Positions 1-55,424 of a stretch of DNA of 55,424 nucleotides are shown in pieces. This DNA comes from Pelagibius sp. (GTDB lineage: Bacteria > Pseudomonadota > Alphaproteobacteria > Kiloniellales > Kiloniellaceae). The translations under genes were made by a program, and so were the position numbers. The notes below the pieces were generated by a model. It ran no database searches, was not told where the DNA came from, and saw only the letters and a program-made list of their open reading frames with translations. Position 1 is the first letter of the stretch; every line of letters begins with the position of its first letter. The stretch spans positions 1-55,424 of the forward strand of contig NZ_JANQOI010000181.1 of assembly GCF_028289705.1 (NCBI RefSeq), in the 5' to 3' direction.

Positions 1-57
1 ATCGCATTGGGTGGTCGGGAGGGGGTGCGGGCCGGCGCCGTCAAGACATGAAAGACT

Positions 58-2004
<1,947 letters not shown>

Positions 2005-2236
2005 GGCTCATACTCCCTTGTGGCGGGTCTTCGCTGGGGTGCCTTGCCGGCCCCCGCCAAGCCGGCTCGGATCTCACCTGTCGATCTTAGACGATGCGTG
2101 GGCCCTGTCCATGGGGCCGCCCCAGTCGGAAGGGGGTGGCGCCTCCATTCTGAATCGACGCATGATGGCGCGCCAAGGTCATACCGCGGCAATTAGGGAC
2201 CGCTTCTTGGGCCCGCGCCACTTCCGGAAGGTCTAT

Positions 2237-3001
2237 ATGCCCGCTTACGCTGCCAAGGGATTGATCGGCGTTCTGACGCCCCAGGCCAACACCACGGTGG
2301 AGCCGGAGTTCGCCATCCTGGCGCCGCCCGGCGTCGGTCTCCTGACCGCGCGGCTGGTCAGCGACAAGGCCACCATGGACGACCGTCTGGTCGACTATCT
2401 GGCTTCCCTCGAAAGCACGCTGACCCGCTTTGCCAACGCGCCCCTCGGCGCCGCGGCCTTCGCCTGCACCGGCGCCTCCTACCTCATCGACCCGGAAGAA
2501 GAGGCTGCGAGGCTGGCGGCGCTGGAGGAGGAGAGGGGCTATCCGGTCATCACCGCCGCGGACGCCATTGCCGAAGCGCTCCGGCAACTGGACGCGGACC
2601 GCGTTGCCCTGCTCTCCCCCTATGGCGACGCTCTCCACGGCAAGGCCCTGGACTATTGGCGCGGGCGGGGTCTTGCCCCGGCTCAGGTCGAGCGGCCCAG
2701 CGCGGCGGAGGGCGCTTTTCATCCGATCTACGCCCTGGGGGCGGAGGCAGCGGAAAACCGCTTGCGCGCCTTGCCAGCGGAGGGACTGGATGCCGTGGTC
2801 ATCCTGGGCACCGGCCTGCCCACCCTGCCGACGATCCTGCAGCAGGGCGCGCGGCCGCTGCCGATCCTCTCCCCGAACCTCTGCCTGATGTGGCGCGCTT
2901 GTCTCGCCCTGGCCGGCGAAGCGCCGACGCCGGCCTCCCTGCAGCCCTGGCTCAGCGGCGAAGCCTGGGGCGGGCGCCTCGAGGCCCGGCTGGCCCGGTA
3001 A
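2237..3001 (+). CDS. Asp/Glu racemase superfamily protein (maleate isomerase / arylmalonate decarboxylase-like)
   Basis: A 254-residue protein when started at the ATG at 2237, just before the conserved GLIGVLTPQANTTVEPEF segment. The TPQANTTVEPE motif (14-24) is the substrate carboxylate loop of maleate cis-trans isomerases and arylmalonate decarboxylases. One expected catalytic cysteine is present (C77 in FACTG). The second, normally in an SCTN-like motif, is absent: that place reads ILGTGLPTLP. A two-cysteine racemase or isomerase mechanism is therefore doubtful, and a one-cysteine reaction such as decarboxylation or a modified isomerisation is possible. Upstream in-frame starts exist (for example 2163) but would add an unconserved N-terminus. 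It sits beside oxidoreductase genes; the substrate is unknown. Confidence 0.8.
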   Translation: MPAYAAKGLIGVLTPQANTTVEPEFAILAPPGVGLLTARLVSDKATMDDRLVDYLASLESTLTRFANAPLGAAAFACTGASYLIDPEEEAARLAALEEERGYPVITAADAIAEALRQLDADRVALLSPYGDALHGKALDYWRGRGLAPAQVERPSAAEGAFHPIYALGAEAAENRLRALPAEGLDAVVILGTGLPTLPTILQQGARPLPILSPNLCLMWRACLALAGEAPTPASLQPWLSGEAWGGRLEARLAR

Positions 3002-3033
3002 TGTCCTTCTTGTATTGACGGTTGCCGGCGGAG

Positions 3034-3783
3034 TTATTGGGCGAGGTAGCCGCCGTCCACCACCAGGTCCGCCCCGGTCATGAAGGTGGCGTCGGGCGAC
3101 GCCAGGAACACGGCGGCGCCGGCGATCTCCCCGGCGCGGCCGATGCGGCCCATGGGATGCTTGGGCGCCAGGGCGCGCTCGGCCTCGGCCTCGGAACCAT
3201 AGGCATGGGTGAGGCGCGGCGTCAGCACCGCGCCGGGGGAGAGACTGTTGACCCGGATGCCGTCGGCGGCGTGGTCGAGGGCGAGCGCCCGGGTGAACTG
3301 CAGCAGGCCGCCCTTGGTGGTGCAGTAGGCGGCGCTGTTGGGAATGGCGACGCTGCCGAGCTGCGAGGCGACGTTGATGATCACGCCGCGGCGCGCCGCG
3401 ATCATCGACGGCAGCACCGCGCGGGTGACCAGGAAGGTGCCGGTCAGGTTGATGCGCAGGGCCTGTTCCCATTCGTTCAAGGGCAGCTCGGTGATGGGCG
3501 TGCGGCGGGCCGCGGCGGCGGCGTTGTTCACGAGGATCCCGATGGGCCCGAGGCGCGAGGATACCTGGGCGACGGCGTTGGCGACCGAGGTTTCGTCGGC
3601 GACATCCGCTTCCAGCCCGAGGGCACCGGCGCCGATCTCCGCCGCCGCCTTGCCCACGGCCTCGCCGTCGGCATCGAGCAGCGCGACCTTCGCGCCTTCC
3701 TCGGCGTAGCGCCCGGCAATGGCCTGTCCGATGCCCCGCGCCGCGCCGGTAATCACTGCCACGCTATCCGCCAGCAGACCCAT
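3034..3783 (-). CDS. SDR family NAD(P)-dependent oxidoreductase
   Basis: A classical short-chain dehydrogenase of 249 residues. The cofactor motif TGAARGIG is at residues 12-19, the NNAAA stabilising motif near 88, the catalytic Ser in VASQLGS, and YCTTK supplies the Tyr and Lys exactly 13 and 17 residues after that Ser. The C-terminus DGGYLAQ is typical of FabG-like members. It should oxidise or reduce an alcohol/carbonyl with NAD(P). It is convergent with the racemase-like gene (33 bp between the stops) and divergent from the CMD-GMC pair, so it may serve the same catabolic set, but nothing identifies the substrate. Confidence 0.9.
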   Translation of the reverse strand: MGLLADSVAVITGAARGIGQAIAGRYAEEGAKVALLDADGEAVGKAAAEIGAGALGLEADVADETSVANAVAQVSSRLGPIGILVNNAAAAARRTPITELPLNEWEQALRINLTGTFLVTRAVLPSMIAARRGVIINVASQLGSVAIPNSAAYCTTKGGLLQFTRALALDHAADGIRVNSLSPGAVLTPRLTHAYGSEAEAERALAPKHPMGRIGRAGEIAGAAVFLASPDATFMTGADLVVDGGYLAQ

Positions 3784-3931
3784 AATCTCCCTCCCTGATG
3801 TTTCTGCGGCAACTTAGAGGCTGCTCCGCCGGCTCACAACCGCATCGGCCGCGGCCGGACCTACGGTTGCTGGCAATCCCTGCGCGTTGTCAGCAAAATG
3901 CGGTCCGCAGAGATCGCCAGGAGCCCTTACG

Positions 3932-4669
3932 ATGAACAGTCCTTCCCCCAGTTCCCCGCCGCAGACCGTCGCCGAGGTCGAGACCGCCCTCGACGCGCTA
4001 CGCGCCAAGCGCGGCTACCTGCTGCCCCACCACGGGCTTCTGGCGGTATCGGCGCCGGCCCTGCTCGAGGCCTATGACGCGACCTACACGGCGATGACGC
4101 TGACCCGGCGGGTGATGAGCGACTACGAAAAGGAAATCGTCTGGCTCATCATCCTGGTGTCCACCGGCGAGGCCATCGCCACCCATCACATCGACCGCCT
4201 CTACAAGAGCGGCGGCTGCAGTGCCGACGTGGAGGCCGCGCTCGCCCTGGCGGCCTGGAGCGAAGGGGCCGAACACCATGCGTTCGTGGCCGAGCACTGG
4301 GGGCCGCACCTGAAGGACTTCGATGCCGTAGCCGCCTACCGCAACGGCCTGGAGACCCTGCTGACGCGCTTTGCCGTGGAACCCTGGATCGCCGAGATCG
4401 GGCTCGCCGCCGCGCATCAGTGCGCCCGGCGCTGGGCCTGGGTGCGCGAGCACATCAAGGGCGCCTACAAGGCCGGGGCCGACGAGGGCGCGCTCGCCGA
4501 GGGGCTGAGCCTCGCCATGTTCCCGGGCGGCGTTCCGAACTTCGTCGATGCCTGCGACGAATGGCGCAAGCTGATCGCGGCGGGGGAGGTGGAGGCCAGC
4601 GCGCCCTATCTGGCCTGGGCGCGCATGACCGGCCAGGGCGGCTTCGACGAAGCCGCGGGCCTGACCTGA
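3932..4669 (+). CDS. Carboxymuconolactone decarboxylase (AhpD-like) family protein lacking CxxC
   Basis: A 245-residue, almost wholly helical protein. The ATG at 3932 has an AGGAG site 8 bases upstream, which favours it over the in-frame start at 3887. Two CMD/AhpD-like helical repeats can be seen, around residues 50-120 (YEKEIVWLIILVSTGEAIATHH) and 140-215 (HQCARRWAWVREH). The redox CxxC of AhpD is absent: the expected place reads STGEAIATHH, so peroxidase activity is unlikely. Its stop overlaps the start of the GMC oxidoreductase (TGATG), implying translational coupling and a shared pathway. The family is probable; the function is unknown. Confidence 0.72.
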   Translation: MNSPSPSSPPQTVAEVETALDALRAKRGYLLPHHGLLAVSAPALLEAYDATYTAMTLTRRVMSDYEKEIVWLIILVSTGEAIATHHIDRLYKSGGCSADVEAALALAAWSEGAEHHAFVAEHWGPHLKDFDAVAAYRNGLETLLTRFAVEPWIAEIGLAAAHQCARRWAWVREHIKGAYKAGADEGALAEGLSLAMFPGGVPNFVDACDEWRKLIAAGEVEASAPYLAWARMTGQGGFDEAAGLT

Positions 4670-6303
4670 TGGCGGCATCGGCAAGGGCCGAGACCTTCAC
4701 CCACATTGTCGTCGGTGCCGGGAGCGCCGGCTGCATCATTGCCGCGCGCCTCTCGGAGGACCCGCACCGGCGGGTCCTGCTGATCGAGGCTGGCGGGCGC
4801 GGGCGCGGCGACCCCATGCTGCAGGTGCCCATCATGACCGGGATGCTGCTGCGGGGGAATCGCCACGTCTGGCGGTTCAAGACCGGCGCGGAGCCGGGCC
4901 TGAAGGGGCGCAGCGTCGATCTGCCGCGCGGCAAGGTGCTGGGCGGCTCCTCGGCCATCAACGGCATGGTCTACGTCCGCGGCCTGCCCCTCGACTATGA
5001 CCTCTGGGCCCAGCAGGGCATGGCCGGCTGGGGCTGGGAGGAGGTGGCGCCCTTCTTCCGGAAGTCGGAAGACTTCAACGGCCCCGGGCCCGCCGAGGGC
5101 CACGGCACCGAGGGGCCGTTCTCGGTCTCCCGCCGGGTGCGGCCGGTCAGCCCGCTTGCGGACTGTTTCGTGGCGGCGGGCCTGGCCGCGGGGCACCCCC
5201 GCGCGGAGGACTTCAACGGCCCGGAGCCGGAGGGCTTCGGCTACTACCACTTCAGCATCCGCAACGGCCGGCGGGAGACCACCGCCACCGCCTTTCTGAA
5301 GGAAGCGCAGGCACGCCCCAACCTGGTGATCCGCACCGGCTGGGAGGCGGCGCGGCTGGTGCTGGCCAAGGACCGGGTGACGGGCCTGGAGTTGCATAGG
5401 GGCAGCCGGCGCGCGACCGTCGCCTGCGACGGCGAGATGATTCTTGCCTGCGGGGCCATCGGGTCGCCCGCGCTGCTGCTGCGCTCCGGGATCGGGCCGG
5501 CCGACGAATTGCGTGGGCTCGGCATCGCGCCGGCGCTCGACAGCCCGGAGGTGGGCCGGAACCTGCAGGACCATGTGTTGATCCGGGTGAGCCATCACAC
5601 CAGCGATGCCGTCTCCCTGCATCGGCTGACCCGCGTCGACCGCGCTGCCCTCGGCTTCCTGCGCGCCTGGCTCACCGGCAGCGGGCCGATGAGCGTCTTT
5701 CCGCTGGAGGCCGGCGCCTACCTGCGCACGCCGGGCGCCGATCTCCCGACGATCCAGAGCCACTTCCTGCCGGCCGTCGGCAGCGGCACGGTGCGCTTCA
5801 ATCCCTTCGCGCCCCCGCAGAACGAGGGGCCCGGCTTCATGGCCAACGCCTCGGTCATGCGGCCCTATAGTCGCGGGCGGCTGGCGCTCACCGGCGCGGC
5901 GTTGGACGCCCCCCTCGACATCCGCGTCAACTATCTCAGCGACGAGCGGGACGTGACCCTGCTGGTGGACGCCGTGGAGATGCTGCGGGAGGTCTTCGCC
6001 CAGGCACCCTTCGACCCCTATCGCGGGGCGGAGATCATGCCGGGTGCGAAGCTGCGCTCCCGCACGGAGCTGGCGGACTGGGTCCGCGAGACGGCCAGCA
6101 CCGTCCACCATCTCTGCGGCACCTGCCGCATGGGGGCCGACGATAAATCGGTGGTCGATTCTGAGCTTCGGGTGCGCGGTCTGGAGGGGCTGCGCGTGGC
6201 CGACGCCTCGATCTTCCCCGCCATCCCCTCCACCAACACCGCCGCCCCCAGCATGATGGTGGGCGAGAAAGCGGCCGCGCTGATCGCTGGTTCGGGCTGC
6301 TGA
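4669..6303 (+). CDS. GMC family FAD-dependent oxidoreductase (choline dehydrogenase-like)
   Basis: A 544-residue protein started at the ATG overlapping the previous stop. It carries the FAD dinucleotide motif GAGSAGCIIAARLSED (about 16-31), the GMC signature GGSSAINGMVYVRG (about 90-103), and the C-terminal catalytic region with HHLCGTCRMG and FPAIPSTNTAAPSMMVGEKA. The family oxidises alcohols (choline, polyethylene glycol, aliphatic or aryl alcohols) to aldehydes using FAD and a membrane electron acceptor. Length and motifs are complete. Coupling to the CMD-like gene suggests a two-gene unit. It is not near betaine aldehyde dehydrogenase or BetI genes, so choline itself is not indicated. Confidence 0.92.
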   Translation: MAASARAETFTHIVVGAGSAGCIIAARLSEDPHRRVLLIEAGGRGRGDPMLQVPIMTGMLLRGNRHVWRFKTGAEPGLKGRSVDLPRGKVLGGSSAINGMVYVRGLPLDYDLWAQQGMAGWGWEEVAPFFRKSEDFNGPGPAEGHGTEGPFSVSRRVRPVSPLADCFVAAGLAAGHPRAEDFNGPEPEGFGYYHFSIRNGRRETTATAFLKEAQARPNLVIRTGWEAARLVLAKDRVTGLELHRGSRRATVACDGEMILACGAIGSPALLLRSGIGPADELRGLGIAPALDSPEVGRNLQDHVLIRVSHHTSDAVSLHRLTRVDRAALGFLRAWLTGSGPMSVFPLEAGAYLRTPGADLPTIQSHFLPAVGSGTVRFNPFAPPQNEGPGFMANASVMRPYSRGRLALTGAALDAPLDIRVNYLSDERDVTLLVDAVEMLREVFAQAPFDPYRGAEIMPGAKLRSRTELADWVRETASTVHHLCGTCRMGADDKSVVDSELRVRGLEGLRVADASIFPAIPSTNTAAPSMMVGEKAAALIAGSGC

Positions 6304-6354
6304 ACCACGGCGCCGGTAGACTACGGAAGACCTCGGCTGGGTGATTGACCTCGT

Positions 6355-6442
6355 GCTTCGAGACGCTTCGCTCCTCAGCATGAGGTCAATCAGTCCAATA
6401 GCTGGCCTCACCCTGAGGAGGCCCGCAGGGCCGTCTCGAAGG
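6355..6442. repeat. Palindromic intergenic repeat (REP-like)
   Basis: Two inverted arms, 6355-6384 (starting CTTCGAGACG, containing CTCCTCAGCATGAGG) and 6406-6442 (CCTCACCCTGAGGAGG to GTCTCGAAG), face each other across about 20 bases. The CTTCGAGACG / CGTCTCGAAG ends with an internal CCTCA...TGAGG match form a long imperfect hairpin. Repeats of this look are scattered between genes in many alphaproteobacteria. It lies between the GMC gene and the convergent TRAP operon and may add to transcript termination or mRNA stability. Confidence 0.7.
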
Positions 6443-6497
6443 GTGTTGCGAGCTCGCTCGATCCCTTGCTCAGCAACCTATTGAGATGAACCGGCAA

Positions 6498-6535
6498 GAA
6501 GAGACCGCCGCCCCGGGTGGGACGGCGGCCTCTTC
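6498..6535 (-). terminator. Hairpin terminator of the TRAP operon
   Basis: A 13-bp stem: 6498-6510 (GAAGAGACCGCCG) against 6523-6535 (CGGCGGCCTCTTC), with a 12-base loop. The single non-Watson-Crick position (6504/6529) is a G-U wobble when transcribed from the minus strand but A-C on the plus strand, so the structure fits a minus-strand transcript. It lies 31 bases past the substrate-binding protein stop. No long U-run follows, so efficiency is uncertain. Confidence 0.6.
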
Positions 6536-6566
6536 AAGTTCCGATGCGGTGCGCGGACCGCCGGCT

Positions 6567-7556
6567 TTAGAGCGCCTGGATCTTGTCGTAGGCGCCGGCG
6601 CCGAAGATATCGTCGGCCAGCGCCTTGATCGCCGGCTCCAGGGTCTTCTGCGCGGCACTGGCGTCCAACAGCGGTGTGGTGTCCTCGCCGTTGAACTCCC
6701 GCCACTGCCTGAAGTTGGCGATCTCGGCCTCCTCGGTGGCCCGGAAGAAATCCTGGGGTTCCAGCTCGTTGAAGGTGCCGGTCAGGATATCCTGCTGTTC
6801 CTGGCTCAGGCCGTTCCAGGTGCCGAGGTTGATCATCTGCTTGTCGAGGCCGATGCCCCAGTCGTTCTGATAGCAGTACTTCACCACCTCGTAGAACTTC
6901 TGGCTGATCATCAGGTTGCCGAGGGTCGCCATGCCGTCGACCACGCCCTGCTGCAGCGCGCCGTAGAGCTCGTTGAAGGGGATCACCGTCGGCTTGGCGC
7001 CGACCTGCTCCAGGCCGGCGATCACGCCCTCGATCTCCGGTGCGCGGATCTTCAGACCCTTCAGGTCATCGAAGGTCTCCAGCTTCTGGTTGGTGAACAG
7101 CTTCCAGGGGCCGGCGCGGGCGACGCTGAGGTAGCGCAGCGAGGGATAGCGCTTCTGCACCGCGGCGTTCAGTTCGTCGAACAGAAGGTCGTTGGCGATC
7201 TTCTGGGCGTGGTTCGAATCGCGTGCGAAGTAGGGCGCGTAGAAGACGTCGAACTCGCGCAGGCCCGTGTAGGCGCCGTTGTAGAGCTGCACGGTGCCAA
7301 GGGCGGTGCCGTCGAGCACGTCCTTGCCGCCGCCGATGGTGCCGGCCTTGATGTCGAACTTCAACTCGCCACCGGTGCGCTCAGTGACTAGGTCGAGCCA
7401 CTTCTTGGCGAAGCGGTTGGAGGCGCTGTCGATGTTGCCGGCGTTGCCGTAGATCAGCGTCCTGGCCGCCAGCGCCGGCGCGCCGACACCGGCCAGGGCG
7501 GTCACCAGTCCGAGGCCGCCAAGCCCTTTGTTGAACGTCCGTCTGGTCAAAGTCAT
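6567..7556 (-). CDS. dctP: TRAP transporter substrate-binding protein (DctP family)
   Basis: A 329-residue periplasmic binding protein. The N-terminus MTLTRRTFNK followed by a hydrophobic stretch ending APALAA is a twin-arginine (Tat) signal, so it is probably exported folded. The body has the DctP pattern, including LKGLKIRAPEIEGVI, with the conserved Arg that grips the substrate carboxylate, and ELYGALQQGVVDGMATLGNL. The family delivers organic acids, keto acids or similar anions to a sodium-driven DctQM permease. It is the third gene after dctQ and dctM in the minus-strand operon. The divergent hydro-lyase/Hyu operon is a likely user of the imported compound. The substrate cannot be read from sequence. 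Confidence 0.92.
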   Translation of the reverse strand: MTLTRRTFNKGLGGLGLVTALAGVGAPALAARTLIYGNAGNIDSASNRFAKKWLDLVTERTGGELKFDIKAGTIGGGKDVLDGTALGTVQLYNGAYTGLREFDVFYAPYFARDSNHAQKIANDLLFDELNAAVQKRYPSLRYLSVARAGPWKLFTNQKLETFDDLKGLKIRAPEIEGVIAGLEQVGAKPTVIPFNELYGALQQGVVDGMATLGNLMISQKFYEVVKYCYQNDWGIGLDKQMINLGTWNGLSQEQQDILTGTFNELEPQDFFRATEEAEIANFRQWREFNGEDTTPLLDASAAQKTLEPAIKALADDIFGAGAYDKIQAL

Positions 7557-7592
7557 GGTTGGTCCTCCCTGGTTGGATTGATCGTGACGTCT

Positions 7593-8888
7593 CTACTGCC
7601 GGAAGACAAGGTCCGGCAGGAACAGCGTGAGCGTCGGAAAAAAGGTGATGACCAGCAGCACCCCGACGAGAATGAAGAAGTAGGGCACCGCCTCCTTGAA
7701 GATCTCGATCACCCCGACTCCGCCGATCGAGGAGATGATGAAGAGGTTGAGGCCGATGGGCGGCGTGATCATGCCGATCATCAGGTTCAGCACCATGACC
7801 ACGCCGAAGTGCACCTCGTCGACGCCCAGCCCGGTCAGCAGGGGAAAGAGCACCGGTGCCAGGATCAGCATGATCGGCAGGATTTCCATGATCATGCCGA
7901 GGATCAGCAGCATGGCGTTGATCATCAGCAGCAGCAGCCAGAGCTCGTCGGTGACCCACAGCAGCGCGTTGGTCAGGTGGACCCCCAGGTTCTCCTTCAC
8001 CGCCAGCCAGGCGAAGATCTTGGAGGTGGCCACCGTCAGCATGATCACCGAGGTGGCCACCGCGGCGTGGGAGGCGCAGTTGATGATCTGGACGATGGAG
8101 AGGTTGCGGTAGACGAAGATCCCCAGGAACAGCACGTAGAAGGCGGCGACCGCCGCCGACTCGGTCGGCGTTGCGACGCCGAAGATGATGGCGCCGACGA
8201 TGATGATGGGGGCGATGAGGGCGCTGGTGCCCTCGAAGAGCGCAATGCGGCGCTCCCGGCCGCTGGCCTTCTGCTCCAGCGGATAGGCGCGCCCCTTGCA
8301 GATCCACCAGGTCACCGCGAACATCGCGATGAACATCAGGATGCCGGGTACCACGCCGCCGAGAAAGAGCTGGCCAACGGAGATGTTGACGATCGCCCCC
8401 AGCAGGACAAAGGAGATCGACGGCGGCACGATGGGCCCGACGGTGGCCGCCGAGGCGATCACCGCGCTGGAGAAAGCGGGCTTGAAGCCGCGCTTTTTCA
8501 TCTCAGGCAGCAGCACCGTGCCGGTCGCCGCGGCGTCGGCCAGCGCCGAGCCGGAGCAGCCGGACATGATGAAGTTGGCGGTCACGCCGACGTTCGCCAG
8601 GCCGCCGTTGCGGTGGCCGACCAGGGAGGCGGCGAAGTTCACGATGCGCCGGGTCACGCCGGTCACGTTCATCAGTTCGCCGGCGAAGATGAACAGCGGG
8701 ATCGCCAGCAGCACGAAGGAGTTGACCCCCGAGGTCATCTGCTGGGCGAAGAGCACCATGGGCGTCGCGCCGTCGGTGAACTGGGAGAGGGTCAGATAGG
8801 CAAAGCCGGCAAGGCCGATGGCCCAGGCGATCTCCATCCCCAGCAGGGAGAAGACGAAGAGCACCACGATCATGGAGATCAGCAGCAT
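7593..8888 (-). CDS. dctM: TRAP transporter large permease (DctM family)
   Basis: A 431-residue integral membrane protein, taken from the ATG whose complement is 8886-8888. This start gives the normal DctM length and the N-terminus MLLISMIVVLFVFSLLGMEI; an upstream in-frame extension would read back through dctQ. It is hydrophobic throughout, with about a dozen helices and DctM hallmarks such as LLAIPLFIFAGELMN and GCSGSALADAAATGTVLLPEM. It forms the transport channel with DctQ and uses the Na+ gradient. It begins 17 bases after the dctQ stop and is followed by the binding protein. Confidence 0.93.
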   Translation of the reverse strand: MLLISMIVVLFVFSLLGMEIAWAIGLAGFAYLTLSQFTDGATPMVLFAQQMTSGVNSFVLLAIPLFIFAGELMNVTGVTRRIVNFAASLVGHRNGGLANVGVTANFIMSGCSGSALADAAATGTVLLPEMKKRGFKPAFSSAVIASAATVGPIVPPSISFVLLGAIVNISVGQLFLGGVVPGILMFIAMFAVTWWICKGRAYPLEQKASGRERRIALFEGTSALIAPIIIVGAIIFGVATPTESAAVAAFYVLFLGIFVYRNLSIVQIINCASHAAVATSVIMLTVATSKIFAWLAVKENLGVHLTNALLWVTDELWLLLLMINAMLLILGMIMEILPIMLILAPVLFPLLTGLGVDEVHFGVVMVLNLMIGMITPPIGLNLFIISSIGGVGVIEIFKEAVPYFFILVGVLLVITFFPTLTLFLPDLVFRQ

Positions 8889-8905
8889 GTCAGCGCCCCG
8901 ACATC

Positions 8906-9415
8906 TCAGCGCCCCGGCGCCACCGCGGCCTGATAGTTGGCGAAGGACTTCAGCGCGAGGCGGATCTGGTAGAAGATCATCAGCACGCTGCCGACGGAGA
9001 CCGGCGCGTAGAGCCAGACGAAGCTCCAGCCGGTGGAAAGCATCGAGCCGCCGGCCTGAAGCTGGATGATCGGCGCGTTGTACCAGACCAGGGCGACCAG
9101 CATGATCAGCACCAGGATATGCATGAAGGTCTCCAGCACCAGGCGCGGGAGGGGCGCGAACATATCGATGAAGTGGGTCACCCGGATGTTCTGGCCGCGC
9201 TTGGTCGCGACGGCGATGCCGATGAAGGTCATCCAGAGAAAGAAAGCGCGCGGGGCTTCGTCGGCCCACAGCGGCGGCTCGTTGAAGACATAGCGCGTCG
9301 TCACGGAATAGAAGACTGCGCAGGCAATGGTGATCAGCAGCGCCCCGGAGAGGTAGTAGAGGACCGTCTCAAAAAGCGAGTCCAGCTTGGCCAGGATGGT
9401 CGCTACGTTCTCCAT
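8906..9415 (-). CDS. dctQ: TRAP transporter small permease (DctQ family)
   Basis: A 169-residue membrane protein with four predicted helices (roughly 17-40, 53-70, 88-110, 130-155) and the DctQ-type segment FNEPPLWADEAPRAFFLWMTFIG split across helices two and three. It partners DctM in the TRAP permease. It is the first gene of the minus-strand dctQMP operon, and its 5' end faces the GntR regulator across a 121-bp divergent intergenic region, which suggests common control. Confidence 0.9.
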   Translation of the reverse strand: MENVATILAKLDSLFETVLYYLSGALLITIACAVFYSVTTRYVFNEPPLWADEAPRAFFLWMTFIGIAVATKRGQNIRVTHFIDMFAPLPRLVLETFMHILVLIMLVALVWYNAPIIQLQAGGSMLSTGWSFVWLYAPVSVGSVLMIFYQIRLALKSFANYQAAVAPGR

Positions 9416-9472
9416 CGTGTTCGTCTCCCCCTTCGGCCCGTTATGCGGACCTTGCGCCCCTCCACAAGCAAG

Positions 9473-9504
9473 TTGACCTAATGTTATAATGATATACTAT
9501 TAAC
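9473..9504. promoter_or_regulatory. AT-rich divergent regulatory region with imperfect palindrome
   Basis: Between dctQ (minus) and the GntR gene (plus) is a strikingly AT-rich patch in GC-rich DNA. It contains TTGACC (9473-9478), TATAAT (9485-9490) and TATACT (9493-9498). The 22-base stretch 9483-9504 is an imperfect inverted repeat (GTTA..A..ATAT..T..TAAC). I infer overlapping promoter and operator for the adjacent GntR/UTRA regulator. The -35/-10 spacings are not ideal (14 bases for TTGACC-TATACT), so exact promoter assignment is uncertain. Confidence 0.45.
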
Positions 9505-9536
9505 AGTGCAATTCGAAATTCGAAAGGTGGTCTCTG

Positions 9537-10379
9537 GTGCCGAGCAAGGCGGTCAATTCAGCGGGCGCGCAAAGCGGTCTGCTCGATCGCGGCCCGGGCA
9601 TGCCGCTCTATCAGCAGATGTTCATGATCCTCAGGAACCGTATCGAGTCGGGGGAGATTCCGGCTGGTGCCATCCTGCCGGGTGAACTGGAGCTCTCCGC
9701 GGAGTTCGACGTTTCGCGCATCACCTGCCGGCGCGCCCTGAACGATCTGGCCGACGCCGGCCTGGTCGCGCGCCAGCGCGGCGTCGGCACCCGGGTTCTC
9801 GAGCGCGGGCCGGCGGGCTCGCCCATCGTCCACGTGCCCATCGACGGCTGGCGCGAGAACGTCTCGGTGATGAGCGAGACGACCCAGGCGGTGGTTCTGG
9901 ACTTCGAGTATGTCGCGGCCTCCCCGGAAGTCTCCGAGGCCCTCGAGGTCGACAGGGACACCGTGGTGCAACGGGCGGTGCGGGTGCGCTGGCTGAGCGC
10001 GGAGCCCATGTCCTATCTGCTCACCTTCGTGCCCGAAGACATCGGCCGCCGTTACGCCCGCGAGGACCTGGGCGACATGCCGCTGATCCGGCTAATGGAG
10101 AATGCCGGCGTGACGGTGGAGTCGGTCTGGCAGTCCATCTCGGCGACCCTCGCCGATCCGGAGATCGCCTTTGCGCTGCAGGTCTCCCGGGGGAGCCCCC
10201 TGATCGAGGTGCGCCGGATCGCGCGCGACAGTCACGGGCGTCCGGTCGAGTACATCCGCATCTACTACCGCCCCGACCGCTATCGTCTGGAGATGGTGAT
10301 GGAGCGGGCCGAGGGTCAGGACGGCATGACCTGGTCGCAGCCATCGCCGAGCGGGCGCGCTGACGAGGGGCCGAAATGA
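9537..10379 (+). CDS. GntR family transcriptional regulator (HutC/UTRA subfamily)
   Basis: A 280-residue protein starting at GTG 9537, preceded by an AAAGGTGG ribosome site. The N-terminal winged helix-turn-helix (about 20-90) has the GntR pattern LYQQMFMILRNRIESGEIPAG ... SRITCRRALNDLADAGLV split over its helices. The remainder (about 105-260) is a UTRA ligand-binding domain. The family usually represses the operon it heads until a pathway metabolite binds. Its stop overlaps the next ATG (ATGA), so regulator and enzymes are one transcript. It probably controls this operon and the divergent TRAP genes from the AT-rich palindrome at 9483-9504. Confidence 0.93.
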   Translation: MPSKAVNSAGAQSGLLDRGPGMPLYQQMFMILRNRIESGEIPAGAILPGELELSAEFDVSRITCRRALNDLADAGLVARQRGVGTRVLERGPAGSPIVHVPIDGWRENVSVMSETTQAVVLDFEYVAASPEVSEALEVDRDTVVQRAVRVRWLSAEPMSYLLTFVPEDIGRRYAREDLGDMPLIRLMENAGVTVESVWQSISATLADPEIAFALQVSRGSPLIEVRRIARDSHGRPVEYIRIYYRPDRYRLEMVMERAEGQDGMTWSQPSPSGRADEGPK

Positions 10380-11674
10380 CGGTCGCCTCGCTGGCCCAGA
10401 AGATCATCGCCCGCGCCGTCGGGTGCGACCATGTCGCGGTCGGCGCGGTGGTGACCGCGAGGGTCGACCTGGCCATGATCCACGATTCCGGCGGCCCGCG
10501 CCGGGTCGCGCCGCTGCTGGCGGAACTGGGGGCGACGCTGTTCGATCCGGCGCGCGTCGTGCTGGTTTCCGACCACTTCGTGCCGGGGGACACCGAGGAG
10601 GGCGCCCGCATTCTCGCCCTGACCCGGGACTGGGCGCGGGAGACCGGGGTTACCTTTCACGACGGCCAGGGCATCTGCCATGTCGTCTTGCCGGAGCGGG
10701 GCCACCTGAGGCCCGGCATGTTCGTGGTCGGCGGCGACAGCCATTCCCCCACCGGCGGTGCCTTCGGCGCCTACATGTTCGGCATCGGCGCCACCGAGAT
10801 GGCCGGCGTGCTGGCCACCGGCGAGATCTGGATCAAGGTGCCGGAGACCATCCTGATCGAATGGAACGGCAGGCTCGGGCCCGGTGTCATGGCCAAGGAC
10901 ATCATGCTCGCCCTCTGCGGCCGCCTGGGCATGGACGGCGGCCGCTACCAGGCGATCGAGTACGCCGGCTCCGCCATTGCCGCGCTGTCGATGCAGGAAC
11001 GCATGACCCTGGCCAACATGGCGGCGGAGTTGGGCGGACAAACCGGGCTGATCGCCCCCGATGCCGTCACCGCCGACTTCGTGCGGCGCGCCGGCGGCGA
11101 CCCCGGGGACTGGGCCGGGCTTGTCACCGACCCCGACGCCGAGGGTATCGAGCACCACCGTTTCGATGCGTCCGCGCTGGCCCCGCAGGTGGCGGCCCCT
11201 CATTCCCCGGCCAACGCCATGCCGGTGGGCGAAGCCGAGCGCACGCCCATCACCGTCGCCTATCTCGGCGCCTGCACCGGCGCCAAGTACGTCGACCTGG
11301 AGGCCGCCGCGCAGGTCTTGCGCGGCCGCAAGGTCTCGTCCGGTGTGGAACTCCTGGTCGCCCCCGCCTCGCGGCGCGACCAGGACCGCGCCGCCGCCGA
11401 GGGCATCATGAGCGTCTTCGAGGAGGCCGGCGCCCGGGTGCTCCCCAACGCCTGCGGGATCTGCGCCGGCTATGGCACCCACCGGCTGGGCGCCGAGGTC
11501 ACCTGTCTCTCCTCGACGGCGCGGAACTTCCGCGGGCGCATGGGTGATCCCTCCTCCAAGGTCTGGCTCGGTTCGCCCTTCAGCGTGGCCGCCGCGGCGG
11601 TCGCCGGCCATATCGCCGACCCGCGCGACTTTCTCGCGGAGCCCGCGGTGTCGGGCCTGGGAGGATCGGTATGA
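10376..11674 (+). CDS. LeuC/aconitase-family hydro-lyase large subunit (3-isopropylmalate or 2,3-dimethylmalate dehydratase-like)
   Basis: A 432-residue aconitase-superfamily large subunit of the short LeuC2/homoaconitase type. All three [4Fe-4S] cysteines are present: C300 (GACTGAK), C360 and C363 (CGICAG). The active-site GGDSHSPTGGAFG motif is also visible. The enzyme adds or removes water on a dicarboxylic or tricarboxylic acid. A leucine-pathway role is unlikely because leuA/leuB are absent and a GntR regulator and lyase flank it. Pairing with a LeuD-like subunit and a PEP mutase-family lyase recalls the 2,3-dimethylmalate branch of nicotinate fermentation (DmdA, DmdB, Dml). That comparison is an inference, not an identification. 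Confidence 0.85.
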   Translation: MTVASLAQKIIARAVGCDHVAVGAVVTARVDLAMIHDSGGPRRVAPLLAELGATLFDPARVVLVSDHFVPGDTEEGARILALTRDWARETGVTFHDGQGICHVVLPERGHLRPGMFVVGGDSHSPTGGAFGAYMFGIGATEMAGVLATGEIWIKVPETILIEWNGRLGPGVMAKDIMLALCGRLGMDGGRYQAIEYAGSAIAALSMQERMTLANMAAELGGQTGLIAPDAVTADFVRRAGGDPGDWAGLVTDPDAEGIEHHRFDASALAPQVAAPHSPANAMPVGEAERTPITVAYLGACTGAKYVDLEAAAQVLRGRKVSSGVELLVAPASRRDQDRAAAEGIMSVFEEAGARVLPNACGICAGYGTHRLGAEVTCLSSTARNFRGRMGDPSSKVWLGSPFSVAAAAVAGHIADPRDFLAEPAVSGLGGSV

Positions 11675-12177
11675 GCGGGCGCATTTTCCTGCTGGGCGAT
11701 AATATCGACACCGACCAGCTTGCCCCGGGCCGCTACATGGGCGGCGGCATTGCCGAGATCGCAGCCCATTGCCTGGAGGCCGTCCGTCCGGACTTCGCCG
11801 CCAAAGTCCGGCCCGGCGACATTCTGGTCGCCGGCCGCAACTTCGGCGCCGGGTCGTCGCGCGAACAGGCCGCCGAAGCCCTGCGCCATCTTGGCCTCGC
11901 CGGCGTCGTCGCCTTGTCCTTCGCCGGGATCTTCTACCGCAACGCCCTGAACCTGGGGCTGCCGGCATTGGTGGCGCCTGACCTCGGCGGCATCGAGGAC
12001 GGCGACGAGGCCCTGCTGGACCCCATGGCCGGGCGTCTCACGCTGGCGGCCAAGCAGGCGGAGGTCGCTCTGGAACCGCTGCCTGAGAACCTGCGGCCGC
12101 TGCTCATCGACGGCGGTCTCATTCCCCATCTGAAAAAGCGCCTCTCCGCCGGCGCGGCGAAGGCGGGGCGCCCATGA
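11671..12177 (+). CDS. LeuD/aconitase-family hydro-lyase small subunit
   Basis: A 168-residue small (swivel-domain) subunit. It shows GDNIDTDQLAPGRYM (9-23) and the substrate-binding loop GAGSSREQAAEALR (about 55-68), both typical of LeuD and DmdB. It starts within the stop of the large subunit (ATGA) and ends within the start of the lyase gene (ATGA), so the three should be made in fixed ratio. It completes the hydro-lyase heterodimer. Substrate as uncertain as for the large subunit. Confidence 0.87.
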   Translation: MSGRIFLLGDNIDTDQLAPGRYMGGGIAEIAAHCLEAVRPDFAAKVRPGDILVAGRNFGAGSSREQAAEALRHLGLAGVVALSFAGIFYRNALNLGLPALVAPDLGGIEDGDEALLDPMAGRLTLAAKQAEVALEPLPENLRPLLIDGGLIPHLKKRLSAGAAKAGRP

Positions 12178-13046
12178 CCCTGAAGCAACTCCTCGCCGCG
12201 CCGGATATTCTATTGGCCCCCGGTGTCTATGACGGCCTGACCGCCCTGATCGCCGAGCGGCTGGGGGCCAGGGCGCTCTATCTCTCGGGCGCGTCCATCG
12301 CCTACAGCCGCTTCGGGCGCCCGGACATCGGCCTGGTCTCCATGGCCGAAGTGGCGGATACCGTGGGCGTTCTGCGCGACCGCGTGGCGCTGCCCATCAT
12401 CGTCGATGCCGACAACGGCTTCGGCAACGCCCTCAATGTTCAACGCACCATGGCGGTCTTCGAGCGCATGGGGGCGAACGCCCTGCAACTGGAAGACCAG
12501 ACCCTGCCGAAGCGCTGCGGCCACCTGGACGGCAAGGCCCTCGTCACCAGTGCCGAGATGGTCGGCAAGATCCACGCCGCCTGCGATGCGCGGCGCGCGC
12601 CGGACACCCTGGTGATCGCGCGCACCGACGCCATCTCGGTGGAGGGGTTCGAGGCGGCGCTGGAACGGGCGGAGGCCTATGTCGAGGCCGGCGCGGACGT
12701 GCTGTTCGTCGAAGCGCCCCAGTCCGTCGATCAGATGCACGCCATCGTCGCGCGCTTCGCCGGCAGGCTGCCGCTGATGGCCAACATGGTCGAAGGCGGG
12801 CAAACGCCCATGATGGATGCTGCGCGCCTGGGCGAATTAGGGTTCCGGCTGGTAATCTTCCCGGGCGGCATCGTACGGGCGCTGGCGGCCACCGCCGAGG
12901 ACTACTACGGCAACCTGCTGGCGACGGGCTCCAACGCCGGCTTCCGCGAGCGCATGCACGATTTCAGGGGCCTGAACGACCTGCTCGGCACCGCCGACCT
13001 GCTGGCCAGCGGCAAGAAGTACGAGGGAACCGGGCGTGGAGATTGA
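12174..13046 (+). CDS. Isocitrate lyase/PEP mutase family lyase (2,3-dimethylmalate or methylisocitrate lyase-like)
   Basis: A 290-residue TIM-barrel protein. Family motifs are SGASIAYSRFGRPD (about 38-51), the Mg2+-binding VDADNGFGNALNV (about 82-94), the mobile catalytic loop LPKRCGHLDGKALV (about 118-131), and FVEAPQS. Members with KRCGH cleave 2-hydroxy-tricarboxylates or substituted malates into a 2-oxo acid plus a second acid. Some relatives are oxaloacetate decarboxylases. It directly follows the hydro-lyase pair, a sensible order of hydration then C-C cleavage. Its end overlaps hyuB by 11 bases. Which 2-hydroxy acid it cleaves is not known. Confidence 0.87.
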   Translation: MTLKQLLAAPDILLAPGVYDGLTALIAERLGARALYLSGASIAYSRFGRPDIGLVSMAEVADTVGVLRDRVALPIIVDADNGFGNALNVQRTMAVFERMGANALQLEDQTLPKRCGHLDGKALVTSAEMVGKIHAACDARRAPDTLVIARTDAISVEGFEAALERAEAYVEAGADVLFVEAPQSVDQMHAIVARFAGRLPLMANMVEGGQTPMMDAARLGELGFRLVIFPGGIVRALAATAEDYYGNLLATGSNAGFRERMHDFRGLNDLLGTADLLASGKKYEGTGRGD

Positions 13047-14778
13047 TGCCGTCACGCTGGCCATCCTGAAAGGCCGCTTCGAACAGATCGCTGATGAAAT
13101 GGACGCGACCCTTTTCCGCGCCGCCTTCAACCCCATCATTGCCGAGGCCCACGACGCCAGTCACGGGCTCTACGACGCCGAGACCGGGATGACCCTGGTC
13201 CAGGGCAAGTCCGGCCTGCCGATCTTCGTCGGCGCCATGGCCTTCGCCGTGAAGTCGGTGATCGACAAGGCGGGCCCTGACGGTCATGCCCCGGGCGATC
13301 TCTGGATCTTCAATGACCCCTATGACGGGGGTACCCATCTCTCCGACTTCCGTCTGGTGAAGCCGCTGTTCCATGACGGCAGGCTGTTCTGCTTCCTGGC
13401 CTCGGTGGGCCACTGGCACGATGTCGGAGGCAACGTGCCCGGTAACTACAATCCGGCGGCCACCGAGGTGTTTCAGGAAGGCATGCTGATCCCGCCGGTG
13501 AAGCTCTACGACAAGGGCGAGCTGCGCCAGGATATCATCGACATCCTCTCCGCCAACTCCCGCCTGCCGCTGTCGCTCTATGGCGACCTGAACGGTCAGA
13601 TCAATGCGCTCGATCTGGGCGAGCGGCGCATGACCGCCCTGCTGGAGGAGTACGGCGAGGCCACCGCCGGCGCCTGCCTCAGGCAGTTGAAGGAACGGGC
13701 GGCGACCATGATGCGCGCCCAGATCGCCGCGCTGCCCGACGGCACCGTCTCCGCCGAAGACTGGCTCGACAACGACGGCATCGTCGATGAGCCGCTGAAG
13801 ATCGCCCTCGACCTGACGGTGGAGAAGGACCGCATGGTCATGGATTTCAGCCGCTCCTCGCCGGCTTGCCAGGGTCCGGTGAACATCTCCCGGGCGACGG
13901 CCGTCGCCGCCTGCTATACCGCGCTGAAGCACATCTTCGGCGAGGTGCCGGCCAATGCCGGGGTGCTTGAGCCGGTGGAGTTCCGCATCGCCGAGGACTC
14001 GCTGCTTTCCGTGAAGGCGCCGAAACCGGTGGGCGGCTACACCGAAACCATCCTGCGCATGATCGACGTGGTCTTCCAGGCGGTCGCCCAGTTGGCACCG
14101 GAGAAGACCGTGGCCTGCGCCTACGGCACCATCAACGCTCTCTCCATGGCGGGCCACCGCGCCAACGGCGCCCGCTGGGTGATGTTCTCCTTTTTCGGCG
14201 GCGGCCATGGCGGCCATCACCAGGACGATGGGCTCAACCACGGCAACGCGCCCATCTCCACCGCGACCATTCCGCCGTTGGAGATCCTGGAGGCGGCCTA
14301 TCCCGTGCGCTTCACCCAATGGGCCCTGCGCCCGGACTCCGGCGGCCCCGGGCGGCACCGCGGCGGCCTGGGCGCGGTCTATGAGATCGAGCTGCTGGAA
14401 GAGTCCGCCGACGCCTTCCTGTTCGGCGAACGCGGCAAGTTTCCGCCCCAGGGCATCGCCGGCGGTGCCCCGGCCGCCGCCAACCGCTTCACCTATCAGC
14501 AGGCCGACGGCGCCCATGAACCGCCCATGGTCTCCAAGATGGTGGGCATCCATATCGCCCGCGGCCAGCGCGTCCGGCTGGAGACGCCGGGTGGCGGCGG
14601 CTACGGCGATCCGCAGAGCCGCGATCCCCAAATCGTCGCCCGCGACGTGGCCCGGGGGTTCGTCAGCCCCGAGGCGGCCAGACGGGACTATGGCGTGAGC
14701 CTCGATCCGGCCGGGGCCGTCGACCAGGCGGCGACCGCGCGGCTGCGCCACCCAAAGGACGAGAAGGAACCGGCATGA
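13036..14778 (+). CDS. Hydantoinase B/oxoprolinase family protein (HyuB)
   Basis: A 580-residue HyuB-family subunit starting at GTG 13036 inside the previous gene. The N-terminus EIDAVTLAILKGRFEQIADE and the segment FNDPYDGGTHLSDF (about 95-108) are standard. Toward the C-terminus LRPDSGGPGRHRGGLG and TPGGGGYGDP are conserved. With HyuA it forms an ATP-using amidohydrolase (N-methylhydantoin, 5-oxoproline, caprolactam) or, in relatives, a carboxylase of ketones such as acetophenone. It is coupled to hyuA by ATGA. No small third subunit typical of acetone carboxylase is present. Confidence 0.92.
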   Translation: MEIDAVTLAILKGRFEQIADEMDATLFRAAFNPIIAEAHDASHGLYDAETGMTLVQGKSGLPIFVGAMAFAVKSVIDKAGPDGHAPGDLWIFNDPYDGGTHLSDFRLVKPLFHDGRLFCFLASVGHWHDVGGNVPGNYNPAATEVFQEGMLIPPVKLYDKGELRQDIIDILSANSRLPLSLYGDLNGQINALDLGERRMTALLEEYGEATAGACLRQLKERAATMMRAQIAALPDGTVSAEDWLDNDGIVDEPLKIALDLTVEKDRMVMDFSRSSPACQGPVNISRATAVAACYTALKHIFGEVPANAGVLEPVEFRIAEDSLLSVKAPKPVGGYTETILRMIDVVFQAVAQLAPEKTVACAYGTINALSMAGHRANGARWVMFSFFGGGHGGHHQDDGLNHGNAPISTATIPPLEILEAAYPVRFTQWALRPDSGGPGRHRGGLGAVYEIELLEESADAFLFGERGKFPPQGIAGGAPAAANRFTYQQADGAHEPPMVSKMVGIHIARGQRVRLETPGGGGYGDPQSRDPQIVARDVARGFVSPEAARRDYGVSLDPAGAVDQAATARLRHPKDEKEPA

Positions 14779-16829
14779 GCGCGTTTGTCGTTGGCGTCGA
14801 TGTCGGCGGAACCTTCACCGACGTCTTCGTGCTGGACGAGGCAGAGGGCGCGATCCGCATCGCCAAGGTCCCCTCGACGTTCGGCGACCAGTCCCGGGGC
14901 TTCATCGAGGGGATAGGCGACGCGGTGGACGACTTCGCCCAGATCCGCACGGTGGTGCACGGCACCACGGTGGGCACCAATGCCCTGCTGGAGCGCAAGG
15001 GCGCGCGCACCGGAATCATTACGACAGAGGGCTTTCGCGACGTCCTGGAGATGCGCCGCCGCGACCGGCCGGCGACCTGGGGGCTGCGCGGCAGCTTCGA
15101 ACCGGTGGTGGACCGCGGCGACCGGCTGGAGGTGGCCGAGCGCGTGCTCGCCGACGGCAGCGTGCTGGAGCCTGTGGATGCGGCGGCGGTGCAGGACCGC
15201 GCCAGGGCACTCTCGACGGCGGGCTGCGAGGCGGTCTGCGTCTTTTTCATCAACGGCTACGCCAACAGCGCCAACGAGACCCAGGCCGTCGAGGCGGTGC
15301 GCCGTGTCTGGCCCAATGCCTACGTCTCGGCGGCCACCGAGATCCTGCCGGAAATCCGGGAGTTCGAGCGCCTGTCGACGGCGACCCTGAACGCCTATCT
15401 GCAGCCCGCGGTTTCCTCCTATCTGGACCGGCTGCAGTCCGGGCTGAAGCAGCGGGATTTCGGCGGCGACGTGCTGATCGTTCAGTCCAACGGCGGCGTC
15501 ATGGCGGTTGAGAGTGCCAAGCGCTATCCCGTGCGCACGGCCTTGTCGGGCCCGGCCGCCGGGGTGATCGCGGCCAAGGCCATCGCCGGGGCCGCGGGCT
15601 TTGAGAACCTGATCACCTGCGACATGGGCGGGACCTCCTTCGATGTTTCCCTGGTGGCCGGGGGCAAGGCGGCGATTGCCGCGCAGACCTCTATCGATTT
15701 CGGCATGGTGGTGCGCACGCCGATGATCGAGATCACCACCATCGGCGCCGGCGGTGGCTCCATCGCCTATCTCGATCAGAGCGGGCTGCTCCAGGTCGGT
15801 CCGGAAAGCGCCGGGTCCAATCCGGGGCCGGTCTGCTACGGGCTCGGCAACACCCGGCCGACGGTGACCGACGCCAACCTGCTGTTGGGCCGGATCAACC
15901 CCGAGCGCCCCATCGGCGGCAAGCTGGAAAAGCTCGACGTGGCGGCCGCCCGGGCCGCGATGGAGGCCGTCATTGCAGGACCCCTCGATCTCTCGGTCGA
16001 GGAGGCCGCCGAGGCGGTGATCCGCCTTGCCAATGCGAAGATGGCCGGCGCCATCCGCCTGGTCTCCATCGAGCGCGGCCACGACCCCGCGAAGTTCACC
16101 GCCATGCCCTTCGGCGGCGGCGGCGCCCTGCACACCGGCGCCCTGATCAAGGAAGTCGGGCTCGGCGCGGCCCTGGTGCCCCGCTTCCCCGGCGTCACCT
16201 CGGCCCTCGGCTGCGTCGTCGCCGACATGCGCCACGACCGGGTGCAGACGGTCAACCGCCTGTTGGCGCAGACCGATTTCGCGGCGCTTCAGAGCGAGAT
16301 GACCGCGGTGGCCGAAGCGACGGAAGCGGTGGTGCGCGGCTCCGGCATCGCCTTCGAGCGCATCGAGCGCAGCTACGAGTTCGATATGCTCTACCTCGGC
16401 CAGACCCACAGCATTGCGGTGCCGCTGGAGATTCCGCCGGAAGGGCTCGATCAGGCAGCCGTCACAGCGGCTTTCGAGGCCGCCTACCGCGCGGCCTATG
16501 GGCGGCTGTTGGAGAATATCCCGATCCGCCTGATGAACTACCGGGTGACGGTGACCGGCCGCCGGCCGGCCTTCGACATGGGCGTCTTCGCGCCGGCCGG
16601 CGGGCGCCCGGCGGCGGACTGCGCCATCGGCAGCCGCGAGGTCTATGCCGAGGGGCGCTTCTGGACCGCAACGGTCTACGAGCGCCTGGAACTGGAGGCC
16701 GGCGCCCTGGTGCCGGGCCCGGCGCTGCTGGAGCAGGCCGATGCCACCATCTTCATCGATCCCGGCCTCTCCGGGCGGGTCGACGGCTTCGGTAACCTGA
16801 TCATCTCGGACCGGGAGGGCCAGCAGTGA
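14775..16829 (+). CDS. Hydantoinase A/oxoprolinase family protein (HyuA)
   Basis: A 684-residue HyuA subunit. The phosphate-binding VVGVDVGGTFTDVFV lies at residues 4-18, and HGTTVGTNALLERKGAR (about 58-74), LSGPAAGVIAAK, CDMGGTSFDVS and MPFGGGGALHTG are further hallmarks. It supplies ATP binding and phosphorylation of the substrate or bicarbonate for the HyuAB reaction. It follows hyuB by a 4-base ATGA overlap and is itself followed by a GTGA overlap. Full length, no damage seen. The reaction, amide hydrolysis or carboxylation, cannot be decided from sequence. Confidence 0.93.
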   Translation: MSAFVVGVDVGGTFTDVFVLDEAEGAIRIAKVPSTFGDQSRGFIEGIGDAVDDFAQIRTVVHGTTVGTNALLERKGARTGIITTEGFRDVLEMRRRDRPATWGLRGSFEPVVDRGDRLEVAERVLADGSVLEPVDAAAVQDRARALSTAGCEAVCVFFINGYANSANETQAVEAVRRVWPNAYVSAATEILPEIREFERLSTATLNAYLQPAVSSYLDRLQSGLKQRDFGGDVLIVQSNGGVMAVESAKRYPVRTALSGPAAGVIAAKAIAGAAGFENLITCDMGGTSFDVSLVAGGKAAIAAQTSIDFGMVVRTPMIEITTIGAGGGSIAYLDQSGLLQVGPESAGSNPGPVCYGLGNTRPTVTDANLLLGRINPERPIGGKLEKLDVAAARAAMEAVIAGPLDLSVEEAAEAVIRLANAKMAGAIRLVSIERGHDPAKFTAMPFGGGGALHTGALIKEVGLGAALVPRFPGVTSALGCVVADMRHDRVQTVNRLLAQTDFAALQSEMTAVAEATEAVVRGSGIAFERIERSYEFDMLYLGQTHSIAVPLEIPPEGLDQAAVTAAFEAAYRAAYGRLLENIPIRLMNYRVTVTGRRPAFDMGVFAPAGGRPAADCAIGSREVYAEGRFWTATVYERLELEAGALVPGPALLEQADATIFIDPGLSGRVDGFGNLIISDREGQQ

Positions 16830-17455
16830 CGGCCGATCTCGCCGATCCCGCACGCTCGGCGGTGCTGATCGTCGATCTGCAGAACGATTTCCTGCACCCC
16901 GAGGGGGCCTATGCCAGGGGCGGCCAGGCCAATGCCGATATCGCCGCCCTGCCGGCGCAGGTCCTGCCGCTGGTCGAGGCCATGCGCGCCGCCGGCGGCT
17001 GGGTCGTCTCCACCCAGTTCACCCTGGTGCCGGGCAAGGGCGGGGAGCCTTTCATCTCGCCCCACCTGAAGGCCCTGCGCCCCTTTCTCGGCAAGGGGGA
17101 CTTCGCGCCGGGCGGCTGGGGCCACAGCCTGGTCGAGCCTCTGCAGCCGGCCGACCTCGTGGTCGAGAAGGTGGCCTACTCGGCCTTCTTCATGACGCGG
17201 ATGGACTGGGTGCTGCGCAAGGCCGGCATAGAGCGGCTGTTCGTCTGCGGCATCGTCACCAACGGCGGCGTGGCCTCCACGGTCCGCGACGCCCATGTGC
17301 GGGACTTCCACACCACCGTCCTTTCCGACGGCTGCGCCGCCTTCTCGCGCGAAACCCACGAGCATGCCCTCAGCGACCTCTCCAGCCTCTGCCGGGTGGC
17401 GACCTGCGCCGAAGCACTGCAAGAGATTGCGGGGGATCCTACCGGGAAGCACTAG
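16826..17455 (+). CDS. Isochorismatase-fold hydrolase lacking the catalytic cysteine
   Basis: A 209-residue protein starting at GTG 16826 overlapping the hyuA stop. It has the family's Asp (D17 in VDLQNDF) and Lys (K115 in EKVAYSAFF). The segment that carries the nucleophilic Cys in amidases, T-x-x-C-V, reads TNGGV (145-149), so the Cys is a Gly. True isochorismatases (EntB, PhzD) also have Gly at that place and hydrolyse vinyl ethers, whereas nicotinamidases and carbamoylsarcosinases need the Cys. I therefore doubt an amidase role. It is the last gene of the overlapped operon; 65 bases separate it from the cupin gene. Confidence 0.85.
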   Translation: MTADLADPARSAVLIVDLQNDFLHPEGAYARGGQANADIAALPAQVLPLVEAMRAAGGWVVSTQFTLVPGKGGEPFISPHLKALRPFLGKGDFAPGGWGHSLVEPLQPADLVVEKVAYSAFFMTRMDWVLRKAGIERLFVCGIVTNGGVASTVRDAHVRDFHTTVLSDGCAAFSRETHEHALSDLSSLCRVATCAEALQEIAGDPTGKH

Positions 17456-17520
17456 CGGCTTCGGTCCAAGTTGGGGCACCATGGCCCCGACGCTGATCGA
17501 ACGGAAAGGCTTGGTTCCCC

Positions 17521-18108
17521 ATGACCCCCGTAGAAACCCGCAAGGAGATGACCGAGGCGCTTTTGGCGCATACCAGGACGGTTCTCGCCGAGGGCCCGCT
17601 GGACCGGGCGCGGCTGGAGCGGGTGAAGACGGCGCTGTCGGAGCTCTCCGGCCAGACGTCATTGTGGGCCGAAGGCGATTTCCCGGACCCTGACGAGGAC
17701 GCGAAGCAGAACCGCTTTCAGATCGCCCAGGACGCCGAGAGCGGCCTGACCCTCTATCTGAATGTGATGCGTCCGGGCAAGACGGTCCCGCCCCACAACC
17801 ACACCACCTGGGCCTGCATCGCCGCGGTCGAGGGCGTGGAGACCAACAGGCTCTACGAGCGCCTGGACGACGGCGCGGTGCCCGGCAAGGCGCAACTCCG
17901 CGAGACCGCCGTCGTGGACCTGAGGCCCGGCACCGCCCTGGCGATGCTGCCCGACGACATCCACAGCGTGGAGATCGGCGGCGACACGGTGATCCGCCAC
18001 CTTCATTTCTACGGCCGGCCCCTGGAAAGCCTGACCGGCCGGATCGCCTACGACCTCGACGCCGGGACCTGCCGGATCATGGACGTCGGGGTAAAGACCA
18101 AGGTTTGA
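17521..18108 (+). CDS. Cysteine dioxygenase-like cupin (thiol dioxygenase)
   Basis: A 195-residue cupin resembling bacterial cysteine and 3-mercaptopropionate dioxygenases. The likely Fe(II)-binding three-His facial triad is H92 and H94 (PHNHTTW) plus H148 (DDIHSV). These enzymes add O2 to a small thiol to give a sulfinate. It begins 65 bases after the isochorismatase-fold gene, so it may share the transcript or have its own promoter. Its stop overlaps the TTG start of the rhodanese gene. Together they suggest oxidation of an organic thiol and handling of the released sulfur. The thiol is not identifiable. Confidence 0.82.
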   Translation: MTPVETRKEMTEALLAHTRTVLAEGPLDRARLERVKTALSELSGQTSLWAEGDFPDPDEDAKQNRFQIAQDAESGLTLYLNVMRPGKTVPPHNHTTWACIAAVEGVETNRLYERLDDGAVPGKAQLRETAVVDLRPGTALAMLPDDIHSVEIGGDTVIRHLHFYGRPLESLTGRIAYDLDAGTCRIMDVGVKTKV

Positions 18109-19724
18109 GGACGCGGCACCCGGTGAAGGAGATATCGGCGCAGGCCCTCAAGCCGCTGCTGACCGACGGCGACGAGATCGCCTTTCTCGACGTCCGCGAA
18201 CACGGCCAGTATGGCGAGGGCCATCCCTTCTTTGCCGTGCCGCTGCCCTACAGCCGCATCGAAGGCCTGGCGCCGCGCTTGCTGCCTTGCCGGGCGGTGC
18301 GCTGTGTGGTGATGGACGACGGCGACGGTGTCGGCGCGCGCGCGGCGGCGGTGCTGGCGGATCTCGGCTACGGCGACGTCGCGGTCCTGGCCGGGGGCGC
18401 GCCGGCCTGGGCGGCCGCCGGCTACACCCTCTTCAAGGGCGTGAACGTTCCCTCCAAGGCCTTCGGCGAGAGGGTCGAGCACGCCTTTGAAACGCCGTCG
18501 CTCTCCGCGGAAGAGCTCAACGCGATGCAACGGCGCGGCGAGGCCCTCCTGCTGCTGGACGGGCGGACCGGGCGGGAGTTCCGCAAGATGGCGCTGCCCC
18601 GGGCGCTGTCCTGCCCCAACGCGGAGCTCGGCTACCGCCTGCCGCTGCTGGGCGCCGATCCGGCGACCCCCATCGTCGTCAACTGTGCCGGGCGCACCCG
18701 CTCCATCATCGGTGCCCAGACCCTGGCTCTGCTCGACACGCCCAACCCGGTCTATGCCCTGCGCAACGGAACCCAGGGCTGGCGGCTGGCCGGCTTCGAT
18801 CTGGTCCATGGCGCCGAGCCTTCGCCGCTGCCGCAGCCGGACCCGGAAACCTTGAGCGCCGGGCGCGCCCTGGCGGAGAAACTGCGGGCAGCCTATGCCC
18901 TGCCGAGCGTCGGTGAAGCACAGATCCGGGCCTGGCTCGCCGACGCTGGACAGACGACCTATCTCTTCGATGTGCGCAGCGCCGAAGAATTCGCCCAGGG
19001 CCATGTCGCCGGCGCCCGCTCCGCGCCCGGCGGCCAGCTCGTCCAGGCCACCGACGAGCAGCTTGCGGTGCGCAACGCCCGCATCGTGCTCGCTTGCGAC
19101 AACGGCCTGCGCGCCGCCACCACCGCGATCTGGCTGAAGGGTATGGGGCACCGGGTCTGGCTCCTCGACAGTGATGCCGCCAGAACCGAAACCGGTGGGG
19201 GACAAACCGAACCCGCCGGGGTCGCCGACACCATCGGCTTGGCGGAGTTGAAAGCCCGTGCCGATGCGGGCGCGCAGATCCTGGATGCCTCGCGCGGGCT
19301 GGACTTCCGCGCCGGCCACATCGAGGGGGCGACCTGGGTCACCCGGGCCCGCCTCGACCGCTTGCAGATCGACGATCCCGCCGGCCTGGTGCTGACCGGG
19401 CGTGCCCCCGCGTTGATGGCGGGGGTGGCGGCGGACCTGACGCGCCTGACCGGCCATGCCCCGGGCGGCGTCCGTCGCGGCGACCCCCGGAGCTGGCGCG
19501 CGGCGGGGCTCAGCGTGGTCGAGACGCCGGATTTCCCCACCGAGGCCGACTGCATCGACTATCTCTTCTTCGTCCACGACCGCCACGACGGCAACCTGGA
19601 CGCAGCGCGCCGCTATCTCGAATGGGAACTCGGCCTGCTGGACCAACTGGACGACCAGGAGCGCGGGGTTCTGAACCCCCTGCGGCCGACGGCAGACCCG
19701 CAGAGACGGTGCGGTCCTTGTTGA
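18105..19724 (+). CDS. Multidomain rhodanese (four rhodanese-like domains)
   Basis: A 539-residue protein if started at TTG 18105, which overlaps the cupin stop (TTGA). GTG 18123 is an alternative that would remove six residues. Four rhodanese-like domains are seen, about residues 8-115, 130-235, 270-355 and 375-480. The second and third keep an active-site Cys (C194 in NCAGRTRS, C331 in ACDNGLRA). In the first the position is Asp (D71, MDDGDG) and in the fourth the loop reads LTGRAP, so both look inactive. The family moves sulfane sulfur from thiosulfate or persulfides to acceptors. Pairing with a thiol dioxygenase fits sulfur release from an organosulfur compound. Confidence 0.88.
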   Translation: MRTRHPVKEISAQALKPLLTDGDEIAFLDVREHGQYGEGHPFFAVPLPYSRIEGLAPRLLPCRAVRCVVMDDGDGVGARAAAVLADLGYGDVAVLAGGAPAWAAAGYTLFKGVNVPSKAFGERVEHAFETPSLSAEELNAMQRRGEALLLLDGRTGREFRKMALPRALSCPNAELGYRLPLLGADPATPIVVNCAGRTRSIIGAQTLALLDTPNPVYALRNGTQGWRLAGFDLVHGAEPSPLPQPDPETLSAGRALAEKLRAAYALPSVGEAQIRAWLADAGQTTYLFDVRSAEEFAQGHVAGARSAPGGQLVQATDEQLAVRNARIVLACDNGLRAATTAIWLKGMGHRVWLLDSDAARTETGGGQTEPAGVADTIGLAELKARADAGAQILDASRGLDFRAGHIEGATWVTRARLDRLQIDDPAGLVLTGRAPALMAGVAADLTRLTGHAPGGVRRGDPRSWRAAGLSVVETPDFPTEADCIDYLFFVHDRHDGNLDAARRYLEWELGLLDQLDDQERGVLNPLRPTADPQRRCGPC

Positions 19725-19745
19725 ACACCACAGGGGAGAACGGCG

Positions 19746-20825
19746 ATGGGGAAACGATGGGTCCGGGGATGCCTTATGGCGGCGGTCCTGATCTCGGCGC
19801 ACTGCGGATTCGCGGGCGAGGCTCCCGCGCAAAACCGTGAGGCCGCAATGGCCGACGCGAAAGAGCTGATCGTCCTGGCGGCGCCCGGGTCCGCCGATCC
19901 CTACTACGCCGAGGTTGCCGGCGACATCTTCGACTTCCTCGTCGCCTATGCCGAACAGATCGAGGGCCGTGACGACGTCCTCGTCCTCACCGACGCGGCG
20001 GCCTATCCGGACTACGTCGCGGCGCTGGGCGAAGACCGCGTCGCCCTGGCGCCGGTCGCCGACATCTGGATGCGCGACTTCAGCCTATCGAATGCCGCCG
20101 GCCCGGTCCTGTTCCGCTACACGGCGGCCGGTCAGGGCGGCGGGCGGCAGGGCCAGGCGGCGGCGGACGCGGTCCAGGACGGCCTCGCCGCGGTCATGGA
20201 GGAGGCCGGCCTCGGCTTTGCCGAGAGCGATCTGTTGAACGACGGCGGGAACTTCGTCGACGACTATGCCGGGCGCGCGGTGGTCAGCCGCAAGTTCCTG
20301 CGCGACAACGGCCTCAGCGAGACCGAAGCCCGCGCGGCGCTGCGCCGCGAGACCGGGCTCGAGCATGTCGCCTTCATCGAGGCGGACGAACAGGGCGGGC
20401 TCGAACACGCCGACGGCGTGGTGGCCTTCATCGAGCCCAATGTTCTCGTCATCAACAGCTACCCGGAAGACCCGGCCTATGCCGCGGCGCTGCGCGCCGA
20501 CGTCTTGGCGGGCCTGCCCAGCGTCACCCTTCACGAGATCGTCACCCCCTATGACGGCAGCACGATCTACGACGCGGCCTTCGGCTCGGCCTGCGGGCTC
20601 TACACCAACATGCTGGTGACACCGCAGCGCATCTACCTGCCGCAGTTCGGCATCCCGGAGGACGCCGAAGCCCTGGCCAGCCTGCGGCGCTGGACCGACA
20701 AGGAGGTGGTCCCCGTGAGCTCCCGCCAGGTCTGCCACATGGGCGGCGGCGTGCGCTGCATGTCCTGGCAGCTCCGCGGAGCAAACGCAGCGCGCCTGCT
20801 CGACTGGGCGCGCGCGGCGCGCTGA
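19746..20825 (+). CDS. Secreted agmatine deiminase family protein
   Basis: A 359-residue guanidine-modifying enzyme (agmatine deiminase/peptidylarginine deiminase fold). The N-terminus MGKRWVRGCLMAAVLISAHC ending GEAPAQ is a signal peptide, unusual because classical AguA is cytoplasmic. Motifs in order: DIWMRDF (family WARDTGP-like), NDGGNFVDDY, EHADGVVAFIEP, and the catalytic Cys in GGGVRCMSW near the C-terminus. It may hydrolyse agmatine or another guanidino compound in the periplasm. A Cys in the signal region (C20) follows LISAH rather than a clear lipobox, so a lipoprotein is possible but not convincing. It starts 21 bases after the rhodanese gene. Confidence 0.85.
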   Translation: MGKRWVRGCLMAAVLISAHCGFAGEAPAQNREAAMADAKELIVLAAPGSADPYYAEVAGDIFDFLVAYAEQIEGRDDVLVLTDAAAYPDYVAALGEDRVALAPVADIWMRDFSLSNAAGPVLFRYTAAGQGGGRQGQAAADAVQDGLAAVMEEAGLGFAESDLLNDGGNFVDDYAGRAVVSRKFLRDNGLSETEARAALRRETGLEHVAFIEADEQGGLEHADGVVAFIEPNVLVINSYPEDPAYAAALRADVLAGLPSVTLHEIVTPYDGSTIYDAAFGSACGLYTNMLVTPQRIYLPQFGIPEDAEALASLRRWTDKEVVPVSSRQVCHMGGGVRCMSWQLRGANAARLLDWARAAR

Positions 20826-20989
20826 ACCGGCGTCCGCGGCGGCGCCTCGGGTGAGCCGCCGAACGATTGTGGGAGCGCACTGAAACGTCTGGAATCCGGT
20901 TCCGGAAGCCGCCCTTCGACGGCCGGGACCAGACTCTTCTTGTCGACGAATGGCTGACAGCCGTCTGCCCGGTACCGATGCGCTGGAAA

Positions 20990-21079
20990 TGGCGGAGGGA
21001 GAGGGATTCGAACCCTCGGTACGCTTGCGCGCACAACGGTTTTCGAGACCGCCCCGTTCAACCACTCCGGCATCCCTCC
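20990..21079 (-). tRNA. serU: tRNA-Ser (anticodon CGA)
   Basis: The minus strand reads a full class II tRNA of 90 nt with encoded CCA. The acceptor stem GGAGGGA pairs with TCCCTCC. The D-arm, the anticodon loop CTCGAAA flanked by a paired stem, a long variable arm typical of serine, and the T-loop TTCGAAT are all in place. The anticodon CGA reads UCG. A promoter matching TTGCAA-17-TAGTAA lies just upstream. It is the left member of a duplicated block; see 27744-27833. Confidence 0.96.
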
Positions 21080-21094
21080 GCGGACGGCGCGCCC

Positions 21095-21123
21095 TTACTA
21101 GCCTTGTGCTGTGGCGCTTGCAA
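21095..21123 (-). promoter_or_regulatory. Promoter of tRNA-Ser
   Basis: On the minus strand TTGCAA (complement of 21118-21123) is followed after 17 bases by TAGTAA (complement of 21095-21100). The tRNA 5' end lies 15 bases beyond the -10 box, giving a short leader. Spacing and position fit a sigma-70 tRNA promoter. The same TTGCAA is kept in the right-hand copy near 27870, where the -10 reads TAGCAG. Confidence 0.6.
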
Positions 21124-21357
21124 GCGCTGGCTGGGGTGTTTGCGTCCTCACCCGGCCCCCGGCCTGCTATAGTCAGCCGGAGCACCAACAGTCTGGGAGG
21201 CCGCAGCGCCCATGATCCAGTCGTGCGGCGCGCGCAGGCGTCGCCTTCCACCGAACCCGGCCCCTTGCCCGACACAAGGTCTCGCACGGCCCGGTGTCGC
21301 GCTTTACGGGGGCACACGCGGCTTGTCGATGATAGCAAAACGGCGTGGTTTCGGGTG

Positions 21358-21876
21358 ATGGCGCGGGCGGTGATCATGGGCGTGGCCGGGTCCGGAAAAT
21401 CCACGGTCGGGGTTGCGCTGGCTGCCCGGACCGGGGCCGTCTACATCGATGGCGACGACCTGCACCCGGCCGCGAACATCCGGAAGATGTCGGCCGGCAC
21501 CCCCTTGACCGACGAGGACCGCGCGCCCTGGCTCGACCGGGTGGCTGAGACGCTGAGGGCCGCCCGGGGGCCGGTGCTGATCGGATGCTCGGCGCTCAAG
21601 CGCAGATACCGCGACCGCATCCGCGACCGCGTGGGCGGGCCGGTGATCTTCGTTCACCTGAGCGGATCGCCGGAGGTGATCGAGGCGCGCATGTCCGCCC
21701 GCGAGGGACATTTCATGCCGACCAGTATGGTCAACAGCCAGTTTGCGGCGCTTGAAGAACTGGGTGCGGACGAGGCGGGCTTTGCCGTGGACATCGACCA
21801 GACGCTTGAGGCGGTTGCCGACCAAGCCGCCGGGAAGCTGAAGGAACGAGCTGAGTGGGACAAGATCTCGCCGTGA
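21358..21876 (+). CDS. gntK: Gluconokinase
   Basis: A 172-residue P-loop kinase of normal GntK length. Walker A GVAGSGKST is at residues 8-16, followed by the gluconokinase motifs DGDDLHPAANIRKMSAGTPL (32-51), RAPWL, CSALKRRYRD and REGHFMPTSMVNSQFAALEE. It phosphorylates D-gluconate with ATP to 6-phosphogluconate. ATG 21358 is taken as the start; an immediately preceding GTG (21355) is also possible. The reading frame stays open upstream into the duplicated tRNA block but that part is not gluconokinase. It is convergent with gnd, whose enzyme uses its product. Confidence 0.93.
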   Translation: MARAVIMGVAGSGKSTVGVALAARTGAVYIDGDDLHPAANIRKMSAGTPLTDEDRAPWLDRVAETLRAARGPVLIGCSALKRRYRDRIRDRVGGPVIFVHLSGSPEVIEARMSAREGHFMPTSMVNSQFAALEELGADEAGFAVDIDQTLEAVADQAAGKLKERAEWDKISP

Positions 21877-21970
21877 GCGGCGCGGCGGGTGCCGTCAAAA
21901 CATGAAACGCGCTCGGGCTTCGTGGCGCTGACCCTGTCCAGCACCGACACCCAGAAACTCGCCGAAGCCG

Positions 21971-23389
21971 TCAGTTCCCTGTCGCGGGATCTGCCCAGGG
22001 CCCGTGCTGGTCCGTGGTGCCGTCGTCCAGCCGCTCGAACCCGTGCCGTCCGAAGAAATCGCGCTGGCCCTGGATCATGTTCGCGGTGCCGCGCGCGGTG
22101 CGCAGGGCGTCGAAGTAGGCAATGCCGGCCGACAGCGCCGGCACCGCGACCCCATGCAGGGCCGCCGTGGCGACGACCTGGCGCAGCGCAGCCTGCGAAT
22201 CGCGCAGCAAATCCGCGAAGAACGGCGCGAAGATGAGGTTGCGGTCCGGATCTTCGGACAGCGCCCTGGCCATGTCGTCCAGCATCGCCGAGCGTATGAT
22301 GCAGCCCGCGCGCCAGATTTCCGCAATCCTCGGCAGCGGCAGGTTCCAGCCGTATTCCCGCGACGCTGCCGCGTTCATCTCGAAGCCCTGGGCATAGCAG
22401 AGGATCTTGCCGGCGATCAGCGCCTTTTCCAGCTGCTCCGCGGTCAGCTGCGCCGGCGCAATCGGCGTCGGCCCGGCGCCGAACAGGTCTTCCGCCGCCC
22501 GCCGCTGCTGGCGGCGCGAGGACAGGTTGCGCGCTGTGACGGCCGCATCGATCATCGGAACCGGCGCCGCCAGGTGCTGGGCCTCAATGGCGGTCCAGCG
22601 GCCCGTCCCCTTCTGTCCCGCCGCATCGACGATCACGTCCAGAAGCGGGCCGCCCGTCGCGGCGTCAAGGGTTCCCGCGACGCGGGCGGAGATCTCGATC
22701 AGATAGGATTGAAGCCGGCCGCCGTTCCAGCGGTCGAACAGATCGGCAATCGCCGCCGCGTCGTGCCCAAGGCCGTCGCGCAGAAGCCCGTAGACCTCTG
22801 CGATCATCTGCATGTCGGCATATTCGATGCCGTTGTGCACGGTCTTCACGAAGTGACCGGCACCGGCTTCCCCGAGCCAGGCGGCACAGGGAGAGCCGTC
22901 GTGTTTCGCCGAAATCGCTTCGAGGATGTGCCCGACGCGGTCCCAGTGGCGGCGCGGTCCGCCACCCATGATGGAGGGGCCGTAGCGCGCGCCGTCCTCG
23001 CCGCCGGAGACTCCGATGCCCAGGAACGGACGCTCGCCGGCGGCCTGGGCGCGGCGGTTCGTGTCGTGGAAATTGGCGTTGCCGGCATCGATGATGAGGT
23101 CGTCGTCGTCGAGAAGGGGGCGCAGGTCGGCGATCTGGTCGTCGACGGCCTGTCCCGCCGGCACCATCACGATGATGGCACGCGGTTTGGCGATAGCGGC
23201 GATGAAGGCATCCAGCGTCGCGGTCGGCGTGATGGCAGCGGCCAGATCGCTGGCGGCCGCGTGGAAGGCTTCGGTCTTGGACGCGGTTCGGTTGTAGACG
23301 GCGATGGGAAAGCCCTTTTCCGCAATGTTCATCGACAGCGCGGCGCCCATTGTTCCAAGGCCGATCAGGCCGATTTCACTGGTCGTCAA
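21971..23389 (-). CDS. gnd: 6-phosphogluconate dehydrogenase, decarboxylating
   Basis: A 472-residue protein, the family norm, when started at TTG 23389. This start has GGGAGG nine bases upstream and places the dinucleotide motif IGLIGLGTMGAALSMNIA at residues 6-23. An in-frame start 120 bases further upstream would add an unrelated N-terminus. The catalytic region GAGHFVKTVHNGIEYADMQM and the C-terminal dimer tail are present. It converts 6-phosphogluconate plus NADP+ to ribulose 5-phosphate and CO2. Its stop faces gntK 94 bases away. A LacI-type palindrome lies about 340 bases upstream. Confidence 0.94.
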   Translation of the reverse strand: MTTSEIGLIGLGTMGAALSMNIAEKGFPIAVYNRTASKTEAFHAAASDLAAAITPTATLDAFIAAIAKPRAIIVMVPAGQAVDDQIADLRPLLDDDDLIIDAGNANFHDTNRRAQAAGERPFLGIGVSGGEDGARYGPSIMGGGPRRHWDRVGHILEAISAKHDGSPCAAWLGEAGAGHFVKTVHNGIEYADMQMIAEVYGLLRDGLGHDAAAIADLFDRWNGGRLQSYLIEISARVAGTLDAATGGPLLDVIVDAAGQKGTGRWTAIEAQHLAAPVPMIDAAVTARNLSSRRQQRRAAEDLFGAGPTPIAPAQLTAEQLEKALIAGKILCYAQGFEMNAAASREYGWNLPLPRIAEIWRAGCIIRSAMLDDMARALSEDPDRNLIFAPFFADLLRDSQAALRQVVATAALHGVAVPALSAGIAYFDALRTARGTANMIQGQRDFFGRHGFERLDDGTTDQHGPWADPATGN

Positions 23390-23778
23390 AGATCTGTGCC
23401 TCCCCGTTTGCCCGAGTCCCCCAACATTCCAAACTCTAGCGGATGCCGGTGCCGCGCTCTCTGCGACGATTGCCGCTATGCTACAGCCCGGCAGTATCGT
23501 CCGAAACATCGATGACGCCGGTGCCGGTCAATCCCGTGGCGGCGTCCGGACATGGGCCGCCATAGCCAGGCCGAAACACCCGGCGCCCGGTCTGGCGCCC
23601 GGACGCTGCGTCACTTCACCTTCGATCATCAGCCCTTTCACAGCGCCCTGCCGGCAGCGCACACACCGCTCAGCCGCACAAGGGGTCTCCAGGCCAATTT
23701 TTTGAGACAAGCAGCTTATCGCAGTTATATGTTAGCGCTAACCTTTCCGTGGCGCAGCGACCCGGAAGCAGTGAAGGG
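23390..23778. other. Non-coding region upstream of gnd
   Basis: I see no convincing gene in this stretch. A minus-strand frame at 23528-23710 could encode 60 residues but resembles nothing and lacks support. The right end (23700-23745) is AT-rich and holds the operator-like palindrome described separately. A long gnd leader starting near 23700 is possible. Confidence 0.5.
23731..23742. promoter_or_regulatory. LacI-family-type operator palindrome
   Basis: GTTAGCGCTAAC is a perfect 12-bp palindrome with a central CG pair, set in an AT-rich patch (ATAT on the left). This is the form bound by LacI-family sugar regulators, including gluconate repressors. It lies upstream of gnd on the minus strand, so control of gluconate use by a LacI/GntR repressor encoded elsewhere is a reasonable inference. 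No such repressor is in the window. Confidence 0.55.
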
Positions 23779-24082
23779 CTAGGGCCTGTTGACATTCATT
23801 TCGCTGTTGTGGTCCGAGCGGATTTGGCCCTCGGCTAGGAGCGACGAGGAAGGACATGCCTAAGCATATTCGACCCAAGCATATTCGGGGAGGAGCGACG
23901 CGGCCGCGGGCCAAATGTGCCGGATCCCTTCGGGACGGGGCAGATATTCGCCAGGGCCGCGTCGCGGACGCCTTGTGGGGGACCACCCCACGGCGCCGCC
24001 CGCTCCTAGCCCCCATTGGATTGACCGGGGCGCATATCTGCTCCCGCCACGACGGCGAAATGATTGTCAACAGGGCCTAGGC
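23777..24082. mobile_element. MITE-like element with 26-bp inverted ends
   Basis: The left end 23779-23804 (CTAGGGCCTGTTGACATTCA...) and the reverse complement of 24055-24080 (CTAGGCCCTGTTGACAATCA...) agree at 24 of 26 positions. Read as C-TA-[GGGCCTGTTGACA...TGTCAACAGGGCC]-TA-G, the element is bounded by TA inside a CTAG target. That fits the IS630 or IS5/IS427 type insertion habit. The roughly 300-bp interior has a short direct repeat (AAGCATATTCG at about 23863 and 23879) and no transposase frame. It ends four bases before the b561 start codon. Confidence 0.72.
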
Positions 24083-24084
24083 CG

Positions 24085-24771
24085 ATGTGGGAGTGGCTGA
24101 TATCCCCGATCGATGCCAGCCGTGCGCATGACATGGGCACACTTCTGTCGTGGCACGGCCGCTTCATGGTGCTCGCCTGGGGCGTATGCGCACCTCTGGG
24201 CATCGTTGTGGCCCGCTACCTTAAGGTCCTGCCTTGGCAGGACTGGCCGCGGCAACTGGACAACCAGGTCTGGTGGGTCCTGCATCGCGTGCTCCAGTAC
24301 AGCGCCACGGCTTTGACGGTCATCGCCCTGATCTTGATTCTCCTGAAGGGGCGCGAGTACACCGCGGCGACGCATCGCCTGCTGGGCTATCTCGTCGTCG
24401 CCCTGACCTTTGCCCAGGTTTTGGGAGGGTGGCTGCGTGGCAGCAAGGGCGGGCCGACCGAGCCGTCCAGGGCCGGCGATCACTTCGACATGACGCCGCG
24501 GCGCCTTGTCTTCGAGTACGTTCACAAGATCTGCGGATACGCCGCATTGTTGGTGTCGGGCGCGGCGATCCTCACCGGCCTGTGGCTGGCCAATGGCCCT
24601 GTCTGGATGTGGCTTTTCCTCGGCATCTGGTGGTTCGCCCTTGCCGTGGCGGCAGCGGTTCTCCAGCGCCGGGGGTGGGCCATCGACACCTACCAGGCCA
24701 TCTGGGGCCCGGACCCTACGCTGCCGGGCAACAGAACTCCACCGATCGGATTTGGCATACGCCGCCACTGA
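24085..24771 (+). CDS. Cytochrome b561-like membrane protein
   Basis: A 228-residue membrane protein starting at ATG 24085. It has about five to six transmembrane helices. Four histidines lie in helices at typical b561 positions: WHGRFMVLAWG, LHRVLQYSA, THRLLGYLVVA and VHKICGYAALL, sufficient for two b-type hemes. It probably passes electrons across the membrane; the donor is unknown. A later ATG at 24133 (MGTLLSWHGRF) would skip 16 residues and may have been the start before the MITE-like element arrived, because the present ribosome site would be inside the element's inverted end. The C-terminus is soluble. Confidence 0.8.
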   Translation: MWEWLISPIDASRAHDMGTLLSWHGRFMVLAWGVCAPLGIVVARYLKVLPWQDWPRQLDNQVWWVLHRVLQYSATALTVIALILILLKGREYTAATHRLLGYLVVALTFAQVLGGWLRGSKGGPTEPSRAGDHFDMTPRRLVFEYVHKICGYAALLVSGAAILTGLWLANGPVWMWLFLGIWWFALAVAAAVLQRRGWAIDTYQAIWGPDPTLPGNRTPPIGFGIRRH

Positions 24772-24809
24772 GTAGGGCTGCAACGGGGAGAGGCCATGGC
24801 CGGAGCGGG

Positions 24810-25439
24810 CTAGGCCCGTTTCTTGCTACCCGGTCCCTTGCGCCTGGTGCTGCGCATACGGCTGAGCACCGCTTCGACCGTGTCCAGGTCCATGTCCTCG
24901 CCGTCGAAGGGCCTGCCGTACCAGTCCATGATGTCTTCATGGTCCGGATGACCCGGGTCGGAGATCGCGTCGACGAGGTTCATGAAGCCGAACGGCCCGC
25001 CGCTGTCCTCCGGCGGTGCGCGCCGTGCCCCCGCGACCAGGACCGGATAGTCGACGCCGGGCTCCGCCCGTAGTGTCTCTTCGATCTCGATGTCGAGGCA
25101 CCACTCGTCGCCGAAGTCGTAGGTATAGGTGAAGCGGTCGATGCCGCGCTTGAGGAGTTGGGCAAGGCGCGTGTTGCGGTCGCTATAGAGCCGAGGGCCG
25201 ACGTGATCTTCGCCCGCGATCTCCGGCTGGCCATAGAGCCGGTCGCCGATCTTGAACTCGTGCAGGTGATAGTCCAGCCAGCACATGACGGCCTGGATCA
25301 CGTCGTGCAGGCGGCGAAGCGGGAAGTCCGCCGGCACCCGGACCTGCCGCCAGATCGGCGGCTCGACGTCCCGCAGGGTCATTCGGATCTGGACGATGTC
25401 ATCGGTTTCGTCTTGGCCCACGGCCGCCTCCAATTCCAC
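24810..25439 (-). CDS. Plasmid pRiA4b ORF-3 family protein
   Basis: About 209 residues from GTG 25439; an ATG at 25505 would add 22 residues and a GTG at 25412 would remove nine. The conserved family block is present: IVQIRMTLRDVEPPIWRQVR, PADFPLRRLHDVIQAVMCW, the YHLHEF motif, YTYDFGDEWCLDIEIE, and GGPFGFMNLVDAI followed by HPDHEDIMDWYG. The family is found on plasmids and in IS1096-like elements; its function is unknown. It fits the accessory nature of this island. The C-terminus is Lys/Arg-rich. It is convergent with the b561 gene. Confidence 0.85.
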   Translation of the reverse strand: MELEAAVGQDETDDIVQIRMTLRDVEPPIWRQVRVPADFPLRRLHDVIQAVMCWLDYHLHEFKIGDRLYGQPEIAGEDHVGPRLYSDRNTRLAQLLKRGIDRFTYTYDFGDEWCLDIEIEETLRAEPGVDYPVLVAGARRAPPEDSGGPFGFMNLVDAISDPGHPDHEDIMDWYGRPFDGEDMDLDTVEAVLSRMRSTRRKGPGSKKRA

Positions 25440-25880
25440 TCCCTGTCCCACCGCCCGGCCCGAACCGCGAGGCGCAAGGTATCGAATTTGGCCGTGACAG
25501 AACAACCGGATATGGCGGGGCAGACGGGAGAGAGTTCGGACCGGCCTCCTACGCTACGGCTCCGGAAGACACTCCTGGCTCTACCGACTTCGCGCGGTTT
25601 ACCGGCGCAAGTCAGACGAAGCTCGAAGAGCGTAGGGTGCGAAGCATGCGTCACAAGGTGTGAACTATTCCCTCGCCATAGTACTACGATGGTAAGCCCC
25701 ACAATGGGCTGTGCTGCTCATTTCTGCGGAAGAATTTGCCGATCCGCGACGCATGCTCGGTGGTTGGTGAACTCCAAACAACTGCCCTAATCGCGACTTC
25801 GAACCCAATGTGACAGATGCTGTACAACGCATGAATGGTCGTTCAGGTCATTTTTGGCACTTGATCCGACAGGGCAGCAA
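25440..25880. other. Non-coding region before the restriction gene
   Basis: No gene is recognisable here. The base composition falls from GC-rich to clearly AT-richer from about 25640 onward and stays so to about 27660, marking the edge of a foreign segment. Possible promoters for the endonuclease lie in this stretch but none is a clear consensus. Confidence 0.5.
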
Positions 25881-27623
25881 ATGTCACAGTTGATAGCTGA
25901 ACGATCCTGGATACGTATGATGGTCGAAAGAATAACCTTTCAATCTTCAAATCTTCAGAATATTCAGGCGGGAGAGCTTCGTGCCAAGTTCAGCGCGGCG
26001 GGTGATCGCATCTTACGCTACTATGTCGACTTCAGGCACACTGAGCTCGATCTTCATAAAGAGCTAAGTGCTCCTGAGTTTTCGATCTTGCAAAACAAGG
26101 TCGATACGCTCATGGCTCAATGGGACAAGAAGTACGCGGCGTACGTTAAGAAACAGGACGCTGTTACAGGAAAAGAGCAGGCCGAGGAATTAACTGCCGA
26201 CGCCGAGCTTCGCCGAGAACGTCTCAGAACGACGCTGCACCATACGCTGTCGGTGGATGATGCGGTGGATTGGAGTGTTCTTAAAGATCATTCGAAGTTT
26301 GATCGTAAGAGATATCCGAGACAACAAAAGAAAGAGCGCGTCGACTCCTCGGCGCCGCCTCCCGTCCATGTGGGGTTCTTTCAAGCACTGTTCGGGCAGC
26401 GCAGGAAAATAGAGCGTCGATACCAAGAGGCACTGGATAAACATAATGCCGAGGTCAATCGCGTTGAGAAAAAGAATGCGGATGTTCATGCCGAATGGAT
26501 CAAAAACCGAGATGCATGGAACGCCGAGCAAGATGCCCAGGAGCAGGTGTTTCTCGATAAGCAGGTTGTCGAAAACGCGAAGGTCGATGCACTTGAGGCA
26601 GCATGGCGCGACGGTCAACCCGAGGCAGTTGAGGAGCATGCCTCAATCGTGCTTGAAGCATCCAAGCATGACGAAGTGGTGCCTAAGCAGTGGGAGGTTC
26701 AGTATGACCCTGAATCCAAGTTGCTTTTGGTAGAGTATCTTCTGCCCACGCCCGATGATCTGCCGACAACCAAGTCTGTCAGATTTGTTGCCTCGACGGG
26801 GGAGTTGAAAGAAACCAGCATCAGTGAGCGCGACAAGAAGACGCTATTCGATGATCTTTGCTATCAAATCTGTCTACGAACACTGCATGAATTGTTCGAA
26901 GCCGATAGCTTCGATAATCTTGAGAGTATAGCCTTCAACGGTTGGACGGAGTCGATTGACCGCGCCACAGGCCAGCAGGTCACGTCGACTATTCTTTCCG
27001 TCATGGTGCAGAAAGACGAGTTCTTAGCAATCAATCTTGAACAGGTTGAACCGAAAGCTTGCTTCAAATCGCTCAAGGGGGTGTCTGCCGCTTCGCTCGT
27101 GGGTCTTACGCCAATTGCGCCAATCATCGAGTTTCAGAAAACCGACAAGCGATTTGTTGATGCGCGAGCTGTTGAGATTGCAGCCAGTGGAACGACAAAC
27201 CTCGCCGCAATGGATTGGGAAGAGTTCGAGCACTTGGTGCGGGAGCTATTCGAGAAGGAGTTTGCCTCTCGAGGCGGTGAAGTGCGCATCACACAGTCCA
27301 GCAATGACGGCGGAGTCGATGCGGTCGCTTTTGACCCTGATCCGATAAGTGGCGGCAAGATAGTTATTCAAGCCAAGCGTTACACGCGCACAGTTGGTGT
27401 TGCAGCGGTACGCGATCTCTACGGGACAACAATGAATGAAGGGGCGATTAAGGGCATCCTTGTGACCACGGCAGATTACGGCCCCGATGCTCACAAATTT
27501 GCCTCTGATAAACCACTCACCCTCATGACTGGATCACATCTTTTGCACCTTCTAGAAAAGCACGGCGTCAAGGCAAGGATCGATCTGCGCGAGGCCAGAA
27601 CCGAAATGGGTCTGCGACCATAA
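25881..27623 (+). CDS. Mrr-like restriction endonuclease with coiled-coil N-terminus
   Basis: A 580-residue protein from ATG 25881, which has AGGG six bases upstream; TTG 25854 is an alternative. Residues about 30-260 are charged and helical (KEQAEELTADAELRRERL, VEKKNADVHAEW) and look coiled-coil. A middle region (about 275-420) is unassigned. The C-terminus (about 440-575) is an Mrr-type nuclease domain: MDWEEFEHLVRELFEKEF, then D476-G477-G478-V479-D480, and IVIQAKR with Q497 and K499 as the D...QxK catalytic set. Type IV Mrr enzymes cut modified foreign DNA. No methylase is adjacent, consistent with a modification-dependent or stand-alone defence enzyme. Its lower GC indicates recent acquisition. 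Confidence 0.82.
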   Translation: MSQLIAERSWIRMMVERITFQSSNLQNIQAGELRAKFSAAGDRILRYYVDFRHTELDLHKELSAPEFSILQNKVDTLMAQWDKKYAAYVKKQDAVTGKEQAEELTADAELRRERLRTTLHHTLSVDDAVDWSVLKDHSKFDRKRYPRQQKKERVDSSAPPPVHVGFFQALFGQRRKIERRYQEALDKHNAEVNRVEKKNADVHAEWIKNRDAWNAEQDAQEQVFLDKQVVENAKVDALEAAWRDGQPEAVEEHASIVLEASKHDEVVPKQWEVQYDPESKLLLVEYLLPTPDDLPTTKSVRFVASTGELKETSISERDKKTLFDDLCYQICLRTLHELFEADSFDNLESIAFNGWTESIDRATGQQVTSTILSVMVQKDEFLAINLEQVEPKACFKSLKGVSAASLVGLTPIAPIIEFQKTDKRFVDARAVEIAASGTTNLAAMDWEEFEHLVRELFEKEFASRGGEVRITQSSNDGGVDAVAFDPDPISGGKIVIQAKRYTRTVGVAAVRDLYGTTMNEGAIKGILVTTADYGPDAHKFASDKPLTLMTGSHLLHLLEKHGVKARIDLREARTEMGLRP

Positions 27624-27740
27624 GTATATTCGATGAGATATGATAAAACTTGAGTGGTTGACATCGATCGTCCTAAAGCCCGGAGCGTCCCGCTAAGCGG
27701 TCGTCCATGGCGTAACCAGTTACCGAGCGACGATTGTGCG

Positions 27741-28058
27741 AAATGGCGGAGGGAGAGGGTTTCGAACCCTCGGTGCACTGGCGCGCACAACGGTTTTTGA
27801 GTTCGCCCCGTTCAGCTACTCCGGCATCCGATCACGGACGGCGCGCGCCTGCTAACCGTGTGCCATGGCGCTTGCAAGCAACGGCTGGGCCATTCCCGGG
27901 CCTCTCCTGCCACGCAAATGCTTTCGTATGGGTTGAGCGGTTGCCCAGGTCGTTCCCCCGGTCATTCCCTCGCCGGCCCCCGGCCTGCTATAGTCCGCCG
28001 GAACGATATCGAAGGTGGAGGCCGGAGGGCCCATGACCCAGTCCCGCAGCGACAACCT
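27741..28058. repeat. Right copy of the tRNA-Ser duplication block
   Basis: This copy starts AAATGGCGGAGGGAGAGGG and ends in the first codons of the Ntn-hydrolase-like gene, matching 20987-21237. It includes the decayed tRNA, the GGCGCTTGCAAGC promoter element and CCCCCGGCCTGCTATAGTC before the coding start. Compared with the left copy it carries an additional 67 bases between about 27890 and 27970. Since it leads into a complete gene, its upstream side looks like the original location. Confidence 0.8.
27744..27833 (-). pseudogene. Decayed tRNA-Ser
   Basis: This is a same-length copy of the intact tRNA-Ser at 20990-21079. The T-arm and 3' CCA are preserved. The 5' acceptor strand, however, reads GATCGGA and mispairs with TCCCTCC at three positions. 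The anticodon changed from CGA to CAA, and the anticodon stem has two mismatches (GCGAA against ACCGT). A functional cloverleaf is therefore unlikely. The gene is best read as a pseudogene left after the duplication. Confidence 0.85.
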
Positions 28059-29040
28059 GCCCCGCATTCCCCTGCGCAGGGTGGGGGGCATGGTGGGTCT
28101 GCTGGAGGCCGAGCGCGGGCGCCTCAACGCCCTGATCGCCGCCGCCGAGCGCAGCTATCCGCGCAGCGTCATCGCCCTGGGCGACCGCCTCTCCCGGCGC
28201 TGGCTGGAGAAGAGCGCCAACCCCTACTTGGCGGAGATCGAGACCGTCGACCAGGTGCTGGGGCGCCCCGGCGCCTTCTTCCTGAACCTCTCCTACGAGT
28301 GGGCCTGCACCTGCAGCGTGGGCCCGACGCCCGACGGCCGGGCCAGCCGCCTCACCCGGGTGCTGGACTGGCCGTTCGACGGCCTGGGCGCACAGATCAT
28401 CGCCGCCCGCCAGTCGGGCCCGGCGGGGGAGTGGATCAACCTCACCTGGCCGGGCTTCACCGGATCGATCCAGGGCTTTGCGGCGGGGCGCTTCGCCGCC
28501 GCCTTCAACCAGGCGCCGATGCGCCGGCGCACCCCCTCGCGGATCGTCGACTGGGGGCTCGACCGCTTCGGCCTCTGGCGACGCCGCGCCCTGCCGCCGG
28601 GTCACCTGCTGCGCCAGGTCTTCGAGCGGGCCCGCGACTTCGCCGAGGCCAAGGCGCAGCTCATGCAAAGCCCGCTGGCCATGCCGGCGATCTTCTCCCT
28701 TTGCGGCACCGGACCCGAGGAGCAGGCGGTGATCGAACGCCTGGAGCACAAGGCGGCGGTCCACGAGGGCCCGCAGGTGGCGGCCAACCACTGGCTGGGG
28801 CCGATGCCCCGCGCCCGCTCCCGCGGCACCGATTCCGAAGGCCGCGCGCGGCTCATGGGGTCTGCGGCGCCGGAAGCCGGCCCCGACCTCGCCTGGCTGC
28901 GGCCGCCGGTCCTGAACGAGACCACCCGCCTGGCGCTCTATGCCGAACCGGCCAGCGGCCGCCTGGTCGCCCAGGGTTTCGAGGCCGATGGCCCGGCGAC
29001 GGCGGTCACCGAGCTGCTGCAGGGGGAGCGGCCTCAGTGA
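28033..29040 (+). CDS. Ntn-hydrolase-like protein (acid ceramidase/NAAA-like)
   Basis: A 335-residue protein from ATG 28033. The centre WACTCSVGPTPDGRA followed by RVLDWPFDGLG (about 90-118) resembles the Cys-led core of acid ceramidase, N-acylethanolamine amidase and choloylglycine-type hydrolases, where CT is followed by an Arg and Asp of an RxxDW/F motif. C92 would be the nucleophile, exposed by self-cleavage. GFTGSIQGFAAGRFAAAFNQAP further matches this fold. It likely splits linear amides. No signal peptide is evident. Its stop overlaps the GTG of the next gene. A five-prime stump of this gene lies at 21212 in the duplicated block. The family assignment is moderate. Confidence 0.6.
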   Translation: MTQSRSDNLPRIPLRRVGGMVGLLEAERGRLNALIAAAERSYPRSVIALGDRLSRRWLEKSANPYLAEIETVDQVLGRPGAFFLNLSYEWACTCSVGPTPDGRASRLTRVLDWPFDGLGAQIIAARQSGPAGEWINLTWPGFTGSIQGFAAGRFAAAFNQAPMRRRTPSRIVDWGLDRFGLWRRRALPPGHLLRQVFERARDFAEAKAQLMQSPLAMPAIFSLCGTGPEEQAVIERLEHKAAVHEGPQVAANHWLGPMPRARSRGTDSEGRARLMGSAAPEAGPDLAWLRPPVLNETTRLALYAEPASGRLVAQGFEADGPATAVTELLQGERPQ

Positions 29041-30623
29041 GGTGGGGGGCGATCCTCCTTGTCGTTGGCCTTAGCCTCGCCGGTGGCGCGCTGGCCTACA
29101 ATGGCTGGCAGGCTTGGCAGCTGCGTCAGCCCGGCTTCCACGATCAGGACTGCTGGTTCCAAAACGGCATTTCGGGCCCGGCGCGTTGCGGCCTTTTTGT
29201 CGTGCGCGAGAACCGGGAGAACCCGGACAGCCGGACCATCCGGCTGCCCGTGGTGATCTTCGACGCCCAAAACCCGGCCAAGGGTAAGGAGCCCATTCTT
29301 TACCTGACCGGCGGTCCGGGCGCGCCGGCCGACCTCGGCGAGCAGTGGCGAATCGACGGATGGTGGGCAAAGCGGCGGGCCTTACCCGAGGACCGCGACC
29401 TGATCGTCATGGGACAGCGGGGCACAGGTCTGAAAGAGCCCGACTTCGGCTGTCCGGAGGCCGACAACAGTGAATCGGGCCTTGGGATGGCCGAGCGACT
29501 ATCCTCGTCGCCGGAAGCGGTGGCGGCGATGCGTCAGGCCCTGCGCGATTGTGCGGCACGGCTGGTCGATGAGGGCGTCGACCTGACCGCCTACAACAGC
29601 CGGCAGAGCGCCGCCGACATTGCCGAACTGCGCTCGGCCCTCGGCATCGAGTCCTGGACGCTCTATGGCGTGTCCTACGGTTCGCGCCTTGCCCTCAGTA
29701 CCTTGCGATATCATCCCGAAGGCATTCGCGCCGCCATTCTGGACTCGGTGCTGCCGCCGGAATCAGATTGGGTGTTGGATCATCCCGGGCACTTCAGAGA
29801 GGTGATGGAGCGCGTTTTTGCCGACTGCGCAGCGGATACGGACTGCACAACGCAAAACGGTGATCTTCGGCAGGGCTATGACCTTGCCGTCCAACGTCTG
29901 TCGGCAGAGCCGGCACTTTCGTTAACTCTCAGAGAGATCTTTGGCGAAAGCGAGCAAGTCTTCGATATCGGCCAGAAACAATACCATTACCGGCCGTCGC
30001 ATTTCGCGGATCTGCAGGACGTTTCCATTACCTTCGACCGAATGCAGCTTGATGAGCTGATCAGCGAAGCCTTTGCGACCGCGGAGACCCGCGCCCTTAT
30101 TCCAGCCATCATCCGCGAGACCGCCGCCGGCCGCCCGACGGTCTTGAGGGCCTTCTTCAGGGACCAGCTTCTGAGATCGTCCTTGGAAAGCGATATCTCC
30201 ACTGCGCTCTACCTCTCTCACATCTGCCGAGACGAGCTTGCGTTCATCGCTAAGGACGAGATCGAACGGGCGGTGGAGAAGGCCGGCGATCTCGGCCATC
30301 TCATCGAGAGTCCGTGGATTGGCGACTACTGTGAGGTCTGGCCGTCTGGCCGGGCAGAGCCTGTCGAGAATACCCCGGTCGACAGCACCGTACCGGTCCT
30401 GCTGCTCGCCGGGAGATATGATCCGATAACCCCACCAAGTCTGGCACGCCGCGCCGCGGCCCATCTTGCCAACGGCTACCTCTACGAGCTGGACACCGGC
30501 CACGGCGTGCTCTCCGAGAGCCTCTGTGCTGAGCACCTCGTGAACCTCTTCCTCGAGGATCTGGCGGGGCCGCCGGAGAGTGCCTGCATGCCAAAAGGGC
30601 GGCTCAGATTGCTGTACCGCTGA
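29037..30623 (+). CDS. Secreted alpha/beta hydrolase (tripeptidyl aminopeptidase/proline iminopeptidase-like)
   Basis: A 528-residue protein starting at GTG 29037, overlapping the previous stop (GTGA). The N-terminal MRWGAILLVVGLSLAGGALA is a signal peptide or anchor. The oxyanion region YLTGGPGAPA is followed by the nucleophile elbow YGVSYGSRLAL (Ser), a DSVLPPES segment, and the C-terminal TAP-like domain with the acid AGRYDPITP and the His in DTGHGVLSE. The family hydrolyses peptides from the N-terminus or small esters and amides outside the cytoplasm. Four or more cysteines suggest periplasmic disulfides. Coupling with the Ntn-hydrolase-like gene suggests a two-enzyme function. Confidence 0.88.
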   Translation: MRWGAILLVVGLSLAGGALAYNGWQAWQLRQPGFHDQDCWFQNGISGPARCGLFVVRENRENPDSRTIRLPVVIFDAQNPAKGKEPILYLTGGPGAPADLGEQWRIDGWWAKRRALPEDRDLIVMGQRGTGLKEPDFGCPEADNSESGLGMAERLSSSPEAVAAMRQALRDCAARLVDEGVDLTAYNSRQSAADIAELRSALGIESWTLYGVSYGSRLALSTLRYHPEGIRAAILDSVLPPESDWVLDHPGHFREVMERVFADCAADTDCTTQNGDLRQGYDLAVQRLSAEPALSLTLREIFGESEQVFDIGQKQYHYRPSHFADLQDVSITFDRMQLDELISEAFATAETRALIPAIIRETAAGRPTVLRAFFRDQLLRSSLESDISTALYLSHICRDELAFIAKDEIERAVEKAGDLGHLIESPWIGDYCEVWPSGRAEPVENTPVDSTVPVLLLAGRYDPITPPSLARRAAAHLANGYLYELDTGHGVLSESLCAEHLVNLFLEDLAGPPESACMPKGRLRLLYR

Positions 30624-30673
30624 ATTGCGGACAGACGGCAAGAAAAGGCCCGGAAAATGCGGCCAGAATCGCG

Positions 30674-30701
30674 TTGACAGGCGAGGCGGCGGGGCTATAG
30701 T
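30674..30701 (+). promoter_or_regulatory. Promoter of rplU-rpmA
   Basis: TTGACA (30674-30679) and TATAGT (30696-30701) are separated by 16 bases, close to the sigma-70 consensus. Transcription from about 30708 would give a leader of about 110 bases before rplU. The leader contains CAGCCGAAAAC twice (about 30762 and 30790), which might take part in ribosomal-protein feedback, though I cannot show this. Confidence 0.72.
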
Positions 30702-30815
30702 GCGCGGCCATTGACCGCGGTTCTTCGGGCCGCGGCGCTTTTGTTGACGCCCCCGGAAAACAGCCGAAAACCGTGCTCTGCGGGCGTTTCAGCCGAAAAC
30801 AGGCGAGCCAGCGCA

Positions 30816-31376
30816 ATGTTTGCAGTGATCAAGACCGGCGGCAAGCAGTACAAAGTCGCCAAGGACGACGTGATCGTCGTCGAGAAACTGAAGGGCCAGG
30901 CCGGCGAGGTCGTGGCCTTCGAGTCGGTGCTTATGGTCGGCGAGGGCGCCGAGACCAAGGCCGGCGCGCCCTTCGTCGAAGGGGCCAGCGTCGCCGCCGA
31001 GGTCGTCGAGCAGACCCGTGGCGATAAGGTGCTGATTTTCAAGAAAAAGCGGCGTAAGAACCACCGCCGGACCAACGGCCACCGTCAGGACCTGACTGTG
31101 GTGCGGATCACCGATATCCTGACCGACGGCAAGAAGCCCAAGGCCAAGGCCAAGAAGGCGGAGCCGAAGACCGAGGCACCTGTCGAGGAAGCCCCTGCGG
31201 AAGAGGCCAAGCAGGACGACGCCGAGGCCAAAGCTCCCGCCAAGAAGACCGCCGCCAAGAAGCCGGCGGCCAAGAAGACGGCCGCGAAGAAGGCGCCGGC
31301 CGCCAAGAAGGCTCCGGCGGCCAAGGCCAAGAAGGCACCGGCCAAGAAGGCCGCTTCTGAGAAGAAGGACGACTAA
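30816..31376 (+). CDS. rplU: 50S ribosomal protein L21 with long Lys/Ala-rich tail
   Basis: A 186-residue protein from ATG 30816 ([14 protein letters not shown]). Residues 1-105 are a complete L21, including the RNA-binding [17 protein letters not shown]. Typical bacterial L21 ends there. The extra 80 residues begin with an acidic part ([18 protein letters not shown]) and end in AAKK/APAKK repeats resembling histone H1 tails. Such tails occur on L21 of some alphaproteobacteria and presumably contact rRNA or lie on the subunit surface. It is followed by rpmA 3 bases later, the standard pair. Confidence 0.96.
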
Positions 31377-31379
31377 GCC

Positions 31380-31661
31380 ATGGCACACAAAAAAGCTGGC
31401 GGCAGTTCCCGCAACGGCCGCGACTCAGCCGGCCGCCGCCTCGGCGTGAAGAAGTTCGGCGGTGAGATCGTTCTCGCCGGCAACATCCTGGTGCGCCAGC
31501 GCGGCACCAAGTTCCATCCCGGCCGCAACGTCGGCATCGGCAAGGACCACACGCTCTTCGCCAAGGTGGCGGGCGCCGTCTCCTTCCAGACAAAGTCCGG
31601 CGGCCGGACCTATGTCTCCGTCGACGCGGCCGAGCAGCCGTCGCCGGGCGCAGCCGAATAA
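31380..31661 (+). CDS. rpmA: 50S ribosomal protein L27
   Basis: A 93-residue L27. The N-terminus [20 protein letters not shown] is the mature form that reaches the peptidyl-transferase centre, with no cleavable leader as seen in Firmicutes. It is co-transcribed with rplU and followed by a strong terminator at 31714. Confidence 0.97.
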
Positions 31662-31713
31662 CGACCGGTGGGCGGCCACCGGGCGCCCATCTGAGACGAT
31701 CGTTTGACGAAGA

Positions 31714-31741
31714 GGGAGATGGGCCGCCATCTCCCTTTTTT
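31714..31741 (+). terminator. Rho-independent terminator of rplU-rpmA
   Basis: A perfect 9-bp stem, GGGAGATGG (31714-31722) with CCATCTCCC (31727-31735), encloses a 4-base loop and is followed at once by six T residues (31736-31741). It lies 52 bases past the rpmA stop and separates the ribosomal-protein operon from the GNAT-obg-proBA genes. Confidence 0.92.
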
Positions 31742-31788
31742 CATGGCCCCTTTCCCTCTCGGGGGCCGAGGATCGGGACCTGGGACCC

Positions 31789-34546
<2,758 letters not shown>

Positions 34547-34574
34547 AGGCCTGAGATCTAGGGAGATTAGGACG

Positions 34575-35873
34575 ATGTCAGCGGAAGTGGCCGCGACGGC
34601 CGGGGCGGTACCCGGCCAGGACCTGCAAGCCACCATGACGGCCCTTGGCCGCGCCGCGCGTGACGCCGCGGCTAATCTGGCGCTGGCCGACCCAGAGACC
34701 AAGAACCGCGCGCTTCAGGCCGCCGCACAGGCGATCCGTGAGCGGGCCGGGGCCATTCAGGAGGCCAACGCACTGGACATGGCGGGCGGCCGCGACAAGG
34801 GCCTGACCGCGGCGCTGCTGGACCGCCTGGAGCTGACGCCGGATCGCATCGAGGCCATGGCCAAGGGGATCGAGGACATCGCCACCTTCCCCGACCCGGT
34901 GGGCCGCACCCTGGCGGAGTGGGACCGCCCCAACGGCCTGAAGATCGCCCGGGTCTCTGTCCCCCTGGGGGTCATCGGCATCATCTACGAGAGCCGGCCC
35001 AACGTCACCGCCGATGCCGGCGCGCTCTGCCTCAAGTCGGGCAATGCCGCCATCCTGCGCGGCGGCTCCGAGAGCTTTCATTCCTCCGGCGCCATCCTCG
35101 ACTGCCTGCAGGCCGGGCTGAGGGCGGCTGGGCTGCCCGAGGCGGCGATCCAGCGCATTCCCACCACCGACCGCGCCGCCGTCGGCATGCTGCTGACCAT
35201 GAGCGACACGGTGGACGTGATCGTTCCCCGGGGCGGGCGCGGCCTCATCGAGCGGGTGCAGCGGGAAAGCCGGGTGCCGGTCTTCTCCCACCTCGACGGC
35301 ATGGTGCACAGCTACGTCCACGCCGCCGCCGATCCGGCCATGGCCCGCGACCTGGTGGTCAACGCCAAGATGCGCCGGGTGGGCATCTGCGGTGCGACCG
35401 AAACCCTGCTGGTGGACCGCGGCTTCGGCGAGGCGGGGCTGGCGGACCTCCTGGCGGCGCTGCAGCAGGCGGGCTGTGCCGTGCGCGGCGACGAAGCCGT
35501 GCAGGCGGCAGGCTCTGACATCGTCCCCGCCACCGCCGAGGACTGGGACACCGAGTACCTGGCGCCGGTCATCGCGGTGAAGGTGGTGGAGGGACTCGAC
35601 GAGGCCATCGGCCACATCAACACCCACGGCTCCCACCACACAGAGGCCATCATCACCGAGGATGCGGGCGCCGCGCAGCGCTTCATGACCGAAGTGGACG
35701 CCGGCATCGTCATGCACAACACCTCGACCCAGTTCGCCGACGGTGGGGAGTTCGGCATGGGCGCCGAGATCGGCATCTCCACCGGCAAGATGCACGCCCG
35801 CGGCCCGGTCGGCGCCGAACAGCTCACCAGCTACAAGTACCAGGTGCGCGGCAGCGGCCAGACCCGGCCCTGA
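34575..35873 (+). CDS. proA: Glutamate-5-semialdehyde dehydrogenase
   Basis: A 432-residue ProA of the aldehyde dehydrogenase superfamily. Motifs seen are [17 protein letters not shown] (cofactor side), the catalytic Cys in [13 protein letters not shown], and the C-terminal [19 protein letters not shown]. It reduces glutamyl 5-phosphate with NADPH to the semialdehyde. ATG 34575 is chosen; an in-frame start at 34524 would overlap proB. In many relatives nadD follows directly, but here a peptide transporter operon intervenes. Confidence 0.97.
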
Positions 35874-35949
35874 TGGGTCGCTGTTTGAGTGAGTCCTATG
35901 CCCCTCAGGGTTGCAGGATGCTCAAGGGCCGACCCTGCCGGGTTGTTCG

Positions 35950-35979
35950 TTGACATACAATCTGCGGGCTCTGTAGCTT
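35950..35979 (+). promoter_or_regulatory. Candidate promoter downstream of proA
   Basis: TTGACA (35950-35955) is a perfect -35 box. The place for a -10 after 17-18 bases reads GTAGCT/TAGCTT (35973-35979), a weak match. It precedes the hairpin-rich leader and could drive the peptide transporter operon or a small RNA. Confidence 0.45.
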
Positions 35980-35984
35980 GCACA

Positions 35985-36150
35985 ATCAGCGGGAGCGGGA
36001 TATAGCCGCTCCCAGTCGCATCACAGTGCGAAGGCATAAGCCGAAAAGGCAGCCGAGACGAGAACAGGGACCATGGCAGCAGGGAACAGCGGGGCTGATC
36101 TGAGCTAGGGGAAATCGACCGAAGATGGGACAGGGCCGCGCTTTGCGCGG
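35985..36150 (+). other. Structured leader or small RNA candidate upstream of the peptide transporter
   Basis: The 528 bases between proA and the transporter contain no recognised gene. Visible structures are an 8-bp perfect hairpin (GGGAGCGG 35991-35998 with CCGCTCCC 36006-36013), a second stem (TCGCA 36016-36020 with TGCGA 36027-36031), and a third (CCGCGC 36136-36141 with GCGCGG 36145-36150). An 11-codon frame, ATG 36073 to TAG 36108, might be a leader peptide. I do not match it to a known riboswitch or sRNA class. Confidence 0.35.
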
Positions 36151-36401
36151 ACCGGCCGGGAAATCCTCCGGGAAACTTGGTTAAGACCGCCGGGTTCTCC
36201 CAGACGTTTCCCGCGCCCTCCGTCTCCTGGCGACGCGACCCCGCGGCACCGGGACCGGCCCTTTCAAGGCCGGGACGGCCGGGCCCGCGGTCTCCCCGCC
36301 TCGATCACATCGCTTCCGAATAATCAAACTGCTCTGGACCTTACGTCCGGTTGCTGACAGCATGACGTCAAATAGAGGTTGTAGTAACAGGGAGACAAAG
36401 A

Positions 36402-37982
36402 ATGAAATCCAAAACAGCTTTGTTGGCCGCGGTCTTACTGGCCGGGACCAGCAGCTTTGCCACCGCGGAAACCCTGCGCTGGGCGCGGGCCGGCGACAGC
36501 CTGACCCTCGATCCCCATGCGCAGAACGAGGGACCCACCTCGGCGCTGGCGCACCAGATCATGGAGCCGCTGGTCATGCGCGACATGACCGGCCAGATCG
36601 TGCCGGCCCTGGCCACCGAGTGGGCGCCCAGTGAGGAGGATCAGAACGTCTGGTTCTTCAAGCTGCGCGAGGGCGTCACCTTCCACGACGGTGCGGCCTT
36701 CGACAGCGAGGACGTGGTCTTCTCCTTCAACCGCGCCATGAGCCCGGACAGCGACTACAAGGAACTGCTGGCTTCGGTGAAAGAGGTCCGCGCCAAGGGC
36801 AAGTACGGCTTTGAGATCGTCACCAACGGTCCCAACCCGATCATGCCGTCCAACCTCACCAACCTCTTCGTGATCGACAAGGACTGGGCCGAGGCGAACA
36901 ACGCCGTGAAGGTGCAGGACTTCGAGGGCGGCGAGGACACCTACGCCGCGCGCAACGCCAACGGCACCGGCCCCTACAAGCTGGTCAGCCGCGAGCCCGA
37001 TGCGAAGACCGTTCTCACCATCAACGAGAACTACTGGGGCAAGGACGAGTTCCCGATGGAGGTGACGGACATCATCTACACCCCCATCCAGAACGCCGCG
37101 ACCCGGGTTGCCGCGCTGCTGTCGGGTGAGGTCGATTTCATCCAGGACGTGCCGGTGCAGGACCTGCAGCGCGTCGCCAGCACCGACGGCCTGAAGGTCA
37201 TCACCGCACCGCAGAACCGGGTCATCTTCTTCGGCATGAACCAGGGCGATGCGGACCTGACGAAGGACAATGTCGAGGGCAAGAACCCCTTCGCCGACAA
37301 GCGGGTGCGCCAGGCCATGAACATGGCCATCAACCGCGACGCCATCAAGCAGGTGGTGATGCGCGGCCAGTCGATCCCGGCGGGTGTGGCCATGCCGCCC
37401 TTCGTCAACGGCTGGACCGAGACCCTCGACAAGGTGCCGGCCAACGACATCGCCAAGGCCAAGGCCATGATGGCCGAGGCGGGTTATGCCGACGGCTTCT
37501 CCATCCAGCTCGACTGTCCCAACGACCGCTACATCAACGATGAAGCGATCTGCCAGGCGGCGGTCGGCATGCTGGCCCAGATCGGCATCGACGTGCGGCT
37601 CGACGCCAAGCCGAAGGCGCAGCACTTCCCGCTGATCAACAATCTGGAAACCGACTTCTACATGCTCGGCTGGGGCGTTCCGACCTATGACTCCGAGTAC
37701 ATCTTCAACTTCCTGGCCCACACCAAGGGCGAGAAGTACGGTTCCTGGAACGGCACGCGCTATTCCAACCCGGACCTGGACTCCCAGATCGTGCGCCTGG
37801 CCTCCGAGACCAACCTGGAAGAGCGCAACCTGATGATCGCCAACATCTGGTCGACCGTGCAGGACGACGTGCTCTACCTGCCGATCCACCACCAGGTGCT
37901 GAATTGGGGTATGGCGAACAAGGTCGAGACCATCGTCGCACCGGACGATGCGGCCAAGTTCAAGTACTTCACGCTGAACTAG
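36402..37982 (+). CDS. Peptide ABC transporter substrate-binding protein (SBP family 5)
   Basis: A 526-residue periplasmic binding protein. The signal peptide MKSKTALLAAVLLAGTSSFA is cleaved near TAET. The mature part begins with the family pattern LRWARAGDSLTLDPHAQNEG and contains VWFFKLREGVTFHDGAAFDSEDVVFSF broken by normal loops, and a DVRLDAKPKAQHFPLI region. It collects di- or oligopeptides (relatives take up nickel, heme or glutathione). A ribosome site GGGAGA lies eight bases ahead of the ATG. It heads a five-gene operon with two permeases and two ATPases. Confidence 0.95.
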   Translation: MKSKTALLAAVLLAGTSSFATAETLRWARAGDSLTLDPHAQNEGPTSALAHQIMEPLVMRDMTGQIVPALATEWAPSEEDQNVWFFKLREGVTFHDGAAFDSEDVVFSFNRAMSPDSDYKELLASVKEVRAKGKYGFEIVTNGPNPIMPSNLTNLFVIDKDWAEANNAVKVQDFEGGEDTYAARNANGTGPYKLVSREPDAKTVLTINENYWGKDEFPMEVTDIIYTPIQNAATRVAALLSGEVDFIQDVPVQDLQRVASTDGLKVITAPQNRVIFFGMNQGDADLTKDNVEGKNPFADKRVRQAMNMAINRDAIKQVVMRGQSIPAGVAMPPFVNGWTETLDKVPANDIAKAKAMMAEAGYADGFSIQLDCPNDRYINDEAICQAAVGMLAQIGIDVRLDAKPKAQHFPLINNLETDFYMLGWGVPTYDSEYIFNFLAHTKGEKYGSWNGTRYSNPDLDSQIVRLASETNLEERNLMIANIWSTVQDDVLYLPIHHQVLNWGMANKVETIVAPDDAAKFKYFTLN

Positions 37983-38087
37983 CGCTTGGGAGCGGGCGGG
38001 GAGCCTTCGGGCTTCCCGCCTGCCGCCCCGCCGGGTGAGTCTTTTGCCGCATTGGCCCCTGACGCAGTGAGCCGGTAGTCCGCCGCC

Positions 38088-39071
38088 ATGCTCGCCTTTA
38101 CCATTCGCCGCTTCTTCCAGGCCTTCGTCGTGCTGCTCGTCGTGGGTCTGGTGGCCTTCTCCATGTTCCGCTTCGTCGGCGATCCGGTCGAGAACATGCT
38201 GGGCCAGGAGCGCACCGATGCCGACATCGAACGCCTGCGCAGCCAGCTCGGTCTCGATCAGCCCTTTCCCGTGCAGTACTTCCGCTTCCTGGAGGGCGCC
38301 GTGCAGGGCGAGTTCGGCGTCAGTTATCGCCAGGGCCGCCCGGTCGCCGAGATCATTTCCCAACGCCTGCCGGCAACTCTGGAACTGGCCGCCGTCTCGG
38401 CCTTCATGGCCATTTTCTTCGGCCTGGTTCTGGGCGTTTTCACCGCGATACGAAGGGACGGTTGGGCCGCGCATTCCATCATGACCCTCTCGCTGATCGG
38501 GGTGTCGCTGCCGACATTCCTGATTGGCATCCTCTTGATCTACGTCTTCGCGGTGGAGCTGAACGTGCTGCCCAGCTTCGGGCGCGGCGATGTGGTGGAG
38601 CTCGGCTGGTGGCGCACCGGCTTCCTGACCGAATCCGGCCTCAAGGCTCTGATCCTGCCGTCCATCACCCTGGGCCTCTACCAGATGACCCTGATCATGC
38701 GCCTCGTCCGCTCCGAGATGCTGGAGGTGCTGCGCCAGGACTACATCCGTTTCGCCCGCGCCCGCGGCCTGAAAGAAAAATCCGTCCTCTTCCGCCACGC
38801 GCTGAAGAACACCCTGGTGCCGGTGATCACCGTGACCGGCCTGCAGCTCGGCTCCATCATCGCCTTTGCCATCATCACCGAGACGGTCTTCCAGTGGCCG
38901 GGCGTCGGCCTGCTGTTCATCAACGCCATCCAGTTCGTCGACATCCCGGTGATGGCGGCCTACCTGATGCTGATCTCGGTGATGTTCGTCGGCATCAACC
39001 TGATCGTCGACATGCTCTACTTCGTGATCGATCCGCGGCTGCGCGGCGACCGCGCCAAGGCGGAGGGCTGA
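38088..39071 (+). CDS. Peptide ABC transporter permease (DppB/OppB type)
   Basis: A 327-residue membrane protein with six helices. The N-terminus MLAFTIRRFFQAFVVLLVVG is standard for DppB. The inner-membrane EAA loop that docks with the ATPase is EVLRQDYIRFARARGLKEKS (about 212-231). It forms half of the channel with the next gene. It starts 105 bases after the binding protein. Confidence 0.95.
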   Translation: MLAFTIRRFFQAFVVLLVVGLVAFSMFRFVGDPVENMLGQERTDADIERLRSQLGLDQPFPVQYFRFLEGAVQGEFGVSYRQGRPVAEIISQRLPATLELAAVSAFMAIFFGLVLGVFTAIRRDGWAAHSIMTLSLIGVSLPTFLIGILLIYVFAVELNVLPSFGRGDVVELGWWRTGFLTESGLKALILPSITLGLYQMTLIMRLVRSEMLEVLRQDYIRFARARGLKEKSVLFRHALKNTLVPVITVTGLQLGSIIAFAIITETVFQWPGVGLLFINAIQFVDIPVMAAYLMLISVMFVGINLIVDMLYFVIDPRLRGDRAKAEG

Positions 39072-39074
39072 ACC

Positions 39075-39989
39075 GTGACCGCGATCGCCCAGGCCTGGCA
39101 GTCCGACTTCATGTGGTCTTTCCGCCGCTCTCCGGTGGCGGTGGTCTCGTTCATCGTTGTGATGATCCTGGTCTTCGGGGCGGTCTTCGCGCCGCTCATC
39201 GCGCCCTACAATCCCTTCGATCCTGCCACACTCAATCTCATGAACGGCTTTTCCAAGCCGATGCAGCCCAACGCCTTCACCGGCGAGACCTTCTGGCTGG
39301 GGACCGACGATCAGGGGCGCGACGTCTTCTCCACCATCCTCTACGGCATGCGCATCTCGCTGTTCGTCGGCTTCTGCGCCGTGCTCTTCGCCATGGTGCT
39401 GGGGGTGACCCTGGGGCTGATCGCCGGCTACTCCGGCGGGCTGGTGGGCACCATCATCATGCGCGTCGCCGACGTGCAGCTCACCTTCCCGGCGATCCTG
39501 GTGGCCATGCTGATCTTCGGCATCGCCAAGGGCTTCACGCCGGTCCATCTGCGCGACCAGATGGCGGTCTGGGTGCTGATCCTGGCCATCGGGCTGTCGG
39601 ACTGGGTGCAGTTCGCCCGCGTCGTGCGCGGCGCGACGCTGGTGGAGAAGAAGAAGGAGTACGTACAGGCCGCCCACCTCAACGGGCGCAAGGCCGCCGG
39701 CATCATGCTGCGCCACATCCTGCCCAACGTGGTGGGCCCGGTCCTGGTGATCGCCACCATCAGCCTGGCGCTGGCCATCATCGCCGAGGCCACGCTCTCC
39801 TTTCTCGGCGTCGGCGCGCCGCCGACCCAACCCTCCCTGGGCACGCTGATCCGCATCGGCCAGGGCTTCCTCTTCTCCGGAGAGTGGTGGATCCTGTTCT
39901 TCCCGGCGGTCACGCTGCTGGCGCTGGCGCTCTCGGTCAATCTCCTCGGCGACTGGCTGCGCGACGTCTTGAACCCGAGGCTGCGCTGA
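39075..39989 (+). CDS. Peptide ABC transporter permease (DppC/OppC type)
   Basis: A 304-residue permease starting at GTG 39075, three bases after the first permease. It has an N-terminal OppC-type helix (SPVAVVSFIVVMILVFGAVF), a periplasmic loop with WLGTDDQGRDVFS, then five helices and the EAA loop KKEYVQAAHLNGRKAAGIML. Its end overlaps the first ATPase gene by one base (TGATG). Confidence 0.95.
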   Translation: MTAIAQAWQSDFMWSFRRSPVAVVSFIVVMILVFGAVFAPLIAPYNPFDPATLNLMNGFSKPMQPNAFTGETFWLGTDDQGRDVFSTILYGMRISLFVGFCAVLFAMVLGVTLGLIAGYSGGLVGTIIMRVADVQLTFPAILVAMLIFGIAKGFTPVHLRDQMAVWVLILAIGLSDWVQFARVVRGATLVEKKKEYVQAAHLNGRKAAGIMLRHILPNVVGPVLVIATISLALAIIAEATLSFLGVGAPPTQPSLGTLIRIGQGFLFSGEWWILFFPAVTLLALALSVNLLGDWLRDVLNPRLR

Positions 39990-40981
39990 TGGCCCAGGCC
40001 CTGTCGAACCGCGAGGTCGTCCTCAGCGTGCGCGATCTCGTGGTGGAGATTCCGACGCGCCGCGCTCTGCTCCGCCCCGTCGATCAGGTGAGCTTCGACA
40101 TCGGCGCGGGGGAGATCCTCGGCGTGGTGGGGGAGAGCGGGGCCGGCAAGTCGATGACCGGCAATGCCGTGATCGGCCTGCTGGACCGTCCCGCCCATAT
40201 CGCCAGCGGCGAGATCTGGCTGAACGGCCAGCGCATCGACCACCTACGCCGGGAACAGATCCGCAAGATTCGCGGCAAGGAAATCGGCATGGTCTTTCAG
40301 GACCCGCTGACCTCCCTCAATCCGCTGCTGCCCATCGGCGAGCAGCTCCGCGAGACCATCCTCGAGCATCTCGCCGTGCCGCAGCGCGAGGCGGAAGCCC
40401 GCGCCGTCGCCGCGCTGGAGGAGGTCGGCATTCCCGCCGCCGCGGAACGGATCAACAGCTATCCCCACGAGTTCTCCGGCGGCATGCGCCAGCGCGTCGT
40501 GATCGCGTTGGCGCTCTGCGCCGAACCCTCCCTGGTGATCGCCGACGAGCCGACCACGGCGCTGGACGTCTCGGTGCAGGCGCAGATCATCTCGCTGTTG
40601 AAGCAGCTCTGTCACGAGCGGGGCACGGCGGTCATGCTGGTCACCCACGACATGGGGGTGATCGCCGAGGCGGCGGACCGGGTCGCGGTGATGTATGCCG
40701 GACGATTGGCCGAACTGGGTCCGGTGCGCGAGGTTCTGACCCGCCCGGCCCATCCCTATACCACCGGCCTTATGGCCTCCACGCCGCTGGCCTCCAAGGG
40801 GCGCAAGCGCCTCAACCAGATCCCCGGTGCCATGCCGCCGCTGGCCAGACTGCCGGAGGGCTGTGCCTTTCATCCGCGCTGTCCGCGCGCCGAAGACAAG
40901 TGCCTGCAGGACCCCGGCCCCAGCCTTGCCGGCTGCGGGGGACGGGCCGCCTGCTGGTTCGCGACGGAGGCCGTGGCATGA
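39989..40981 (+). CDS. Peptide ABC transporter ATP-binding protein (DppD type)
   Basis: A 330-residue ATPase. Walker A GESGAGKS is near residue 48, the Q-loop [11 protein letters not shown] near 107, the signature SGGMRQR near 162, Walker [13 protein letters not shown] near 180, and the H-loop VTHDMG near 217. The C-terminal oligopeptide-type extension [15 protein letters not shown] is present. It energises transport with its DppF-type partner, whose start overlaps its stop (ATGA). Confidence 0.95.
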
Positions 40982-41943
40982 GCGCCCTCGTTTCGGTCAA
41001 GAACCTCACCCGCACCTTCGATGTCTCCCGGCCCTGGCTCAACCGTCTGCTCGAAGGGCGGCCGAAGGCCTTTCTCCATGCGGTCTCCGACGTCAGTTTC
41101 GAGATCGAGGAGCAGAGCGTCTACGCCTTGGTCGGGGAGAGCGGCTCGGGCAAGTCGACCATCGGCAAGATGGTCGTGCGGCTGCTGGCGCCGTCGGAGG
41201 GAGTGATCGAGATCGAAGGGACTGATCTCTTCCGCGAGCCGGACCAGGAGCGGGTCGAAAAAATCCGCACCGACATCCAGATGGTTTTCCAGGACCCCTA
41301 TGCCAGCCTCAATCCGCGCTGGCGGGTGCGCGACATCATCAACGAACCGGTGACCGCCCGTGGCGGCGACGGGACCGGCCTGGCCGAAAGACTGCTGGAG
41401 CAGGTCGGCCTCTCGGCCGGCGATGCCAGCAAATATCCCCACGAGTTTTCCGGCGGCCAGCGCCAGCGCATCTGCGTCGCCCGGGCGCTGGCTTCCGAGC
41501 CCAAGCTCATCGTCTGCGACGAGCCGACCTCAGCCCTCGACGTCTCGGTGCAGGCCCAGGTGCTGAACCTGATGAGCGACCTCAAGGAGGAGTTCGGCCT
41601 GACCTACCTCTTTATCAGCCACGACCTCACCGTTGTCGAGCACATGGCCGACCGCATCGGCGTGCTCTACCTCGGCCGGCTGGTGGAGGAGGCACCGCGG
41701 GACTCCATCTTCAACGACCCGAAGCATCCCTACACCCAGATGCTCTTCGCCGCGGCCCCGAAGCTCGACGCCTTCGGCCGCGAGGTGGAGCCGCCCAAGG
41801 GCGAGATCCCCGATCCCATCAATCCGCCCTCGGGCTGCGCCTACCATCCGCGCTGTCCCTTCGCCATCGCCCGCTGCACCCTGGAGCGCCCGGAGATGCG
41901 GCAGGTCGGCGGCAGCCGGGTCGCCTGCCACGTGGCGAAATGA
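40978..41943 (+). CDS. Peptide ABC transporter ATP-binding protein (DppF type)
   Basis: A 321-residue ATPase, the second of the pair. Walker A GESGSGKST, Q-loop FQDPYASLNPRW, signature SGGQRQR, Walker B LIVCDEPTSALD and the C-terminal GCAYHPRCPFAIARC extension are all present. It is the last gene of the transporter operon, ending 70 bases before nadD. No peptidase gene is in the operon. Confidence 0.95.
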   Translation: MSALVSVKNLTRTFDVSRPWLNRLLEGRPKAFLHAVSDVSFEIEEQSVYALVGESGSGKSTIGKMVVRLLAPSEGVIEIEGTDLFREPDQERVEKIRTDIQMVFQDPYASLNPRWRVRDIINEPVTARGGDGTGLAERLLEQVGLSAGDASKYPHEFSGGQRQRICVARALASEPKLIVCDEPTSALDVSVQAQVLNLMSDLKEEFGLTYLFISHDLTVVEHMADRIGVLYLGRLVEEAPRDSIFNDPKHPYTQMLFAAAPKLDAFGREVEPPKGEIPDPINPPSGCAYHPRCPFAIARCTLERPEMRQVGGSRVACHVAK

Positions 41944-42013
41944 GGCGGGACCGGCAAGGTCTTGCAGCGGCCGGCCCGCTGGTCTCTCATTCGGGGATGA
42001 ACCCGGTCACAGC

Positions 42014-42739
42014 ATGAGCCCGCGTCTTGCGCCCGCGCGCCTGGCACCCGTGACGCCGGCCGCTCTGGGGACGGCGCTTGGCGGCCAGGTGCCGCCGGCC
42101 GGCGCGCGGATCGGCCTGCTCGGCGGCTCTTTCAACCCGGCCCATGACGGCCACCTGGAGATCAGCCAGGAGGCGTTGCGGCGCCTCGGCCTGGACCGGG
42201 TCTGGTGGCTGGTCTCGCCCCAGAACCCCCTCAAGTCCCGCGACGGCATGGCGCCGATGGCCGAGCGGCTGGCCGCGGCGCGGCGCGTTGCGGCGGACCG
42301 CCGCATCGTTGTGACCGGCCTGGAAGCGGTCCTCGGAACGGCCTACACGGCCGACACGCTGCAGGCTCTGGCGCGCCTTCTTCCGCGCGTCCGCTTCGTC
42401 TGGCTCATGGGCGCAGATAACTTGATTCAAGTTCATCATTGGCAGGACTGGCAGCAAATCTTTAACACGGTAGCCGTTGCGGTTTTTGACCGCCCCTCCT
42501 ATGCTTTCAAGGCGTTGTCTGGAAGAGCAGCGCTTTCCTTTGCCCGGTACCGTCTCGATGAAGGTTCGGCGAGGCGCTTGGCGGAGGAGCGGGCGCCGGC
42601 TTGGGTCTTCATGCGTTGCCGTTTGAATCCCCAATCCGCGACCGATATCCGGGCAGCGTCGGACCGCCGGTCCCTTGGTGGTGAGCAGGATGCTGCCGCG
42701 ACGGGATCTGCGGGGCGTGCCAACAGGAAGGAGACCTAA
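42014..42739 (+). CDS. nadD: Nicotinate-nucleotide adenylyltransferase
   Basis: A 241-residue enzyme. The nucleotidyl-transferase motif GLLGGSFNPAHDGHLEIS is at about residues 35-52, followed by WWLVSPQNPLK, VWLMGADNLIQVHHW, and a degraded C-terminal ISxT motif (QSATDIRAA). The first 30 residues are an unconserved extension relative to common NadD. It makes deamido-NAD from nicotinate mononucleotide and ATP. The nadD-rsfS-rlmH order is normal for proteobacteria; its 3' half has lower GC than its neighbours. Confidence 0.95.
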   Translation: MSPRLAPARLAPVTPAALGTALGGQVPPAGARIGLLGGSFNPAHDGHLEISQEALRRLGLDRVWWLVSPQNPLKSRDGMAPMAERLAAARRVAADRRIVVTGLEAVLGTAYTADTLQALARLLPRVRFVWLMGADNLIQVHHWQDWQQIFNTVAVAVFDRPSYAFKALSGRAALSFARYRLDEGSARRLAEERAPAWVFMRCRLNPQSATDIRAASDRRSLGGEQDAAATGSAGRANRKET

Positions 42740-43160
42740 GGTCATACTGCAAGAGACCGGGGCCATCACGGCCGACAAGCAGGATGCCCTCGCCCAGAGC
42801 CGGCATCTGCTTAACTTGGTTCAGTTGTCCCTCGAGGACGACAAGGCTGACGACATCGTCGTCATCGAACTCGCCGACAAATCCAGCATCGCAGACTTCA
42901 TGGTCATCGCCAGCGGCCGCTCCCAGCGGCAGGTGGGCGCGATGGCCGAGCATCTGCGCGAGAAGCTGAAGGCTGCCGGCCTGCACGGGGTTGCCGCCGA
43001 AGGGATGGAGCGCTGTGACTGGGTGCTGATCGATAGCGGCGATGTGATCGTCCATCTCTTCCGGCCGGAAGTCAGGACGTTCTACAATCTGGAGAAGATG
43101 TGGGGCGTCGATCTGGTGCCGGCGGAGGGGGACGCGGGGAAGACGGCCAGCTCCGCCTGA
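42681..43160 (+). CDS. rsfS: Ribosomal silencing factor RsfS
   Basis: The conserved RsfS region runs from LLNLVQLSLEDDKADDIVVI through MVIASGRSQRQVGAMAEHL to ERCDWVLIDSGDVIVHLF, FYNLEKMWG. The protein binds L14 and blocks subunit joining in starvation. The start is not settled. GTG 42681 or ATG 42690 lie inside nadD. A strong AAGGAG at 42728-42733 points to about 42741-42747, where the in-frame codons are GTC, ATA and CTG, none a standard start. I give GTG 42681 as the outer limit, about 159 residues; a start near 42747 would give about 137. Confidence 0.9.
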   Translation: MSRMLPRRDLRGVPTGRRPKVILQETGAITADKQDALAQSRHLLNLVQLSLEDDKADDIVVIELADKSSIADFMVIASGRSQRQVGAMAEHLREKLKAAGLHGVAAEGMERCDWVLIDSGDVIVHLFRPEVRTFYNLEKMWGVDLVPAEGDAGKTASSA

Positions 43161-43263
43161 CCGGCCTGCTCCCCAAAGGCTAGCCGGCCCGCAAGGAAGA
43201 TCCGACCCGCGCACTCCGTTGTCAGGGAAGGGGCGGAGCGGCCGGGTGAATGTGGATGCGGAC

Positions 43264-43722
43264 ATGCGCATAACGCTGGCGGCCGTCGGCAAAGCCAAGG
43301 ACGGCGTGACCAAGGATCTCTACGACCATTACTCGGCGCGGCTGCGCTGGCGCATCACCTTGAAGGAGGTGGAGGAGCGCCGGCCCCTGAAGCCGGATCA
43401 ATTGAAGGACCATGAAGGGGAACTGCTGCTGGCCGCCCTGCCGCGCGACGCCAAGGTGATCGCCCTCGACGAGCGCGGCAAGGACCTGGACAGCCGCTCC
43501 TTCGCCCAGTTGCTGGGGCGCTGGCAGGACGAGGGGGTGCGCGATCTGGCCTTCATCATCGGCGGCGCCGAGGGCCTGTCGAAGGCCGCGCGCCAGGCCG
43601 CCGACGTGCTTCTCTGCTTGGGCCGCATGACCTGGCCGCATATGCTGGTGCGCGGCATGCTGGCCGAGCAGTTGTTCCGTGCCGAAAGCATCCTCGCCGG
43701 CCACCCCTACCACCGGGACTAG
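43264..43722 (+). CDS. rlmH: 23S rRNA (pseudouridine1915-N3)-methyltransferase RlmH
   Basis: A 152-residue SPOUT methyltransferase from ATG 43264 (MRITLAAVGKAKDG), near the usual 155. The knot region FIIGGAEGLSKAARQAAD, LCLGRMTWPHMLVRGMLAEQLFRA and the C-terminal HPYHRD are conserved. It methylates pseudouridine 1915 of 23S rRNA on the 70S ribosome. An in-frame GTG at 43246 is a possible alternative start. Confidence 0.96.
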   Translation: MRITLAAVGKAKDGVTKDLYDHYSARLRWRITLKEVEERRPLKPDQLKDHEGELLLAALPRDAKVIALDERGKDLDSRSFAQLLGRWQDEGVRDLAFIIGGAEGLSKAARQAADVLLCLGRMTWPHMLVRGMLAEQLFRAESILAGHPYHRD

Positions 43723-43789
43723 AGGGTGATGTTCCTGAACCGACCGCCCACGGTGCCTGGGCGAAATCTGACGAGCAAGGCTACAGACC

Positions 43790-45352
43790 ATGACCGATAA
43801 GGCCGTTCCCCGCCCCGTCGTGCTGTGCATTCTGGACGGCTGGGGACATCGCGAAGACTGCGAGGACAACGCCGTCTGCCAGGGCCGGACGCCACACCTG
43901 GACCAGCTCTTCAAGAACGCCCCCAATGCCTTGATCGATGCCTCCGAGGGTGAGGTCGGCCTGCCCGAAGGGCAGATGGGCAACTCCGAGGTCGGCCACA
44001 TGAACCTGGGCGCTGGCCGGGTTGTCCTGCAGGACCTGCCGCGCATCGACGAGGCGGTGGCCGAGGGTTCCTTTGCGCGCAATCCGGTGCTCCAGGGCGC
44101 CGTCGGCACCCTGCGTGCCTCCGGTGGGACCGCCCATATCATGGGGCTGATGTCGCCGGGTGGCGTGCACTCCCATCAGGATCATATCGCGGCCCTGGCC
44201 AACACCTTGGCCGACGAGGGGATTCCCGTGGCCGTCCATGCTTTCCTCGACGGCCGCGACACGCCGCCACGCTCGGCCCTGGATTTCCTGGCCGACTTCC
44301 AGGCCAAGGCGCCGCGCGCCGCCATCGCCACCGTCAGCGGCCGCTACTACGCCATGGACCGCGACAAACGCTGGGAACGGGTGGAAAAGGCCCACAAGGC
44401 CCTGACCCAGGGGGACGGCGAGACCGCCGAGAGTGCAGCGGCGGCGGTCGAGCAGAGCTATGCCCGGGACGCCAACGACGAGTTCGTCCTGCCCACGGTG
44501 GTCGGCGGCTACGGCGGCATGGCCGATGGCGACGGCCTCTTCATGGCCAACTTCCGCGCCGACCGCGCCCGGGAAATCCTCCAGGCCCTGCTGGACCCGG
44601 CTTTCGACGGCTTCGACAGCGGCGCGCCCGCGGCCTTTGCGACCGCCATCGGCATGGTCGAATACTCGACCGCGCTCAATCCCTTCCTGGCGACCCTCTT
44701 TCCACCGCAGGATCTCAGCGAAACCCTGGGCGAAATCGTCGCCGGGAGCGGCCGGCGCCAACTGCGCATTGCCGAGACCGAGAAGTACGCCCATGTGACC
44801 TTCTTCTTCAACGGCGGCCGCGAAGACGTCTTCGAGGGCGAGGAACGCATCCTCGTCCCCTCGCCGAAGGTCGCCACCTACGACCTGCAGCCGGAGATGT
44901 CGGCGCCGGAGGTGACCGACAAGCTGGTCGCGGCGATCGACTCCGGGGGCTTCGATCTGATCGTTTGCAACTACGCCAACGGCGACATGGTCGGCCATAC
45001 CGGCAATCTCGGGGCTGCCATCAAGGCCGTGGAGACCGTCGACTGGGCCGTCGGGCGCCTCAGCGAGGCGGTGGAGAAGGCCGGCGGCTGCATCATCCTC
45101 ACCGCCGACCACGGCAATGCCGAGCTGATGCTCGACAAAAAGACCGGCCAGGCCCACACCGCCCACACCATGAACAAGGTGCCCGTCCTGCTGATCAATC
45201 CGCCGGACCGGGTGACCGGCCTCAGCGACGGCCGCCTAGCGGACATCGCCCCCACGGTGCTGGATCTGATGGCTCTGCCGCGCCCGGTGGCCATGACCGG
45301 GAGCAGCCTGCTGAAGTCCAAGTCCTCGCTGGGCGAGGCGGCCGCGGAGTAG
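43790..45352 (+). CDS. gpmI: 2,3-bisphosphoglycerate-independent phosphoglycerate mutase
   Basis: A 520-residue alkaline-phosphatase-superfamily enzyme. Metal and catalytic motifs are LCILDGWGHRE (about 13-23), the phosphoserine loop QMGNSEVGHMNLGAGR (about 62-77), HAFLDGRDTPP, ANFRADRAR and the C-terminal CNYANGDMVGHTG and TADHGNAE. It interconverts 3- and 2-phosphoglycerate using Mn2+. It is followed by envC after two bases, as in other alphaproteobacteria. Confidence 0.97.
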   Translation: MTDKAVPRPVVLCILDGWGHREDCEDNAVCQGRTPHLDQLFKNAPNALIDASEGEVGLPEGQMGNSEVGHMNLGAGRVVLQDLPRIDEAVAEGSFARNPVLQGAVGTLRASGGTAHIMGLMSPGGVHSHQDHIAALANTLADEGIPVAVHAFLDGRDTPPRSALDFLADFQAKAPRAAIATVSGRYYAMDRDKRWERVEKAHKALTQGDGETAESAAAAVEQSYARDANDEFVLPTVVGGYGGMADGDGLFMANFRADRAREILQALLDPAFDGFDSGAPAAFATAIGMVEYSTALNPFLATLFPPQDLSETLGEIVAGSGRRQLRIAETEKYAHVTFFFNGGREDVFEGEERILVPSPKVATYDLQPEMSAPEVTDKLVAAIDSGGFDLIVCNYANGDMVGHTGNLGAAIKAVETVDWAVGRLSEAVEKAGGCIILTADHGNAELMLDKKTGQAHTAHTMNKVPVLLINPPDRVTGLSDGRLADIAPTVLDLMALPRPVAMTGSSLLKSKSSLGEAAAE

Positions 45353-45354
45353 CC

Positions 45355-46755
45355 TTGCCTCTCTTTCCATCGCTGGCCGTTCGCGGCCGCCGCCGGCTGC
45401 CGGGCGCCGCGCTTGCCGCTGTCCTGCTGCTGGCTGCGGCTGCCGCGTGTCCCGCCCAGGCCCAGGATCAAGAGAGAGAAGAGGACCTGCAGGCGCTGGA
45501 GCGCGCCCTGGAGGCGGATCAGGCCAAGGCCGAGGCGCTGAAAAGCGCCGCTGCCGCTCTGGCGGGGGAGATCGCGGCGCTGCGCGAGACCTCCATCGCC
45601 GCGGCGGCGCGGGCCCAGGACCTGGAAGACGAGATCCTTGAAACCGAGCGCGATCTGGCCGCGCTGAACCGGCAGGAAGCCGAGAAGACGGCCCGCCTGA
45701 GCGAGCGGCGTGACCAGCTTGCCCGCACCCTGGGGGCGCTGCAGCGCCTCGCCCTGCAGCCGCCGGAGGCGGCGCTGGCGCGCAGTGGGCAGCCCATCGA
45801 CAGCGCCCGTGCGGCCATGGTCCTGCGGGTCGCGGTCCCGGCACTGGAAAGCCAGGCGGAGACCCTGCGCGGGGAACTGGGCGATCTGGCCCTGCTGCGC
45901 GCCCGCAGCGCCCTCAGGCGCGATGACCTGGCCGCCGTGCAGGCGGCCTTGGCGGGCGAGCGCGACCGCCTCACCGACCTCCTGGCGCGCAAGGCGGCGC
46001 TGCAGCAGAGCACCGAGAGCGAGCGCCAGGCGACACAAGAGCGCATCGAACGCCTGGCCGGGGAGGCGAAGGATCTGCGCGAGCTGATGGAGCGGCTCGA
46101 GGCCGAGGCCGCCGAGGAACGGCGCCGCGCCGAGGAGAAACGCCTGGCCCAAGAAAAGCGCCGCGCCGAAGAGAAGCGCTTGGCCGAGGAGCGCCAGGCC
46201 CAGCAGCGGCGCGAGGCAGAGGCCCAGGCAGCGGCAGAGCGGCAGCGCCTGGCGGAAGCCGCCGAACAGGCGGCCGAGGCGGCCCGCGCTGCCGAGGAGG
46301 CCCGGCAGGTGGCGCGCCTGGCACCGCCCGAGGGCCTGCGGCCCTTCCCCGAATCCGGGGCCAATCTCAACATGCCGATGCGCGGCGAAGTTGTGCGGCT
46401 CTACGGCCAGGAGGGCTCAGCGCCGGGGGAAACCGCCAAGGGAATCACCATCCGGGGGCGTCCCGGCGCCCAGATTGTCGCCCCATTCGATGGCAGAATC
46501 GCCTATGCCGGGCAATTTCGCAGTTATGGGCAAATCTTGATCATCGACCATGGCGGGCGATATCATACGATACTTGCCGGTCTCGATCGGATCGATGCCG
46601 TGGTCGGACAATGGGTTCTGGCAGGCGAGCCGGTCGCGCGGATGAGCGACCTGGCGGGCCGCAATCCGGAGCTTTACTTGGAACTTCGCCGCACAGGACA
46701 GGCCATCAACCCCCTGCCGTGGCTGGCGACCAACGAGGACAAGGTGCGAGGTTAA
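45355..46755 (+). CDS. envC: Murein hydrolase activator EnvC (LytM domain, coiled coil)
   Basis: A 466-residue protein; the start is inferred to be TTG 45355 just after gpmI, since no ATG or GTG precedes the signal peptide (ending CPAQA). Residues about 40-300 are coiled coil, with a very regular EERRRAEEKRLAQEKRR stretch. The C-terminal LytM/M23 domain (about 345-460) lacks the zinc-binding His/Asp residues: the first motif reads GITIRGRPG and the last YLELRRTGQ. Such degenerate LytM domains activate cell-division amidases and do not cut peptidoglycan. Its stop overlaps ctpA (TAATG). Confidence 0.9.
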   Translation: MPLFPSLAVRGRRRLPGAALAAVLLLAAAAACPAQAQDQEREEDLQALERALEADQAKAEALKSAAAALAGEIAALRETSIAAAARAQDLEDEILETERDLAALNRQEAEKTARLSERRDQLARTLGALQRLALQPPEAALARSGQPIDSARAAMVLRVAVPALESQAETLRGELGDLALLRARSALRRDDLAAVQAALAGERDRLTDLLARKAALQQSTESERQATQERIERLAGEAKDLRELMERLEAEAAEERRRAEEKRLAQEKRRAEEKRLAEERQAQQRREAEAQAAAERQRLAEAAEQAAEAARAAEEARQVARLAPPEGLRPFPESGANLNMPMRGEVVRLYGQEGSAPGETAKGITIRGRPGAQIVAPFDGRIAYAGQFRSYGQILIIDHGGRYHTILAGLDRIDAVVGQWVLAGEPVARMSDLAGRNPELYLELRRTGQAINPLPWLATNEDKVRG

Positions 46756-48053
46756 TGCGCAAACTCCAGATTCTGGCCGTCGTGGCCGCCCTTATTGTTG
46801 TCCTTCCGCAGGTGTCTGGCGCCCAGGAAGACCGCTCCGAAACCTATCGCCAGCTCAAGCTGTTCAGCGATGTCTTCGAACGGGTGCGGGCCGACTATGT
46901 GGAGGAGGTCACCGACGAGCAGCTCATCGAGTTTGCCATTCAGGGCATGCTGTCGACCCTCGATCCTCATTCCAGCTTCCTGAACGCGGATTCCTTCAGC
47001 GACATGCGCGTGCAGACGAAGGGTGAGTTCGGCGGCCTGGGCATCGAGGTCACTATGGAAAACGGCTTCGTCAAGGTGGTCTCGCCCATCGACGACACCC
47101 CGGCCCATCGCGCCGGCGTGAAGCCCGGCGACTTCATCACCCATCTGGACGGCGAACCGATCCTCGGCCTTACCCTGAACGAAGCCGTCGACAAGATGCG
47201 AGGGCCGGTCAACACCGACCTGAAGCTGACCATCCGCCGCGAGGGCTCGGAGCCCTTCGACCTGACCATCACCCGCGACATCATCAAGATCCGCTCGGTG
47301 CGCAACCGCATCGAGGACAATGTCGGCTACATCCGCATCACCACCTTCAACCAGCAGACCACGCCCGGCCTGAAGAAGGCCGTTGAGGACATCAAGGCGG
47401 AGCTCGGCAGCGATCTGAAGGGCTTCGTGATCGATCTGCGCAACAATCCCGGCGGCTTGCTCGACCAGGCCATCGACGTCTCCGACGCCTTCATCAACCA
47501 GGGTGAAATCGTCTCCACCCGCGGCCGTCTGCTGGACGATTCCCAGCGCTTCAACGCCAAGGACGGCGACATGGCCGATGGGTTGCCCCTCGTGGTGCTG
47601 ATCAACGGCGGCTCCGCCTCTGCTTCGGAAATCGTCGCCGGCGCGCTGCAGGACCACCGCCGCGCCATCATCATGGGCACCCGCTCCTTCGGAAAGGGCT
47701 CGGTCCAGACCATCATCCCGCTCGGCGTCAACGGGGCCATGCGGCTCACCACGGCGCGCTACTTCACCCCCTCGGGCCGCTCCATCCAGGCCCTGGGGAT
47801 CGAGCCCGACATCGTCGTCGAGGCGGCCACCATCGAGACCCAGGAGGCCACGGGCCCGCGCCGCCGGGAGGCCGACCTGCGCGGCGCGCTGGGGAACCCC
47901 AACGAGGCCAACGGCATCGAAGGGGAGGCCCCGGTCGAGGGCGAGGCGGAAAGCCACGCTCTCTCCGAAGCCGCTGAGCAGGACTATCAGCTCGCCCGCG
48001 CCATCGATCTGCTGCGCGGTCTGGCCCTCTACAACCAGCGTGTCGTAAATTAA
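46755..48053 (+). CDS. ctpA: Carboxy-terminal processing protease (S41 family)
   Basis: A 432-residue periplasmic protease. The signal peptide MRKLQILAVVAALIVVLPQV is followed by a helical N-domain, a PDZ domain (about 88-165) and the S41 catalytic domain. NGGSASASEIVAGALQDHRR carries the catalytic Ser and GTRSFGKGSVQ the Lys of the Ser-Lys dyad. Relatives degrade or mature periplasmic proteins and peptidoglycan hydrolases, which fits the neighbouring envC. The C-terminal 60 residues are acidic and low-complexity. Confidence 0.95.
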   Translation: MRKLQILAVVAALIVVLPQVSGAQEDRSETYRQLKLFSDVFERVRADYVEEVTDEQLIEFAIQGMLSTLDPHSSFLNADSFSDMRVQTKGEFGGLGIEVTMENGFVKVVSPIDDTPAHRAGVKPGDFITHLDGEPILGLTLNEAVDKMRGPVNTDLKLTIRREGSEPFDLTITRDIIKIRSVRNRIEDNVGYIRITTFNQQTTPGLKKAVEDIKAELGSDLKGFVIDLRNNPGGLLDQAIDVSDAFINQGEIVSTRGRLLDDSQRFNAKDGDMADGLPLVVLINGGSASASEIVAGALQDHRRAIIMGTRSFGKGSVQTIIPLGVNGAMRLTTARYFTPSGRSIQALGIEPDIVVEAATIETQEATGPRRREADLRGALGNPNEANGIEGEAPVEGEAESHALSEAAEQDYQLARAIDLLRGLALYNQRVVN

Positions 48054-48161
48054 GCGACAGGAAATGAACGCTGAACCGGCGCCGGGGGGCGCCGGAAAGC
48101 GGGCCGCCACTGGAGCCCGGTATCGGAACATGACGGTTCGTCTCTGGACCGCCCGCTGGCC

Positions 48162-48226
48162 TAGAGCGGATCATGTTTAGACGGAAACACCTACGTGTTT
48201 GCGTCTAAACATGTGAATCCGCTCTA
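48162..48226. repeat. Intergenic palindromic repeat, unit 1
   Basis: A 65-base nearly perfect inverted repeat begins TAGAGCGGATCATGTTTAGA and ends in its complement GTCTAAACATGTGAATCCGCTC plus TA. The centre is AACACCTACGTGTTT. As RNA it would be a very stable hairpin. This AGAGCGGAT...TTTAGACG type is spread through many alphaproteobacterial genomes. It lies 110 bases after ctpA. Confidence 0.85.
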
Positions 48227-48236
48227 CACTCGAGAA

Positions 48237-48302
48237 CTAGAGCAGATTCACCAGGCTCGATGGATCGCTCCCGCGATTCCATCGAACCAGGATCTGCTCT
48301 AG
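48237..48302. repeat. Intergenic palindromic repeat, unit 2
   Basis: A second inverted repeat, 10 bases after unit 1, begins CTAGAGCAGATTCACCAGG and ends CCAGGATCTGCTCTAG. Its inner arms CGATGGATCGC and GATTCCATCG are imperfect. Its ends share AGAGC(A/G)GAT with unit 1 but the cores differ, so it is a related yet distinct unit. It finishes shortly before the deacetylase coding region. Confidence 0.8.
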
Positions 48303-48350
48303 GCGCCGTGCGTGCCCTTGGTACGCGCGGGCCGTGTCGTAGGGGGACCT

Positions 48351-49754
48351 TTGCGAAAGCTCTTGTCTGCGCCGATCCTGCTGCTTGCGGCCTGGCTGAT
48401 CGTTCTGACCGCGGTGGCGATGCTCGTCGCCTATGGCCTGACACTGCCGCCGCCGAGCGCTGAGCCCGCCAACGTCGTGGTCTCCCTGCCCCAGCCTCTG
48501 CAGGCGGTGGCGCGCCAGGAACCGGCGAAGGCCGCGGAACCCGCCGACGGTGCGGCAGAGGCAGAGGCTGAGGCAGAGGCTGAGGCAGAGGCGGGGGCCG
48601 AGCAGACCGACCCGGCGGCGGCGCCCTCTGCGACCACTGAGGAGCCGGCGGAAGGGGCGGACACTGCGGAGGCAGCCGCGGACCCAGCGCCCTCAGCCGG
48701 AGCGGAAGAGGCGCAGGTGGCCGGCGGCGAGGGCGAGACCATTCCCTTGCCCAGGCCGAAACCGAGACCGAACCCGGCAGACAGCGCAGCGGCGGAGGCG
48801 CCGCCGGAGGAGAAGCCGGAAACAGCCCCAGAATCACCCCCGGAAACATCCACGGAAGCGCCGCCAGAAACGCCGCCGGACCCGCAACCGGACCCGGCAG
48901 AACAACAGCAGGCCGAAGCGCCCCCCGCAGCACCGGAAAGCGCACCGGAGAGCGTGCCGGAGGCCACCGCGGTGGATGAACAGGTGGTCAGCCTTCCGGT
49001 CATCCCGCCGGCCCCCGACCAACTGCCCTATTGGGAACGGTTCCGCCAACCCTTCAACGATGCCGACAGCCGGCCGCGGATTGCCGTGGTGCTGAGCGGC
49101 CTTGGCCTCTCGGACTCCGCCACACAGGCCGCGATCGACAGCCTGCCGGCAGCCATCACGCTTTCCTTCAGCCCCTACGCACGGGATCTGGAACGCTGGA
49201 TCGCCCTGGCCCGCGCCCGCGGCCACGAGGTGATGCTGGACCTGCCCATGGAGCCGGCCAGCTTCCCCAACGACGATCCCGGGCCCCAGGGCCTGCTCAC
49301 CAGCCTCAGCGAGGAGGAGAACCTGGACCGCCTCGACTGGGTGCTCAGCCGCGGCAGCGCCTATGTCGGGGTGGCCGGCAGCATGGGATCGCGCTTCACC
49401 GCGGAGCGCCGGCACATGGCGGTCGTGCTGAGGGAGCTGAAGGCCCGCGGCCTGATTTTCCTCGACAACCGCACCACCGAGAAGTCGGTGGCGCCGGCCC
49501 TGGCCTCAGAGCTCGACCTGCCGAGTGCCATCAACAACCGCTCCATCGACGAACGTCAGGCGAGCCGGATCGCCATCGATGCGCGCCTCGCCCAGATCGA
49601 GCGCATCGCCCTGACCGAGGGCTTTGCGGTGGCCATGGGCCAGCCCTATCCGGTGACCCTGGAGCGCCTGGCCGAGTGGTCGACCGAACTCGCCGCCAGG
49701 GGCTTCGTCATCGCCCCGATCACCGCCCTGGTCAACACCCAGACGCCGCGCTGA
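48351..49754 (+). CDS. Divergent polysaccharide deacetylase family protein (YibQ-like)
   Basis: About 467 residues from TTG 48351, which has AGGGGG just upstream; GTG 48312 is an alternative. An N-terminal membrane anchor (LLSAPILLLAAWLIVLTAVA) is followed by a long disordered Glu/Pro/Ala-rich linker (about 33-210) with AEAEAEAEAEA. The catalytic-fold domain follows (about 220-465). The metal-binding DD of classical members is replaced (IAVVLSGLGLS) and the HLPMEP motif reads DLPMEP, so deacetylase activity is doubtful. The family often lies next to envC and ctpA, pointing to envelope division or peptidoglycan remodelling. The stop overlaps rppH. Confidence 0.87.
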   Translation: MRKLLSAPILLLAAWLIVLTAVAMLVAYGLTLPPPSAEPANVVVSLPQPLQAVARQEPAKAAEPADGAAEAEAEAEAEAEAGAEQTDPAAAPSATTEEPAEGADTAEAAADPAPSAGAEEAQVAGGEGETIPLPRPKPRPNPADSAAAEAPPEEKPETAPESPPETSTEAPPETPPDPQPDPAEQQQAEAPPAAPESAPESVPEATAVDEQVVSLPVIPPAPDQLPYWERFRQPFNDADSRPRIAVVLSGLGLSDSATQAAIDSLPAAITLSFSPYARDLERWIALARARGHEVMLDLPMEPASFPNDDPGPQGLLTSLSEEENLDRLDWVLSRGSAYVGVAGSMGSRFTAERRHMAVVLRELKARGLIFLDNRTTEKSVAPALASELDLPSAINNRSIDERQASRIAIDARLAQIERIALTEGFAVAMGQPYPVTLERLAEWSTELAARGFVIAPITALVNTQTPR

Positions 49755-50245
49755 TGCTGACCCCCGAGGAGATCGCCAAGCTGCCCTACCGGCCCTGCGT
49801 CGGCATTGTCCTTCTGAACGCCGACAAGCGCGTCTTCGTGGCGCGGCGGATCGATGCCCAAAAGGACAACCCGCATGCCTGGCAGATGCCGCAGGGCGGA
49901 ATCGACAAGGGTGAGAAGCCGAAGGCGGCCGCCCTGCGCGAACTGCAGGAGGAGATCGGCACCGACAAGGTGGAGGTGATCGCCAAGAGCCGCGACTGGC
50001 TGCGCTACGATTTTCCGCCGGAACTGGTCGAGAAGGTCCGCGGCGGGCGCTACCGCGGCCAGGAGCAGCGGTGGTTCGCCATGCGCTTTCTGGGGTGCGA
50101 CCAGGACATCGACCTGGAGACCGACCATCCCGAGTTCAGCGCGTGGCGCTGGGAGCGGCTGGAACGCCTTCCGGCGCTCACCATTCCCTTCAAGCGCGAC
50201 ATCTATGCCGCCCTGGTGCGGGAGTTCCGCCACCTTGTCGACTGA
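49754..50245 (+). CDS. rppH: RNA pyrophosphohydrolase RppH
   Basis: A 163-residue Nudix hydrolase starting in the previous stop (TGATG). The N-terminus LPYRPCVGIVLLNADKRVFV and the complete Nudix box GGIDKGEKPKAAALRELQEE followed by IG are present, as are DFPPELVEK and GQEQRWFAMRF, typical of RppH. It removes pyrophosphate from the 5' end of mRNA, starting decay. Its usual place beside the ctpA-deacetylase genes is kept. Confidence 0.95.
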   Translation: MLTPEEIAKLPYRPCVGIVLLNADKRVFVARRIDAQKDNPHAWQMPQGGIDKGEKPKAAALRELQEEIGTDKVEVIAKSRDWLRYDFPPELVEKVRGGRYRGQEQRWFAMRFLGCDQDIDLETDHPEFSAWRWERLERLPALTIPFKRDIYAALVREFRHLVD

Positions 50246-50257
50246 ACGGGGAGAGAA

Positions 50258-51073
50258 TCAGGCCGCGGCCATCCGCCGGCTGCGCCAGCGCAGAAAGTTG
50301 AAGTAGAACTGCGAGACCAGCGCGGCCAGGCGGCTCTGCGGGTTCAGTCCGGCGGCCTTGAAGATCATGGCGACCGCGCGCCGGACGTGCTCAAGCCGGT
50401 AGCAGGCATAGGCCCGCTTCAGGTAGCCGTGGCCGTGCAGTTTGCGGCTGTAGGGCCGGCGGCGTTCGTTGGCCGCATAGAAAGCATAGGCGAGCTCGTC
50501 GTCCTCGGTCTCGCCGATGCGCCCCAGGGCGACGGCGATGCGGCGCCAGCGGCCGATCCCCTCGCGCTCCAGGTAGCGCTTCAGATAGCCGTAGAAGAGC
50601 TTGTAGTGGCGCAGCTCGTCGGCGGCGATGCGCTGACAGATCGCCTTCAGGACCGGCTCTTCCGTGATCGTTGCCATGGAGGCGTAGTGGGAGGAGGTGC
50701 CGACTTCGACGATGCAGCGGGCGACCAGCTCGCCGGAACGCGATCCCCTGACCGACTGTGCCGCCTCGACGGGGATCTGGTATCCGTCGCGGAAGCGCTT
50801 GAAGCTGGCCTCGAAGTCGAAGCTCGGGTCCGCCAGTTCGGCCCAGCGGCCCAGCGCCTCACCATGCTGCACTTCTTCCAGGGCCCAGGCCTTGGCCGCC
50901 GTCTGAAAGGTCTCGTCGTCCGGAAAGACGTTGCAGAGGTAGTCCGCGTAGTCGCGGCCGTTGTACTCCACCAGGCTGGCCGCCTTGATGATCTTGAGCA
51001 GCTCGGGGTCCACCTTCGAGGGATCGAAGGCCTGCCAGGGAATATCGTCGAGAGTCCAATGACCGTTCGCCAT
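50258..51073 (-). CDS. Ferritin-like domain protein (di-iron carboxylate type)
   Basis: A 271-residue helical protein. Iron-ligand motifs are ALEEVQHGEALGRW (EExxH, about 64-77) and IAADELRHYKLFYGYL (ExxH, about 148-163), with further Glu at VEYNGRDY and VEVGTSSHYAS, giving the four-helix di-iron pattern seen in ferritin-like and desaturase/rubrerythrin relatives. The C-terminal third is Arg-rich. It is convergent with rppH (12 bases) and alone on its strand before the atp genes. Function unknown; oxidative iron chemistry is an inference. Confidence 0.75.
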   Translation of the reverse strand: MANGHWTLDDIPWQAFDPSKVDPELLKIIKAASLVEYNGRDYADYLCNVFPDDETFQTAAKAWALEEVQHGEALGRWAELADPSFDFEASFKRFRDGYQIPVEAAQSVRGSRSGELVARCIVEVGTSSHYASMATITEEPVLKAICQRIAADELRHYKLFYGYLKRYLEREGIGRWRRIAVALGRIGETEDDELAYAFYAANERRRPYSRKLHGHGYLKRAYACYRLEHVRRAVAMIFKAAGLNPQSRLAALVSQFYFNFLRWRSRRMAAA

Positions 51074-51114
51074 CGAGAGCGTCTAATCCCCAGAAACCTT
51101 TGCAAATCGACTCT

Positions 51115-51139
51115 GTGACAGATTGGTTAACGTGACAGA
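51115..51139. promoter_or_regulatory. Direct repeats GTGACAGA ahead of the ferritin-like gene
   Basis: GTGACAGA occurs at 51115-51122 and 51132-51139, 17 bases apart, inside a 165-base AT-rich intergenic region. CTCTGT and ACAGAG also form an inverted pair across the same interval. A regulator site for the minus-strand ferritin-like gene is possible. The same region must hold the 3' end of the atp transcript. Confidence 0.35.
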
Positions 51140-51238
51140 GTTGTCGCAGACTATCATAAGGTTGCAGACAATCAATGGGCTCTATCGCGGCGAAGTGACG
51201 CTCGCCCGTAAGGTAAAAAACTCAACTATGTCAGGGTA

Positions 51239-51643
51239 TTAGCTGGCCGCTTTCAGCATGGCCTCGGCGACGGCGATGTGCCGTTCGGCCTGCGCCTTTT
51301 CCGAATCCGTCTTCGCGTCCAGGAGGTCGTCCTGGGCGTTGCTGAGGCGCTGTTCGGTGGCCGCGCGGTCGATCTCCGCCACCGCGACGGCCTCCTCGGC
51401 CAGCACCGTGCAGCGCGCCGGGGTCACCTCGGCGAAGCCGCCGGCCACGAAGATCGACTCGGTGACCGCGCCGCCGTCGTGGACCTGGATGACGCCCGGC
51501 CGAAGGGTGGAGATCATCGGCGCGTGGCGGACGAGGACACCGAAGTCGCCCTCGTCGCCCGGCACCACCACCATCTCGACCTCCTCGGAGAGCAGCAGCC
51601 GCTCCGGAGAGACCAGTTCGAATGCGACCTTGCCTTCGGCCAT
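51239..51643 (-). CDS. atpC: ATP synthase F1 epsilon subunit
   Basis: A 134-residue epsilon subunit. The beta-sandwich part ([20 protein letters not shown] ... [20 protein letters not shown], residues about 5-85) and the helical C-terminal hairpin are present. It is part of the F1 central stalk and modulates ATPase activity. It is the last atp gene and follows atpD by 27 bases. Confidence 0.96.
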
Positions 51644-51670
51644 GCGTTTGTCGTCCGTTCCTGGTTCGCC

Positions 51671-54042
<2,372 letters not shown>

Positions 54043-54090
54043 AAGCCGTTCTCCGCTCCGCCTTGTCTAGTGGATCAGGACCGTCCGCGA

Positions 54091-55424
<1,334 letters not shown>

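What the first reader, a model, noticed from the sequence alone, without database searches (positions are those of the whole stretch)
9537..17455. Tightly coupled catabolic operon of unknown pathway
Seven genes overlap by 4-11 bases: GntR/UTRA regulator, LeuC-like and LeuD-like hydro-lyase, PEP mutase-family lyase, HyuB, HyuA and a Cys-less isochorismatase-fold enzyme, with a divergent TRAP importer. Hydro-lyase plus lyase resembles the dimethylmalate segment of nicotinate degradation. The addition of HyuAB and the last enzyme matches no pathway I can name. A plausible order is TRAP uptake, HyuAB activation or ring opening, hydration or isomerisation, then cleavage to a 2-oxo acid and a second acid.
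Basis: partly seen in the sequence, partly recalled or inferred. Interest (0 to 1): 0.8.

Follow-up and report, generated by a model that had tools for sequence, protein, structure and literature searches.

The report
Operon for breaking down cyclic imides
This looks like a bacterial gene set for eating a five-membered nitrogen ring compound, possibly hematinic acid, a common fragment left when chlorophyll and heme fall apart; no description of such a pathway turned up in the papers searched.

Summary
The seven overlapping genes are real (GntR, LeuC, LeuD, PrpB-like lyase, HyuB, HyuA, isochorismatase-fold 'ICH'). The six-enzyme set recurs in 39 of 116 non-duplicate loci gathered by LeuC. In the same hydratase/lyase context HyuBA+ICH is exchanged for two PuuE/cyclic-imide-hydrolase-like proteins, mostly with a Cys-type isochorismatase-fold amidase (13 of 100 non-duplicate loci with LeuC at 50% identity or more; no locus has both apart from a broken HyuB in one), or for an allantoinase/dihydropyrimidinase-like enzyme (4 of 100). 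This points to opening of a cyclic amide/imide, release of the half-amide, hydration of a substituted maleate, and cleavage to pyruvate plus an acid. Three genomes of one related genus run HyuB-HyuA-ICH into glutaryl-CoA dehydrogenase, a glutarate-CoA-transferase-like gene and LeuCD, suggesting glutarate. The maleimide that would give pyruvate plus glutarate is hematinic acid, a chlorophyll/heme fragment. Imide-type pathway: fairly likely. Hematinic acid: best guess, untested. Against it: the window's LeuD loop lacks the Lys/Arg of 88 of 95 relatives, a fresh set of 11 loci had no such dehydrogenase, and nothing was assayed.

The parts
2237..2998 (+). arylmalonate decarboxylase/maleate isomerase-like protein (accessory; start uncertain, inside ORF 1877-2998)
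   Evidence: Pfam Amdase 30.9 bits; homologue (47%) directly after ICH in L080
3034..3783 (-). short-chain dehydrogenase (accessory; family label by eye, no Pfam run on this strand)
   Evidence: ORF; 57% to L080 17900-18649 and 32% to a similar protein in L087
3887..4669 (+). carboxymuconolactone-decarboxylase/AhpD-like protein (accessory; homology begins near 3962)
   Evidence: Pfam CMD; 67-74% to proteins beside GMC in L080 and L087
4636..6303 (+). GMC-family FAD oxidoreductase (accessory; start uncertain)
   Evidence: Pfam GMC_oxred_N/C; 61% in L080, 59% in L087, 50% in L070
6567..7556 (-). TRAP solute-binding protein DctP, with Arg in GLKIRAPE
   Evidence: NCBIfam TRAP_S1; same segment reads GLKLRVP in a SiaP
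7593..8894 (-). TRAP large permease DctM (start uncertain)
   Evidence: 80-87% to DctM of L080/L087
8906..9415 (-). TRAP small permease DctQ
   Evidence: 67-68% to DctQ of L080/L087
9416..9536 (.). divergent control region with an AT-rich stretch (tataatgatatactatta); no strong palindrome found
9537..10379 (+). GntR/UTRA (HutC-type) regulator
   Evidence: Pfam GntR, UTRA
10376..11674 (+). LeuC-like hydro-lyase large subunit; Cys300, Cys360 and Cys363 invariant in 15 of 15
11671..12177 (+). LeuD-like hydro-lyase small subunit; specificity loop RYMGG; GSSRE motif
12174..13046 (+). PrpB/2,3-dimethylmalate-lyase-like C-C lyase; KRCGH motif
13036..14778 (+). HyuB, hydantoinase/oxoprolinase B subunit
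   Evidence: Pfam 567 bits
14775..16829 (+). HyuA, ATP-type hydantoinase/oxoprolinase A subunit; nearest PDB N-methylhydantoinase
16826..17455 (+). ICH: isochorismatase-fold protein, Asp17/Lys115 kept, Cys replaced by Gly148

Best explanation
The operon encodes a catabolic pathway for a substituted maleimide-type cyclic imide. Uptake is by the TRAP importer. HyuAB opens the ring with ATP to the half-amide; ICH releases ammonia and gives a 2,3-disubstituted maleate; LeuCD hydrates it to a 2-hydroxy-2-methylsuccinate derivative; the lyase cleaves this to pyruvate and a second acid. The most likely substrate is hematinic acid: it would give 2-methyl-3-(2-carboxyethyl)maleate, then 2-methylhomoisocitrate, then pyruvate plus glutarate. 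Shown by sequence: the genes, their families, their conserved linkage, the exchange of ring-opening modules, the broken HyuB, and glutaryl-CoA genes joined to HyuBA-ICH in relatives. Inferred: every reaction, the direction, the role of the Cys-less ICH and the identity of the substrate. My estimate is about 0.6 for a cyclic imide/amide of maleate type in general; the figure below is for hematinic acid itself.
For: (1) Six-enzyme set in 39 of 116 non-duplicate loci with LeuC. (2) In the same context HyuBA+ICH is exchanged for two PuuE-like proteins (13 of 100 loci; a Cys-type amidase AMI is seen in 11 of the 13; AMI has Cys in 14 of 14 sequences, three of them from Flavobacteriaceae), or for an allantoinase/dihydropyrimidinase-like enzyme (4 of 100): three unrelated families of cyclic-amide hydrolases. 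The PuuE superfamily includes the cyclic imide hydrolases HxnM and P. putida CIH; HxnM works with an amidase, HxnN (PMC9304392, passages). (3) L098 keeps a broken HyuB between lyase and the replacement trio. (4) L147, L151 and L152 (Flavobacteriaceae) have AMI-PUE-PUE2-LeuCD with CaiB + HMG-CoA-lyase-like genes and no lyase match. (5) L156, L159, L164: GntR-HyuB-HyuA-ICH-GcdH-CaiB-LeuC-LeuD on one strand; GcdH is well supported (622 bits to a solved GcdH), CaiB is best matched by succinate--glutarate CoA-transferase (537 bits, cut-off 750). GcdH at 68% or more lies in 9 of 130 loci, about 0.5 expected; leaving out the set chosen by ICH, in 6 of 119. (6) LeuC passes the homoaconitate-hydratase-family model, which spans more than one substrate; the LeuD loop has Lys/Arg in 88 of 95 relatives, as homoaconitase has Arg; the lyase is PrpB-like. 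(7) Hematinic acid is a natural chlorophyll and heme fragment (PMC7318184, PMC12860425, PMC8131568; passages).
Against: The window's own LeuD loop is YMGG, without the Lys/Arg, so it may act on an uncharged side chain. No GcdH was seen beside the cluster in the window; its genome has a partial match (65% over 95 aa) at a contig end and weaker ones of 30-34%. The L156-type LeuCD is a different subfamily (37-38%), no lyase match is seen in those three stretches, and HyuA of L164 appears in two overlapping pieces. In a fresh set of 11 loci chosen by PUE, GcdH at 68% or more was absent (0 of 11). NCBIfam names neither the GcdH nor the CaiB above a cut-off. ICH lacks the Cys nucleophile usual for amidases of this fold. 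Imide hydrolysis does not obviously need ATP. Hydantoin-type rings are not excluded. 28 of 100 non-duplicate LeuC loci show none of the ring-opening modules (some contigs are short). No enzyme was assayed.
Confidence: 0.36

Rival explanations
1. Same pathway logic, but in the window the imide carries plain alkyl groups (for example ethylmethyl-, methylvinyl- or dimethylmaleimide), giving pyruvate plus butyrate or propionate.
For: Window LeuD loop YMGG and a few relatives with Ser/Ala there; a lyase segment best matches 2,3-dimethylmalate lyase by a narrow margin; methyl ethyl and methyl vinyl maleimides are drawn among tetrapyrrole breakdown products (PMC7318184, passages).
Against: The TRAP binding protein keeps the Arg that in this family pairs with a carboxylate (recalled; sequence); glutaryl-CoA genes are joined to HyuBA-ICH in relatives; in the leaf study hematinic acid was found but maleimides were not detected (PMC7318184, passage).
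Confidence: 0.2
2. The ring is a cyclic ureide (hydantoin or pyrimidine type): HyuAB opens it to an N-carbamoyl compound and ICH removes the carbamoyl group, as in creatinine breakdown; LeuCD and lyase treat the carbon skeleton.
For: HyuA is nearest to N-methylhydantoinase; after an unassigned structure (3kl2), ICH is nearest to RutB by sequence and its model to triuret and biuret hydrolases and RutB; a hydantoin-5-propionate amidohydrolase model is among the matches of the L107 amidohydrolase.
Against: The product would be an amino acid or enamine, not the maleate that LeuCD needs, and none of the seven genes is a deaminase or ammonia-lyase; ICH lacks the Cys of those hydrolases.
Confidence: 0.15
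3. A dimethylmalate branch of nicotinate-type degradation, with HyuAB acting on another lactam.
For: LeuD is in the 'LeuD/DmdB' family and a lyase segment resembles 2,3-dimethylmalate lyase. Proteins that look like the small iron-sulfur subunit of molybdenum hydroxylases (label by eye) lie near L086, L090, L098 and L140.
Against: The exchange of ring-opening modules suggests that a cyclic amide step belongs to the pathway. Nicotinate genes were not searched for, so their absence is not claimed.
Confidence: 0.06
4. HyuAB is a carboxylase of the acetone/acetophenone type, and the rest handles a branched dicarboxylate made by carboxylation.
For: HyuA also matches acetophenone and acetone carboxylase subunits.
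Against: Those matches are weaker than to N-methylhydantoinase and 5-oxoprolinase, and hydrolases replace HyuAB in the same context.
Confidence: 0.06

Closest known systems
Microbial cyclic-imide pathway (imidase + half-amidase; Ogawa/Soong/Shimizu, recalled) and fungal HxnM/HxnN (PMC9304392, passages)
   Same: Ring opening of a cyclic imide followed by hydrolysis of the half-amide; variant loci use proteins of the PuuE/CIH superfamily
   Different: Here ring opening is by HyuAB, the second enzyme has no Cys, and a dedicated hydratase and C-C lyase follow
Methylcitrate cycle end (AcnB/AcnD + PrpB) and dimethylmalate segment of nicotinate fermentation (DmdAB + lyase; recalled)
   Same: Hydration of a substituted maleate then cleavage to pyruvate and an acid; same enzyme families
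   Different: Second product probably one carbon longer (glutarate) or alkyl; coupled to an imide/amide-opening module
Creatinine/N-methylhydantoin pathway (HyuAB + N-carbamoylsarcosine amidase; recalled)
   Same: HyuAB paired with an isochorismatase-fold hydrolase; nearest PDB of HyuA is N-methylhydantoinase
   Different: ICH is Cys-less; LeuCD and lyase have no counterpart there
Maleamate amidase NicF/Ami (nicotinate and nicotine pathways)
   Same: Isochorismatase-fold enzyme acting on a maleic half-amide; among the fold hits (3uao, 4l08)
   Different: Ami is a Cys enzyme (the 4l08 title names a C149A mutant); ICH has Gly

Membership tests
Aconitase superfamily, heterodimeric LeuCD/HACN type | Three Cys for the 4Fe-4S cluster in the large subunit | tested here: met
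   Cys300, Cys360, Cys363 invariant in 15 of 15; aligned to IPMI large subunit
Aconitase superfamily, heterodimeric LeuCD/HACN type | GSSRE motif and specificity loop in the small subunit | tested here: met
   GSSREQ and loop RYMGG seen in the alignment; role of both regions in PMC7308503 (passages)
Homoaconitase proper | Arg (YLRT) in the small-subunit loop | tested here: not met
   Window YMGG; relatives mostly Lys there. NCBIfam homoaconitase equivalogs below cut-off
Methylisocitrate lyase PrpB | NCBIfam equivalog score 354.4 | tested here: not met
   281.2 bits
PEP mutase/ICL superfamily C-C lyase | KRCGH loop with catalytic Cys | tested here: met
   KRCGH at residue 113; alignments
Hydantoinase/oxoprolinase HyuAB | Hydantoinase_A and Hydantoinase_B domains | tested here: met
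   Pfam far above cut-off
Caprolactamase CapAB | NCBIfam equivalog score 1000 | tested here: not met
   336 and 504.6 bits
Cysteine amidases of isochorismatase fold (RutB, NicF, CSHase) | Catalytic Asp-Lys-Cys | tested here: not met
   Asp and Lys 44 of 44, Cys 0 of 44 (Gly)
Isochorismatase proper (PhzD/EntB type) | Cleavage of isochorismate; no Cys nucleophile | not testable with these tools
   Gly at the Cys position would fit; activity unknown
Cyclic-imide pathway (imidase + half-amidase) | Hydrolysis of a cyclic imide and of the half-amide | not testable with these tools
   Inferred from exchange of modules
Nicotinate fermentation, dimethylmalate segment | Rest of the nicotinate pathway in the genome | not tested
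   Only neighbourhoods were read, without a search for these genes

The most novel reading that the evidence does not exclude
A widespread bacterial pathway for the last monopyrrole fragment of chlorophyll and heme: hematinic acid is opened by HyuAB (or PuuE-like imidases, or an allantoinase-like enzyme), freed of ammonia, hydrated to 2-methylhomoisocitrate and cut to pyruvate and glutarate. The Cys-less amidase may use the substrate's own neighbouring carboxylate (dialkylmaleamates are known to break down through the anhydride; recalled), and a TcuA-like flavoprotein in many relatives may feed in dihydrohematinic acid from the reduced ring of chlorophyll.
Probability: 0.33. Interest if true: 0.85.

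Novelty: new variant of a known kind. Interest (0 to 1): 0.74.

Why it matters
Chlorophyll and heme are broken down on a vast scale, and hematinic acid is seen in leaves, and maleimides in sediments (PMC7318184, PMC12860425; passages), but the literature searches made here showed no gene for their catabolism. A defined gene set would make the end of the tetrapyrrole carbon and nitrogen cycle testable, give a marker for it in genomes, and add a candidate Cys-less amidase and a candidate 2-methylhomoisocitrate lyase. Even if the substrate is another imide, the exchange of three unrelated ring-opening enzymes around one hydratase-lyase core is a clear handle on an unassigned pathway.

Tried and rejected
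Mercaptosuccinate or another sulfur substrate (suggested by the genes at 17521-19724): those two proteins matched none of the 119 loci tested at the thresholds used, so they are left out. FAD flavoprotein as a needed part: seen in 32 of 48 non-duplicate HyuBA loci, but no match in the window's genome (the tool warns that an empty answer without a positive control shows nothing), so treated as accessory. GcdH linkage tested on a fresh set of PUE loci: 0 of 11, a negative result. A regulator operator between DctQ and GntR: only one weak palindrome, inside dctQ. Literature on this gene combination: (4 of 5 terms) returned 0 papers; searches showed nothing on catabolic genes for hematinic acid or dialkylmaleimides as far as titles and starts of abstracts go. 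The library holds open-licence papers only. No phylogenetic tree of the lyases was made, and the second structure job was not used.

Limits of the counts. The exclusivity count leaves out the broken HyuB of L098 (coverage under 30%) by its threshold. The GcdH chance estimate assumes one GcdH per 4.5 Mb and treats loci as independent; L043/L044 and L156/L159/L164 are each of one genus, so the 9 loci are about 6 lineages; the family was noticed after looking over up to 45 neighbour clusters, and the query came from L156 itself. Counts over loci include three duplicate pairs (L079/L056, L081/L058, L089/L027) unless stated non-duplicate.
Full report
What is there. The seven genes are present as described, with overlaps of 4, 4, 4, 11, 4 and 4 bases. 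Family searches give GntR/UTRA, LeuC, LeuD, a PrpB-like lyase, HyuB, HyuA and an isochorismatase-fold protein. LeuC passes the 'aconitase/3-isopropylmalate dehydratase large subunit' and 'homoaconitate hydratase family' models, LeuD the 'LeuD/DmdB' model; the lyase scores 281 bits against prpB, under its cut-off. The divergent genes are TRAP DctP, DctM and DctQ. Further upstream lie a GMC oxidoreductase, a CMD-family protein, an arylmalonate-decarboxylase-like protein and what looks like an SDR. In L080 homologues of TRAP, GMC, CMD, SDR and the arylmalonate-decarboxylase-like gene all lie within 10 kb of the same catabolic block (DctP 88%, GMC 61%, CMD 67%, SDR 57%, Amdase-like 47%), and L087 has TRAP, GMC and CMD, so they probably belong to the unit in this lineage.

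Conservation. LeuC relatives at E of 1e-80 or better are in 25 of 289 genomes sampled from the class and 16 of 58 relatives, the window's own genome counted in both. Of 119 loci examined with LeuC, three are duplicates; among 116 non-duplicates 39 hold LeuC, LeuD, lyase, HyuB, HyuA and ICH together. Several other loci are cut by contig ends. Instead of this TRAP, 19 of 48 non-duplicate HyuBA loci (27 of 100 overall) show the binding protein of a five-gene branched-chain-amino-acid-type ABC importer, and 32 of 48 have a FAD protein (importer read) that is flavocytochrome c/TcuA-like.

What replaces what. Among 100 non-duplicate loci whose LeuC is at least 50% identical to the window's, 48 carry HyuB, HyuA or ICH, 13 carry AMI or PUE, none both (hypergeometric 9e-5, not corrected for shared ancestry; the truncated HyuB of L098 falls under the coverage threshold), 4 carry a dihydropyrimidinase/allantoinase-like protein, 7 carry AtuA/DUF1446-like genes (a label recalled, not from a call), and 28 carry none of these. 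All 13 have two PuuE-like proteins and 11 have AMI. AMI is an isochorismatase-fold protein with the Cys (14 of 14, three Flavobacteriaceae included). The PuuE-like proteins tested match PuuE allantoinase best, below its cut-off (solved structures). The dihydropyrimidinase-like protein matches allantoinase, dihydroorotase and hydantoinase models below cut-offs. Thus three unrelated families of cyclic-amide hydrolases stand in for one another near the same hydratase, and in most cases the same lyase. Proteins of the PuuE superfamily include cyclic imide hydrolases: the P. putida enzyme and HxnM, which opens 3-hydroxypiperidine-2,6-dione before the amidase HxnN acts (PMC9304392, passages read). 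In L098 the reading frame after the lyase begins like HyuB (86% over the first 14%) but carries an in-frame stop and breaks off; the AMI-PUE-PUE2 genes follow in the opposite direction. I read this as a trace of one module being replaced by the other; a misassembly of this MAG is not excluded.

Which product. In three genomes of one genus, L156, L159 and L164, HyuB, HyuA and ICH (62-69% identical to the window's; HyuA of L164 in two overlapping pieces, the smaller at 51%) run on one strand into a glutaryl-CoA dehydrogenase, a CaiB-type CoA-transferase and another LeuCD. The dehydrogenase is very probably GcdH: its seven best solved matches are six entries named glutaryl-CoA dehydrogenase and one acyl-CoA dehydrogenase (4w9u), the best at 622 bits. 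NCBIfam has no model that names it above cut-off. The CoA-transferase is best matched by succinate--glutarate CoA-transferase (537 bits, cut-off 750); among solved structures a CaiB/BaiF protein (4ed9) and a formyl-CoA transferase rank above succinate--hydroxymethylglutarate CoA-transferase. These three genomes have a second GcdH elsewhere; of 7 genomes shown with two GcdH among the 289 sampled, 4 (G014, G033, G162, G260) have one beside this cluster. GcdH at 68% or more lies in 9 of 130 loci, about six lineages, against about 0.5 expected from base count; in the 119 loci chosen by LeuC it is 6. It was absent from a further 11 loci chosen by PUE, where the lyases and LeuC, if present, are of more distant type. 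I take this as moderate evidence that the second cleavage product of the closest pathway type is glutarate.

Chemistry (inference). A PrpB-like lyase that yields pyruvate and glutarate needs HOOC-C(OH)(CH3)-CH(COOH)-CH2CH2-COOH, the homologue by one carbon of 2-methylisocitrate. The matching maleate is 2-methyl-3-(2-carboxyethyl)maleate, whose imide is hematinic acid. LeuCD of this family carries Lys or Arg in the small-subunit loop in 88 of 95 non-duplicate relatives, where the solved homoaconitase small subunit has Arg and the isopropylmalate/citramalate isomerase Val; that loop sets substrate preference (PMC7308503, passages). The window has Gly there, which weakens the case for the window itself. 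The TRAP binding protein keeps the Arg in GLKIRAPE, which in this family binds a carboxylate (recalled).

The Cys-less enzyme. ICH keeps Asp17 and Lys115 and has Gly148 for Cys in 44 of 44 aligned sequences, window included (41 of 41 non-duplicate relatives have the NGG motif). The predicted fold (mean pLDDT 82.7, residues 119-123 after the active-site Lys below 50) matches an unassigned isochorismatase-like protein, triuret and biuret hydrolases, RutB, isochorismatases and maleamate amidases. A working idea is that the neighbouring cis-carboxylate of a dialkylmaleamate serves as nucleophile. This is untested.

Availability of the substrate. Hematinic acid was found in leaves in amounts like those of propentdyopents while maleimides were not detected there; the same paper cites both from senescent leaves and lake sediments (PMC7318184, passages). 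It is found in 45-million-year-old leaves (PMC12860425, passages including part of the abstract). The E. coli protein ChuS makes it from heme with peroxide (PMC8131568, PMC11442138, passages). The 19 papers with the searched terms in the library show no catabolic genes in title or start of abstract.

Verdict. A real, conserved and unassigned pathway. The imide/amide-opening, hydration, lyase order is supported by comparison; hematinic acid is the best single candidate but rests on linkage in some relatives and on chemical fit.

Noticed in passing
window 17521-19724: A 195-aa protein without Pfam match (cupin/thiol-dioxygenase-like by eye) followed by a protein with three rhodanese matches, overlapping by 4 bases; looks like a separate sulfur-related pair, not conserved with the cluster.
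   Followed up: partly
window 19746-20825: Porphyromonas-type peptidyl-arginine deiminase family protein.
   Followed up: no
window 26001-28000: Stretch of clearly lower G+C (0.53 against 0.62-0.72 elsewhere in the window).
   Followed up: no
L173, L175, L177, L178, L179: AMI-PUE-PUE2 trios sit near lyases and/or LeuCD of other, more distant subtypes (37-43%), as if the same imide-opening module serves several substrates.
   Followed up: partly
L106, L109, L111, L114, L117, L124, L125: Burkholderiales version with AtuA/DUF1446-like genes, in several with DUF4387-like, SDR, PrpD and a distant PuuE-like gene, near LeuC and, where the contig reaches, LeuD, flavoprotein and lyase (AtuA and DUF labels recalled).
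   Followed up: no
20 loci, for example L076:9424-9807: A SnoaL-like small protein (Pfam for L076) is coded near the cluster in 20 loci.
   Followed up: no
L134:16425-21260: Run of several similar genes that look by eye like glyoxalase-fold proteins beside an AMI/PUE variant cluster.
   Followed up: no
L131: Matches suggest a partly doubled or broken cluster (two LeuC, two HyuA, several flavoprotein and lyase matches).
   Followed up: no
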